DNA of 64,000 nt from Clostridia bacterium. Its GTDB lineage: Bacteria; Bacillota; Clostridia; Oscillospirales; Acutalibacteraceae. Made by a program: the position numbers and the translations under genes. The DNA lies in assembly GCA_029226955.1 (NCBI GenBank), contig JAQXZA010000012.1:1-64000 (forward strand), given 5' to 3'. The notes below the pieces were generated by a model. That model saw nothing but the letters and a program-made list of their open reading frames with translations. It searched no databases and had not been told where the DNA came from. Of the stretch, positions 1 through 64,000 are shown piece after piece. The first letter of the stretch is position 1. The number at the start of each line of letters is the position of its first letter.

Positions 1-247
1 AATTCAAGCATTAAAATTTTTTAGATATAATATACAGATAAAATATATTTTTTTGTACAAGTGTCCAGTTTATGACATTGATTTCAGCAAAAGATTTTCA
101 ATTCTTATTGCCTGAAACAAATATATATGTTAAAATTATATGGTAAGCAATAATATTAAAAATATTAAAACAGACATTTACACTTTATAAAAATTATTGT
201 ATAGTAACTATATAAGAAAAGTTCAGAAAATAAAGGAAGTGTTGCTG

Positions 248-1478
248 ATGAAAAAGACAAATAATTGTCTTTATGTTGAAAAACACATTATAAAACCATC
301 AAACCATTTCTTTACTATGCTTATGAATTTTTGCTTCTAAAAATCTATATAATCACGCTAACTATATAGTTCGTAAAGAATTTATAGATAATAACAAATG
401 GACAAGATATTCAGAACTTGACAAACTGTTGAAGTCAGATGAAGAATATCCTGATTATAAGAATATGCCTACTGCACAATCCGCACAGCAAACATTGAGG
501 TTACTCGATAAAAACTGGAAATCGTTTTTTAACAGCATAAAAGATTGGAGTAAACATAAAGACAAGTATCTCGGCAAACCTAAAATGCCGAAATATCTTA
601 AAAAGAATGGAAAATACGTACTTGTTCTTACAAATCAGAACTGCAAAATTAAAGATAACATTATTTGTTTTCCAAAGGTTTTTGGTAACTTTTGTATAAA
701 GCCTGTGTTTATCAACAGGAAAGATTTTAAGTCATTTCAACAGGTAAGAATTATTCCTCACAAAAATAAAATTGTAATCGAATTGATTTATGAAATTGAA
801 GTCATAAAAGAAACAAGCGACAACGGAAGATGTATAGGCATAGATATTGGAGTGAATAATCTTGCAACTGTATGTAACAATATCGGTGGAAATGCGTTTG
901 TAATCAACGGAAAACCATTAAAATCTATCAATCAGTTTTACAACAGGCAAGTCAGTCATTACAGAAAAGTATGTAAAAGAATGAACGGCACAGACTTTTC
1001 CAACAGAATGGATAAACTTACTGAAAAACGCAACTTAAAGATAGATGATTATTTACATAAAGCAAGCAGAAAAATCATTAAATACTGCACTGATAACCAA
1101 ATAAGTGTTATTGTAATAGGGCAAAACAAAGAATGGAAACAATCTTCTTTGCTTTCAAAGAAATTAAATCAGCACTTTGTTCAAATTCCTTTTGCAAGGT
1201 TCATTCAAATGATACAATACAAAGCAAAAGAAAAAGGTATAGCAGTCATATTGACCGAAGAAAGCTATACGAGCAGTACAAGTTTCATTGATGATGAAAT
1301 GCCTGTAAACAGAGAATTTAACAAAGTAAGAAGAATACACAGAGGGTTGTTTAAAAGCAATGATAATATTCTGATAAATGCTGATTTGAACGGAGCTTAT
1401 CAAATTTTAAATAAAGTATTCCCAATCAAATGGGATATAGGGTGTGCGTTGCACCCGTTTGTAGTAAACATATTTTAA
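248..1478 (+). pseudogene. tnpB: IS200/IS605-family TnpB (OrfB) RNA-guided nuclease-like protein, frameshifted near the N-terminus
   Basis: ORF 429-1478 has RuvC-like GIDIGVNNLATV, VILTEESYTSSTSF and NADLNGAYQIL. The N-terminal part MKKTNNCLYVEKHIIKPSNHFF... is in another frame from ATG 248 and stops near 340, while NLYNHANYIVRKEF continues in the ORF frame. Confidence 0.8.
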
Positions 1479-1575
1479 ACTATGTTGAACAATAAAGAAA
1501 AATATTTTTAATAAAATCTTTTATAAATTTTATTGTTTTTAATATTTTTTATAACGTTATCGGAGATGTATTTGT

Positions 1576-2127
1576 ATGTATGAGGAAATTAAAAAGCAAT
1601 CAAGAGATGCGGTTCTGGAAATAATCGAAAGGGCAAAGCTGACAAAGGGAGATGTTTTTGTTGTCGGCTGTTCGTCAAGCACAGTTGCGGGTGAGGATAT
1701 AGGCACAGCGTCAAGCATAGATATTGCCAAAGCTATATTTGACGGAATTTATCCCGAACTTACAAAGCGTGGAATTTTTCTGGCGGCACAATGCTGTGAA
1801 CACCTTAATCGTGCAATAATAACCGAAAAAGCCGTTGCTGTTGCACAAAACAGGGAAATAGTAAATGTCGTACCGCAGCCAAAAGCTGGTGGTTCTTTTG
1901 CCACAACGGCATATAATACTTTTAATGAACCTGTTGCCGTTGAACACATCAAAGCAGATGCCGGCATTGATATAGGTGGTGTGCTTATCGGTATGCACCT
2001 CAAAGAAGTTGCCGTTCCGCTGACGCTTAAAGTCAAGAAAATCGGTTCTGCAAATATTACAAGTGCAAGAACCAGACCGAAATTTATCGGCGGTGAACGT
2101 GCAAATTACAACGATGACCTTAAATAA
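1576..2127 (+). CDS. UPF0340/TIGR01440 family protein (YwlG-like)
   Basis: VVGCSSSTVAGEDIGTASS and AAQCCEHLNRA motifs, size 183 aa. Confidence 0.85.
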   Translation: MYEEIKKQSRDAVLEIIERAKLTKGDVFVVGCSSSTVAGEDIGTASSIDIAKAIFDGIYPELTKRGIFLAAQCCEHLNRAIITEKAVAVAQNREIVNVVPQPKAGGSFATTAYNTFNEPVAVEHIKADAGIDIGGVLIGMHLKEVAVPLTLKVKKIGSANITSARTRPKFIGGERANYNDDLK

Positions 2128-2148
2128 TTTTACTGAAAGGCTGTACTT

Positions 2149-2730
2149 ATGGGATATAAAGAAGATTTTATAAATATTTACAACGAAAATATCAAGCGTG
2201 AGGGTGCGGACGAATTGCTTAACTGGTTGCAAAAAACAGACTTTTTTACAGCACCCGCAAGTTCAAAGTTTCATTGTGCCTGTGAACAGGGATTAGTTAT
2301 GCACAGTCTTAGCGTGTACAATGTTATGATGGAAAAGCATTTTAATTCTGAAACAGACAATGCCGAAAGTTTCGCAATTTGTGCATTACTGCACGATTTA
2401 TGCAAGGCACAATTCTACAAAGTGTCAACAAGGAACGTCAAGAATGAACAGACAGGTCAGTGGGAAAAACAGCCTTTTTATGCCGTTGATGACCTTTTTC
2501 CTTACGGTCACGGCGAAAAATCCGTTTTTCTGATTGAACGTTTTGTACGTCTGAAAACCACTGAGGCAATGGCTATAAGATGGCATATGGGCGGTTTTGA
2601 CGACTCAGCAAGGGGCGGCAGTTTTGCTATAAGTACCGCTTTTGAAAAATATCCGTTAGCCGTAAAACTTCATCTTGCCGACCTTGAATCCACTTATCTT
2701 CGTGAAAAAAATACTTCCGTTGTAAGATAA
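2149..2730 (+). CDS. HD-domain protein (predicted phosphohydrolase)
   Basis: CALLHDLCKAQFY (HD), VMHSLSVYN and IRWHMGGF His motifs. Confidence 0.75.
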   Translation: MGYKEDFINIYNENIKREGADELLNWLQKTDFFTAPASSKFHCACEQGLVMHSLSVYNVMMEKHFNSETDNAESFAICALLHDLCKAQFYKVSTRNVKNEQTGQWEKQPFYAVDDLFPYGHGEKSVFLIERFVRLKTTEAMAIRWHMGGFDDSARGGSFAISTAFEKYPLAVKLHLADLESTYLREKNTSVVR

Positions 2731-2774
2731 AATATCATATTTGCACTTTATACTTTGTTATACAGTCAAAAAAA

Positions 2775-2828
2775 TGAGCATATCAGCCGGACTCCTGATT
2801 TTTAAATCGTCCGTCACTGATATGCTCA
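2775..2828. terminator. Bidirectional terminator hairpin between convergent genes
   Basis: TGAGCATATCAG ... CTGATATGCTCA, with A-run on the left and AAAATTTTT on the right. Confidence 0.75.
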
Positions 2829-2844
2829 AAATTTTTATAATATT

Positions 2845-3480
2845 TTATTTTGTGCCGAAAATTCTGTCACCGGCATCACCAAGACCGGGGCAGATGTAGG
2901 CATTTTCATTAAGACATCTGTCTATATGTCCAACATAAATTTGAATGTCTGGGTGAGCCTGAGAGAGCTTTTCAATACCGCAAGGTGCAGCAATTATTGA
3001 CATAAATTTAATGTTTTTACCACCGTGCTGTTTGATAAGATTTACAGCGTCAACAGCCGAGCCGCCTGTTGCAAGCATAGGGTCAAGCACAAGTATTGTT
3101 CTCTGTTCAATCGGAGTTGGCAGTTTGCAGTAATATTCGTGCGGTATATGGGTAACTTCATCACGATAAAGTCCGATATGACCGACTTTTGCCGTAGGTA
3201 CAAGTGCAAGAACACCGCTTACCATACCAAGTCCGGCACGAAGAATAGGAACAATGGCTAATTTTTTGCCGACAATCATAGGTGTTTTGCATTTTTCGAT
3301 AGGTGTTTCAATTTCAACATCTTCAAGCGGCAAGTCACGAAGTGCCTCATAACTCATAAGCATTGCAATTTCTTCAACCAGTTTTCTGAACTCATTTGTG
3401 CCTGTTTCTTTGTTTCTGAGGATTGATATTTTGTGCTGTATCAAAGGGTGTTCAAATGTTGTTATTTTTCCCTGTGTCAT
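2845..3480 (-). CDS. upp: Uracil phosphoribosyltransferase
   Basis: [26 protein letters not shown]-binding motif; [19 protein letters not shown]-terminus. Confidence 0.95.
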
Positions 3481-3590
3481 TTTTAATGTCCTCCTTTAAT
3501 TATTATATAATTTCTATAAAATATTTTAAAACAAATAATAAAATATGTCAATAAAAATGCAGCATTACATTTCTGTAATACCGCAAAATT

Positions 3591-3986
3591 TCAAAAATCC
3601 AGTTTTTTCTTTATGATATTGCATACGGCGACAATAGGAATGGACAACAACCCCCATAGTACACTGTACAAAGCACAAATCTGACCGCATAAATTTATCG
3701 GTATTGCTGAATAGTCCCACACATTCATTTTGCCCCATATATTTATTATACAGCCGGCAACAAACTCTATTGCAGTAATAACAGCACTGCCTATTATACA
3801 TTTTTGCCACAATGCAGCGTTTACTGCCTTTGTAAACAGCCTGTACAGTATAACAAAGCATATTCCACCAGTTATAAGCATTGTCCAGTGAGTGTATTTT
3901 CTCCACAGAATTTCAATCAATCCGTATGCAATACCGCCTATTGCGAACAATGCAATATCACATTCAATTTTTCTTTTCATATACAA
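3591..3986 (-). CDS. Small polytopic membrane protein (putative ABC-transporter type IV family)
   Basis: Hydrophobic, IGGIAYGLIEILWRKYTHWTMLITGGICF. Confidence 0.6.
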   Translation of the reverse strand: MYMKRKIECDIALFAIGGIAYGLIEILWRKYTHWTMLITGGICFVILYRLFTKAVNAALWQKCIIGSAVITAIEFVAGCIINIWGKMNVWDYSAIPINLCGQICALYSVLWGLLSIPIVAVCNIIKKKLDF

Positions 3987-4059
3987 ATACCACCTTTTAG
4001 TTAGTATTTGTATTTTCTGAGAAAATATCAGGAAGTTTTAAGAATTTTTTAATTCTTTG

Positions 4060-5325
4060 TTATTGTCTTGCTTTTCTGTTAAGATATTTAGCCTTGTATT
4101 TTGAATATACTATGGTCTGGTCGTGATAAAGTCCGTAATATCCCGACAGGAAATAGCTTACGGCAACGGCAATCATAAAGTAGGGAATACCGCCTGCACC
4201 AAAAAGTTCAAAGCTGATAAGTATTGATGTAACAGGGCAGTTTGTAACTCCACAGAAAAGTGCAATCAGTCCGACAGCGGCACATACTGACGGTGAAAAT
4301 CCGATAATATTGCCGAATGTACAGCCGAGAGTTGCACCGATAAAAAACGACGGAACAATTTCGCCGCCCCTGAAACCCGCCTCAATGGTAATTGCGGTAA
4401 AAATCATTTTGAGTATAAAAGCATAAGGAACAGCCTCACCTTGAAGAGCCTTTGTAACTACGGGAATACCGGCACCGTTATAATCGTGAGTGTTCAGAGC
4501 AAACGTTAATATAACAACGGCAGAGCCAGCAAGAAAAATTCTGATATACGGATTTTTGAGATATTTTCTGAAAAGGTCGCCCGTAGTATGAAGAAGAATA
4601 CAGAAAATAACGCTTACAGCCGCACAAATTGCCGCAAGACAAACTATTTCAAAAGCACTGAGAATATCAAGCGACGGAAATTCAATAAAGTTGAAATTTT
4701 CTCCTCTTATGCCGAAATTCGTTGCAAAATATGACGCAATAAGCGACGAAAAAACACAGGGAACAAGGGCGGCATAATACATTACGCCTATGCTTACAAC
4801 TTCCATTGAAAATACAGCCGCCGCCATAGGAGTACCGAATACAGCCGCAAATGCCGCACTCATACCGCACATAATCACAACACGCTTGTCAACGTCATCA
4901 AGTCTGAACAATTTACCGAGCTGACTTCCGATACTTCCGCCAAGCTGTAAAGCTGCACCCTCACGACCGGCAGAACCGCCGAACAAATGCGTAAGAATTG
5001 TGGAAATAAATATCAGCGGTGCCATTTTAAACGGAATTTCGCTTTGTGCGTGTATTGTAGAAATAACAAGGTTTGTGCCTTTGTCGTTTTTGTATTTGAA
5101 AATACTGTAAAGAAACACAGTCAGAATACCGGCAAGCGGCAAAAAATAAATTATATAGTCGTTTTTTTCACGGAAATCTGTTGCAGCATTCATACAAAAT
5201 GCGAATAATGTACTGAATCCGCCTACAACAAGTCCTACGATTATTGAAATAATCGTCCATTTTAAGAACAGCTTTATATTATGCCATAATTTTTTTCCGT
5301 ATGCTTTTACAAACTTTTTGAACAT
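4060..5325 (-). CDS. ClC-family voltage-gated chloride channel / antiporter
   Basis: GGSAGREGAALQLGGSIGSQLG, FRGGEIVPSFFIGATLG; polytopic. Confidence 0.92.
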   Translation of the reverse strand: MFKKFVKAYGKKLWHNIKLFLKWTIISIIVGLVVGGFSTLFAFCMNAATDFREKNDYIIYFLPLAGILTVFLYSIFKYKNDKGTNLVISTIHAQSEIPFKMAPLIFISTILTHLFGGSAGREGAALQLGGSIGSQLGKLFRLDDVDKRVVIMCGMSAAFAAVFGTPMAAAVFSMEVVSIGVMYYAALVPCVFSSLIASYFATNFGIRGENFNFIEFPSLDILSAFEIVCLAAICAAVSVIFCILLHTTGDLFRKYLKNPYIRIFLAGSAVVILTFALNTHDYNGAGIPVVTKALQGEAVPYAFILKMIFTAITIEAGFRGGEIVPSFFIGATLGCTFGNIIGFSPSVCAAVGLIALFCGVTNCPVTSILISFELFGAGGIPYFMIAVAVSYFLSGYYGLYHDQTIVYSKYKAKYLNRKARQ

Positions 5326-5339
5326 CTGTTTAACCGCCT

Positions 5340-7911
<2,572 letters not shown>

Positions 7912-7915
<4 letters not shown>

Positions 7916-8838
7916 TTATCGCTTAATTCCTCCGCAATATTCATTATACGCTGCAAACGGTGATTTACTCCTGAACGGCTTATCGGCGGAGTGAGTGCGG
8001 CTCCGAGTTCACGCAGATTAAATTCAGGATTTTCCAGTCTGATAATCGCAAGTGCTTTCAGGTCGTCAGGAAGATAATTAAGTCCACGTTTTTCTTTGAT
8101 AATGTTTATTGCATAAAGCTGTTTTGCGGAAGCTGTTGCCGTTTTATTGATGTTAGCCGTTTCAGAATTTATTTTTCTGTTGATGTTATTCCGCACTGAT
8201 TTCATCATTTTTTTCTGCATAATGGTCAGCGACGCCATAGGTGCCCCCATATATGTCAGCATATCAGCTATGTTTTCACTGCCCTTTATATATACAATAT
8301 AGCTGCCTTTTCTGTTGACAATATGCGGTTCGGTGTTTATTTCGTCAATTTCCGAAATGATTTTTTCGAGGTCTGACGCAAGATTCTTATGCGGTACGAC
8401 AAATTCAAGATGATAATCCTTTTCGGGATTGGTTACATTACCGCACGAGAGAAAAACCCCACGCAAAAACAGTGCCATACAGTCATCAATGTCTATGTTT
8501 GCCCTGTTGATTCTTAAATTAAGCTGTTTAGGACTATGACCGAAAAAATCATAAATTTTTGCACATTCGTTTTTATCAGGAACAGACAAAGAAAAGATTT
8601 TATTTTCTCCGCCTCGCCTTGTAAGTTTTATTTCAAGTTCAACTATCGTTCCCGTAAGTGATGAAAGCATTTCAGAAAAAGTTCGTGCGACAGGCTGACA
8701 TTCCGTTGTAAGCGACAGTGATGACGCAGAAAAGGTTCTTGAAAAAAGCACCATTCCATAAACCATAGCTGTTTCTTCTTCTTTATTATGTACTTTTGTT
8801 TTGCATAATTCGGTTTTGGTTTCCTTTGAAAATGACAT
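7912..8838 (-). CDS. whiA: WhiA sporulation/cell-division regulator
   Basis: MSFSKETKTEL N-terminus; C-terminal NLRELGAALTPPISRSGVNHRLQRI HTH. Confidence 0.92.
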
Positions 8839-8850
8839 TTTTTATCACCG

Positions 8851-9723
8851 TTAATTTTTTTCTATATCTCTGTGGTGTACTATAACCCGATGACCCGTTT
8901 CAAGAATATGGTCATAGAGTACCCTTGTAAATGTTACTGAACGGTGCTTTCCGCCTGTACAGCCAACAGCAATAACAAGCTGGCTTTTTCCCTCCGAAAG
9001 ATACAGCGGCAGTGAATAATCGACAAGCGAAAGCATACGTTCAGCATATCCTTTTGACTGTTCAAATTTCATAACATAATCATATACACACGAATCAAGA
9101 CCTGTGTGATGTTTTAATTCGGGTATATAAAAAGGATTTGGCAGACAGCGTACATCAAATACTAAATCAGCCTCTGACGGCAATCCGTATTTAAAGCCGA
9201 ATGACATACAGGTTACTGTCATTCCCATTGACGCATTGCCTAAAAATAGAGAAGTTATCCGCTCTTTAAGCTGTGTAGGGGAGAGCAGAGAAGTGTCAAT
9301 TACATAGTCTGCACGAGCCTTAACAGGCATAAGTATTTCTCTTTCAAGATGTACAGCCTCTTCAGTTGAACCGAGATAATTGTCACTCAGCGGGTGTTTT
9401 CTTCTTGTTTCCTTGAATCGTCTTAAAATTACATCATCACGAGCGTCAAGAAAGAGAATTTTATATTTCTTGTTTGCGGCTTGCAGTTTGTCAAGAGATT
9501 CAAAAAGATTGTCGAATACATCACCGGCACGAATATCAGTAACAACGGCAATTTTTTTCATATGTTTGTCTGATGACTTTTCGCAAAGCTCATAAAATGT
9601 TGAAACAAGCATAGGAGGAATATTGTCAACACAGTAATAGCCTATATCTTCCATATTTCTCATAGCAATCGACTTGCCTGCACCTGACAGACCCGTTATA
9701 ATAATAAATTCCATAAAATTCAA
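8851..9723 (-). CDS. rapZ: RapZ (YvcJ) nucleotide-binding RNase adapter
   Basis: GLSGAGKSIAMRNMEDIGYYCVDNIPP; VAVGCTGGKHRSV C-terminus. Confidence 0.95.
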   Translation of the reverse strand: MNFMEFIIITGLSGAGKSIAMRNMEDIGYYCVDNIPPMLVSTFYELCEKSSDKHMKKIAVVTDIRAGDVFDNLFESLDKLQAANKKYKILFLDARDDVILRRFKETRRKHPLSDNYLGSTEEAVHLEREILMPVKARADYVIDTSLLSPTQLKERITSLFLGNASMGMTVTCMSFGFKYGLPSEADLVFDVRCLPNPFYIPELKHHTGLDSCVYDYVMKFEQSKGYAERMLSLVDYSLPLYLSEGKSQLVIAVGCTGGKHRSVTFTRVLYDHILETGHRVIVHHRDIEKN

Positions 9724-9758
9724 TCCCCTGACTTTGTTAAGAGCATTTTTTTGATTTT

Positions 9759-10685
9759 TTATTCAATGTACTTTATTTCACAGCAAAGTTCCACTCCGGT
9801 TTGTTCTTTTACAACTTTTTTGATATGTTCAATAAGCTGTTTTACATCTTTTGCCGTTGCGTTTCCATTGTTGATGATAAAGCCTGAATGTTTTTCGCTT
9901 ACCTGTGCGTCACCTATTGAAAATCCTTTCAGTCCGCAGCTTTCAATAAGTGCAGCGGCAAAATATCCCTCAGGACGTTTAAAAACACTTCCGGCACTCG
10001 GACGGTTAAGTGGCTGTTTTGTTTTTCGTCTGTTCATAAGTTCGTCCATACGTGAGCATATTTCAGCCTGACTTTTAGGTTCAAGTTTAAACGTCACATC
10101 AGTGATTACATAGTTGCTGTCTGAATAAGCACTGTGACGGTAAGAAAAATCCAGTTCATCACCGCTGAATGATTTTATATTGCCGTCGCTGTCCATATAT
10201 TCAGAGCTTATTACAACATCTTTTATTTCTCCGCCATAGGCACCGGCATTCATATATACGGCACCACCGACAGAACCTGGAATACCCCACGCAAACTCCA
10301 TTCCGCCAAGCGACTCATTACGTGCAAATACACAAAGTCCCGCAAGCGTTACACCGGCACCGCACTTGACAATGTTTTTGTCGGATTCCAATAATGTAAT
10401 TTTTGTGAAATCGCCACCAAGTTTTATAACCACTCCTTTGATACCGTTGTCAGAAACCAGAAGATTTGAGCCAAGTCCGAGTATAAAATAGGGAATATTG
10501 TATTTTTTACAGGTTTTCATAACATTGCTAAGTGCGTTTTTGTTTTTTACCTCGCAAAAACATTCAGCATTGCCGCCTATACGAAAACTTGTATGAAGGT
10601 TCATAGGCTCGTTTTCATATACATCAGTATCATCACATTTTATATATTCAATAAATTCAGTATTTATCATAAAATAATACCTCAT
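9759..10685 (-). CDS. murB: UDP-N-acetylmuramate dehydrogenase
   Basis: LHTSFRIGGNAE, LGLGSNLLVSDNGIKGVVI, GSVGGAVYMNAGAYG, NRPSAGSVFKRPEGYFA. Confidence 0.95.
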   Translation of the reverse strand: MRYYFMINTEFIEYIKCDDTDVYENEPMNLHTSFRIGGNAECFCEVKNKNALSNVMKTCKKYNIPYFILGLGSNLLVSDNGIKGVVIKLGGDFTKITLLESDKNIVKCGAGVTLAGLCVFARNESLGGMEFAWGIPGSVGGAVYMNAGAYGGEIKDVVISSEYMDSDGNIKSFSGDELDFSYRHSAYSDSNYVITDVTFKLEPKSQAEICSRMDELMNRRKTKQPLNRPSAGSVFKRPEGYFAAALIESCGLKGFSIGDAQVSEKHSGFIINNGNATAKDVKQLIEHIKKVVKEQTGVELCCEIKYIE

Positions 10686-10755
10686 AGTAAAAGTAATAGT
10701 CTGATTTTATAAAATTGAAAATCGGGAATAAAATAATAGTTTTATCATTATTTTA

Positions 10756-11733
10756 TTAAAATTCAAGTTCTTTAATAACCTTTTTTTCTTCCTGTTCCTC
10801 AGGATATTCAAGTCCGAGAGCCGCAAAAAGTTCCTGTGCCGCATTATAACCCATTTTTCTCTGACGGTTGTTCATAGCGGCAACCTCAATAATAACCGCA
10901 AGGTTACGACCTGGTTTTACCGGTATAGTGAGAATAGGCACTTCATTTCCGAGAATTTCAGTCATTTCATTGCTCATTCCCATACGGTCATATACTTTTT
11001 TGTTATCCCATATTTCTAAATTGATTACCATATCTATTTTTTCGGTCATTTTAACCGAACCCATACCAAATATGCGTCTTGCGTTGATTATACCTATACC
11101 TCTGAGTTCGATAAAATGTCGTATATTTTCAGGAGCAGAGCCTACAAGAGAATTTTTTGAAACACGTCTTATTTCAACGGCGTCATCTGCAATAAGACGG
11201 TGTCCACGTTTTATAAGTTCTATTGCGGTTTCACTTTTTCCTACTCCGCTGTCACCCACAAGCAGAAGTCCTTCACCGTAAACTTCTACCAGTACGCCGT
11301 GACGTGTTACACGTGGGGCAAGTTCAACATTAAGATAAGATACCAGTGCTGCTGTAATTGACGAAGTTGACTCACTTGAACGCAGTACGGGAATCTGATA
11401 TTTTTCAGCGGCAGACATCAGTTCACCATACGGAATGATGTTTCTTGTAACTATAATTGCAGGAGGCTGCAAGGCGAAAATTCTGTCAAGTACATGAAAA
11501 CGCTGTTCAGGACTGAAACGGTTAAGATAGCTGTTTTCGGTATTGCCGAAAATAATTATTCTTGAATTGTCAAAATAGTCAAGAAATCCGGTAAGTTCCA
11601 GTCCGGGTCTGCTGACATCTCTTGAATAAATCAGTATTTCCTCAGGATTTTTAGGCATATATGCTATATCAAGTTCAACTTCTTTTATAATCTTTGAAAG
11701 TGTTACTGAAAATCTGTTCTCCATAAAAAGCAC
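10756..11733 (-). CDS. hprK: HPr kinase/phosphorylase
   Basis: GLLLVGDSGVGKSETAIELIKRGHRLIADDAVEIR; ELRGIGIINARRIFG. Confidence 0.95.
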   Translation of the reverse strand: MLFMENRFSVTLSKIIKEVELDIAYMPKNPEEILIYSRDVSRPGLELTGFLDYFDNSRIIIFGNTENSYLNRFSPEQRFHVLDRIFALQPPAIIVTRNIIPYGELMSAAEKYQIPVLRSSESTSSITAALVSYLNVELAPRVTRHGVLVEVYGEGLLLVGDSGVGKSETAIELIKRGHRLIADDAVEIRRVSKNSLVGSAPENIRHFIELRGIGIINARRIFGMGSVKMTEKIDMVINLEIWDNKKVYDRMGMSNEMTEILGNEVPILTIPVKPGRNLAVIIEVAAMNNRQRKMGYNAAQELFAALGLEYPEEQEEKKVIKELEF

Positions 11734-11888
11734 CTGCTTTCTTTTATTTTTACAATATATACATTATAACCTATTTCATTATGTTTTTAAAGAGCATTTT
11801 TGTTTTTATATCAATAAATTTGATAAAATCTCTTTTTTATATAAGATGATTATGTTATAATAAGATAAAAAATCCGGGTGGTAACGAA

Positions 11889-13094
11889 ATGCGTATTGTA
11901 ATTTTTACGGAGGTGTTTGCTCCGTATGATGTATGCGGAATATCCAGTTATGTTGAGGTGCTTAAAACAGGCTTGTGTTCACTTTCAAATCAGGTGCTTA
12001 TTGTAACATCATCTCTGCATACAGAAAAAGCCGTTTTTAAGGACGTAATAATAAGATGTCCTGCAAAAAAAGTACATAATAAATACGGATATGCCTGTAA
12101 AAAATATGATGACCGCAAAGTTATTGATTTTATATGTAAATTCAATCCTGATGTTGTACATATAAATACCGACACAAAAATAGGATATATGGGTTTATTG
12201 ATTGCTGATAAGCTGAATTGCCCTGTTGTTTTTACAATACACGATTTTTTTATGGACAGGTTTGCCTGTGATAAATCAAAAATATTATGGGACATAAGAA
12301 CTTTTTTTGAAAAAAAGCATTTTTGTGATATGATTGATAACGCTGATGTAATAACTTCATCTTGCAGACGTGCGTCACTGTTTGTACAAAAAGCCGACAG
12401 AAACCGCAAAGTGACTATGATACCTACGAATACCGATATGGAATATTTTGATTATAAGCGTATATCGCCTCAGACAATAGTCAGAATGCGTCAGCGTTTC
12501 GGATTTAACATAAATTCTGAAGTAGCGGTATTTTCGGGGGATTTGAGTGTTGAAAAAAATATTGAATTTATTCTGAGTGCTTTTTCAAAATATATAAAAC
12601 CGTCGGATAATATTCAGTTGCTTATTGTAGGTGACGGAACAGAAACCGAATATTTAAAATCTGTATGCAAAAAACTGCACATTACCGACCGTGTAAAATT
12701 CAGCGGTGCTGTTGCACACTCAATAATGCCGGAAATCTATTCCGCCTGTGATGTTTATGTCTGTTCGTCGGACGACAGTCTTATGTCAATGTCAATTTCT
12801 GAGGCTGTTGCGTGTGGACTTCCTGTACTGATAAGGGAAGATAAGGAAAAATACAGCTATTCTATGATACAAAACGGTGTAAACGGTTTTGTATATATAA
12901 CTCAGGTTGATTTTGCCGACAGACTGAAAAAACTTGCGTCTATGACAACAGCACAAAAACATATTCTGAAAAATGTTGTAAGAAGAACGCTTAACGGTAC
13001 AAGCACCGAAACTATGGCAAAAAATATGCTTTCGGCTTACAATCAGGCAATAAAAATCCACGACAAAAAAGTCGGAATAATCAAAAGCAGATAA
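11889..13094 (+). CDS. GT4-like glycosyltransferase
   Basis: N-terminal MRIVIFTEVFAPYDVCGISSYVEVL; SISEAVACGLPVLIRED donor-site motif. Confidence 0.9.
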   Translation: MRIVIFTEVFAPYDVCGISSYVEVLKTGLCSLSNQVLIVTSSLHTEKAVFKDVIIRCPAKKVHNKYGYACKKYDDRKVIDFICKFNPDVVHINTDTKIGYMGLLIADKLNCPVVFTIHDFFMDRFACDKSKILWDIRTFFEKKHFCDMIDNADVITSSCRRASLFVQKADRNRKVTMIPTNTDMEYFDYKRISPQTIVRMRQRFGFNINSEVAVFSGDLSVEKNIEFILSAFSKYIKPSDNIQLLIVGDGTETEYLKSVCKKLHITDRVKFSGAVAHSIMPEIYSACDVYVCSSDDSLMSMSISEAVACGLPVLIREDKEKYSYSMIQNGVNGFVYITQVDFADRLKKLASMTTAQKHILKNVVRRTLNGTSTETMAKNMLSAYNQAIKIHDKKVGIIKSR

Positions 13095-13095
13095 T

Positions 13096-13135
13096 AAAAA
13101 CTCCGCTGTTATCGTAGTGATAACAACGGAGTTTT
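13096..13135. terminator. Bidirectional terminator hairpin
   Basis: AAAAACTCCG(C/T)TGTTATC ... GATAACAACGGAGTTTTT. Confidence 0.85.
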
Positions 13136-13140
13136 TCAGA

Positions 13141-14004
13141 TTATCTTGATGCCTTAAAGCATTTTTGAAACGGGTGCAGATTTTCGGGATTTCGTCCGCC
13201 AAAAACAGAAAATTCAATTGTTTCAAATGCGTTTGCGTACTTTTCTTCTGTCAGTACAGTTTTAAAATCCTTTGCAATATCCCAGGCGTTTTGCTTGAAA
13301 ACACCGCAACCCCACGCACCAAGAATGAGATAGGTTTTTTTGTTCTGAATTGCAATATCAAAAATCTTTCTTATTCTTCGTTGCATAATACTGCGGATTT
13401 TTTCAGTATTTTTAACAGGGTCAGCTATATTGCAGTTTACAGCCGCTGCGGTAATAACGGATACATCGGTATAATCAGCCGTAAGTTTTCCGTTAAATTT
13501 CCTGAAAAATGTTACATTCGGCGAAAAAAGCATATAATCCGAATAGAATATGCTTTTGTGCTGACGATTGTAGTCATACATAGGTTTTGCACTTTCACTG
13601 CCGATTGAAGCATACAGTGATGAACTTCTGCACAAGCTTTCTTCCTGAGCGGAAGAACCTTTAAGAAAGCCGCCGCCAGCATTTTTTGCCGACGCAAAAT
13701 TAAGCACAGCACATTTTTGCGGTACAGGACATTGAAAAACCGCAGTTGTAGTATCACGGTCATAGATATAATATTTTGTGTTGTACTTATCCGTTGGTTC
13801 AGCCTTAACACTCTGACCGTCAGGGTACAGAATAACTTTTTTGAGTTTGTCCATATCGAGTATTACATCTTTTGAATCGGCAGAATATTTTCCGTTTTGA
13901 AGAATAGAATTTGTTTCGTTTGCAATTATTATATTATTATTTGTCATAATATCACCTTTAAAATTTAATCGATAATTTAAACCGACACAGGCAACAAACA
14001 ACAA
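13141..14004 (-). CDS. TIGR02452-type microbial PARG-like protein
   Basis: VLNFASAKNAGGGFLKGSSAQEESLCRSSSLY (GGG-X6-QEE) and LILGAWGCGVFKQ. Confidence 0.85.
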   Translation of the reverse strand: MLFVACVGLNYRLNFKGDIMTNNNIIIANETNSILQNGKYSADSKDVILDMDKLKKVILYPDGQSVKAEPTDKYNTKYYIYDRDTTTAVFQCPVPQKCAVLNFASAKNAGGGFLKGSSAQEESLCRSSSLYASIGSESAKPMYDYNRQHKSIFYSDYMLFSPNVTFFRKFNGKLTADYTDVSVITAAAVNCNIADPVKNTEKIRSIMQRRIRKIFDIAIQNKKTYLILGAWGCGVFKQNAWDIAKDFKTVLTEEKYANAFETIEFSVFGGRNPENLHPFQKCFKASR

Positions 14005-14070
14005 GCAACAGACAATTATATTAAATCACAAATAATTTCAGGTGTCAATATAAAATTTCAATAAAAAATA

Positions 14071-14105
14071 ACAGCCATATCTTCGTTTTTTGAAGATATG
14101 GCTGT
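14071..14105 (-). terminator. Terminator downstream of gdhA
   Basis: ACAGCCATATCTTC / GAAGATATGGCTGT perfect 14-bp stem, T-run on minus strand. Confidence 0.85.
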
Positions 14106-14149
14106 CTGAAATTAAAGTATTTTTATGTACTTATGAATGTATTTTATTA

Positions 14150-15493
<1,344 letters not shown>

Positions 15494-15517
15494 TTAAAAA
15501 ATTTAAAAATTAAAAAA

Positions 15518-15576
15518 AGCATACTTTATGCCCAAAGCCGCAAAAAGTATGCTATTGCATCGACTTTGATGCAATA
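15518..15576 (-). promoter_or_regulatory. Two tandem leader hairpins upstream of gdhA, the proximal one terminator-like
   Basis: Minus strand: TATTGCATC-aaagtc-GATGCAATA directly followed by AGCATACTTT-loop-AAAGTATGCT then TTTTTTT, about 30 nt before the gdhA start codon. Confidence 0.55.
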
Positions 15577-15912
15577 GTAAGTTTATCACGATTTTTTTAC
15601 TTTATCAAGATAAAATTTGTTGACTAATTACCTGTTTTGGATTTTTTTCGGTTTTTTGAAAAAATCAGGGTATTATTATGATAATAAAATAAAAAAATAG
15701 TATCTGTTTTATTTCGATTTAAAAATAAAAAAAGAAAAAACTGTGTAAAATACAGAGAAAATACTAAAAATAAAGGTGAAAAATAGTGTAAATGTGCAAA
15801 AAATTTTTTAACTAATATAATTACTTGCTTAAATGCCGCTCAGGTTGTATAATAAAAGTTGTTTTTGAAGTCTTTTTTGACGATTTTTATATTTCGGGAG
15901 GAGTAATCCACT

Positions 15913-16626
15913 ATGGAAAAAGCACAGCTTATGTACGAAGGTAAAGCAAAGAAAGTTTACGCAACAAACGATCCTGACTATTGTATCGTAGAATATAAGG
16001 ACGACGCAACAGCATTCAACGGTCTTAAAAAAGGTACAATAACCGGCAAGGGTGTTGTAAATAACAGAATGTCGAACTTTATGTTCAAACTTCTTGCAGA
16101 AAAAGGTATTCCTACTCATTTTGTTGAAGAACTTAACGACAGAGAAACTGTTGTAAAGCACGTAAAAATTGTTCCTCTTGAAGTTATTATAAGAAACAAA
16201 GCAGCCGGAAGTATGGCAAAGCGTCTTGGTCTTGAAGAGGGTACGGAGCTTAAATGTCCTGTTCTTGAATTTTCATATAAAGACGACGCTCTCGGTGACC
16301 CTATGATTAACGACTCACACGCCGTTGCAATCGGTGCAGCTACTCAGGAAGATATAGACACAATAAGAAAACTTGCTCTTGAAATCAACAAGTATATGAT
16401 TGAATTTTTTGAGAGCGTTAATGTTGAACTTATTGACTTTAAACTCGAATTTGGTAAAACAAAAGACGGTCAGATTATTCTTGCAGATGAAATCTCACCT
16501 GACACCTGTCGTTTCTGGGATATTAAAACTCACGAGAAACTCGACAAGGATCGTTTCCGCAGAGATCTCGGCGGTGTAGAGGAAGCCTATGCTGAAATGA
16601 TGAGAAGAATAGGTCTTGGCAAATAA
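15913..16626 (+). CDS. purC: Phosphoribosylaminoimidazole-succinocarboxamide synthase
   Basis: [48 protein letters not shown]. Confidence 0.97.
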
Positions 16627-16716
16627 AATAAACTGTTTTCAGAATTTATAAAATAGTGGATAACGCAGTGCATATTATTGCACTGCAAATCTGCAATTTA
16701 TTCAGGGGTGAACTTT

Positions 16717-18180
16717 TTGAGCATAAATTCACAGGAATATTTTTCCGAAGAACTCCACGAAGAATGTGGTATATTCGGAATATACGGCGATGATACTATT
16801 TCACCTGCATATGCCTGTTATAACGGACTTCTTGCATTACAGCACAGAGGTCAGGAAAGTTGCGGCATATCCGTGAATGACAGAGGCGTTATATCCAGTC
16901 ATAAAAATATGGGACTGGTCAGCGAAGTGTTCAATAATGAAATTCTCGACTCCCTTAACGGTCAGATGGCAATAGCCCATGTAAGATACTCAACGGCAGG
17001 CGGCAGTGTGCGTGAAAACTCACAGCCGCTTGTTATGCGTTATGTAAAGGGTACGCTTGCAATAGCACATAACGGAAATCTTACCAATGCCTATGAAATT
17101 CGTCAGGAACTTGAACGCAGAGGTGCGATTTTTCAGACAACGATTGACTCCGAATCAATAGCATATCTTATTGCAAGAGAACGTGTTACTGCCGACTCCG
17201 TTGAAACAGCAGTAGAAAGGGCAATGCAGCAGATTGAGGGTGCATATTCACTTTTGGTGATGAGTCCTCAGAAACTCATTGCCGCAAGAGATCCGCACGG
17301 TTTCCGCCCTTTGTGTATGGGTAAAATCGGAAATTCTGTTGTGTTTGCGTCAGAAACAGCGGCACTTGATGCAGTCGGTGCAGAATTTGTAAGAGATGTT
17401 GAACCGGGAGAAATTGTTGTTGCGGATTCAACAGGAGTTCGTTCTATCAGAACAAACTGCCCTCAGAAATCAAAAAAATCCCTTTGTGTTTTTGAATATA
17501 TTTATTTTGCTCGTACAGACTCCGTTATTGACGGCATAAGCGTCTATGAATCAAGAAAAGAAGCCGGAAGAATACTTGCAAGAGAATATCCTGTTGACGC
17601 TGATATTGTTATCGGTGTACCCGAATCCGGTATAGATGCGGCAATAGGTTACAGCGAGGAATCAGGAATCCCTTACGAAAAGGGCATAGTAAAGAACAGC
17701 TATATCGGACGAACCTTTATCAAACCTACTCAGAAAGAACGTGCAAAAAGCGTCCGTCTTAAACTGAATCCGCTCGGAACAACCGTCAAAGGCAAGCGTG
17801 TAGTTGTAATTGATGACTCTATTGTAAGAGGTACAACCTGTGACAGAATAGTCAGAATGTTGCGTGATGCCGGTGCAAAGGAAGTACATCTTCGTATCAG
17901 TTCACCGCCGTTTCTCTGGCCTTGTTTCTACGGCACAGATATTCCGTCAAGAGGAGAACTTATCGCAGTAAAACATACAATAGATGAAATATGCAAACTT
18001 ACCGGTGCGGATACTCTCGGATTTTTCCCGGCAGAAAAGTTGAAAGATTTGATTTTCAACAAAAATGAAGGAATATGTACAGCTTGCTTTACTGGAAAAT
18101 ATCCCACAAAAATACCTGATAAAATGCTTGAAGGCAAAGAACGTGGCGGTGTAAACTTTGACCGCAAAATAAAAAAATAA
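16717..18180 (+). CDS. purF: Amidophosphoribosyltransferase
   Basis: CGIFGIYG GATase II N-terminus, VVVIDDSIVRGTT PRPP motif. Start set at TTG after RBS aggggtg. Confidence 0.95.
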   Translation: MSINSQEYFSEELHEECGIFGIYGDDTISPAYACYNGLLALQHRGQESCGISVNDRGVISSHKNMGLVSEVFNNEILDSLNGQMAIAHVRYSTAGGSVRENSQPLVMRYVKGTLAIAHNGNLTNAYEIRQELERRGAIFQTTIDSESIAYLIARERVTADSVETAVERAMQQIEGAYSLLVMSPQKLIAARDPHGFRPLCMGKIGNSVVFASETAALDAVGAEFVRDVEPGEIVVADSTGVRSIRTNCPQKSKKSLCVFEYIYFARTDSVIDGISVYESRKEAGRILAREYPVDADIVIGVPESGIDAAIGYSEESGIPYEKGIVKNSYIGRTFIKPTQKERAKSVRLKLNPLGTTVKGKRVVVIDDSIVRGTTCDRIVRMLRDAGAKEVHLRISSPPFLWPCFYGTDIPSRGELIAVKHTIDEICKLTGADTLGFFPAEKLKDLIFNKNEGICTACFTGKYPTKIPDKMLEGKERGGVNFDRKIKK

Positions 18181-18259
18181 AACATTTAAACAGTCTATAA
18201 AAATTTCGGTTTTATAATTCATTTTATGAAACTATTATCAAGAAGGGACGGTCATAATA

Positions 18260-19690
18260 ATGAAAGACACCTATGAATCTCCGCTTTCGTCAAGATATGC
18301 AGATAAAGAAATGAAATATCTTTTTTCTCCTGACAAAAAATTCAGAACCTGGCGAAAATTGTGGATAGCTCTTGCCGAATCCGAAAAAGAGCTTGGACTT
18401 GACATCACACAGGAACAAATTGATGAGCTTAAAGCTCACGCTGACGACATAAACTATGAAGTTGCAGAAGAAAGAGAAAAAGTGGTTCGTCACGATGTTA
18501 TGTCACACGTTTATGCTTATGGGGTGCAGTGTCCGAAAGCAAAGGGAATAATTCATCTTGGAGCGACTTCGTGCTATGTCGGCGACAACACTGATATAAT
18601 TATTATGACTGAGGCTCTTCGCATTGTTGAGAAAAAACTTGTCAGTGTAATTCGTTCACTATCTGAATTTGCTGATAAGTACAAGAGTCTTCCGACGCTT
18701 GCGTTTACACATTTTCAGCCGGCACAGCCCACAACAGTAGGAAAACGTGCAACACTCTGGATTCAGGATCTTCTTATGGATCTTGAAGACGTACAGTATC
18801 TTCTTTCAAAGTCAAAACTTTTGGGTTCAAAGGGAACAACAGGCACACAGGCAAGTTTTCTTGAACTTTTTGACGGCGACCACGAAAAAGTAAAGGAACT
18901 TGACCGCAAAATCGCACAGAAAATGGGCTACAAAACCTGTTTTGCAGTTTCGGGACAGACCTATTCAAGAAAACTTGACAGTCAGTTCCTGAATGTTCTT
19001 GCCGGAATCGCACAGAGTGCCGCAAAATTCTCTAACGACATCAGACTTCTTCAACATCTCAAAGAAGTTGAAGAACCGTTTGAGAAAAATCAGATTGGTT
19101 CATCAGCAATGGCATACAAACGCAATCCTATGCGTTCAGAGCGTATGGCATCACTTTCACGCTATGTTATGGTTGATGTGCTTAATCCTTACATCACAGC
19201 CGCAACACAGTGGTTTGAACGTACACTTGACGACTCCGCAAACAAACGTATAAGTGTTCCTGAGGCTTTTCTTGCCGTTGACGCAATTCTTAATCTTTAT
19301 CTTAACGTCAGCAGTGGTCTTGTTGTTTATGATAAGGTTATTACACAGCACCTCAAAAAAGAACTGCCGTTTATGGCAACGGAAAATATTATGATGGACG
19401 CAGTAAAGCGTGGCGGTGACCGTCAGGAACTCCACGAGAAAATCAGGGAACATTCAATGGCGGCCTCACAGGTTATCAAGCGTGACGGCGGCGAAAATGA
19501 CTTGCTCGAAAGAATTGCCGCAGACCCGGCATTTGGTGTTACACTTGAAGAACTCGAAAACATTATTAAACCTGAAAAATATGTGGGCAGAGCACCTCAG
19601 CAGACAGAAGATTTCCTTAATGAAACCGTTGCCGAGGCACTCAGACCTTATGAAAATATGGAAACGGAAACGGCGGAAATAAACGTATAA
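18260..19690 (+). CDS. purB: Adenylosuccinate lyase
   Basis: GSSAMAYKRNPMRSERM signature. Confidence 0.97.
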   Translation: MKDTYESPLSSRYADKEMKYLFSPDKKFRTWRKLWIALAESEKELGLDITQEQIDELKAHADDINYEVAEEREKVVRHDVMSHVYAYGVQCPKAKGIIHLGATSCYVGDNTDIIIMTEALRIVEKKLVSVIRSLSEFADKYKSLPTLAFTHFQPAQPTTVGKRATLWIQDLLMDLEDVQYLLSKSKLLGSKGTTGTQASFLELFDGDHEKVKELDRKIAQKMGYKTCFAVSGQTYSRKLDSQFLNVLAGIAQSAAKFSNDIRLLQHLKEVEEPFEKNQIGSSAMAYKRNPMRSERMASLSRYVMVDVLNPYITAATQWFERTLDDSANKRISVPEAFLAVDAILNLYLNVSSGLVVYDKVITQHLKKELPFMATENIMMDAVKRGGDRQELHEKIREHSMAASQVIKRDGGENDLLERIAADPAFGVTLEELENIIKPEKYVGRAPQQTEDFLNETVAEALRPYENMETETAEINV

Positions 19691-19720
19691 AATTTACAAC
19701 CGAAAGGAATGGTAACTTAA

Positions 19721-21004
19721 ATGGTAAGAGCGATAGTAGGGGCAAACTGGGGCGACGAGGGCAAAGGTAAAATTACTGATGTTCTTGCTGCCGATTCGGA
19801 TATGGTAATAAGATTTCAGGGCGGCAGTAATGCGGGTCATACCATAATAAACAATTACGGAAAATTTGCACTTCACCAACTCCCGTCAGGTGTGTTTTTT
19901 GAGCATATAACAAACATTATCGGAAACGGTGTTGCACTCAGCGTTGAAAATTTCATCAAGGAAATTAACTCACTTGTTGAAAGAGGAGTGCCAAAGCCGC
20001 ATATACTTGTATCAGACAGAGCACAGATAGTTATGCCGTATCACATTCTTTTTGACTGCTATGAAGAAGAAAGACTCGGCAAAAACAGCTTTGGTTCAAC
20101 AAAGTCAGGAATAGCACCGTTCTATTCAGACAAATTCTCAAAAATTGGTTTTCAGGTAAATGAACTTTATGATGATGTTGACGCTCTTAAAGAAAAAATC
20201 GACAGAATCCTTGAAGTTAAGAATGCAATAATAAGAAATGTATATCATAAGGAAGAATTGAAGTCGGAAGATATTTTCAATAAACTTATGGAATACAAGG
20301 AACTTCTTGAACCTTATGTTGCATCTACATTTGACATAGTACACGACGCTGTAACAAGCGGAAAGAAAGTTCTTCTTGAAGGACAGCTCGGTTCACTCAA
20401 AGATACCGACTTTGGTATTTATCCTATGGTTACATCATCAAATACGATAGCCGGTTATGGTGCAGTAGGTGCCGGCGGTATTCCTCCTTATGAAATCAAA
20501 GATGTAATCACAGTAGTAAAGGCATATTCAAGTGCAGTAGGTGCCGGCGAATTTGTCAGCGAAATACACGATGAGGCTGTCGCAAACGAACTCCGCAAGA
20601 GAGGCGGCGATGGTGGCGAATTTGGTGCAACAACAGGTCGTCCGAGAAGAATGGGTTGGCTTGACCTTGTTGCAACCCGTTATGGCTGTAAGGTTCAGGG
20701 TGCAACTCAGGTTGCGTTCACTGTACTTGATGTACTGGGTTATCTTGATGAAATTCCTGTATGTGTTGCATACGAACTTGACGGCAAGAGAATAGACTAT
20801 TTCCCGTCAACAACAAAGCTTAAAAGAGCAAAGCCGATTCTTGAAGTACTTCCGGGTTGGAAATGCGACATAAGAGGAATTAAGAAGTATGAGGATCTCC
20901 CTGAAAACTGCCGCAAATATATCGAGTTTGCAGAAAAAGCAGTAGGCGTTCCGTTCAAAATGATTTCAAACGGTCCTAAGCGTGAGGACATTATTTACAG
21001 ATGA
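19721..21004 (+). CDS. purA: Adenylosuccinate synthetase
   Basis: GANWGDEGKGKITD, GGSNAGHT, GTTGRPRRMGWLD-type motif. Confidence 0.97.
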   Translation: MVRAIVGANWGDEGKGKITDVLAADSDMVIRFQGGSNAGHTIINNYGKFALHQLPSGVFFEHITNIIGNGVALSVENFIKEINSLVERGVPKPHILVSDRAQIVMPYHILFDCYEEERLGKNSFGSTKSGIAPFYSDKFSKIGFQVNELYDDVDALKEKIDRILEVKNAIIRNVYHKEELKSEDIFNKLMEYKELLEPYVASTFDIVHDAVTSGKKVLLEGQLGSLKDTDFGIYPMVTSSNTIAGYGAVGAGGIPPYEIKDVITVVKAYSSAVGAGEFVSEIHDEAVANELRKRGGDGGEFGATTGRPRRMGWLDLVATRYGCKVQGATQVAFTVLDVLGYLDEIPVCVAYELDGKRIDYFPSTTKLKRAKPILEVLPGWKCDIRGIKKYEDLPENCRKYIEFAEKAVGVPFKMISNGPKREDIIYR

Positions 21005-21023
21005 GTTACAGGGAGGGTTAATT

Positions 21024-22850
21024 GTGTGTGGAATAGTTGGTTATATCGGCTATGAACAGGCTGCACCTATCCTTTTGCAAGGACTTGAAAAACTCGAATA
21101 CCGTGGATATGATTCCGCAGGAGTGTGCCTTTTTAACGGAAAAGAACTTCAGGTAGAAAAAGCAAAGGGAAAACTTGAAGTATTGAAAAACCTTACAAAT
21201 AACGGAGAAGATCTTTCCGGTACGGTTGGTATAGGTCATACAAGATGGGCAACACACGGCGAACCATCTGATGTGAACGCTCACCCTCATCTCAGTGAGT
21301 CAGGCAGATTTGCCGTTGTTCATAACGGCATAATTGAAAATTATAATCAGCTTAAAGAATATCTTATCTCAAAAGGCATAACATTCCGTTCAAAAACCGA
21401 TACGGAAGTTATAGCACAGCTTATTGAGTATTATTACAAAGACAATCTTATTGATACAATAATTAAGGTTCTGTCAAAACTCAACGGTTCTTATGCGATA
21501 GGAGTAATAAGTCAGGAAAATCCTGATGAAATTATTGCAGTCCGTAAGGAAAGTCCGCTTATTGTCGGACTTGGAGAACACGAGAATTATATTGCCTCAG
21601 ATGTTCCGGCAATTCTTGCAAAAACAAGAAAAATATATCGTCTTGAAAACAATGAAATTGCAATTCTTACCCGTGAAAATGTCAGAATTATCAATACGGA
21701 TAAAGAAGAAGTCAAAAAAGAAGTACAGACAGTAAACTGGGACGTAAGTGCGGCTGAAAAAGGCGGATATGAACATTTTATGTTCAAGGAAATTATGGAA
21801 CAGCCAAAGGCAATTCACGATACAATAACACCCCGTATTAAAGACGGCAGAGTTGTTTTGGACGAAATTTCAATCACTGATGAACAGCTTAAAAACTTCA
21901 ACAAAATTGAAATAATTGCCTGTGGTTCTGCATATCACGTCGGAGTTGTGGCAAAATATGTATTTGAAAAGATACTGAGAAAGCCTGTTGAAGTAGATCT
22001 TGCGTCTGAGTTCAGATACAGAGATCCGATTGTAGATGATAAAACTCTTGCAGTGGTAATCAGTCAGTCTGGTGAAACAGCCGACACACGTGAGGCTATG
22101 AAAGAGGCTCAACGACACGGAGCACACGTAATTTCTATTGTAAATGTTGTCGGAAGTTCGATAGCGTCTGAATCTGATGATGTAATTTACACATGGGCGG
22201 GACCTGAAATTGCCGTTGCAACAACAAAGGCATACAGCACTCAGCTTGCAGTAATTTATCTTATGGCAATATACTTTGGTGATAAACTTGGAAACATATC
22301 AGAAGAAGACTACAAAATGTATGTTTCTGAGCTTGAACAGCTACCTGATAAGATAACAAAAATCCTTGAACATAAAGAAAATATACAGTATCTTGCGTCA
22401 AAGCATTTCAATAGCCGTGATGTATTTTTCATAGGCAGAAACATTGACTATGCACTGTCGCTTGAAGGTTCTTTGAAACTCAAAGAAATTTCTTATATTC
22501 ATTCAGAGGCTTATGCGGCAGGTGAACTAAAACACGGTACTATTTCACTGATAGAAAACGGAACACTTGTTATTGCTCTTGCAACCCACGAAAAACTTAT
22601 CGAAAAGATAGTAAGTAATATCGAAGAGGTTCAGGCAAGAGGTGCTGATGTTGTATGTCTTGCGTGTGAAAATCATCAGGAAATCAAAAATGTTTCGCAA
22701 AATACAATATTCATTCCTCAGGCGTGTGATATGGTATTGCCGTCATTGGCAGTAATACCGTTACAGCTTTTTGCGTATTATGTTGCCTCTCTTAAAGGCT
22801 GTGACATTGATAAACCACGTAATCTGGCAAAATCAGTTACGGTAGAGTAA
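21024..22850 (+). CDS. glmS: Glutamine-fructose-6-phosphate aminotransferase
   Basis: [35 protein letters not shown]; SIS domains; [13 protein letters not shown] C-terminus. Confidence 0.97.
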   Translation: [608 protein letters not shown]

Positions 22851-22912
22851 ATGACGGAATTTTCGCACGATACAATTACACTAAAAAATAAAAAGCAGAA
22901 TAGGGTGAAATT

Positions 22913-24454
22913 ATGGAAATAAAAAACGAATCAGTACTCATTATGGATTTCGGCGGACAGTACAGTCAGCTTATAGCAAGACGTGTCCGTGAATGTAATG
23001 TTTACTGCGAGCTTAAATCCTATAAAACATCTGTTGAAGAAATAAAGGCAAAAGGATATAAAGGCATTATCTTTACAGGCGGGCCTAACAGTGCCTATGA
23101 CGATAAAGGACCAAAATGTGACCCCGAAATATTCAATCTTGGGATTCCCGTTCTGGGAATTTGCTATGGTGCACAGCTTATGGCACAGACTCTCGGCGGC
23201 AAGGTAAGCAGTTCAGAGGTAAAGGAATACGGAAAAACAGATGTAGAATTTGATACATCGTCTTTGCTTTTCCATGCCGCAGAAGAAAAAAATATATGCT
23301 GGATGAGTCATACAGACTATATTTCAACAGTACCGCACGGATTTAAAATTACCGCAAAATCCGCTGACTGTCCTGTTGCTGCAATGGAAAATATTGAGCG
23401 TTCACTTTTTGCAATGCAGTTCCATCCGGAAGTTCAGCATACAACAGAAGGTATGCTTTATCTTAAAAACTTCCTTTATAATGCTTGTGGTTGTACAGCT
23501 GACTGGAAAATGAGTTCGTTTGTCAATGATACAATACAACGTCTAAAAGAGGAAATAGGAGATAAAAAAGTTATTTGTGCATTATCAGGCGGTGTTGATT
23601 CATCTGTTGCAGCACTTCTTGTACACAAGGCTGTCGGTAAACAGCTTACCTGTATTTTTGTTGACCACGGACTTCTCAGAAAGGACGAGGGCGACCAGGT
23701 TGAGTCAATATTCAGAAAACAGTTTGATATGAATCTTATCCGTGTAAACGCAAAGGACAGATTTCTCTCAAAACTTGCCGGAGTAACAGAACCAGAAAAG
23801 AAACGTAAAATTATCGGTGAAGAGTTTATCAGAGTTTTTGAAGAAGAATCCAAAAAACTTGGAAAGATAGAATATCTTTGTCAGGGTACAATTTATCCTG
23901 ATGTTGTTGAAAGTGGTGTAGGTGAAGCCGCTGTAATCAAGAGCCATCATAATGTAGGCGGACTTCCGAAAGATGTAGGATTTGAGGGTATTATTGAGCC
24001 ACTCAGAAATCTGTTTAAAGATGAAGTTCGTCGTGCAGGACTTAAACTCGGAATACCTGAATTTCTTGTAATGCGTCAGCCGTTCCCGGGACCTGGTCTT
24101 GCAATAAGAATTATGGGTGACATCACTGACGAAAAGCTCGAAATTCTCAAAGACGCAGACGCAATTATGCGTGAAGAATTTGCAAACAACGGACTTGACA
24201 AAACTGTCAATCAGTATTTTGCAGTTCTTACTGGCATTAAGAGTGTCGGTGTTATGGGTGACGGAAGAACCTATGACAACACTATTGCACTTCGTGCGGT
24301 TACAACCAGCGACTTTATGACAGCCGACTGGGCAAGAGTACCTTACGATGTACTTGAAAAAATCTCTAACCGTATCATAAATGAAGTCAATAATGTAAAC
24401 CGTGTAGTTTATGATATTACATCAAAGCCCCCGGCCACAATCGAGTGGGAATGA
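22913..24454 (+). CDS. guaA: GMP synthase (glutamine-hydrolysing)
   Basis: [46 protein letters not shown]-terminus. Confidence 0.97.
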
Positions 24455-24470
24455 CCGAAATTCAACGAAA

Positions 24471-24512
24471 AAAGACCGCAAACCCTGATTATTACAGGGC
24501 TTGCGGTCTTTT
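24471..24512 (+). terminator. Rho-independent terminator after guaA
   Basis: AAAAGACCGCAAaCCCTG attatta CAGGGcTTGCGGTCTTTT. Confidence 0.9.
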
Positions 24513-24851
24513 AATTTTGCTCCTGGTTCTGTTCCGGTTCTAAGATTATAATTTAACTGATAAATTAAATTAAGGTGTAATTAGTGAAAGATAATGCTAA
24601 TATTTTTGAAATTGAGATATGAATGTAGTTATCTGACCAAAATTCTAAAGATCTTATTTTGAACATTGATTTGTTGTATTGGATATAATCTATATATTAT
24701 CACTATGACGATATGATAAATTCAGCAAAATATACAATTACTTTGTCTATATTTCTTATAATTTTTATAGTGACTATGAATAAGCTTTATAGTATAATTA
24801 TTATGTGATTATTATTTGTATTGATCTATTATAATTATTGGAGGTTAAATT

Positions 24852-25256
24852 ATGTTTTTAAGTTATTTAAAAGAAGAAAACAAGGAACGCTTTTTAAAAT
24901 TATGTGTTCATGCCGCACTATCAAACGGAGTATTTGCTAAAGAAGAAAAAGAAATTCTGGAAACTTATTGTCAGGAAATGAATTTACCTGTACAGGTTCC
25001 TGATATAGAAGAACCGTTAGAAGTTCTGCTTAAAGATATTTCAGAAAATACGAGTGAAACAGAGAAAAAAATTATTGTTCTTGAAACTTTGGGACTTATT
25101 AAGTCAGATGGTGTATATGACGAGCAAGAAAGAATGTTTATGAAAAAATTTGTTAACGCCATAGATATAAATGAAGAACTTTTCAGTAAAATAAATAGTC
25201 TTCTTGATATTTATTCTGTTGTATTTCAAGAACTGTATAAAACAGTCATTGAATGA
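24852..25256 (+). CDS. TerB-like domain protein
   Basis: Helical: KLCVHAALSNGVFAKEEKEILETYC ... LETLGLIKSDGVYDEQERMFMKKF (two acidic TerB-like repeats). Confidence 0.6.
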   Translation: MFLSYLKEENKERFLKLCVHAALSNGVFAKEEKEILETYCQEMNLPVQVPDIEEPLEVLLKDISENTSETEKKIIVLETLGLIKSDGVYDEQERMFMKKFVNAIDINEELFSKINSLLDIYSVVFQELYKTVIE

Positions 25257-25274
25257 TAACAGGAAGTATGAATT

Positions 25275-26603
25275 ATGGAAAATGTAAATAAATTCCAAAT
25301 ATTTATAGCTGACAGTGAAGAGAATAAAAGACTTATACAGAAAGAAAATAAATGTGATATAGCTGATTATCTGGTTGCCGTTGCCTGCGGTGCTGTCGGT
25401 GGTCTTGTTGATATATTTTTGGTTGGGACTCCGACAGACAGCGTTTTAGGCAAGTGGACCGATGCACAAGTGGATAAAGCTGTTATGAATTTTGCAGGTA
25501 TGCTGGGATGGAATCCAAAAGAAAAAAATATCCATAATGTAAATAGTGCCATTGGATATTTAGAGAAAGGACGGACAAACGGATTTCGTGGATTTAAAGT
25601 AAACTATGATCAAAGAAAACCAACAGATGTAAACAATCTTTTTAATATAGCACCAAAAACACACCACATGATGTCGCTGGCACATTCGCCTGATATAGTA
25701 GGTCTTTTCTTTTCGATATTAAACCAGTTTACATCAACATCATCTTTTGTTGCAAATGGAAAATTGATTACAGTTGCAACAGATACGTTTGAACTTCGTG
25801 GTGGAAATTTCCTGATGAAAATAATGTGTGGAATCGCCAACTGGTTTGGACATTTAATGTCTGATGTAGCAGGAAGTTCAGGTTCGCATAAACGAGGAAC
25901 AGGGATAGTAATGCCATTTTATGAATTTTTTGGTTTTTGTAAATCCGGTAATTTTTCAACCCAAAACGGAACCAAAGCTTTATCTGAAATAGCCATGCAG
26001 GCATTTACACAGGGATATGATTTCAGGTTTGGTTTAACTCAAATGATTCCTGTTGTGATTACTGAGCTTAGTATAAGATTGATATGGTCTTTGAGGCAAC
26101 ATTTTCAATATAACAAACCAATCAAGGATTGTATTCCTACCGAAAAACATAACGATCTGAGGATGATGTTGCTTTTAGGCAACGGTATACTTTGTGTTAT
26201 GGATGGTGTTGATGCGGCTATTCGTTCAAATGGAGATACTTTGAATTTATTTATGCATTTGAATTTGATAGCATGGTTTCGATTGATAATGCTTGTATTC
26301 AAAGAAATATTCATAAGATTAGGCATAAAAGATAAACTTCAAATGGAAATAGACGCATTCAAAAGAATTAATGTTGTCTTGCAGGATTATTTAAAAGAAC
26401 TTGAAAAGATTGATATTGAGTTATTTAAAAAAGAAACAAATCAATATAATAATTTTATGGTGTCTTTAAATTCGGCAAGAAACGAAAAGGATTTGAATTT
26501 ACTTTTACTGAATATATATGACGAATTAGGAATAAAAAAGCCATGGCAAGGTGATTTTGATCAGCACATGTCAGATAAAAACGGAACGCTGGTGTTTGAG
26601 TGA
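25275..26603 (+). CDS. Polytopic membrane protein of unknown function with conserved-looking His/Asp motifs
   Basis: Predicted TM segments; THHMMSLAHSPDIVGLFFSI and WFGHLMSDVAGSSGSHKRGTGIVMPF resemble the H..S / GH..SD..G..PF layout of DUF457/YdjM-like membrane hydrolases (inference). Confidence 0.5.
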   Translation: MENVNKFQIFIADSEENKRLIQKENKCDIADYLVAVACGAVGGLVDIFLVGTPTDSVLGKWTDAQVDKAVMNFAGMLGWNPKEKNIHNVNSAIGYLEKGRTNGFRGFKVNYDQRKPTDVNNLFNIAPKTHHMMSLAHSPDIVGLFFSILNQFTSTSSFVANGKLITVATDTFELRGGNFLMKIMCGIANWFGHLMSDVAGSSGSHKRGTGIVMPFYEFFGFCKSGNFSTQNGTKALSEIAMQAFTQGYDFRFGLTQMIPVVITELSIRLIWSLRQHFQYNKPIKDCIPTEKHNDLRMMLLLGNGILCVMDGVDAAIRSNGDTLNLFMHLNLIAWFRLIMLVFKEIFIRLGIKDKLQMEIDAFKRINVVLQDYLKELEKIDIELFKKETNQYNNFMVSLNSARNEKDLNLLLLNIYDELGIKKPWQGDFDQHMSDKNGTLVFE

Positions 26604-26860
26604 TGTTTAAGTGTGACCGCTGTGGGTGCTGTTGCAGAAATGTTGATAAATCAGAATTATATTCGGACCTGGACAGAGGAGACGGAACATGTAAATATCT
26701 TGTGGATAATTTATGCTCAATATATGATTCACGCCCTTTGTTTTGCAGAATAGATCTGTGTTATGAATTGTTTTTTTCTGACAGTATGTCATACAAAGAA
26801 TATTGTAGATTGAATACTGAAGTATGTCAAAAATTAAAAAAAGAAAATGAGGGGAAGTAA
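26603..26860 (+). CDS. YkgJ-type cysteine-cluster protein
   Basis: MFKCDRCGCCCRNV ... CKYLVDNLCSIYDSRPLFCR; ATG overlaps upstream TGA. Confidence 0.85.
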   Translation: MFKCDRCGCCCRNVDKSELYSDLDRGDGTCKYLVDNLCSIYDSRPLFCRIDLCYELFFSDSMSYKEYCRLNTEVCQKLKKENEGK

Positions 26861-26862
26861 TT

Positions 26863-27900
26863 ATGCCATTACCTTTAATTATAGGAATAGCTGCAGCAGT
26901 TGCAGGTATCGCAGGAATCGGTTCGGGGATTCACGGCGGTGTTAAAATGAAAGAAGCAAATGACAAAATGAAGAGTGCCGAAGAAAAACAAAAAAGAAAT
27001 ACCGAAAAGTTTGAGAAACAACAAGAGATAACTTATAAATCTATGGATTTGTTAGGCAAACTTGAATTGAAAATTTTGAAAAGCTTTAGCGAGTTTTCAA
27101 ATACCATAGAGAAGATTCAAAACAGACCTCAATTCAAAAACTTTTCAAAAGAAGGCGAAGAACTGCCTACATATGACAAAACCGAACTGGAAGATGTATC
27201 TATAGGAGCAGGAATTTTACTTGGGGGATTAAGTGGAGCTGCACTTGGAGTTGCAGGTGGATTTGCTGCGGCTGGTGCAACAACAGCAGCTGTTGCAGCT
27301 CTCGGAACAGCATCAACCGGTACAGCTATTGCGTCACTGAGTGGAGCTGCGGCGACTAATGCAACATTAGCAGCACTGGGTGGCGGAGCAATTGCAGCTG
27401 GTGGAGGCGGCATAGCTTTGGGCACGACAGTTCTTGGAGCAGCAACTCTTGGAGTTGGAGTCCTTATTGGCGGAGTAATTTTTGGTATAACAGGTAATAT
27501 ACTTTCAGGTAAAGCAGATGAAGCTTATAGTCAAATGGAAGAAAACGAAAAGCAGATAAATAAAATTTGCAACTATTTGGCTGATTTGGATTTGGTTGCA
27601 AAAAAATATTATGATACCCTTAAAACAGTCAATTCAAAATATGAGGAAACTTTTGGTTATATTTGGTATATAGTTAATAAGCTTAACAAAACCGATTGGA
27701 ATGATTTTTCTGAAGTTGAAAAGACAGCAACTCAAAATACGGTTTTATTGGTAGGCTTACTTTATAAAATGTGTAAGGTTAAACTTGTTAATAAATCTGA
27801 AAATGATAATGAAATAAATACAATAAATCAAACAGAAATTGACGATACAATCGAAAAGGCAAACACAATTATTAAAAACTTACAATGGATTGATAAGTAA
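26863..27900 (+). CDS. Glycine-zipper membrane protein with coiled-coil flanks
   Basis: Long Gly/Ala-rich segment (GAGILLGGLSGAALGVAGGFAAAG...GVLIGGVIFGITGNIL) between charged helices. Confidence 0.7.
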   Translation: MPLPLIIGIAAAVAGIAGIGSGIHGGVKMKEANDKMKSAEEKQKRNTEKFEKQQEITYKSMDLLGKLELKILKSFSEFSNTIEKIQNRPQFKNFSKEGEELPTYDKTELEDVSIGAGILLGGLSGAALGVAGGFAAAGATTAAVAALGTASTGTAIASLSGAAATNATLAALGGGAIAAGGGGIALGTTVLGAATLGVGVLIGGVIFGITGNILSGKADEAYSQMEENEKQINKICNYLADLDLVAKKYYDTLKTVNSKYEETFGYIWYIVNKLNKTDWNDFSEVEKTATQNTVLLVGLLYKMCKVKLVNKSENDNEINTINQTEIDDTIEKANTIIKNLQWIDK

Positions 27901-27980
27901 GTATTCATAGATTTATTAAGATACTAAAGCAGCGAAAAATCAGAAAAATATTATTCGGGAGATTGTTAAAATGGATATGC

Positions 27981-28010
27981 AAAAGTAAATTTACACACTT
28001 TACTTAACCA
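27981..28010. repeat. IS256-family-like terminal sequence, solo
   Basis: gtaaatttACACACTTTACTTaacca; shares 13 bp with the end of the IS256 remnant near 32182. Confidence 0.45.
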
Positions 28011-28129
28011 GCCTTTACGAAAAAGTGAGCTATATCTTTCAGCTGGTTTTCTTTGATAATGAAGTTGTTTATTACTGTAAAAAGGAGTATAATAATAAAT
28101 AAGAAAACCTTTTCAGTGGAGGTGCAAAA

Positions 28130-29707
28130 ATGGGTATCTACCTCAATCCGAATAATGACCGTTTCTATGAAGCGGTAAATTCACCAATATATATTGATAA
28201 GACAGGACTTATATCTGTGGTCAATCAGAAAATAAAAACAACAGAAAAATTTATCTGTGTCAGTCGCCCAAGGCGTTTTGGAAAGTCTATGAATCTTGGT
28301 ATGCTTGCGGCTTATTACAGCGTTGGCTGTGACAGCGATGAACTTTTTCAAGGACTTTATATATCCAAAGAAGAAAGCTATCGTAAGCATCTTAATAAGT
28401 ATAATGTCATTTACATCAATATGCAACAGTTTCTTAGTAACAGTCATAATATCAATGAAATGCTGTCATTTCTGAAACAAAGTCTGATGTATGATCTGGA
28501 AGATGATTTTTCTGACATTAAGCTGCGTGAAGAGATGGGGCTTACATACAATCTTAACAGAGTCTATCAGAAAAAAAGAGTACCTTTTGTTGTACTGATT
28601 GATGAATGGGATTGTGTCATGCGTGAGCATCGCAATAACAAGGATGCTCAGAAAATCTATCTTGACTTTTTGCGTGATTTCCTCAAGGATCAGGACTATG
28701 TTGCCTTTGCATATATGACAGGCATTTTGCCTGTCAAGAAATACGGTACTCATTCAGCTCTCAATATGTTCGATGAATATTCTATGCTCGGCTCAGAAAA
28801 AATGCAGAAGTATATAGGCTTTACTGACGCAGAAGTAAGGATGCTGTGTGAAACATACAATGCAGATTATTTTGAAATGAAAGCGTGGTATGACGGTTAT
28901 CAGCTCGATGGAGAGGAATTGTATTGTCCTCGTTCTGTTGTGAAAGCTGTTGATACAAAGAAATTTATGGGTTACTGGACAGAAACAGAAACCTATGAAG
29001 CTCTTTCAGTCTATATCTCCATGAATTTTGACGGCTTGAAAGATGCAATTGAGAAACTTCTTGCAGGTCAGGAGCAGCCTGTAGATACAAGAACTTTTTC
29101 AAACGATATGATTACTTTTGCCAATAAGGATGATATTCTGACCTTGCTTATTCATCTCGGATATCTTGGTTATAATTCCGACAAAAAAACAGCGTATATT
29201 CCGAATAAAGAGATATATGATGAATTTTTAGTCAGTATGAAGGTAACAGGACTCTGGAAAGAAACAATCGAAGCGGTTTCAAAATCAAAACAGCTTCTTT
29301 CCAATACGCTCAACGGCAACGCCGAAGTTGTAGCCGAATCCATTGAAGCAGTCCACGACAGCAACTCGTCTGTGATAAATTACAATAATGAACAGTCTTT
29401 AAGATTCATTATTCTGATCGCATATTACTATGCGAAAGAGCAGTATGACATAGTTCAGGAAATGCCTGCTGGAAAGGGTTTTGCGGATATTATGTTAATT
29501 CCCAAGCCCAGAACAGGTATTGAATCCTATCCGCCAATGGTGATTGAGCTTAAATGGGATAAGTCAGCCGAAACTGCAATCACACAGATTAAGGACAAGA
29601 ATTATCCCGAAAGGCTGAAAAGCTTCGGAAAGGTTTTGCTTGTGGGTATAAGCTACGATAAGGACACCAAAAAGCATAACTGTATAATTGAAAAGCATAA
29701 TTTGTAA
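28130..29707 (+). CDS. AAA-ATPase-like protein with C-terminal PD-(D/E)XK nuclease domain (DUF1703-type)
   Basis: YIDKTGLI, SRPRRFGKSMNLGMLAAY, VVLIDEWD; C-terminal GKGFADIML...MVIELKWD...QIKDKNY. Confidence 0.88.
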   Translation: MGIYLNPNNDRFYEAVNSPIYIDKTGLISVVNQKIKTTEKFICVSRPRRFGKSMNLGMLAAYYSVGCDSDELFQGLYISKEESYRKHLNKYNVIYINMQQFLSNSHNINEMLSFLKQSLMYDLEDDFSDIKLREEMGLTYNLNRVYQKKRVPFVVLIDEWDCVMREHRNNKDAQKIYLDFLRDFLKDQDYVAFAYMTGILPVKKYGTHSALNMFDEYSMLGSEKMQKYIGFTDAEVRMLCETYNADYFEMKAWYDGYQLDGEELYCPRSVVKAVDTKKFMGYWTETETYEALSVYISMNFDGLKDAIEKLLAGQEQPVDTRTFSNDMITFANKDDILTLLIHLGYLGYNSDKKTAYIPNKEIYDEFLVSMKVTGLWKETIEAVSKSKQLLSNTLNGNAEVVAESIEAVHDSNSSVINYNNEQSLRFIILIAYYYAKEQYDIVQEMPAGKGFADIMLIPKPRTGIESYPPMVIELKWDKSAETAITQIKDKNYPERLKSFGKVLLVGISYDKDTKKHNCIIEKHNL

Positions 29708-29965
29708 TTCAAAAAGAATTTTGATATAGTACCAAACAAGTGCCTATATGACAGCAACGGTTTCATAATATCAAAGCCGCAGTAATGTGCAATTAAAAGA
29801 TTATTTTGGAGATAATCCAAAAGGTCTGTAATACAGGAAAAATATTCACACTTCATAATAATAGCAGCATGAAGTGAGGTGCTTATTTAATCTGTGTTTC
29901 CTAAGTTTTATTTCTGTCTTAATCTTCTGATACCGTTTTTTATATAAAACTCTCTAATCTTTTTC

Positions 29966-29997
29966 GTTGTAGACGACTGAATACAATCGTCTACAAC
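29966..29997 (+). terminator. Terminator-like hairpin
   Basis: GTTGTAGACGA ... TCGTCTACAAC followed by ttttatta. Confidence 0.6.
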
Positions 29998-30220
29998 TTT
30001 TATTATTCATATTTTTGCATGAATTTATATTTCAGACAAGATGGAGGTTAGCTTGACAGTTACTTTTTATCAAACATTCTGCAGTTTGATATGTATTGTA
30101 TTGAAATATAAAATTTAGTCAATCATAAATTAGTAAAACTTAAATCATCTGTTGACAACACCACAAAAGTAAATTATAATTAAGTAAATCGTATTTTACT
30201 AATTATAAGGAGAGATATAA

Positions 30221-31609
30221 ATGTTTATAGGCAGAGAACAAGAACTTCAATCATTAAACAAGCATTACAATTCTGATAAATTTGAGTTTGCGGTTATTTA
30301 TGGGCGTCGTCGGGTTGGGAAAACCGCTTTGATAAATGAATTTACAAAAGATAAAGAGACTATTTTCTTTACGGGCGTTGAAACTAATGCTAAACAAAAT
30401 CTTGATAACCTTTCAAGATGCATTATGGAATATAATACAGGTATAGCTGTTGACTCATCTTTTTCAACATTTCAATCTGCATTGGAATATGTTTTTGAAT
30501 TAGCAAAAACAAAAAGAATTGTACTTGTAATTGATGAATATCCCTATGTTGCCCGTTCGTCAAAGAGCCTTGCCTCCACACTTCAGCTTTTAATTGACAA
30601 AAATAAAGATACATCAAAGCTGTTTTTAATTCTTTGTGGTTCGTCTATGTCTTATATGGAAGACCATGTCTTAGCATATAAAGCCCCACTGTATGGAAGA
30701 AGAACGGCACAATTCAAAATCAAGCCGTTTGACTTTTTTGAATCTTGCCGTTATTTAGTGAAACTGTCTGATATTGATAAGGCATTGGCATACGGAATTG
30801 TTGGCGGAACTCCTCAGTATCTTATACAGATTGATGATACTCTTTCCATTGAGGATAATATCAAAAATACCTATCTCAATTCTTCCTCAGTTCTCTTCGA
30901 GGAACCGAACAACCTTTTGAAACAGGAAGTGCGTGAACCAGCCATTTATAATGCAGTTATTACAGCAATAGCTAACGGTTGCTCCAAAATGAGTGAGATT
31001 TCAAATAAGATTGGCGAGGAAACAAGCGTATGTGCTACTTATATTAAAAACCTGATTACGCTTGGCATTGTAAAAAAAGAATCCCCATACGGCGAAAAAT
31101 CAAGCCGCAAAACCATTTACTCCATTGAGGATAATATGTTTCGTTTTTGGTATCGCTTTATTCCTGAAAACACTTCGCTTATCTCTCGTGGGGCAACTGA
31201 GATTGCATATAAGCGTATATCCCCAAAAATTTCATCATATATGGGTGGAGTGTTTGAGGAGATTTGCAAACAATATCTTTGGAAACTGTTGCTTGAAGGA
31301 AATTGTGCTGTAAACTTCAGCGACATAGGGCGTTGGTGGGGTACAAATCCCAAAACCAGAAGTCAGGAGGAAATTGATATTATGGGGGCAGACCATGACT
31401 TCGCTCTGTTTGCCGAGTGTAAATGGACAAATGAAAAAGTCGATAACGGTGTGCTTGAAACCCTTGTAGAACGCAGCAATTTATTCAATTACAAGAAAAA
31501 ACATTTCTATCTTTTTGCCAAAACCGGTTTTACGCAGGGATGTATAAATAAAGCAGCAGAAATAGGTAATGTAACGCTTGTTACCTATGGTGATATGCTG
31601 AAACAGTAA
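30221..31609 (+). CDS. ATPase with DUF234-type C-terminal nuclease-like domain
   Basis: MFIGREQELQSLNKHY, IYGRRRVGKTALINEF, LVIDEYPYVA; C-terminal EEIDIMGAD...ALFAECKW. Confidence 0.88.
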   Translation: MFIGREQELQSLNKHYNSDKFEFAVIYGRRRVGKTALINEFTKDKETIFFTGVETNAKQNLDNLSRCIMEYNTGIAVDSSFSTFQSALEYVFELAKTKRIVLVIDEYPYVARSSKSLASTLQLLIDKNKDTSKLFLILCGSSMSYMEDHVLAYKAPLYGRRTAQFKIKPFDFFESCRYLVKLSDIDKALAYGIVGGTPQYLIQIDDTLSIEDNIKNTYLNSSSVLFEEPNNLLKQEVREPAIYNAVITAIANGCSKMSEISNKIGEETSVCATYIKNLITLGIVKKESPYGEKSSRKTIYSIEDNMFRFWYRFIPENTSLISRGATEIAYKRISPKISSYMGGVFEEICKQYLWKLLLEGNCAVNFSDIGRWWGTNPKTRSQEEIDIMGADHDFALFAECKWTNEKVDNGVLETLVERSNLFNYKKKHFYLFAKTGFTQGCINKAAEIGNVTLVTYGDMLKQ

Positions 31610-31679
31610 TACACTTATTATTAACTGAAAACTTATGATTTATTGATTTTTCCCTCTTATACGCTTTACTTTAACAACT

Positions 31680-32205
31680 CAATCAATCTTCAAGGATGTT
31701 GTAGTTCAGCGTTGTATCGTTCATATTATATACCAAGTAAGGATTATAAAGCCTTTACAGCACATTTAAAGAAGGTTATATGCTGCCTCAAACTTAAAGT
31801 CTGCCGAAGCTGAATTTGAGCGATTTAAACAGGCTTGGAGCAACTATCCGGGTGCAGTGAATGTATGGGTAAGAAACTGGCAGAGCGTTGCACAACTGTT
31901 TAACTATGGCAGTGCGAAAGGTTATGTATACCACTAATGTCATTGAAAGTGTCAATTCAAGTTTTCGCAAGGTTACGAAAAAAGGAGCTTTCCCAAGCGA
32001 AGACGCTCTTTTAAAGCTCCTGTATCTGCGTATTACAGAACTATACAAAAAATGGAATAACCACCCAGCCACTAACTGGGCTCTCGTCAGAAATCAACAC
32101 TCTATGGACGACTCTTTACAGGCAAGGATTCTTAAATATGAAAACTTGTGATTGATTATTTTTTCCTTTAAAAATAAACTCACACACTTTACTTGACAAA
32201 CCCAT
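31680..32205 (+). mobile_element. IS256-family (transposase_mut) remnant, frameshifted and truncated
   Basis: IFKDVVVQRCIVHI / YIPSKDYKAFTAHLKK / LKSAEAEFERFKQAWSNYPGAVNVWVRNW / VMYTTNVIESVNSSFRKVTKKGAFPSEDALLKLLYL occur in different frames; ends at ACACACTTTACTTGACA. Confidence 0.8.
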
Positions 32206-32244
32206 TCATTGCGTCAATTACGATATTATAATAAAATCTTCTGT

Positions 32245-32958
32245 TTACATAAACTCAACTAAGCAGCAAAGTATTCCATCGCCGTAAATTCCCACCGTTT
32301 CCTTGAACTCTTGAGAATTATATTTCAGAAAAACAGTGTTGTTCTCTGTGACAGGCTTCTTGTAGGATATTCTGATTTTTGAAAAAGAATCTCTGTCAAA
32401 ACTATCCATTGGCAACGCCTGCAACGCAAAGTCAATATAACGGGTATTGTGAACATGACCGTTAAAATCTATGTCACTGCGGCGTAAATTAAGTTCCGTT
32501 TCCGCCGAATACTCAGTAGGTGTGCGAAGTCTTTGAGAGAATTCAAAAATTTCCTTATCTTCCGGCTGATAAGAAGCAAACAGTTCCTCGCTTATGCGTG
32601 TCAGTTTCGATGTCTTTAGGTCAATAAGAGCAAATTTTGCCTCAGCACGGATAACCTCTATATCGTCATTGTCGGATATAATAAAATCACGGAATGCGGT
32701 ACTTGCCGGAGTTTTACCTCTTACCCAGGTTGTAATGTTAAGACACTCGCCATTTTGAGGACGGCGTAAGATTTTTACCTGCCACTCGGTCAGAATCCAC
32801 GCAATACCGTTCTTATTTGCATCGGCTATACTGTCACCGGCACTTCGAGAATGGTCGTTTGCCGCAGTTTCTAAAATTTGCAAAATAGCTTCATATGACA
32901 GATTTCCGTTTCGGTTGTAATCGCTCGGTCGGGGTATATATCTTGCATGATAGTACAT
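32245..32958 (-). CDS. Acyl-ACP thioesterase
   Basis: Double hotdog layout; RRSDIDFNGHVHNTRYIDFALQALP. Confidence 0.8.
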   Translation of the reverse strand: MYYHARYIPRPSDYNRNGNLSYEAILQILETAANDHSRSAGDSIADANKNGIAWILTEWQVKILRRPQNGECLNITTWVRGKTPASTAFRDFIISDNDDIEVIRAEAKFALIDLKTSKLTRISEELFASYQPEDKEIFEFSQRLRTPTEYSAETELNLRRSDIDFNGHVHNTRYIDFALQALPMDSFDRDSFSKIRISYKKPVTENNTVFLKYNSQEFKETVGIYGDGILCCLVEFM

Positions 32959-33009
32959 GAATGCCTCCTTATAGTCGATTTTTTCTTAATGCCCGCTAAT
33001 TTGTATTAG

Positions 33010-33900
33010 TCAGTATTTAAGATTTTTAAGCCATTCTTTAATATCTTCCTCTGCTTGACGAGATAAAGCAAACTGTTCTTCGTTAGCAAATTCGGATTTA
33101 TCTTCTGCTGAAAGTCCTTTCTGAAATTCGGGATAGGGTGAATGTATAAACGGATGCTGCCCGCCGTCGTATTCTTTTACGGTATAAGGAACGCCTGCCT
33201 CTTTTAATACTTTTTGATATTGCGGCGATTGTTGCGAAATTTCGTCAGCACCACCTAAACTGAAAAATGCAGGGGCAAGTGTTGAACTTACTTTTTCGGG
33301 CAGCCCCGTTGTCCACGGGCAGAGAAGAATTTGTGATTCCAACTTAAAACCTTTTGCATCCAGCGCAATAGCCGCTTTTGCAGCTAAAAATCCGCCTGCG
33401 CTATGCCCGATAACCGAAAACTTAGTAACATCTGCATTGTATTTGTCTGCGTTCTGTTCAAAATAAGCAACCGTATCCGTGATTTCTGTAACGGCATAAT
33501 CCATAGGCTTTGTATCCAATTTTGTGTAATTAATTGAAACTACGATAACATTCCAATCGTTTGCCCAATAATCGCATTGCGTATCCATTTCATCTGCGTC
33601 GCCCAAAAAGAAACCGCCGCCGTGAGCATTGAATAAAACGGGCAATTTCGCATCTGTCGATGTTTTGGGAATATAAACATTTGCATGAATGTCGCCTTTG
33701 CCTTTTCGTTCAATGACAAGTCTTTGCCCAATGAGTTCACTGTCGGATTTTTTATATTCATTGCGCAGTGCTTCGTTTTCGGTACGCATATTCGTCATAA
33801 AGGCAACCAAGCCGCCAAAAATAAGTGTAAATACAACAGTCAAAACACTTAAAGCAACAACTGATATTTTCCAAAATTTAGATAATTCTTTAAATTTCAT
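33010..33900 (-). CDS. Alpha/beta hydrolase (HSL/esterase-like) with N-terminal membrane anchor
   Basis: LFNAHGGGFFLGD (HGGG), VIGHSAGGFLAAKAA (GHSAGG), GGQHPF. Confidence 0.88.
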   Translation of the reverse strand: MKFKELSKFWKISVVALSVLTVVFTLIFGGLVAFMTNMRTENEALRNEYKKSDSELIGQRLVIERKGKGDIHANVYIPKTSTDAKLPVLFNAHGGGFFLGDADEMDTQCDYWANDWNVIVVSINYTKLDTKPMDYAVTEITDTVAYFEQNADKYNADVTKFSVIGHSAGGFLAAKAAIALDAKGFKLESQILLCPWTTGLPEKVSSTLAPAFFSLGGADEISQQSPQYQKVLKEAGVPYTVKEYDGGQHPFIHSPYPEFQKGLSAEDKSEFANEEQFALSRQAEEDIKEWLKNLKY

Positions 33901-33901
33901 T

Positions 33902-34102
33902 TTATACCCCCATCAAACTGAGCAACGGATAAATGTTTTCCATAAAATATCCTATTGCCGCTCCAATAGCGGCAAGCGTAGTTATGGTAAGTCCGATAAC
34001 CATACATTTCCAAAACTTTGAAAGCTCTTTGAATTTAAGTTTCTTTTTCCCTTTCGGGCTTTGTTCCGCAGAACATTTTTGATTAAAAACTTGTTCTTCC
34101 AT
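33902..34102 (-). CDS. Small predicted membrane protein
   Basis: 66 aa, one TM; shares FKELSKFWK with the N-terminus of the downstream esterase. Confidence 0.5.
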   Translation of the reverse strand: MEEQVFNQKCSAEQSPKGKKKLKFKELSKFWKCMVIGLTITTLAAIGAAIGYFMENIYPLLSLMGV

Positions 34103-34133
34103 TTTGTTCTCCTTCTACGTAGTTGTAAGATGT

Positions 34134-35379
34134 TCAGAAACTCTTGTCCAATAATTCTAATCCGTAAGTCTTTATATTTCCGCCGACTGCGTCTTGAAGC
34201 CAATTTGCAATACTCGGATTATCGCCTCTCTTATCGAAATAAATTTTAGTGCCTGTTGCCGTATGAACTGTTAAATGACCGTCCTTTTGTGTCTCCTCGT
34301 CCCAAATATAAATTCCGCAATCAGGTATTTGCTCTTGCATATCGGTTAGCATCTTTTTCAATAATTGCTGAAATCTATCGCCTTCGGCTTTTCCGATTGA
34401 CAAAGGCATATCTTTTTGAGATCCTTCATCGAAAAATCTTTGTGCCATTGACAAATTGTAATCGCGTACGGAACAGTCAAATAGAATTTTCATGTTGCCT
34501 CTTTTGCTATGCAATGCAACAAGTGAATCAAGTGTGATATTATCCGAAGTAACAACATCGCTAAACGCCTTGGGCGAATTCCACTCATTCACCATTATAT
34601 CGTGCCAATCTTCGGTAATAAGCAGAGAACTGTCCACATGTACGGTAACATCTTGCGGATTGTTGAACAATTCAATTGCATCGTCCGCCAAAATAGCCGC
34701 TCCGAAACCACCAGCGCTGGAACCTGTAACGAGTAGCTGTTCGGGCGAATCGTTGATATAGTCAAATATCTTCGTCACCAGCTTGCGATAATTATTGTAT
34801 CCTTCGTAATGAATGGTTTTCGTGCTTCCGTCCAACGCAGTATATTCTTTTGTGTTCGTTCCCGCATGGAAATCGCCGTTACAATATGGTACGCCGATAA
34901 ATGTCCAATCTTTAAACATATTGTCTTCTGCGGAGTTTCCGATTCCCCATTCCTTTATAGCGTAAGTCATAACATTCAGTCCCGTGTTCAAACGAGGATT
35001 ATAAAATCCGCCCTCAACATCCATAGACCTTGCCGCCGTATAATCATTTACGCTAAAACTGCCGCCATAGAAATATAGGACGACTTTGTTCTCGCTCCCC
35101 CTTGCGGAAATATCCCTGCCATTTGCTGCCGTCCGAGCTGACAGCATCCTCAATATCTACCGCATACCATTCTCCGACTTTGGGTTCGCCGATCAATTGC
35201 GGCAAATCTTTTCCCATAGTTTTGTTCACAAAAAAGTTTAATATACTGTTAAAGGATAAAGAAATGATAAGGATGACTGCGATTATGATCGAAAAAATAA
35301 TAAACAATTTCTTTTTCTTACTTTTCTTTTCCGGTTTTTTGTCTGTAACGGACTCGTTCAAATCCATTTGTTCACTCAT
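34134..35379 (-). pseudogene. Pectinacetylesterase-family-like hydrolase, frameshifted
   Basis: Two ORFs (35053-35379, 34134-35153) join across a GGGGG tract near 35095: ...SKWQGYFRKG|SENKVVLYFYGGSFSVNDYTAA...LLVTGSSAGGFGAAI. Confidence 0.75.
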
Positions 35380-35394
35380 TTTTTATATCTCCTT

Positions 35395-36099
35395 TTAATT
35401 GAGATTATCAATGTAACTTAATAGTTGCATAAAACTACCGCGTGAATATTTTGAAATGTCTTTTCTCTCATTATTCAGCAGGCAGTCGGTAAGTAAAAAG
35501 AAATCTACACCAATCGGCATTGCAGCAGCATCTTCGGTTGTATCGTTGCCCACCATCAAGCAATCGCCGGGTTTAACGCCTATCTTTTCGATTATCTCTT
35601 TGTAGTAAAGCGGGTTCGGCTTGCAATAATGGGAGTTTTCGTAAGAAGTTATCAAAGCAAAATCATCGGGATTTACGCCTGCCCATAGCATTCTTTTCTT
35701 TTGTGCCGCCATAGGAAATATGGGGTTCGATGCGAGTACAAGGGTAAAGCCTTTTTCTTTTAATGTCTGAATTGTCTGATTGGCTTGCTCGTTATAACTG
35801 TTATGGCTTTTCAGCTTATCAAAATCAGTTTCGTAAAACTCATCAAATTTGACTGCATCCGAATAGACCTTGTCGCCGAAAATCCCGGCAAATTCCTTCC
35901 AGAATACTTGCTCGTTCGTTTGCTTTCCGTTATTCATAACCATAGCCTTTGTGCTTTGCCATACGCCGTCAATCAGTCGTTTCGGCTCGTAACCGTATGG
36001 GGCAAGCTTCTTTGACAACCTGTCAAAATATGCCATAGTAAATTCGTCCTGTTGCATAGGCAACAGTGTTCCGTCTAAATCAAATAAAATTGTTGTCAT
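35395..36099 (-). CDS. HAD-superfamily hydrolase
   Basis: TILFDLDGTLLPM, LASNPIFP, CLMVGNDTTEDAAA; RBS aaggagg before ATGACAACA. Confidence 0.88.
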   Translation of the reverse strand: MTTILFDLDGTLLPMQQDEFTMAYFDRLSKKLAPYGYEPKRLIDGVWQSTKAMVMNNGKQTNEQVFWKEFAGIFGDKVYSDAVKFDEFYETDFDKLKSHNSYNEQANQTIQTLKEKGFTLVLASNPIFPMAAQKKRMLWAGVNPDDFALITSYENSHYCKPNPLYYKEIIEKIGVKPGDCLMVGNDTTEDAAAMPIGVDFFLLTDCLLNNERKDISKYSRGSFMQLLSYIDNLN

Positions 36100-36115
36100 C
36101 TTCATTTCCTCCTTA

Positions 36116-36403
36116 TTATGTTCGGTACAGAATACCAATCATATTCGGTCCTGTATTTATTCCGATTACACATCCTACCTGATATTCAGCAATCGGAGGT
36201 ATATCCAATGCTTCTGCACATGCTGTTTTCAGGTTTTCAAATGCTTCCCCATTGTTTCCGTATACGAGGGCGTAATTCGTTCCGGGCTTTCGCTCACTTA
36301 TACATCTTTCAACGAGAGAGGAGATTGCGTTTTTATCACCTCTTGCTTTTCCGATGATTTTTGCATCTCCGTCCTCAAATGCTATTAAAGGTTTAAAACT
36401 CAT
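36116..36403 (-). pseudogene. DegV-family C-terminal fragment
   Basis: FKPLIAFEDGDAKIIGKARGDKNAI...VGCVIGINTGPNMIGILY without the N-terminal domain. Confidence 0.65.
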
Positions 36404-36589
36404 TACATTTCCGATCCAAATTGACTTTAGCTGTAAGCTTTGGTACAATAGAGTTAACAAGATACAATTGTTGTTATTTGAAACGATAGTATCATTTGTA
36501 TTATATAAAATATCCCTATGAATTTCAATGGGAGTAGGACTAATTGAGACTTAACGGTATATATAGTATCATTATTATGAGGTAGCAAA

Positions 36590-37114
36590 ATGGGACGAGG
36601 TACAAAAACAACTGAATTTCTGAAGGAGTGTCTGGCGGACGCATTGATTCAGCTTATGCGTGAAAAACCGTTTGAAAAAATATCTATACAGGAAATCGCA
36701 GACAAATCGGGTGTAGGTCGGGCTACTTGGTTTAGAAATTACAAAGGAAAAAATGAAGCCCTTACATTTAAGCTTATTGTTTTATGGAATCGTTGGTCTG
36801 ATGAGCATAATGTTTCCGTGCGTGACCGCTTTACTTTGCAAAATACAAAGGATTTTTTTCAATTTAATTACGAGATTCGCAGTATTGTTCAGACGATTTA
36901 CTCTTCCGATATGCAGTCTGCCGTGTATGACGCCTTTTATCAGGTAATGATGCCGCAGTACGGAGCGAATGCAAAGGAATGCTATCAGGCACGTTTTTAC
37001 TCATACGGACTTTTTGGCTTGCTTGATGAATGGGTAAAACGAGGATTTAAAGAAACTCCTGATGAAATGGTAAATATACTATATCAGGTTATGGATGATA
37101 GAAATGATAATTAA
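36590..37114 (+). CDS. TetR/AcrR-family transcriptional regulator
   Basis: ADALIQLMREKPFEKISIQEIADKSGVGRATWFRNYKGKNEAL HTH. Confidence 0.88.
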   Translation: MGRGTKTTEFLKECLADALIQLMREKPFEKISIQEIADKSGVGRATWFRNYKGKNEALTFKLIVLWNRWSDEHNVSVRDRFTLQNTKDFFQFNYEIRSIVQTIYSSDMQSAVYDAFYQVMMPQYGANAKECYQARFYSYGLFGLLDEWVKRGFKETPDEMVNILYQVMDDRNDN

Positions 37115-37188
37115 TTCAACACCGTTGAAAATGCACCCAACACACAAATGCACCCGTTTATTTTATGGGGTGCATTTGTATCAAAATA

Positions 37189-37230
37189 AGAACCGTAATT
37201 CTGATACAATCTATCAGGATTACGGTTCTT
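37189..37230 (+). terminator. Terminator downstream of the TetR gene
   Basis: AAGAACCGTAAT ... ATTACGGTTCTTTTCT; preceded by a GCACCC/GGGTGC stem. Confidence 0.8.
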
Positions 37231-37527
37231 TTCTGTTTGCAGCCAGACAATAAAAAACTCTGATTTTCAAGACTTTTTCGTCTAAGGATTTTTCTCGGTT
37301 AAATCTTTAAAAGTAATCGTGTGAAAGATGGGTAATCGTGCGAAAGATAGGGTGTAGCATATTTTATCCGTTCGTCCAACGGTGTGATGTCTTTGATTAT
37401 CCTTATAACAACTGCTAAATTTACCATTTTCCAAGTTTTCATAAAATAAAAAGTGAATTACTAGCCAAAAGGTGATAAAATGATAGATGACCAAATCAAC
37501 CATTGAAAACCTAAAGGAGTAATTTAC

Positions 37528-38062
37528 ATGAAAATATTATACACCAAAACACCTATAATAAGCAAGCTAAAAAGCATTTTGGAAAATATTTTCAAAAGAA
37601 AGCACTCCAATCAAAGAACATCTTTTTGATTTGTTAATATCGGTATTGTGTCTGAATGGGTTTCAATCAGTAAAATTCAACTATGAACATTGCATTGAAA
37701 GCATGTCCGGATTTAAGTTAAAGTCATATTATTTTACTCTTAATGAAAGCCGTATTGATCTTACAGAGTGGCTGAAAAACATAATAAATATGGCTTTATC
37801 AATAATTCCTCTGAAGCTTAAAGAACAACCAATTATTTTGTCTGTTGATGATACAATGGTAGAAAAGTACGGAGAAAACTTTGAAAACAGCGAATTACTT
37901 TTTGACCACGCAAAACATAACGGTTCAAATTATTTAAAAGGTCATTGCTTTATAAGCCTTATGCTTTCTATACCTGTACTTGAAAATAATCAGATTCGTT
38001 ATATATCTTTTCCAGTAGGATATAGAATTACCAGTTTCCAAGAAATAATCAAAAGCATCTGA
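37528..38062 (+). mobile_element. IS4-like DDE transposase remnant
   Basis: MKILYTKTPIISKLKSILENIF then frameshift to KESTPIKEHLFDLLISVLCLNGFQ; ILSVDDTMVEKYG...LFDHAKHNGSNYLKGHCF; C-terminus missing. Confidence 0.7.
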
Positions 38063-38198
38063 AGACAACAAAAGAGCATTTTTGGGATAAAAAATTTTGA
38101 TATAGTAACAAAAATCAAATGTATAATATATATGTGTCGAGCCTAGAGTGGTGGGGCTGTACGCCTTTAAAGGAACATAAAGGAGCATAATAAATTTT

Positions 38199-38222
38199 CC
38201 TCCATGCTTAATTGCATGGAGG
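38199..38222. terminator. Terminator-like perfect hairpin
   Basis: CCTCCATGC ttaatt GCATGGAGG then TTATTTTTT. Confidence 0.65.
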
Positions 38223-38316
38223 TTATTTTTTGTTAAAGTTCATTTTTTCAAGCAGATATTATATATATGATAGCAATATCAAATTACTAAAACATAAAAT
38301 CTATGGAGGTGTTTTT

Positions 38317-39261
38317 ATGAAAGTTTTAGTAAAAACAAAAGACCTGAGCCGTTCCGACTGGCTCAGGTATCGTGCTATGGGCATAGGAGGTTCTGATGTT
38401 TCCGTTGTTGCGGGCATTAATCCTTACCGCTCGGTATATCAGCTGTGGCTTGAAAAAACAGGACAGATTGAACCTGAACAGAGCGACAGCGAATATGCAC
38501 ATTTCGGTACACTGCTGGAACCTGTCATTCGCAAGGAATTTACTGAACGGACAGGATTAAAGGTAAGACAGAAACATATGATTCTGCAAAGTGAAGAATA
38601 TCCCTTTATGCTTGCAAATCTTGACGGCATAATCAATGTTGATGGGGAGAGGTGCATTTTTGAAGCAAAAACAGCTTCGGCTTATAAAACCGATGACTGG
38701 CAAAATGGAATACCGCCTGAATATATGCTGCAAATACAGCATTATATGGCGGTAACCGGTGCAAAGAAAACTTACATAGCTGCTTTGATTGGCGGCAATC
38801 ATTTCATCTGTAAAATGATTGAGCGTGATGATTCAATTATTCAAAAGATTATTGCTATGGAAAAGTGTTTCTGGGAAGTCCATGTTCTGGGCGGTGTTGA
38901 ACCTGTCCCTGACGGTTCATCAGCTACAACAAAATATTTAAACGGCAAATACAGCAATGTAAACGGTAATACGGTAAAGCTGCCGGAAGATATTATTCCT
39001 GAATGTGAAGAGTATAACAGACTTTCAAGTCAGATTGATGAATTGAATACTGAAAGAGATGCCGTTTGCAACCGTATAAAAAATGTACTGAAAGACAATG
39101 AATTCGGTTTGGCAGGGAAGTATAAAATCTCATGGAAAAATGTCAATTCATCCGGCTTTGATAAAACCAGATTCAAGGCAGATAATCCCGAACTGTACAA
39201 TCAGTACATAACACATTCACAATACAGGCGTTTCAGTGTAAGTCAGGCGGTGACGGCATAA
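38317..39261 (+). CDS. YqaJ-family phage-type recombination exonuclease
   Basis: RYRAMGIGGSDVSVVAGINPYRSVYQLWLEKTG, E/EAKTA catalytic core, ML(Q)IQHYM. Confidence 0.9.
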   Translation: MKVLVKTKDLSRSDWLRYRAMGIGGSDVSVVAGINPYRSVYQLWLEKTGQIEPEQSDSEYAHFGTLLEPVIRKEFTERTGLKVRQKHMILQSEEYPFMLANLDGIINVDGERCIFEAKTASAYKTDDWQNGIPPEYMLQIQHYMAVTGAKKTYIAALIGGNHFICKMIERDDSIIQKIIAMEKCFWEVHVLGGVEPVPDGSSATTKYLNGKYSNVNGNTVKLPEDIIPECEEYNRLSSQIDELNTERDAVCNRIKNVLKDNEFGLAGKYKISWKNVNSSGFDKTRFKADNPELYNQYITHSQYRRFSVSQAVTA

Positions 39262-39962
39262 TGGAAGATGTTAAAATCAGGTTGTTAAGAGCCGATGAAA
39301 TTGAGTGTCGTATAGGCACTATAAGCGAAAAGGGATTATCCCTTTTGTTGTATAAGGACGCAAGAGCCGATATGAAAATTCTTGATGAAACCTTCGGCTG
39401 CTTTGGCTGGAAACGTACTCATCAGAGCATTGACGGAAATCTTTATTGTACAGTTGAGATCTGGGACAGTGATAAAAAATCGTGGATAGCAAAGCAGGAT
39501 GTCGGTACGGTCAGCTATACAGAAAAAGAAAAGGGTCAGGCTTCTGACAGTTTCAAACGAGCCTGTGTTTCTGTGGGTATCGGGCGTGAATTATATTCAG
39601 CACCGTTTGTTTGGATATCTGCTCAGAAATGTAATATTCAGCGAAAAAATGATAAGCTGATTTCCTATGACAAATTTTCTGTAAGTGAAATATCCTACAA
39701 TGAAAATCGTGAAATAATCGGTTTGTCGATTATAAACGACGATACGGGAGAAATTGTATATTCTATGATTCAAAAAGGTTCTCAAAAAGCCAATCCTGTA
39801 AATTCACAGTTTTATGAATTTAACAACGAACTGAAAAGAACAGGCGTACTACTTGATGCGGTGCTTGCAAGATACGGTGTCGGCAGTATAGAAGAAATGA
39901 CACCGGAATTACTTAACAAGGCGATTAACAGCCTTAAAAAAACAAAGAACAAATCAGCATAA
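39261..39962 (+). CDS. Rad52-like single-strand annealing protein
   Basis: FGWKRTHQSIDGNLYCTVEIWD...KGQASDSFKRACVSVGIGRELYSAPFVWI; overlaps yqaJ stop. Confidence 0.75.
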   Translation: MEDVKIRLLRADEIECRIGTISEKGLSLLLYKDARADMKILDETFGCFGWKRTHQSIDGNLYCTVEIWDSDKKSWIAKQDVGTVSYTEKEKGQASDSFKRACVSVGIGRELYSAPFVWISAQKCNIQRKNDKLISYDKFSVSEISYNENREIIGLSIINDDTGEIVYSMIQKGSQKANPVNSQFYEFNNELKRTGVLLDAVLARYGVGSIEEMTPELLNKAINSLKKTKNKSA

Positions 39963-39969
39963 AAACAGA

Positions 39970-40018
39970 AAACGAACCGTTGGCGATGAAATGAATTTAT
40001 CGCTGACGGTTCGTTTTT
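39970..40018 (+). terminator. Terminator-like hairpin
   Basis: AACGAACCGTtgGCGAT ... ATCGCtgACGGTTCGTTTTTG. Confidence 0.7.
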
Positions 40019-40055
40019 GTTTATAAATAATTATTATATGAAGGAGAGCTTTACT

Positions 40056-41177
40056 ATGAACGAAATTACTATGTGCAGTTACTGCGGCTGTGAAATCGAG
40101 GACAATGTATATGAGGTTGAGGGAGAGTATTTCTGTGAAGATTGTTACGAAGATGAAACCTTTGAATGTGAATGCTGCGGTGGCAGATTTCTGAACAGTC
40201 ACGACCATGGGGATGAAAACATAGGACTTTGCCCGGATTGTTACGATGAACATTATCATCGTTGTGTGCGTTGTAACTGCCTGATTCATTCCAGTAATGC
40301 ATATTGGTATGACGGTGATGCCTATTGCAGCGATTGCTATGAGGATGATGAAGATTGTGAAGATGATGACGGTTATATAAATGATTATTATTACAAGCCT
40401 TCACCTGAGTTTTATAAATGTCCTGATGAAAAGCGGGTTCGTTATTATGGCGTTGAGTTGGAAATAGACAGGGGAGGCAGAGATGAGTACAATGCGGAAG
40501 AAATTTATAACACCGCCAACAAAGGCAGTGACATACTCTATATCAAATCTGATGGTTCACTTGATGACGGTATGGAGCTTGTAAGTCATCCCTGTTCGCT
40601 GAAATACCACAGATATAACTTTCCGTGGTTTGATATTATGCAGAAAGCAAAGGATCTTTATTACCGTTCACATAATACAAGCACATGCGGATTGCATATA
40701 CATATCGGCAGGGCAGAACTGGGTGCAACCATAGAACAGCAGGAAGAAGTTATTGGCAGAATTATGTTCTTCTTTGAAAGCCACTGGAATGAAATGTTCA
40801 AATTTTCAAGAAGAAGCGAATATTCACTTGACAGATGGGCATCAAGATACGGCTATAAAGACAGACCGAAAGAAATTCTTGAAGATGCCAAGAAGAACAG
40901 CAAGGGCAGATATGTCTGTGTGAATATCACTAATGAAAATACAGTTGAAATAAGAATGTTCAGGGGAACTTTGAAATGGAATACATTTATGGCAACGATT
41001 GAAATGGTTGATTCCATCTGTGAAAATGCAGTCAATCTTACTGACAGCGATATACATAAGCAGTCATGGAATGACTTTGTTATGCTGATAAACCCTGAAT
41101 ACAAAGAGCTTATAAAGTATCTGAAAGAAAAACGACTTTATGTTAATGAACCGGTAGAAAACGAGGAGGAAATTTAA
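40056..41177 (+). CDS. Amidoligase-family protein with N-terminal LIM-like multi-zinc-knuckle region
   Basis: Repeated CxxC pairs (CSYCGC...CEDCY...CECCG...CPDCY...CVRCNC...CSDCY); amidoligase-like YYGVELEIDRGG, SDGSLDDGMELVSHP, CGLHIHIG, FRGTL. Confidence 0.8.
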   Translation: MNEITMCSYCGCEIEDNVYEVEGEYFCEDCYEDETFECECCGGRFLNSHDHGDENIGLCPDCYDEHYHRCVRCNCLIHSSNAYWYDGDAYCSDCYEDDEDCEDDDGYINDYYYKPSPEFYKCPDEKRVRYYGVELEIDRGGRDEYNAEEIYNTANKGSDILYIKSDGSLDDGMELVSHPCSLKYHRYNFPWFDIMQKAKDLYYRSHNTSTCGLHIHIGRAELGATIEQQEEVIGRIMFFFESHWNEMFKFSRRSEYSLDRWASRYGYKDRPKEILEDAKKNSKGRYVCVNITNENTVEIRMFRGTLKWNTFMATIEMVDSICENAVNLTDSDIHKQSWNDFVMLINPEYKELIKYLKEKRLYVNEPVENEEEI

Positions 41178-41178
41178 A

Positions 41179-42129
41179 ATGTGTGCAATATTCGGACTTG
41201 TAAATTATAAGCATGTTATAAGCGGAAAACATCTTAAAGAGCTTGTGGAAGCTCTTTCAACAGAATCAGAGGTAAGAGGAACAGATGCTTCGGGCATTGC
41301 GTATGTGAAGAACGGGGAAATGGTAATCTATAAAAAGCCAAAGCCTGCACATAAGATGAAATTCTATTTTCCTGCTGATACAACCATACTGACAGGTCAT
41401 ACCCGTATGACAACTCAGGGAAATGCAAAGTTTAACTTCAACAATCACCCGTTTGCAGGCAAAACTGCTGACGGGTGTTTTGCACTTTGTCACAACGGTG
41501 TAATCTATAATTATGATTTTCTGGAAAAGACTGAGGATTTTCCGGATACTCATATTGAAACGGACAGTTATGTTGCAGTGCAGCTTATTGAAAAGTATGG
41601 CAGACTGGATTTCGGCACCATTGCAAAAATGTCGGAAACGGTTCAGGGGTCGTTTGTATTCACCATTCTTAACGATGACAACACGCTGTACATATCCAAA
41701 GGAGATAATCCCTTGTGTCTTATCCATTATAAACAGCTTGGATTGTATGTATATACATCAACAATTGATATTATGCAGGCAGTGCTTAAAGGCAGTTTTC
41801 TGGAAAGATTTCCTTTTGAAGTTATCAATGTAAATGAAGGCGAAATTATCAGCATAAGTAAAAACGGTAAACTTGAAAGAAGCTGTTTTACTTTTGAGGA
41901 TTATGGTTTTAATTTATATTACGACAGATATTATGACTATTATAAGGATAAACTTGATGACAGTTATCTTTACAGTATTTGCAATATGTTTGGTATATCA
42001 CAGGAAGATATGATTCTTCTGTATGAAATGGGGTACTGCGATGAAGAAATAGAAATGATGCTTGATGACAAGGAACTTTTGCAGAGCTGCATTGAAGAGG
42101 CAAAAATGTGCATAGGTGAGTATATCTGA
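41179..42129 (+). CDS. Class II glutamine amidotransferase (Ntn-hydrolase)
   Basis: MCAIFGLVNY (Cys2 nucleophile), RGTDASGIAY, GHTRMTTQG, FALCHNGVIYNY. Confidence 0.88.
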   Translation: MCAIFGLVNYKHVISGKHLKELVEALSTESEVRGTDASGIAYVKNGEMVIYKKPKPAHKMKFYFPADTTILTGHTRMTTQGNAKFNFNNHPFAGKTADGCFALCHNGVIYNYDFLEKTEDFPDTHIETDSYVAVQLIEKYGRLDFGTIAKMSETVQGSFVFTILNDDNTLYISKGDNPLCLIHYKQLGLYVYTSTIDIMQAVLKGSFLERFPFEVINVNEGEIISISKNGKLERSCFTFEDYGFNLYYDRYYDYYKDKLDDSYLYSICNMFGISQEDMILLYEMGYCDEEIEMMLDDKELLQSCIEEAKMCIGEYI

Positions 42130-42218
42130 GTTGATATTATAATATTATCGAAAATTGGTTTGACTTGGATAATTTCCGGTGATAAAATAAATTCAGAGGG
42201 TATTTTTGAAGTATTAAG

Positions 42219-42256
42219 TGTCGGGAATGTGCATGAAACATTTCACATTTCCGACA
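42219..42256 (+). terminator. Inverted repeat / terminator-like hairpin
   Basis: TGTCGGGAATGTG ... CACATTTCCGACA then tttaaaaaa. Confidence 0.55.
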
Positions 42257-42307
42257 TTTAAAAAATATCCCCAAAAAATTTATATTATTGAAAGGATGTC
42301 AAGAACA

Positions 42308-43795
42308 ATGAGCAAAAAATCAATGGATCAAAAACAGAAAGAATATTTCCAGTCAATCCGTAAAAAAATTCTTAAAAGGTTAGGAAACGATAAACAAGTG
42401 TCACCATATGAATTTGATGATGATATTACAGATAAGCAAGATAGATTCAATGAATCTACGAGTATCGCACATATGGTCACAAGATTCATGAATTCACTTG
42501 TAGATCCGGAATCACCATTTCAATGGTTTGATTTTACGGAAAAGAATAAAGATGTTTTTGTTGAATTAGGGGTTATTCTTATCCAACGATCATCAGATAA
42601 TCACCAAATATACAGCCAAATGAAAAAATTGAATACAATGACTGATTTTAAAATTTTTATCAAAGATTTTAACAATGTTAGCCTTGATGAAATTTGTAAG
42701 AAAAACCCTCAATTAGAAATCCTAACACATGATAATTTTAGGCGTTGCATGAATTCTGTTACTGAACGTGTCAAGATTTATAATATCGCAAATTACAAAG
42801 ACACGGTTCAGATAATTAAGGATGCAAATACTGAAGTTTTTATAGAAATCGATAAAGCAAAAAAAGCATTACATAATGCAGGTTACAACAGCTCCGTTCC
42901 TGAATATATTGAGTATTATATGGATTTGATTGACCATATTGTTAAAGTGTCAATTTATTTGATAAATTACCGGGGTATAGTATGCAACAGCTATATTAGC
43001 CAATTAAGCTTTGATGAGTTTTTTGATAAAATGATAGACGGAGCTAAGGCTATAAAAGAAAAATTAAGAGAAGTACTATTGAAAAATAAAAAATTCGTGA
43101 ACAGCGATATCAAGGAAAAAATCACCAGGTTTGCTTATTACCTTGAACGCAAGGCTGCATACAAAGAATCCGCAGAAACAATGAATTTGCTTTGTGATGA
43201 AATAGACAGTGATCCTGAAAAATTTGATTTGGATCGCAACTATTTGAAATACAGATACTCATTCAATCGTATAAGAAGTTCTGGTAAAAATAGCAAAGTA
43301 AAGAAAGCAAAAGTTTTGGTAACAGAATCCGAAAGAGTGACTAATTATAACCAAAAAATAAAAAGCATTAAGGCTTTAATGATTTTTGCCCGGGATAATT
43401 TTCACAATGAAATTATTGATTATAATTGCAGAAATGTAAAGGCTCTTTTCCGGGAAATATATGTCATAAAGACACAATCTCCTGTGTTAAAACGAACTGC
43501 AAATACAATAGTCAGGGATTTTGAGTCCAAAAAATTATTCAAAAAACCGGGAGAATCATATACGAATGAAGAACGAAAAATACTGGAGCAAAAAACCCGC
43601 TTTTTGGATTTAAAATGTACAAGAGGATTACTTTCCGCTCTTGGAATGTCGTCTTATTACAGTAAATATTGTGAGTTAAGACAAATTATGTGGGATACTT
43701 TGTTATTATCTTACAGTGCAATAGACGAGGATTATATTTATAGTGTTATCAGGGATATCGGGAATCTGTTTACTGACCTGCTTCTGATTGAATAA
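42308..43795 (+). CDS. Hypothetical protein, about 495 aa, no recognised domain
   Basis: Long ORF with RBS-like aaaggatg upstream. Confidence 0.55.
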   Translation: MSKKSMDQKQKEYFQSIRKKILKRLGNDKQVSPYEFDDDITDKQDRFNESTSIAHMVTRFMNSLVDPESPFQWFDFTEKNKDVFVELGVILIQRSSDNHQIYSQMKKLNTMTDFKIFIKDFNNVSLDEICKKNPQLEILTHDNFRRCMNSVTERVKIYNIANYKDTVQIIKDANTEVFIEIDKAKKALHNAGYNSSVPEYIEYYMDLIDHIVKVSIYLINYRGIVCNSYISQLSFDEFFDKMIDGAKAIKEKLREVLLKNKKFVNSDIKEKITRFAYYLERKAAYKESAETMNLLCDEIDSDPEKFDLDRNYLKYRYSFNRIRSSGKNSKVKKAKVLVTESERVTNYNQKIKSIKALMIFARDNFHNEIIDYNCRNVKALFREIYVIKTQSPVLKRTANTIVRDFESKKLFKKPGESYTNEERKILEQKTRFLDLKCTRGLLSALGMSSYYSKYCELRQIMWDTLLLSYSAIDEDYIYSVIRDIGNLFTDLLLIE

Positions 43796-43989
43796 CGCAG
43801 ATTCAGCGAAGAACACTTGATTGTATCAAGAATGATAAACGCTTATATTTCAAGCCGTCATAGGTTAAGATGACAACTTTTTATATGATGCTTTGCTGTC
43901 TTTATTTTGTAGCAAGAGGCATAATGTACATTTTATACAAAAAACATCATCGTTATTATAAAAAATTCGTCAAATAAAATTTTATATAA

Positions 43990-44036
43990 AAAATCGGCGT
44001 ATCAGGCTATAAAATGTAGTTTGGTACGCCGATTTT
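43990..44036 (+). terminator. Terminator-like hairpin
   Basis: AAAATCGGCGTA ... TACGCCGATTTTGTT. Confidence 0.7.
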
Positions 44037-44275
44037 GTTATGTTGTTTGTAAAAATTGATGTTAAATTTATCTTTTCATAAGAAGTTGTTGGTATTCTAT
44101 ATACAAATACCTTAAAAATATTTTGACAAAAAAATGAAAAACTCATTCATTATACAGACGAGCTTCCTTAGTGTATAATCATTTTCAAGATAAAACCTTG
44201 CGGACACAGTTTCGTAAGGTGTATCGAAACCGGTTTTGATAATTATCTTAAAAAATTAACCAGGAGGTTACTTCT

Positions 44276-45658
44276 ATGATAAAAGGTATAATTAAAGTTC
44301 AGGCACCTGAGAAAGCAAACTATCAGGATGTGTATGAACTTATCAAGGAAAAAAACGTCGTATGCTGTGTGAATAACACAATTTATATTCAGAACGACAA
44401 TGAGCTGTGGATCAAGGTATCTGATAATAAAGCAGTTTTAATGATCCGAAGCATGTTCGCCGACAGTAACTGGCAACCATTTCTGGGTACAGACAAAGTA
44501 TTGACTCTGATCCGGAATTTAAAGACCGATCCCTCTCTGCAAAAGCCGGAAAGTGATTTTATACATCCTGACCTGATAAGATTTAAAAATGGTATATGGA
44601 ATATCTCCTGTGATAGTTTTCAATATTTAAATTCCAAACCATTATTCAGAAGGTCGGTTGATGTTTGCGTTCCGATTGAAGTCGAAGAAGAATCTCCGGA
44701 ATTTGTTAATTTCTGTGAACATGTTTTTGATCAGAAAAATTACACACAGAAGAAACAGGTACTTTATGAGATTATAGGTTATGCCATATCTGATATTGAA
44801 AATGTAAAAAAGGCGATATTCCTCATAGGTCCAAGCAATACTGGGAAATCTGTTATTTTAAGATTTATCCAAAGGCTGGTTGGCGAAGAGAATGTCAGCA
44901 ATATTTCTCTTGACAATTTTGCCCACAGATTCAGCGTTGCTGAAATGGCAGGCAAATGTCTGAATATAAGCGGTGAAGTGCCAAGCGGAGTGCTGACCGG
45001 AAAAGCATTGGACATTTTTAAAAATCTGACAGGAGGTGACAAAATTGAAATAGAGAAAAAGGGCTGTCAGCCTTCCTCAGCAAAAATCGCTACCAAGTTG
45101 CTGTTTGCCGGTAATACTTTACCGGTGTTCAGTAATGTGGACGGTACAGACTCACTTGTAGAACGCTTGCATATCATTTTATTTGATAAGCAGGTTGAAG
45201 AAAGTGAGAGGGATAAAGATCTTGAAAATAAGCTGTGGGAACAAAGGGATCTGATTGTAAGATACGCATTAACTGCTGTAAATCGATTTGTTTCAAACAA
45301 CAAAGAATTTATAGTTCTTGATGATGAAAAGCAATTATTACAATCAATGGCGAAAACTGCCAATCCTGTTTCATACTTCCTGGAAAGCTGTATGGAATAC
45401 GGAGAAGAATATTTTATACATATATCTGATGCTTATGAAGCTTTTCGTAAATTTGCAGCTGAAGAAGCTTTGCCTGATGTTCCAAGAACAATATTTCGTA
45501 ATATGGTTGCAATGCATGCAAATATATGTATATGTAAAACAAAAAAGCGGTTAGGAAAAAATTCACCTAAAAGCTGTTTTCAAGGAATAAAATTAAAAAA
45601 TTATTTGTATGACAAAAAGCAAGATACCGAAATGTATGACACAGAGGAGGAAATTTAA
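44276..45658 (+). CDS. P4/D5-type primase-helicase (SF3 helicase)
   Basis: IFLIGPSNTGKSVILRFIQRLVG, NISGEVPSG, ATKLLFAGNTLPVF. Confidence 0.85.
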   Translation: MIKGIIKVQAPEKANYQDVYELIKEKNVVCCVNNTIYIQNDNELWIKVSDNKAVLMIRSMFADSNWQPFLGTDKVLTLIRNLKTDPSLQKPESDFIHPDLIRFKNGIWNISCDSFQYLNSKPLFRRSVDVCVPIEVEEESPEFVNFCEHVFDQKNYTQKKQVLYEIIGYAISDIENVKKAIFLIGPSNTGKSVILRFIQRLVGEENVSNISLDNFAHRFSVAEMAGKCLNISGEVPSGVLTGKALDIFKNLTGGDKIEIEKKGCQPSSAKIATKLLFAGNTLPVFSNVDGTDSLVERLHIILFDKQVEESERDKDLENKLWEQRDLIVRYALTAVNRFVSNNKEFIVLDDEKQLLQSMAKTANPVSYFLESCMEYGEEYFIHISDAYEAFRKFAAEEALPDVPRTIFRNMVAMHANICICKTKKRLGKNSPKSCFQGIKLKNYLYDKKQDTEMYDTEEEI

Positions 45659-45659
45659 T

Positions 45660-45983
45660 ATGTCTAATAAAGAAAAGATAAGCGTTTGGTTAGACCCGGA
45701 AATCAATGAGATGCTTGAACGGATCAAGCAGAAAACAGGACAGAATAAAAGTCGTTTGATAAACAGAATATTAAAACAAAATTCTGCTGATATAATAATT
45801 ATAGAGTCAACAAAAATCGCGGCATCGCTTTTTGATATCCGGCGTTTACTGAAGCAAATGCCGGATGATGATTCCGTCAAAGTGAAAGTTGAAGCTGCTT
45901 GCGACTTGCTGACACAGGAACTATATAATTTGTTTGATAAAGGGGGCGATTCAAATGGCAATTTTGAAAGCGATAAATGTTAA
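45660..45983 (+). CDS. Ribbon-helix-helix mobilization-type protein
   Basis: EKISVWLDPEINEMLERIKQKTGQNKSRLINRIL; overlaps relaxase start. Confidence 0.65.
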   Translation: MSNKEKISVWLDPEINEMLERIKQKTGQNKSRLINRILKQNSADIIIIESTKIAASLFDIRRLLKQMPDDDSVKVKVEAACDLLTQELYNLFDKGGDSNGNFESDKC

Positions 45984-46731
45984 GAATGCAGACAGAAAGA
46001 GATTTCTTGAAGCACTTGACTATGTTTCAAATCCTGCCAAAAATCCTGATACAGACTTGTCGGACAAAGCCAAAAAGTTTGAAATGGTAACTTTGGTTAA
46101 CCGTAAACTTTATGGACAGGAAGACTGCAAAAGACAATTTAAGCAGTATATTATATCCATGGAAAATGAATGACCCGATAATCCCCATAACCGTGAAAGA
46201 TTCAACAAAGCATTTTCCGGGGTTGTAAATGAATGTGAAATGTATTTCATGAATAAGGGATACATGGCGTCAGGATATATTCATTATAATACAAATCATC
46301 CTCATTGTCATATACTGCTTGAAACCTGTAATGGAATAAACGGTAAGCAATATACAGAGTCACAATCCGATCTTGCAAACTTTAAAAAATTTGTAAGTTC
46401 AATACTCCTCAGTTATGGATTTGACGAAAAAATACTTATTGAGGTTAAATTCATTACCGAAGAAGAATTGTTTCAGGAGGAACAATCCGATATTATATCC
46501 GATGATAAAATTGACTCCGTTGATAAGCATTGTAAATCTTCGGACGACGGCAAGGAAAATTTCACTTCGGAAATATTGCCATGGAACATTGGAACTATGG
46601 AACACAGCCGAACACATATTCCGCAAAGAGTAATGTGCTTAACAGTAGCACCGGAACAAAAAAAGGAAATGTGTAAAATAGTACCGCAAAACAAAAAGAA
46701 AATTATGTGCAACATAATTTCACACAAATAA
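45955..46731 (+). pseudogene. Relaxase/mobilization nuclease interrupted by an in-frame TGA at 46171-46173
   Basis: MAILKAINVKNADRKRFLEALDYVSNPAKN...ISMENE*PDNPHNRERFNKAF...YIHYNTNHPHCHILLETCNG; both halves are in the same frame. Confidence 0.75.
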
Positions 46732-46750
46732 ATGTCAGGAGGATAATAAC

Positions 46751-46933
46751 ATGCAAAATAAACTTTATTATAGTGCTATGGATGTTTCGGAACTTTTAGG
46801 GATTTCACGATCAAAAGCCTATTCCATAGTAAAAGAAATGAATAAGGAACTTTCCGAAAAAGGCTATATTGTAATTGCCGGAAAAGTTCCCAAGAAATTT
46901 CTTGAAGAAAAGTGCTACGGCATTATAGACTGA
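46751..46933 (+). CDS. Excisionase-like HTH protein
   Basis: YYSAMDVSELLGISRSKAYSIVKEMNKEL, 60 aa, just upstream of the integrase. Confidence 0.7.
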   Translation: MQNKLYYSAMDVSELLGISRSKAYSIVKEMNKELSEKGYIVIAGKVPKKFLEEKCYGIID

Positions 46934-47007
46934 TGATTATATATTGATATGAATTTCCGGGAGGCAGCAATGTCTCCCGGAATGAATTTTAAGGAGCGTA
47001 GAGAGCA

Positions 47008-48105
47008 ATGACAGTAACTAAAAACTCAAAAGGACTGTGGGATGTACAGTTTTACTATAAGGATTATCAGGGCAAAAACATCAAAAAGCATAAGCGTAAT
47101 TTCAAAACCAAAAAGGAGGCCGTTGAATGGGCGGAAAGATTTATCGCACAGCAATCACATAATTTAAATATGGATTTTGAATCGTTCTGGCAGCTTTACA
47201 GGGAAGATATGTCAGGTCGTCTCAGAGAAAATACTTTCCGCACAAAAGACTATATTGTAGAACTGAAAATTCTTCCGTATTTTGGCAAAAAGAAAATTGC
47301 TGATATTACCGCTGCTGATATAAGACGATGGCAGAATAGTCTTATAAGACAAGGATATGCCCCTACATACTTAAAAACAATCCATAATCAGCTCAGTGCA
47401 ATTTTCAACTATGCTGTCAGATATTACGATTTGCCTAAAAATCCCTGTATACAGGCAGGATCAATGGGAAGACGAAACGCACAGGAAATGCAGTTCTGGA
47501 CGCAGGAAGAATTTGAAACATTTATCGAGGCTGTAAAAGATAAACCCATTTCCTACTATGCTTTTATGATTATGTACTGGACAGGTATCAGGGTAGGGGA
47601 ATTGCTTGCACTCACAATTTCCGATTTTGATGCGGAGGAGAAAACCTTGTCGATTACAAAATCATATCAGAGAATAAACGGAAAAGATGTTATTACCGAA
47701 CCCAAAACATCTAAAAGCAATCGAGTAATAACGCTTCCGAACTTTCTTGCAGCAGAAATTGAAGAGTATATCAGTAAGCTTTACGGTATGATGCCAAATG
47801 ACAGGATGTTTGTAATTACAAAATCTTATCTGGAAAAAGAGATGATCAGAGGGGTAAGAATTTCAGGCGTGAAGAAAATCAGGTTACATGACCTTCGACA
47901 CAGTCACGCATCGTTGTTAATTTCCAAATTAGGAGCACAGCCAAATCTTGTTGCGGATCGTCTCGGACATGAAAAAATACAGACAACACTTTCTGTATAT
48001 TCGCATCTTTATCCTAACCAGGCACGAAATCTTGCTGATAAGTTAGATGAACTTGTTGACAAATCTGACGAAGAGGAGATTGATGAAAATGCCAAGCAAC
48101 CATAA
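47008..48105 (+). CDS. Tyrosine site-specific recombinase (integrase)
   Basis: TGIRVGELLALTISDFD, RLHDLRHSHASLLI, LGHEKIQTTLSVYSHL. Confidence 0.95.
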   Translation: MTVTKNSKGLWDVQFYYKDYQGKNIKKHKRNFKTKKEAVEWAERFIAQQSHNLNMDFESFWQLYREDMSGRLRENTFRTKDYIVELKILPYFGKKKIADITAADIRRWQNSLIRQGYAPTYLKTIHNQLSAIFNYAVRYYDLPKNPCIQAGSMGRRNAQEMQFWTQEEFETFIEAVKDKPISYYAFMIMYWTGIRVGELLALTISDFDAEEKTLSITKSYQRINGKDVITEPKTSKSNRVITLPNFLAAEIEEYISKLYGMMPNDRMFVITKSYLEKEMIRGVRISGVKKIRLHDLRHSHASLLISKLGAQPNLVADRLGHEKIQTTLSVYSHLYPNQARNLADKLDELVDKSDEEEIDENAKQP

Positions 48106-48511
48106 AGAGCATCCCACAATATCCTTTCGTCCGAGTGAATGGGCAAGAAAAATTATAGAACAAAGGGCAGAGCTTAGTGGGATGTATAAAAAAGACTTCA
48201 TTACAAGAAGCTGTGTATATTCAAATATAGTCGTGGTAGGCAAAAATGAAAATATACAGCGTATAGTTGATGAGGCACAGGAAATGCAGGCAGTTATGAT
48301 AGAACTGCTTGAACAAATTTATTCCGGTAGGTTTAAGTTGTCTGATGAAAGTTATAATCAGCTCAAAGAAGATTATATGGCTTTTACGATAACATTAGTT
48401 GATATACTTGACGGAGCCGCCTATTTGTTTGAAAAGGAGGCAGTCAAAAATCGAAAAAACTGGAAAGCAGAACTTGAGTTAGAGCAATACCGAAATATTT
48501 TAAAACTGTAA
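48083..48511 (+). CDS. Mobilization-associated protein (MobC-like)
   Basis: ISFRPSEWARKIIEQRAELSGMYKKDFITRSCVYSNIVVVGKNENI; overlaps integrase end. Confidence 0.55.
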   Translation: MKMPSNHKEHPTISFRPSEWARKIIEQRAELSGMYKKDFITRSCVYSNIVVVGKNENIQRIVDEAQEMQAVMIELLEQIYSGRFKLSDESYNQLKEDYMAFTITLVDILDGAAYLFEKEAVKNRKNWKAELELEQYRNILKL

Positions 48512-48588
48512 AATTCAAAGCACAAAACAGATTCGCATAAACCGCCAGGGGTGGTTTATACGGAGAAGTTTTGTGCTTTGAATTTTTT
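48511..48588 (+). terminator. Long two-tier hairpin after the integrase module
   Basis: AAATTCAAAGCACAAAAC / GTTTTGTGCTTTGAATTT (18 bp perfect) enclosing ATAAACC / GGTTTAT, then T-run. Confidence 0.75.
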
Positions 48589-49105
48589 TGAAGGTTAAAG
48601 AGAAAATCTTAACATTTTGTTTTTAGTGAATTTTACTATATATTATTGATTTTAAAGATAAAATAATGAAAAAATTTCTATGGCATTGTGAGAAATGCTT
48701 GTTTTTTCTTTGTGCTTATGATATTATTTAGTAAACTATTTTTTGTGTGAATTTGAATTATTGAGACGAAGATTGCATTGTAGCTACTTGTTATAGTAAA
48801 CTTTGGAAGCTTCTTGTTGACTGAAATATGAATAAAACCGGCATAAAAAGCATCCGAAGTAAGCTTTAATCTAATACTTCGTTTGGGTAAAAACGAAACA
48901 GTATCTTTTAAGAGTATTGAAAAAATATGTATGGCTCTGAAGTGTAATATTATTAGGAAAATATTTAGGATATACTCTCTTACTTATAAAAGCGAGAGAG
49001 TATGTCACTAAATAAAATTTCACTAATATGTAGCTGGTAAATGAAGAAAATAAAGAAAACAAATTGAAGTCTTGATTTGCAGACGGCGAAAGGAATAGGG
49101 TAAAG

Positions 49106-49528
49106 ATGGGAAATATTATACCTGCTTGGAAATTTTCAAAAAATAATATTTCTGGGCTATTAAAACCAATCATTTATTGTTGTCCATATGAAGGCATTGC
49201 AGATACAGCAGTGTCAATCAACCTGCTTTTAGCTAAGAAATTGGTTGAATGCAGATTAACCCGAAGGACAATGCGAATAGAGACCTTTTTTAATCAAATC
49301 TTGAGTCAGTTGCCAGATGGTGCTGTAATCAAGGATTTTGATGTAATGTTTAATCCAAAATATAAAGTAGACGTGCTACGAATTATGACAGTTGCATGCA
49401 AAAAGAAACCATTCAGTGTTATATGGCCTGGAAAATGTGAAGATGGAAAGCTGTTCTATGCTGAAGATGGTTACCTTGATTTCAAGGTGTTCAATGTAGA
49501 AGAATACGATGTAACATGTGTTGTTTAA
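49106..49528 (+). CDS. BrxF-like protein (type 3 BREX) with no recognisable P-loop
   Basis: VSINLLLAKKLVECRLTRRTMRIETFFNQIL...VMFNPKYKVDVLRIMTVACKKKPFSVIWPGKCEDGKLFYAEDGYLDF resembles the BrxF core; position upstream of brxC. Confidence 0.6.
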   Translation: MGNIIPAWKFSKNNISGLLKPIIYCCPYEGIADTAVSINLLLAKKLVECRLTRRTMRIETFFNQILSQLPDGAVIKDFDVMFNPKYKVDVLRIMTVACKKKPFSVIWPGKCEDGKLFYAEDGYLDFKVFNVEEYDVTCVV

Positions 49529-49541
49529 GGAGGAGCATAAA

Positions 49542-52500
49542 ATGAAATATTCTGAGTTAATCAGTTTCAATCCCATTGAGGATGTCATACAGCTTGTAAC
49601 AGCTGGAGATACCAATAAGGCTCGTGAGTATGTAAAAACCTATGTTATGTCTGATTCAATGGCAGAAGCTTTACAGGCTCCGATTATTGACCAATTGCAA
49701 ATGGACGAGGTGGTTGATAACAAAGGCGTGCTGGTAGTTGGTAACTATGGTACCGGTAAATCTCACTTGATGTCCGTTATCTCTGCTATTGCAACGGATG
49801 CTGACAATTTGCAGTATCTACAAAATCGTAAGTTTGCCAAGCAGATGGAACCTATTGCTGGCAAATTTGAAGTTCTGCGCATTGAGATCGGTGGTCTTGT
49901 TATGCCTCTGTATGATGTCATAATGGGCGATGTGCAGGATGACTTTGATAGTCGTGGTATCAAATTTGAAGTACCTGAATACGGCAGCGTAAAGAGCCTT
50001 AAGACCGTTATCAAAAATATGATGATTGCCTTCTCTAAGAAGTATCCTGATAAGGGTTATTTGATCATCGTTGATGAGTTCCTGTCTTATCTTTCTTCCC
50101 GTGATGAGAGAGAAATCGTTCTTGACCTTGAATTCTTTCGTGCTCTTGGTGAGATGTGTTCTAAGTCCAAGTTGCGTGTCATTTTTGGCATGCAGGAGAA
50201 AATTTTTGATAATCCTCGCTTCAGCTTCGTGGCCGACACACTGAAACACGTTAGTGATCGTTTCACTCAACTTATTATTACAAAGGAAGCTACATCCTAT
50301 GTTGTGTCTGAGCGTATTTTGAAAAAAACGCCCGAGCAAAAAGCAATGATTCGCAAACACCTTGAACAGTTCTGTGGTCTTTATACCGGCATGTCATCCA
50401 GATTGGAAGAATTTGTGGACTTGTTCCCGATTCATCCTTCCTACATTGACGTATTTAATAAAATTTATTTGATAGAGAATCGCCACATCCTGAAGAATAT
50501 CTCGGTAACCATCAAGAGCATCTTTAACACCGAGGTTCCTCAGAATGCACCGGGCATCATTTCCTTCGATAACTATTGGCCTGCAATCAAGTCTAATGGT
50601 CTGCTGAAGAGCGATGTGACCATCAGTCGTGTTGTGAATGCCAGCCAGCAGTTGGAAGATATTATCAACCGTGCTTTCCCGAAAGCTGTGTACAAGCCTC
50701 TGGCGACAAAGATTATCTATGCTTTGAGTGTGCACAGGCTTACTACCAACGGTCTGGATGTGCAGTTTGGCATGACTGCGGAAAATTTAAAGGATGACCT
50801 GTGCCTGTATCTGCCTATGCCGGAGCAAGATGCAGATTTTCTGCTTTCTCTCATCAAAACCACTTTGCGTGACATCATGACTACCGTTTCCGGTCAATTC
50901 ATCATTTATAACGATGCAAACAATCAGTATTACATTGACGTGGATAAAATTGTGGACTACGATGCAAAGATTAAGCAGAAGGCTTCCATTCTGGCTGATG
51001 GGGAATTGAACCGCTATTTCTATGATGTTGTTTATCGGTGCTTGGAGTGGGACGCAAAGCAATATGTTACCAACTTCAATATTTATGAATATGATCTAAA
51101 TTGGGATTCTCACAATATTTTCCGTGAAGGATACTTGTTTATGGGTCTGCCAGGAGAGCGTAGCACTGCCCAGCCGGAGCGTGATTTCTATATTCATATC
51201 ATGCCTCCTTATGACGAGAACGGCAGTTGTGTGAAGAATCTTACTGATGAAGTATATCTGTACTTCAAATCCTCGGATGAATTCCGTGAAATTATGAGCT
51301 TCTATGCTGCAGCACAGAGTCTTGCCCAGATCAGCGAAGGTAAAGATAAGGAAGCATACAATAACAAGGCGAATATACTCCGTAAGAGTCTAATTAAGTA
51401 TCTGAATGAAAATAAGAACACTTGCTTCGATGTAATTTATCAAGGTAAGAAGCGTCAGATGATTGAAGCTTTGAGAGGTCGCTATAACCGTGACATGACC
51501 TTCAAGGATACCATCGACCTTGCAGCGTCACTGTGTCTCGATGAGTATTTTTGTGATAAGTACCCGGACTTCCCGATTATGAAGACCAAGATTACCCGCC
51601 GCAACATGGCAGACTGTGCTCGTGCGGCGTTTGACCATTTTGCTGGAAGAAAGACGCAGCAGTCTACATTAATGCTTCAAAGCTTTGGCATTCTGGATGG
51701 CGACAAAATTCGTCCAGAAGGCTCCAAGTATGCAGCTTACTACATTGACCAAATTCGTAAGCTGCCGCCGCAAGGCGTTCTGAATTATTCTGACATATTT
51801 GAGCCTTGCTTCATGGATACATATATCGAGAAGAAGTTCAAGATTGAGTTTATCTTTACTCCAATCATTTTCTTGTCTATGGTGTATGGTGGATATGCTG
51901 TTATTACAACAAAAGGCGGAAAGACCATCACAGCTTCCAATTTGGATCAGATTCCAAAGACCAATGTTACGGATCTGTACGAGTTCAAATATCTGTCTAG
52001 ACCAGCTCAGATTTCTATGGCCGAACTTAAGAAGCTGTTTGAAGTGCTGGATATCAATCCTGCATTATTGGATAATCCGAATGACCGTGAGAAAGGTGTG
52101 GCTTATCTGCTTACCAAGGCACAGAAGCTGGCTAACTCTGCTGTACTGTCAGCAAACAAGTTGAATAATGGATTCGACCTGTGGGGAGAGCCTTTGGCAA
52201 ATACCGCAGAGGTCGCTATGCTACAGAAGGCTTGTGCTGCTGTTAGGGACGAGTTTAGCAACTATCAGTCGAAGTTCAACACTCCTGCTAAACTGAATAA
52301 CTTTAGTCTTTCTATGGAACAGGTTGATACGCTGGCTGAACAAATCGCACAGATGTTGAAGATTCCGCAGTTTTTAAGCTTCAAGTCCGGTTGTGCTGAT
52401 ATAGTTTCTTATATTGCAAACATTGAATATATTAATTTGGGTGAAGCATTCAAAGCAGAGGTTGATTCTGCGAAAGCCGAGTTTCGTGCTATCCGTGATA

Positions 52501-53234
52501 GTATCATGGATGGTGCTTCTGGCGAAGTTGCTGCTCAGAAGGTTGATGTTGTCCTGTCCAAAGTGAAGGAAAAATATATCAACATCTATTTTGAAAACCA
52601 TAAAAAGAAGAGACTGGATATTACCGATGCCCAGCGAAGAGGAAAAATTCAGGAAGGTCGTTCACTGGCAAGTCTACGCAAACTACGATCCATTGAAATT
52701 TTGTCCGCTGCTAAGCTGACCGATATTGAGACCGAAATGTCCAGTATCAAGGTCTGCTATGAACTGACACCGGAAGAACTGAAAACTACGCACATTTGTC
52801 CGCACTGCCGCTATCATCTTGACGATAAGGTGAAACCAGTATACGGTCAGTTGGACAATCTGGAAATTCGTATTGATGACCTGCTTACCGAGTGGACACA
52901 GACTCTACTCAATACTATTTCTGATCCGATCGTTGCCAGCCAAAAGAAGTTCCTGTCCACCGAACAGCAACGGGCAATTGACGATTTTATTTCAAGTGGC
53001 ACTCTGCCAAAGCGTGTGGACGACTTCTTTGTTAAGGCTATCAACGCATTGCTGAAGGGCTTTGAACCGGTGGTTATCGATATTGATGATCTGATGGAAA
53101 AACTGGAACAAATGCCGCCGATGGATGAAGCATCCTTCAAGGCAAAGGTAAACGAGCTGATTTCTTCCTATACAAAGGGTAAGGATTCTGGCAAACTGCG
53201 TATCGTTGTGAAACGCAGAGAAAGTGAGGGTTAA
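49542..53234 (+). CDS. brxC: BrxC/PglY-like large ATPase (DUF6079-type)
   Basis: GVLVVGNYGTGKSHLMSVISAIA Walker A, GYLIIVDEFLSYLSS Walker B; ~1230 aa. Confidence 0.85.
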   Translation: MKYSELISFNPIEDVIQLVTAGDTNKAREYVKTYVMSDSMAEALQAPIIDQLQMDEVVDNKGVLVVGNYGTGKSHLMSVISAIATDADNLQYLQNRKFAKQMEPIAGKFEVLRIEIGGLVMPLYDVIMGDVQDDFDSRGIKFEVPEYGSVKSLKTVIKNMMIAFSKKYPDKGYLIIVDEFLSYLSSRDEREIVLDLEFFRALGEMCSKSKLRVIFGMQEKIFDNPRFSFVADTLKHVSDRFTQLIITKEATSYVVSERILKKTPEQKAMIRKHLEQFCGLYTGMSSRLEEFVDLFPIHPSYIDVFNKIYLIENRHILKNISVTIKSIFNTEVPQNAPGIISFDNYWPAIKSNGLLKSDVTISRVVNASQQLEDIINRAFPKAVYKPLATKIIYALSVHRLTTNGLDVQFGMTAENLKDDLCLYLPMPEQDADFLLSLIKTTLRDIMTTVSGQFIIYNDANNQYYIDVDKIVDYDAKIKQKASILADGELNRYFYDVVYRCLEWDAKQYVTNFNIYEYDLNWDSHNIFREGYLFMGLPGERSTAQPERDFYIHIMPPYDENGSCVKNLTDEVYLYFKSSDEFREIMSFYAAAQSLAQISEGKDKEAYNNKANILRKSLIKYLNENKNTCFDVIYQGKKRQMIEALRGRYNRDMTFKDTIDLAASLCLDEYFCDKYPDFPIMKTKITRRNMADCARAAFDHFAGRKTQQSTLMLQSFGILDGDKIRPEGSKYAAYYIDQIRKLPPQGVLNYSDIFEPCFMDTYIEKKFKIEFIFTPIIFLSMVYGGYAVITTKGGKTITASNLDQIPKTNVTDLYEFKYLSRPAQISMAELKKLFEVLDINPALLDNPNDREKGVAYLLTKAQKLANSAVLSANKLNNGFDLWGEPLANTAEVAMLQKACAAVRDEFSNYQSKFNTPAKLNNFSLSMEQVDTLAEQIAQMLKIPQFLSFKSGCADIVSYIANIEYINLGEAFKAEVDSAKAEFRAIRDSIMDGASGEVAAQKVDVVLSKVKEKYINIYFENHKKKRLDITDAQRRGKIQEGRSLASLRKLRSIEILSAAKLTDIETEMSSIKVCYELTPEELKTTHICPHCRYHLDDKVKPVYGQLDNLEIRIDDLLTEWTQTLLNTISDPIVASQKKFLSTEQQRAIDDFISSGTLPKRVDDFFVKAINALLKGFEPVVIDIDDLMEKLEQMPPMDEASFKAKVNELISSYTKGKDSGKLRIVVKRRESEG

Positions 53235-55717
53235 ATGAAACCGAGAAAATTGACAAAAGAGGACATTGATAAAGTACGAAACATAGAGGGTTTCCCCATC
53301 GGTAGTGACGAGGATATTATCGCACTCTCAGATGCACCTATGTATACTGCATGTCCAAACCCGTTCATTGCTTCATTTTTGGAAGAATACGGAACGGTAT
53401 ATGATGAAGAAAGAGATGAATGTGTGCATGTTCCGTATACAGATGATGTTGCCGAAGACAAGCATGATTTGATATATAATATTCATACCTATCATACAAA
53501 GTGCCACCAAAAGCAATTATGACATATTTAGAGCATTACACAAAACCTGGTGATGTTGTTTTGGATGCGTTCTCTGGTTCAGGGATGACCGGAATAGCTG
53601 CACAATTATGTCCTAGTGGGCAAAGAAACGCTATTCTTATTGATTTATCGCCGTATGCTTCATTTATAAGCATGAATTATAACACTCCTAATGATGAAAA
53701 AATTATTTTCGATTTGGAAGCAATTATAAGTGATTTAGAATCGCAATACGGTGACTTTTACCGAACTAATCATGTGGTGGATGGTCATGTTCAAAAAGGA
53801 ATTGATGGACGAAATATTGAGGGAACAATAAATTATACTATTTGGTCGGATGTTTTCTTCTGCCCACATTGCGGTCATGAGATGGTCTATTATCATTCTG
53901 CACTTGATGGAAGAATGAAAGCAATGAAAAAGTTTAATTGCCCTGAGTGTAATTTTGAGATTACAAAAGCCAATATGATTCTCAAAAAGACGACAGAAGT
54001 CGATGCTTCAGGTAAATTGTATGAGTTTGTTCAAAAAAAACCAGTTCTTATTAATTATTCTATTGGAAAAAAGCGTTTCTTTAAAGAGCCAGACGAGTGT
54101 GATTTGAAAAAAATCGCAGAAGCCCGTCCGACAAAATGGATTCCAAGAGATGAATTGCCAGTTGGATATAATACAGAACAGCCGAAGCATTCTCATGGGA
54201 TGTGTTGGGTGAATTCATTCTACACCAGTAGAACACAGTTATTCTTAAGTGAAGCGTATGATAGATTTAGGAAAGATAAGAAAAAGATATTCTTGTTTAC
54301 AAGCATTTTGCCTAAAATGACACTTTTAAATCGATATATGCCTGAACACGGAAGTCGAGCCTTAGTTGGACCAATGGTGGGTACATATTATGTTCCATCT
54401 TTAAGTGTAGAAAACAATGTTATTAATCAGCTTCGTTTTCAATTGCAAAAACTTGGTCATTTGTCTTACTCAAAAGGGAATGTGTTGGTTAGCAACCAAT
54501 CAGCAACAGATCTTAGCAATATTCCTGATAATAGCATTGATTATATTTTTGTTGACCCTCCATTTGGAGCAAATATCATGTACTCGGAGCTGAATTTTAT
54601 GCCCGAAAGCTGGCTGGGTATAAAAACTCAAAATAAGGAAGAGGCGATTGTTAATAATATACAAAAGAAGGCACTTCCTGAATACACAAATTTGATGTAC
54701 AGAAGTTTTGCAGAACTATTTCGAGTCTTAAAGCCTAATCATTGGATAACTATTGAATTTCATAATTCCAAAAATGCTGTATGGAATGCTATTCAGCAAA
54801 GTCTACTGGCGGCAGGATTTGTTATTGCAGATGTAAGAACCTTGAGCAAAGAAAAGAAAACGGTAATGCAGTACAAGTCTGATAACACTGTGGATCAAGA
54901 TCTTGTTATATCGGCCTATAAACCTAAGGATAGTTTTAGAAAATCATTTCTAAGTAAAGTGGGTAGTGAAGATACCGCATGGGAGTTTACAAGACATCAT
55001 TTAGAAAATCTTCCAGTTGTTGTTGTTTCAAATGATAAGATTGAGGTGATTTCTGAAAGACAGGCTTTCTTACTATTTGACAGAATGGTAGCTTATCATA
55101 TTATGCAAGGATTGCCTGTGCCTATGAGTGCAACAGATTATTACCGCGGTCTCGACGAGAAATTCTTGAAACGTGATGGTATGTACTTCTTGGCTGATCA
55201 GGTCAACGAGTATGACACTGCAAGAATTAAGACCGATGTAGAAAACATTCAGTTGAGTATGTACGTTACTAATGAAAAGACCGCTATTTCTTGGTTGTAT
55301 CAGCAGCTGAGCGATGAGTTCGGTGGTCCGCAGACCTATGCAGAACTGCAACCGAAATTCATGCAGGAAGTTAAATCTATTGATAAGTTTGAAGCTATGC
55401 CGGAGCTGTCTACACTGCTGGAAGAAAACTTCTTGCAGGACGAAAAAGGCCGTTGGTATATTCCGAACACTACCAAGGAAGGCGATGTAATCAAACTGCG
55501 TGAAAAAAAATTGTGGAAGGAATTTGAAGGCTATATGAACTCAAAAGGCAAGCTGAAGTTGTTTCGTTCAGAAGCTATTCGTGTCGGCTTTTCTCGCCTC
55601 TGGAAAGATAAGAACTATCAGGCAATTGTTGATATTGCAGAACGACTGCCTGAGCAGACTATTCAGGAAGACGCAAATTTGCTTATGTACTATGATATTA
55701 GCTTGGGGAGAGTGTAA
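53235..55717 (+). pseudogene. BREX DNA adenine methyltransferase (PglX type of type 3), 1-nt frameshift near 53497-53501
   Basis: ORF 53235-53522 (...IYNIHTYHTK|) and GTG-ORF 53501-55717 (|VPPKAIMTYLEHYTKPGDVVLDAFSGSGMTG...DYIFVDPPFGANIMYSELNF) form one continuous protein if one base is restored in ACAAAGTG. Confidence 0.8.
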
Positions 55718-55729
55718 GGAGTTGAATAT

Positions 55730-56722
55730 ATGAAATTCACTGAATCTATGTTAGATAACTATTCTCAACCATTGAGTGCAACAGAGGATCAATACTGCCA
55801 AAATGCTATATGCATGGTCAGTGATGCTCTGAAACGCTTGGGTTTTACCGATGACGGCAAAGCAATCAGTCCGTTGTATCCGGATACATATGCATATTCT
55901 CTTCAACTGAGAAATGCAAGTAACAACCGAAAAATCAAACTATTTGTTCAAGGATCATATGCAAACAATACCAATGTACGTACGCAAAGTGATGTTGATA
56001 TCGCAGTAATCCAAGAGGAAGTGTTTATAACCGAATATCGTTCATCCGGATCAATCTATCCGCAGTCAGACTCAGATTATGGTTTTTTCACTGTACCAAA
56101 AGCTGCTAAAAGTTTTAAGGATGAAGTCCAAGAATGTCTCATCTATAAATTTGGGACAGATGTTGAGAGGAAGAACAAATCCATCAAGGTCCATGGTAAT
56201 ACATACAGAAAGGATGCGGATACGGTTCCGTGCAAACGGTATAGAGACTACCGTGGCGACTATAGTAAAAATGAGTCGAACTATGTTGGTGGTGTTGTGA
56301 TTACGCCCGATCATGGATCTCGTATTATCAATTATCCTGAGCAGCACATTGCAAACGGTCGAAGTAAAAATGTTGCAACGCATTATCATTATAAGAAGAT
56401 GGTACGCATAATGAAAAAAATGAGATATCTTATGGAAGATAGCTATTATCCTTCATACATAACAGCGGCATCAGGAGTTAATTCTTTTATGTTGGAATCA
56501 CTTCTGTGGAATATTGAAGATCCGTGGTATTTAGATAATTGTGGCATATACAGAAAGGTATTTGCTTTCAAGCAGATGATTACTTACCTTTCCTCTCATA
56601 AGGGCTCGTTTAAGTTATACAAAGAAGCAAACGGAATAAAGCCTTTGTGTGCAAACAACGAAGCTTACAATAATCTTTGTGCATTCGTTGATGTGCTTTC
56701 TTCGTTCTATGAGTACGAGTGA
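55730..56722 (+). CDS. CBASS CD-NTase (cGAS/DncV-like nucleotidyltransferase)
   Basis: LFVQGSYANNTNVRTQSDVDIAVI (GS...DxD) and DADTVPCKRYRDY third acidic residue; ~330 aa. Confidence 0.85.
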   Translation: MKFTESMLDNYSQPLSATEDQYCQNAICMVSDALKRLGFTDDGKAISPLYPDTYAYSLQLRNASNNRKIKLFVQGSYANNTNVRTQSDVDIAVIQEEVFITEYRSSGSIYPQSDSDYGFFTVPKAAKSFKDEVQECLIYKFGTDVERKNKSIKVHGNTYRKDADTVPCKRYRDYRGDYSKNESNYVGGVVITPDHGSRIINYPEQHIANGRSKNVATHYHYKKMVRIMKKMRYLMEDSYYPSYITAASGVNSFMLESLLWNIEDPWYLDNCGIYRKVFAFKQMITYLSSHKGSFKLYKEANGIKPLCANNEAYNNLCAFVDVLSSFYEYE

Positions 56723-56737
56723 TTGGAGGAAAGTGGA

Positions 56738-57298
56738 ATGAACGAACATGTGAAAAAACTGATTAAGCCAATGGTTATTTTTGCTGCGATCATTTTTGCG
56801 TGCTGTTTCTTTATTAAAAAGCCAGAATCATATGATGACTATACTTCGTATTTAGGTTATTCTATTTCCGGTGTTTGTGTTCTTTTTGTTGTGTATGAAA
56901 GAGTATTATGGCGTATTATTCCTTGGAATAGACCACCAATCTTAAAAAAGAAGTATGCTGGTAAACTTTCATATGTGTATAAGAAACAACATGGTTTAAA
57001 AGATATCTCAATTCGTGTCAAGCAAACATGGCTTTCAGTTGAGATCACGACTAAAACAGACATCAATTCAAGTTATACCATCACGGGTACAATTGTGAAT
57101 GAGTACGGAATTGATGTGCTGTATTATACTTATATGACCGATCCTTCTGCTGTACATCAGGGAAAGAATCCCATTCAATACGGAACATGCCGAATGGTAT
57201 TGAATGATAATAACAAAAAAATTAAAGGTAAGTATTGGACTTCAAGTCAAACAGTTGGAGATTTGGAGTGGGAAGAGATTTCTGAAGGTAGGAGTTAA
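56738..57298 (+). CDS. Cap15-like CBASS effector: two TM helices + beta-barrel cyclic-dinucleotide sensor
   Basis: TM1 LIKPMVIFAAIIFACCFFI, TM2 LGYSISGVCVLFVVYERVLW, then RVKQTWLSVEITTKTDINSSYTITGTI...LYYTYMTDP...IQYGTCRMVLNDNNKKIKGKYWTSSQTVGDLEW. Confidence 0.75.
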   Translation: MNEHVKKLIKPMVIFAAIIFACCFFIKKPESYDDYTSYLGYSISGVCVLFVVYERVLWRIIPWNRPPILKKKYAGKLSYVYKKQHGLKDISIRVKQTWLSVEITTKTDINSSYTITGTIVNEYGIDVLYYTYMTDPSAVHQGKNPIQYGTCRMVLNDNNKKIKGKYWTSSQTVGDLEWEEISEGRS

Positions 57299-57300
57299 CT

Positions 57301-59973
57301 ATGTATAACATCGGTGATTTTGCTTTTGATACAGTAGCTGGTGTCAATGTGCAGATCATGGAGCATATTGAGCTATGGGGATATACTTCCTATAAGGTGT
57401 TTAATCCAGCAACTGGGAATGTATATAGAGTATCAGAGGAACAATTACATATATGCGGTAATGAGACACATCTGGATGAGAATTATCTACGGTATATCAC
57501 ACTGCTCTCGAAAATCAAAAACGAGACCGCCAGTGGCTTTCTGTCTGCACTGGCAAGTGGAATTATCCCATTGCCGCATCAACTTCATGTGCTGAATCGT
57601 GCAATAGAGACAAATAACATCCGCTACATACTTGCAGATGAAGTGGGTCTTGGTAAAACCATAGAGGCTGGTATGATTATCAAAGAATTAAAGAGCCGTG
57701 GTCTTGTTAAGCGTATTCTGGTTGTTTGCCCGACCGGTCTGGTTACGCAGTGGGCATCAGAAATGCATGAGAAGTTCCACGAGAAATTTCATGTGATTTT
57801 ACCATCAGATTACGACACGATTCGACGCTTAACTGATGAGGAGGATGTTTATGGTCAATATGACCAAGTAATCTCTCCAATGGATTCTATTAAACCTATA
57901 GAAAAGCACGTTGGTTGGACCAATGAGCGTGTAAAAAAATATAACGAGGAACGCATTTATTCAATCATAAACAGCGGATGGGATCTGATCATCATTGATG
58001 AGGCTCACCGCGTTGCTGGTTCTTCCGGTGATGTGGCTAGATACAAGCTGGGCTATCTGCTGTCGCAGGCAAGCCCATATTTGCTGCTTCTGTCTGCAAC
58101 ACCTCACAATGGTAAGACTGAACCGTTCCTACGCCTTGTTCGATTGTTAGATAAAGAGGCATTCCCTAACGCAAAGTCTATTGTGAAGGAACAGGTGGCT
58201 CCATATATTATTCGTACTGAAAAGCGTGAGGCTATTGACAACAATGGTAATCTGCTATTTAAGAAGCGTATTACCCATCTTGTAGAACTGAAATGGGACG
58301 AGCGTCATACATTTCAACGTGAGCTGTATGAGTTGGTTAGTCACTATGTATCCCAGACATACGACAAAGCCAAGCACAATCGTAAAAAGAATATGTGCCT
58401 TATTTTCCTGCTGATTATTATGCAGCGTATGGTCACCAGTAGCACAGCGGCGGTGCGACAAAGCCTTGAACGTCGTTTGGAAGTATTAAAATCTCAGAAT
58501 ACTCGCATCAGTTCTTTGACAGAAACAGATCTGACCGAATTGGATATTGAAGATAATGTTGTTGACGCTTTGGAAGCAATATCTCTCAATATGTCAGAGG
58601 AAATCGATGAACTGGAGCATATAATCGCTGTAGCAAAACAGGCAGAGTTTCAGCACCCGGATGTTAAGGTGGAACGCCTTATTGATATTATTGACGAAGT
58701 CCTCAGCGAAGACCGAAACCAAAAAATTATCATTTTCACGGAATTTGTTGCCACGCAAAAGTATCTTCAGAATCTACTTGAAAACAGAGGCTTTACCGTT
58801 TCTATTCTGAATGGTAGCATGGGTATTGATGAGCGTAATGAAGCATTGCAGGAGTTCAAAACCAAAACCAGCGTCTTTATTTCTACAGATGCTGGTGGCG
58901 AAGGCTTAAACTTGCAGTTCTCCAATATTATTATCAATTATGATCTACCGTGGAATCCGATGAAAATCGAACAGCGTTGTGGTCGTGCAGACCGTATTGG
59001 ACAGCAACGTGATGTTCATATTTATAACTTTATTGTTGCGGATACAGTTGAGAACCGTGTTCGTGAAGTGTTGGAACAGAAGCTATCTGTCATCTTCAAA
59101 GAGCTGGGCGTTGATAAATACTCCGATGTTCTTGACAGCGAAGTAGCCGAGCTTAACTTCACAGAAGTATATATGAACTCTATCGGCAAACCTTCTTCCG
59201 TGGAGCGTAACATGTACCCAGTTGAGGCCGAAGTGAAACATCAAGTAGCAAATGTCCAGAAGTACAAGGATATCATCCGTGAGGAGAAGGATCTGACACA
59301 GCTTGTGGGAACCGAGTCCAATTTTGATGTAGATACAGCTCTTCGACAGATGTTGGCATATTATAAAAGTTGGAAAGGTCAAGACCTGCATCTGATTGAC
59401 CGAATCGGCATTAACGACGAAGAAGTCATCCAGCATTTGCACACCGAAATATTTCAGGACAGAAACTCCCGACTCATGTCGATAGGAATTAAAAATTTCC
59501 CTAATGAAGCCGGATATTTCATGTTGTGGGAACTGTCTATTTCCGATGAAGAAAGTGGTAAACGCATTATACCCATTTTTATCAATGAAAATTTTGTCCT
59601 CCGTCCGATGGCAGGAAAGCACATTATGGATGTATTCCTTGATAGCACCAGTAGGTTGATTATTGGTTCCGCTCCGAATATAACAGATGCAGATTACCGA
59701 CAACTCGAAAAGTTGAGTATGGATTTTGCCTATGACACTTTTATTGAATTGAAAGAGAAGCAGGGCAAGCTTAATCAGGAAAGTTACAACAAATATATGT
59801 ACGCCATACAACTCCGTGAAGATGCAGCGGGACATATTGGAATTGAAAATATCCGCCGTTCCAGACTAGCAAAACTGGAGCGTGAGAAGGCTTCTATTGA
59901 GGCTAAATATAAAAAAGGAAGCCAGATATTTCCTGACTTCCGCTTGATGATTCTTGTTAGATTGGAGACATAA
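57301..59973 (+). CDS. SNF2/HepA-type helicase (BrxHII-like)
   Basis: ILADEVGLGKTIEAGMIIKEL, LIIIDEAHRVAG, LLLSATPHNGKTEPFLRLV, STDAGGEGLNLQFSNIIINYDLPWNPMKIEQRCGRADRIGQ. Confidence 0.9.
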   Translation: MYNIGDFAFDTVAGVNVQIMEHIELWGYTSYKVFNPATGNVYRVSEEQLHICGNETHLDENYLRYITLLSKIKNETASGFLSALASGIIPLPHQLHVLNRAIETNNIRYILADEVGLGKTIEAGMIIKELKSRGLVKRILVVCPTGLVTQWASEMHEKFHEKFHVILPSDYDTIRRLTDEEDVYGQYDQVISPMDSIKPIEKHVGWTNERVKKYNEERIYSIINSGWDLIIIDEAHRVAGSSGDVARYKLGYLLSQASPYLLLLSATPHNGKTEPFLRLVRLLDKEAFPNAKSIVKEQVAPYIIRTEKREAIDNNGNLLFKKRITHLVELKWDERHTFQRELYELVSHYVSQTYDKAKHNRKKNMCLIFLLIIMQRMVTSSTAAVRQSLERRLEVLKSQNTRISSLTETDLTELDIEDNVVDALEAISLNMSEEIDELEHIIAVAKQAEFQHPDVKVERLIDIIDEVLSEDRNQKIIIFTEFVATQKYLQNLLENRGFTVSILNGSMGIDERNEALQEFKTKTSVFISTDAGGEGLNLQFSNIIINYDLPWNPMKIEQRCGRADRIGQQRDVHIYNFIVADTVENRVREVLEQKLSVIFKELGVDKYSDVLDSEVAELNFTEVYMNSIGKPSSVERNMYPVEAEVKHQVANVQKYKDIIREEKDLTQLVGTESNFDVDTALRQMLAYYKSWKGQDLHLIDRIGINDEEVIQHLHTEIFQDRNSRLMSIGIKNFPNEAGYFMLWELSISDEESGKRIIPIFINENFVLRPMAGKHIMDVFLDSTSRLIIGSAPNITDADYRQLEKLSMDFAYDTFIELKEKQGKLNQESYNKYMYAIQLREDAAGHIGIENIRRSRLAKLEREKASIEAKYKKGSQIFPDFRLMILVRLET

Positions 59974-59976
59974 CAG

Positions 59977-61440
59977 ATGTTTGGGGACTATGTGTTTGAG
60001 AAATCCTCCGCACCATATACAGACAAAATTCTACTTCTGGATGATGATAATCTTAATAGTCGAGCAAATTATATATCCGTATTCTCTGCACATGGTTTTG
60101 AAATCGTAAGATATACTGATGATCTTACTTTCAGAATTAAGTATGAGGAAAAGTTGAAGACATTCGGTGAAAAAATGGCTGTCATTGCCCACTCTGAACA
60201 GTATATCCCTTACGATTTACTTATACGGCTTACGTCATATATAGTTTCGCTGGAGAACTTATTTCCAAAACTAAATACGACAATGTTGAAAGATATGGAT
60301 AAAGCAGGTCTTGATCTTTTGTGTGCTACTTATTCTAAAAATTTCAACGACCTTCGACAAAAGCATGATACAGAAATGTTTTTGAGACTGGAGGTTTATT
60401 CCAAAAGTAATATAAAGGCATATCTTAAAAAAACAGTGAGTGACCTTGTTGAGAGAGCAAATCATGTCTCCTGTTACAGCGAGTGGTTCACGATTGCTGA
60501 GGAAAAGGCACAGATTGATGTGATGGCAGTGCAATATGATGTAGATGTTGACACGCAGGAAATTAACCGTCTGTTCCAGCAGTATGCACTGATTCAATTC
60601 GGAAAACTGTCACAGGACATTGACAAAGTTTCACCAGTTTTGGTAAGCAAGGCAATGGATTATATGCATGACCATAGCGATAAGTTTATTGTAATTGTCA
60701 TGGACGGAATGTCTGAGTTTGACTGGAAAATAATTTCTAACTCATTCAAGGACCTACAATATGAGAAAACCTCAATCTTTGCAATGATACCAAGCACTAC
60801 ATCAATTTCTCGTCAGTGCTTGCTGTCTGGCAAATATCCAAGTCAGCTACTGGAACCATGGAAGCAGAGCAAGGAGAAAACAGAGTTTGTAAATTGTGCA
60901 AAAGACCTCGGTTATTTAGATTCTCAGATTGGATATGAACGAGGATACGATGTGCAATTTGGTTCCTTTGTACGATGCGGAGCTGTAATCATAAATGACG
61001 TGGACGATATGGTTCATGCACAGACACAAGGTCGACTCGGGATGTTCAATGATATTACTGTGTTGGCGAATCAGAAAAAACTACTGAAGATGACACAGCA
61101 CTTCCTTACTACAGGTTACGATGTATATATTACAGCGGATCACGGAAATACTACCTGCACTGGAATTGGAAAACTCATAGGAACCGGTGTTGAAGTGGAA
61201 ACTAAGAGCCGCAGAATTGTAGTACTGAAGGATTTTGCTGATAAGGCAGGTCTGATTGAGAAGTATAGACTTATCGAATATCCTAAATATTATCTTCCAA
61301 AGGAATATGATTACCTGATTTGTGATGTTGGCGATTCTTTTGATATAAAAGGTATCGATATAATTACACATGGTGGCATCACGTTGGATGAGGTGGTTGT
61401 ACCTTTCATTAAAATAAAGGCGGTACAGAATAATGGCTAA
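59977..61440 (+). CDS. pglZ: PglZ-domain protein (alkaline phosphatase superfamily)
   Basis: FIVIVMDGMSEFDW, PSTTSISRQCLLSGKYPSQL, YITADHGNTTCTG, THGGITLDEVVVPF. Confidence 0.88.
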   Translation: MFGDYVFEKSSAPYTDKILLLDDDNLNSRANYISVFSAHGFEIVRYTDDLTFRIKYEEKLKTFGEKMAVIAHSEQYIPYDLLIRLTSYIVSLENLFPKLNTTMLKDMDKAGLDLLCATYSKNFNDLRQKHDTEMFLRLEVYSKSNIKAYLKKTVSDLVERANHVSCYSEWFTIAEEKAQIDVMAVQYDVDVDTQEINRLFQQYALIQFGKLSQDIDKVSPVLVSKAMDYMHDHSDKFIVIVMDGMSEFDWKIISNSFKDLQYEKTSIFAMIPSTTSISRQCLLSGKYPSQLLEPWKQSKEKTEFVNCAKDLGYLDSQIGYERGYDVQFGSFVRCGAVIINDVDDMVHAQTQGRLGMFNDITVLANQKKLLKMTQHFLTTGYDVYITADHGNTTCTGIGKLIGTGVEVETKSRRIVVLKDFADKAGLIEKYRLIEYPKYYLPKEYDYLICDVGDSFDIKGIDIITHGGITLDEVVVPFIKIKAVQNNG

Positions 61441-62140
61441 AATGGTTGGATTATCCCGAAACCTGAAACTCCAATGGCTGAATAGGGTTGTAGAGCTGGT
61501 TTTGGAAGACTTAACAGAACAAGAAATAAAGGATCGGTTGAATGAGTATCTGAGTTTTGAAATTGAGAGTCCTACAAATATTCGTAAGACTAGAGAAATC
61601 CTTATGAACATCTGGGTTTACGAAAACGAACAAGCCAATAAAATCAAGATGTCTGCGCTGGAGCTTATCAAGACATATCCTGAATATGATCTGGTAATTC
61701 ATTGGTGCATGATGATGGTTGCATATCCTGTTTTTGTGGATATGTGTAAGCTCATCGGTAAAATGGCAGAGTTCCAAGATGAAATCACTCTTGCACAGTT
61801 GAAACAGAAACTATTTGATGAATGGGGTGAACGTACCACGCTGTTCCATTCCATTGATAAGCTGGTAGCTACATTAAAAGCGTTGAATGTAATAGTGTGC
61901 GATAAGCCAGGTAAGTACCACATTAATACGCATAGAGTGAGTAACCCAAAAGTTATTTCATTGATGGTTTATACAATGATGATTGTGGACGATAGTGGTT
62001 ATTACACCTTGAATGACATCAATTCGTCGGCTTACCTTTTTCCGTTTGATTACAAAATAGAAAAAGAAACTCTATTTGAAGACAGTAGGTTTGCAATGAA
62101 TAATTTTGGAGGAGAATTGTCAATCTCACTGAATGACTGA
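61433..62140 (+). CDS. BrxA-like terminal protein of type 3 BREX
   Basis: Position after pglZ (overlaps by 8 nt); TNIRKTREILMNIW...DLVIHWCMMMVAYPVFVDMCKLIGKMAEFQDEITLAQLKQKLFDEWGERTTLFHSIDKLVATLKAL. Confidence 0.6.
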   Translation: MAKMVGLSRNLKLQWLNRVVELVLEDLTEQEIKDRLNEYLSFEIESPTNIRKTREILMNIWVYENEQANKIKMSALELIKTYPEYDLVIHWCMMMVAYPVFVDMCKLIGKMAEFQDEITLAQLKQKLFDEWGERTTLFHSIDKLVATLKALNVIVCDKPGKYHINTHRVSNPKVISLMVYTMMIVDDSGYYTLNDINSSAYLFPFDYKIEKETLFEDSRFAMNNFGGELSISLND

Positions 62141-62163
62141 TTAACGAAATTAGGACGGTCACG

Positions 62164-62394
62164 ATGAAACAGTTTTCATGGAACAAATACTATAACAATT
62201 TTTACGATTGTTCTCTGAGTACGCAGAAAAAATCCCCATACGGACTTACCAATTTCGGTTCGGCAGATGAAGTATATGGGGTCATTGCTAAGTTCTCTTT
62301 TTATAATCAGAAGTTTTCAACGAGATTTGTAGAAAAAAGAACTATCAGCGGAGCTTGTTTTACTTCCGATTGTGTGAAAGTTTTATCACTTTGA
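62164..62394 (+). CDS. Small hypothetical protein at the end of the BREX operon
   Basis: 76-aa ORF 24 nt after the brxA-like gene; C-terminus runs into the terminator stem. Confidence 0.35.
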   Translation: MKQFSWNKYYNNFYDCSLSTQKKSPYGLTNFGSADEVYGVIAKFSFYNQKFSTRFVEKRTISGACFTSDCVKVLSL

Positions 62395-62423
62395 CACATT
62401 AATGAGTCGAAGTGATAAAACTT
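62378..62423 (+). terminator. Terminator of BREX/CBASS operon
   Basis: AAGTTTTATCACTT / AAGTGATAAAACTT perfect 14-bp stem. Confidence 0.7.
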
Positions 62424-62613
62424 ATTTAATCGCTTAACTTATCTTCATATAAACTGGTGTTTGATATACTCCTATATCTTTTTTGCATTTTTTCAGCATC
62501 TATACGTATTACTTAATTTTCTGAAAGTTAGAGATAAAAACTCCAATCAGGCATATAGACATGCACTTATTATGCTACTGAATGATAGTTTAACATATGT
62601 TTTTAACTTTATT

Positions 62614-63018
62614 TTATATAGAATACAGAGAGTTAATAAAATCAGAAAAACTATTAGTTATATTTTCTGTGGTATTGGTTTCGTGATTTAAAAAGATGAT
62701 AGAACTATCACACTTATTAAAACATATCAAATTTCCTGAGCAGTCCGTTGCAAATGCGATATAAGAAGCTTGAAAACTTTCATCATCACGCTCATTGACA
62801 GCCCATATTGTTTCACGGTCATCACGATTAAACGAAAGTAACGATGCAAGCTCATGTTCTTTTGTATCCACCGTATCAAATATTTTGTTAGACGGACGAC
62901 CACCGTTATTTTTCGATACACAATCTTTATAATCGTTCGGGAATTTGAAATTAAATTGTTCCTCAAAGTCGTTAATTAACTGTAATGATTTAATTGGTTT
63001 TATATATTTCCAGTCCAT
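62614..63018 (-). CDS. SMI1/KNR4-family immunity protein
   Basis: IKPIKSLQLINDFEEQFNFKFPNDYKDCVSKNNGGRPSNKIFD...FATDCSGNLICFN. Confidence 0.85.
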   Translation of the reverse strand: MDWKYIKPIKSLQLINDFEEQFNFKFPNDYKDCVSKNNGGRPSNKIFDTVDTKEHELASLLSFNRDDRETIWAVNERDDESFQASYIAFATDCSGNLICFNKCDSSIIFLNHETNTTENITNSFSDFINSLYSI

Positions 63019-63026
63019 ATTTACTC

Positions 63027-63602
63027 CTATCTGCACTCTTGACCACCGCCCCAGATGGATTTACCACCCATATGAGCAGTTTTATCGTGCGTTTCAAAAT
63101 CTACAAGTTGCATTTTTCCAACTTCTTCATTATGATGCCAAACCTTTCCGTCAGGTTTTTCTCCGTCTAAAATTTGCTCAATCTGGTCATCTGTAAACTT
63201 TTCACGAAGAGAAGGATTTGCTTCAATTGCATCTTTTAACTGTTTGTTGCACTCTTTAAATTGTTTAGCATCGCTTTCTGCCAGCAATTCTTTCGGAAGT
63301 TGAGCATCAAAGTCGCTATCAAAAATCGGGAAAACACCCTCTATTTTTCTATCGCCTAAATCAATAATCTTTTTTTCAAATGGAACCCCGGTTTTTGGTT
63401 GAACATCACCTGCAAGATGTTCATTAGGACACTTAATATGCTCAACTGTATTACTTTCAAGCCTTTTATCTACATCGTATTTTGAGGGATCCTCTGTATC
63501 CTGCTTTTGATTTACATCAATTCTCTTGTCAGGGTCAAAAGATTTGTTTTCAGAAACAGAGGGCATACTAACTTCATTCAATTTAACTGATTTAATATCC
63601 AT
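63027..63602 (-). CDS. WHH/HNH-superfamily nuclease toxin
   Basis: C-terminal KVWHHNEEVGKMQLVDFETHDKTAHMGGKSIWGGG (WHH motif); adjacent to SMI1/KNR4 gene. Confidence 0.8.
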   Translation of the reverse strand: MDIKSVKLNEVSMPSVSENKSFDPDKRIDVNQKQDTEDPSKYDVDKRLESNTVEHIKCPNEHLAGDVQPKTGVPFEKKIIDLGDRKIEGVFPIFDSDFDAQLPKELLAESDAKQFKECNKQLKDAIEANPSLREKFTDDQIEQILDGEKPDGKVWHHNEEVGKMQLVDFETHDKTAHMGGKSIWGGGQECR

Positions 63603-63994
63603 TATCGTAGACCTCCGTTTTCAGCCCATTTTTTCATATCTGCTTGATTACCAAGCTCCATGAATACATAATCGGTAATAACAGCTTGAATTATATCACG
63701 GCGTGTCCTGTCATCTATTTCATGTATAAGATTATTAAGCAGTGCTTCTTCTGCCCGGTTTGTCCATTCAAAAGCGTCAGGATTATCATTATATGCTGAA
63801 ATAACGGCAGATTTGACATTTGGGAACAATGCTGACATAATCGGAGCAAGCTTTGTCATTCTGGGTTCTTTTGGCGGTTTTTCAAGCAGTTTTGCAATAG
63901 CTACCTGTATCGAAGATTTGATACCGTTTTCCTGAAGCATGGGAAGAATGTCTGTAAGAATTGTTTCACGGCTCTTTTTTGTGCCATTACTCAA
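63602..63994 (-). CDS. Hypothetical protein upstream of the toxin
   Basis: 130-aa ORF whose stop abuts the toxin start; no recognised domain. Confidence 0.55.
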   Translation of the reverse strand: MSNGTKKSRETILTDILPMLQENGIKSSIQVAIAKLLEKPPKEPRMTKLAPIMSALFPNVKSAVISAYNDNPDAFEWTNRAEEALLNNLIHEIDDRTRRDIIQAVITDYVFMELGNQADMKKWAENGGLR

Positions 63995-64000
63995 AAGTTG

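Follow-up and report, generated by a model that had tools for sequence, protein, structure and literature searches.

What is the function of two adjacent genes, one resembling an amidoligase and the other a class II glutamine amidotransferase (GATase), that lie among the genes of a mobile element in a Clostridial genome, and do their products act together? The window, which is the whole 64,000-nt stretch of DNA that was analysed, carries this pair at positions 40056–42129, and the placement and 1-nt spacing given in the initial annotation were confirmed. The first gene is referred to as AMID and the second as GAT. Their coordinates are listed in Table 1 with those of the surrounding features.

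Table 1. Features of the AMID-GAT region and of the element that carries it, in window coordinates.
Feature	Position	Strand	Remarks
YqaJ-family (lambda-exonuclease type) recombination nuclease	38317..39261	+	PF09588, E=1.7e-41
Erf/Rad52-type single-strand annealing protein	39261..39962	+	PF04098, E=2.6e-5; phrog_1097 (Erf-like), E=1.6e-17
Terminator-like leader hairpin	39970..40016	+	Separates the Erf gene from AMID; stem of 20 counted pairs
AMID, 373 aa	40056..41177	+	Six CxxC pairs at aa 7-94 form an N-terminal LIM-like array; predicted GS-fold Amidoligase_2 domain at aa ~110-345
AMID 3' end with GAT Shine-Dalgarno	41161..41178	+	GAGGAGG doubles as acidic C-terminal Glu run; direct sequence reading
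GAT, 316 aa, free-standing class II glutamine amidotransferase	41179..42129	+	Conserved C-terminal helical tail (aa ~242-315)
495-aa protein, downstream of GAT	42308..43795	+	No significant Pfam, NCBIfam or PHROG family
D5/P4-type primase-helicase	44276..45658	+	TIGR01613, E=1.3e-40
MobA/VirD2-like relaxase	45955..46731	+	Assigned by likeness to relatives (theirs PF03432); in-frame TGA at 46171-46173
Excisionase-like HTH (Xis-like) protein	46751..46933	+	Weak HTH matches only
Tyrosine integrase	47008..48105	+	PF00589, E=1.9e-21
NikA-like mobilization accessory protein	48089..48511	+	PF21983, E=1.3e-5, just below its cut-off

Predicted folds and conserved residues of the two proteins

The amidoligase-like domain that had been read in the first protein was recovered by profile searching. 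AMID matched PF12224 (Amidoligase_2) over residues 170–320 with an E-value of 9.8e-7 and 29.3 bits against a cut-off of 22 (26.1 bits in the search of its own genome), and phrog_16683, for which no function is given, covered the protein over its full length (E=5.4e-87). AlphaFold2 models were built from alignments of the 31 AMID and 29 GAT proteins of the fetched loci. The AMID model (pLDDT 87.9) contained the amidoligase fold, on whose presence in structure prediction the initial annotation had staked its proposal. When the model was submitted to Foldseek, it matched glutamine synthetase (GS; 5dm3, E=5e-5), YbdK (1r8g, E=6e-5) and gamma-glutamylmethylamide synthetase (9qur), all with a probability of 1.00, and Dop ranked lower; TM-scores against solved GS-fold proteins were low (0.3–0.4) despite that probability. 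The model places AMID in the glutamine-synthetase/YbdK/Dop fold. Residues E134, E136, D166, S168, E174, H214, H216, R264, N290, E298 and R300 were invariant in 31 sequences, and the motifs of the ligase domain read ExE, DxS, E, HxH, R and ExR. We take the invariant acidic, histidine and arginine residues to hold the GS catalytic roles.

The front end of AMID had been described as several LIM-like CxxC knuckles. Six CxxC pairs were found, with the layout C7/10-x16-C27/30-x7-C38/41-x17-C59/62-x7-C70/73-x17-C91/94, and they were invariant or nearly so in the 31 relatives aligned. A LIM domain was defined as C-x2-C-x16-23-H-x2-C-x2-C-x2-C-x16-21-C-x2-[CHD], with two zinc sites 2 residues apart. 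The x16–17 spacing of AMID fits this pattern, but 7 residues separate the modules and the histidine is missing. LIM profile matches were weak (E=0.0023), and in Foldseek the front end resembled the LIM domains of PINCH1 and FHL2. The array is LIM-like and is no canonical LIM domain: the 7-residue spacers set the knuckles apart from those of true LIM domains.

The identification of the second protein as a class II (Ntn-hydrolase) GATase with an intact Cys2 held in every respect. GAT matched GATase_6 (E=1.7e-11) and GATase_7 (E=4e-6) and begins with Met-Cys, as a class II GATase must, with M1 and C2 nearly invariant in relatives. Across 29 aligned proteins, C2, R76, N106, G107 and D129 were invariant or nearly so; with R76 as the glutamine-binding arginine, N106-G107 as the oxyanion Asn-Gly and D129, the class II set is complete. 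The GAT model (pLDDT 91.0) was grouped by Foldseek with the PurF/GlmS glutaminase (E to 8e-15). The tail (window 41941–42126) gave a weak UBA-like profile score that was not significant (HUWE1 UBA, E=0.059), and a UBA-like fold is possible there. This was the only hint bearing on the counter-ubiquitin-like chemistry that had been suggested for the locus, for which no solid ubiquitin-like partner was seen. Plasmid maintenance, another of the suggested roles, likewise found no support, and no solid toxin-antitoxin partner was seen. Two more class II GATase ORFs are present in the window at 16678–18180 and 20982–22850 (GATase_6 E ~1e-20 to 1e-22), unlinked to the pair.

Pairing and co-variation of AMID and GAT

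To our knowledge, free-standing GATases without a synthetase domain need a partner, as in PurF/GlmS/GatD-type enzymes. Loci were gathered by AMID similarity alone from GTDB relatives, viral contigs, named genomes and phage records; the record of phage NV1, found via GAT similarity, was not needed for the pairing count, and eight loci at a contig edge and one probable artefactual fusion stood outside it. Among the 206 informative loci, of Clostridial, phage and viral-contig origin, AMID was followed by a GATase gene in 195, and the other 11 had no GATase within 700 nt. The pair is conserved in other elements, as had been anticipated. AMID and GAT lie on the same strand, and the gap between them is −1 to 3 nt in most relatives. 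The final AMID codons, GAG GAG GAA, double as the GAT Shine-Dalgarno. Because of this overlap and the mostly −1 to 3 nt gaps, the two genes are probably translationally coupled.

Some loci represented one genome in two collections, and dereplication left 141 pairs whose AMID proteins share less than 90% identity. The correlation of AMID and GAT distances over these non-redundant pairs was 0.88 (permutation maximum 0.16), and 0.92 in host loci. AMID distances correlated at 0.34 with those of the tyrosine integrase (40 loci), at 0.42 with those of the serine recombinase (46 loci) and at 0.84 with those of DUF960 (40 loci). Because AMID and GAT co-vary far more with each other than with integrase or recombinase, the cassette moves between elements as one unit. 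Chance juxtaposition was ruled out by the next-gene pairing together with the co-variation. Differences between the window and a 66%-identical relative were 0.27, 0.15 and 0.53 at first, second and third codon positions, and the pair in the window is, judged from its codons, under purifying selection.

An AMID-GAT fusion (L229) was considered as proof of a complex and rejected: its junction has unrelated residues in place of the usual AMID C-terminus and would leave the GATase cysteine buried, and a sequencing or frameshift artefact is likely.

The zinc array had been proposed to recruit the target of the enzyme. In a survey that included distant viral relatives, all 26 proteins with at least three CxxC pairs had a GATase in the locus, and 6 of the 15 low-CxxC proteins, mostly of the C. 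difficile-phage group, had none; the survey covers few clades and is a hint only. Loci without any GATase are low-CxxC ones, bar L106 and L133, which are contig-edge or fragment cases. This association slightly favours, as a hint, GAT docking over target recruitment; no support for recruitment was found, and GAT docking is at least as likely. A rule that the LIM-like array is needed for GAT pairing was discarded, since the low-CxxC ligase of NV1 and several viral ones adjoin a GATase. The ligase domain can evidently use another amine source, because low-CxxC relatives, mostly of the C. difficile-phage type, lack an adjacent GATase.

Two further arrangements were observed among the loci. In C. 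difficile phage AR1086-1 and plasmid pCd18_2 (L003, L257), an amidoligase with neither zinc array nor GATase belongs to a run of genes that also encode a pentapeptide-repeat protein, DUF1653 and an RlaP-type nucleotidyltransferase. In L099, L100, L103 and G664:C477 (L255, L256), two LIM-like amidoligase genes lie near each other.

Leader hairpin, carrying element and distribution

The initial annotation contained neither the leader hairpin before AMID nor the linkage to DUF960 in relatives. The hairpin RNA of the window had a minimum free energy of −36.6 kcal/mol (z −9.0). A hairpin ending 15–45 nt before the AMID start was found in 46 of 74 non-redundant host loci; in the same scan, 20 of 300 other genes drawn from these loci (6.7%) and 1–2 of 74 shuffles had one. 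The median distance from hairpin to AMID start was 26 nt over all hairpins scored. When a Shine-Dalgarno was also required, the stricter scan returned 63 of 127 AMID genes versus 18 of 1226 unclassified genes, 2 of 119 GAT genes and 11 of 66 DUF960 genes. The hairpin was much rarer in distant viral copies (in position in 4 of 52). Its position is kept in relatives though the stem sequences differ; MAFFT registered the stems poorly, and an Rfam search of the region gave no match.

The genes upstream of the hairpin vary (DUF960 in 18 cases, Erf in 6, and others, some on the opposite strand), and the hairpin therefore belongs to the cassette and not to one neighbour. The usual intergenic gap, 50–75 nt, allows little space for a promoter downstream of the hairpin. 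A 9-of-12 promoter-like match was present at 40003–40031, and such matches were as frequent there as in shuffles (54 vs 48.5). Expression is probably set by partial termination or antitermination, through read-through of the hairpin that immediately precedes the AMID start codon.

The mobile-element setting was borne out by the YqaJ, Erf/Rad52, D5 primase, Xis-like, integrase and NikA-like genes and the broken relaxase around the pair. The element has an integrase, a NikA-like gene and a relaxase interrupted by one stop codon, and with the relaxase so broken it may no longer mobilise itself. A search for att repeats at the element gave none that was convincing, and no contiguous match turned up when genomes of the genus were searched with the left flank for an empty site. 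The promoter-like sequence TTGACT-17-TAAAAT, with TG before the second hexamer, lies just after GAT and ahead of the gene for the 495-aa protein (42160–42188). Directly to the right of the element is a defence island (49518–62140) with BrxC (E=0), a PglXI methylase, an SNF2-type helicase and PglZ, which is BREX-like. Between the methylase and the helicase, a CD-NTase and a Cap15 receptor (PF18153, E=2e-15) make up a CBASS pair nested in the BREX-like operon.

The occurrence of AMID is patchy: in the family 9 of 300 genomes had it, in the order 30 of 394 and in the genus 2 of 31. Most named carriers belong to Ruminococcus (flavefaciens, albus, bicirculans, callidus), and some genomes have several copies. 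Mobile-element hallmarks were found in 63 of the 72 host loci with a length of 14 kb or more, and 44 of the 72 had a DUF960 gene (PF06124), usually just upstream, sometimes just downstream of GAT. DUF960 is absent from the genome of the window; in L174, L184, L195 and about 40 further host loci it is tightly linked to the pair. On viral contigs, a scan with a single sequence found nothing and a scan with an alignment gave hundreds of matches; the neighbours there were diverse, with no common third gene.

Proposed function and relation to known systems

We consider it fairly probable that AMID and GAT form one two-subunit, glutamine-dependent, ATP-driven amidating ligase that is carried as a portable cassette. 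This reading was adopted because of the folds, the catalytic residues and the strict pairing, and on the same grounds the use of glutamine-derived ammonia, proposed at the outset, is held as the likeliest chemistry. GAT would hydrolyse glutamine via its N-terminal cysteine and free ammonia, which would pass to AMID within a complex of the two proteins; a carboxylate, activated with ATP at the GS-fold site of AMID, would then be amidated. As a docking module, the LIM-like zinc array would serve either GAT or a macromolecular substrate. For the substrate we lean towards a cytosolic protein or a precursor of the host cell envelope. The cassette rides phages and elements that are probably integrative and mobilizable, and from this context it would provide the element with an accessory function directed at the recipient cell. 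No biochemistry for the AMID family was found in the literature searched.

It is possible, if somewhat unlikely, that the pair instead acts on acidic groups in cell-wall peptides or their precursors, by amidation or linking, and through the altered surface excludes competing phages or elements. Peptidoglycan modification has been proposed for the amidoligase, GATase, ATP-grasp and GGCT cassettes of phiEco32, LUZ24, tf, RIO-1 and PSA-HP1 (PMC5498523, PMC11945000; repeated in PMC10580990 and PMC11318856), a proposal that itself rests on gene content. Homologues of the window pair are carried by Mycobacterium Marvin-group phages and OM43 phages, and a GGACT gene adjoins one viral copy, but only that once among 92 viral neighbours. 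The clade moreover has two genes, the window element has no ATP-grasp, second amidoligase or GGCT, and a zinc module so rich in cysteine suggests a reducing environment in the cytosol.

The anti-defence role that the initial annotation had listed found no support, and we regard it as unlikely in the form in which a defence or regulatory protein of the host is held by the LIM-like array and amidated or linked at its Asp/Glu carboxylates, which would help the element to establish itself. LIM-like arrays usually bind proteins, and the structural matches to PINCH1 and FHL2 agree with such a role, as does the position of the pair among early recombination genes in the window and beside DUF960 in relatives. 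A Lar-type restriction-alleviation match was also obtained once among the viral neighbours. However, no target was found and no substrate-like third gene recurs across phages and hosts, neither AMID nor GAT had a PADLOC match (up to E=1), and the UBA-like score of the GAT tail lacked significance.

A role in small-molecule or nitrogen metabolism, with the pair making or recycling an amide metabolite as auxiliary metabolic genes and having no part in conflict, appears quite unlikely. This reading has been reported for planctomycete phage ZRK32 (PMC10945688), and small molecules are the substrates of the GS-fold relatives YbdK and gamma-glutamylmethylamide synthetase, but a module of six CxxC pairs is unusual for a small-molecule ligase, the distribution is patchy and mobile, and biosynthetic neighbours were not seen. 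We would place little credence in a scheme in which the zinc-array ligase and the glutaminase, often with DUF960 as third subunit, would form a hitherto unrecognised mobile system for post-translational modification in Clostridial elements; upon entry it would amidate proteins of the host or of its defences, under an antitermination switch at the leader hairpin. Cleavage of amide or isopeptide bonds by the GS-fold protein, with GAT as a separate scavenging glutaminase, is very improbable: the fold also includes hydrolases, and the structural matches of AMID extend to the GS-fold deamidase/depupylase Dop, but the best of these matches are ligases, the fixed glutaminase pairing and the co-variation fit ammonia transfer better, and no Pup-like partners were seen.

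The two-subunit ligase that we favour can be compared with several known systems. Amidoligase-GATase pairs are already known in phages, where amidoligase and GATase-II cassettes were proposed by Iyer et al. 2009, as that work is cited in PMC10580990 and PMC11318856. The cassettes of phiEco32, LUZ24/tf/PaP3/NV1, RIO-1 and PSA-HP1 are alike in having a PF12224 ligase with a GATase_6 protein adjoining or nearby in the early region (NV1 locus L008). They differ in adding an ATP-grasp protein, a second COOH-NH2 ligase and GGCT, whereas the window has two genes and a LIM-like front end; the NV1 ligase, unlike AMID, has no zinc array. Marvin-type phages share the order of ligase then GATase, the latter named 'glutamine amidotransferase domain protein' in the Mycobacterium Marvin group, but their ligases are 25–30% identical to AMID and the zinc region is shortened. 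Viral entries in BFVD named 'Amidoligase enzyme' or 'LIM domain containing protein' gave structural matches along most of AMID (E to 5e-23); these are predicted structures only, with automatic names. YbdK (glutamate-cysteine ligase-like) and glutamine synthetase share the GS catalytic fold with AMID but have no zinc module and no GATase partner, and they use free amines or ammonia. In the MurT/GatD system of Firmicutes, a ligase with a separate glutaminase amidates a peptidoglycan carboxylate (PMC3267633). AMID-GAT is alike in logic, but the folds are unrelated, MurT being a Mur ligase. GatD is a class I GATase.

No mention of an amidoligase with a LIM domain was found in the literature searched. 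Three features are new relative to that literature: a LIM-like version confined to a strict pair of genes on Clostridial elements, the hairpin ahead of AMID, and the link to DUF960. Amidoligase-GATase pairs carried by phages came to notice in 2009, and annotations of them are frequent; the literature searched shows no modified substrate for them. Identifying the substrate of the present pair would reveal what purpose amide chemistry serves in phages and mobile elements. Compared with the multi-gene cassettes of phages, a two-gene cassette that is nearly always paired and occurs commonly in culturable Ruminococcus is far simpler to test.
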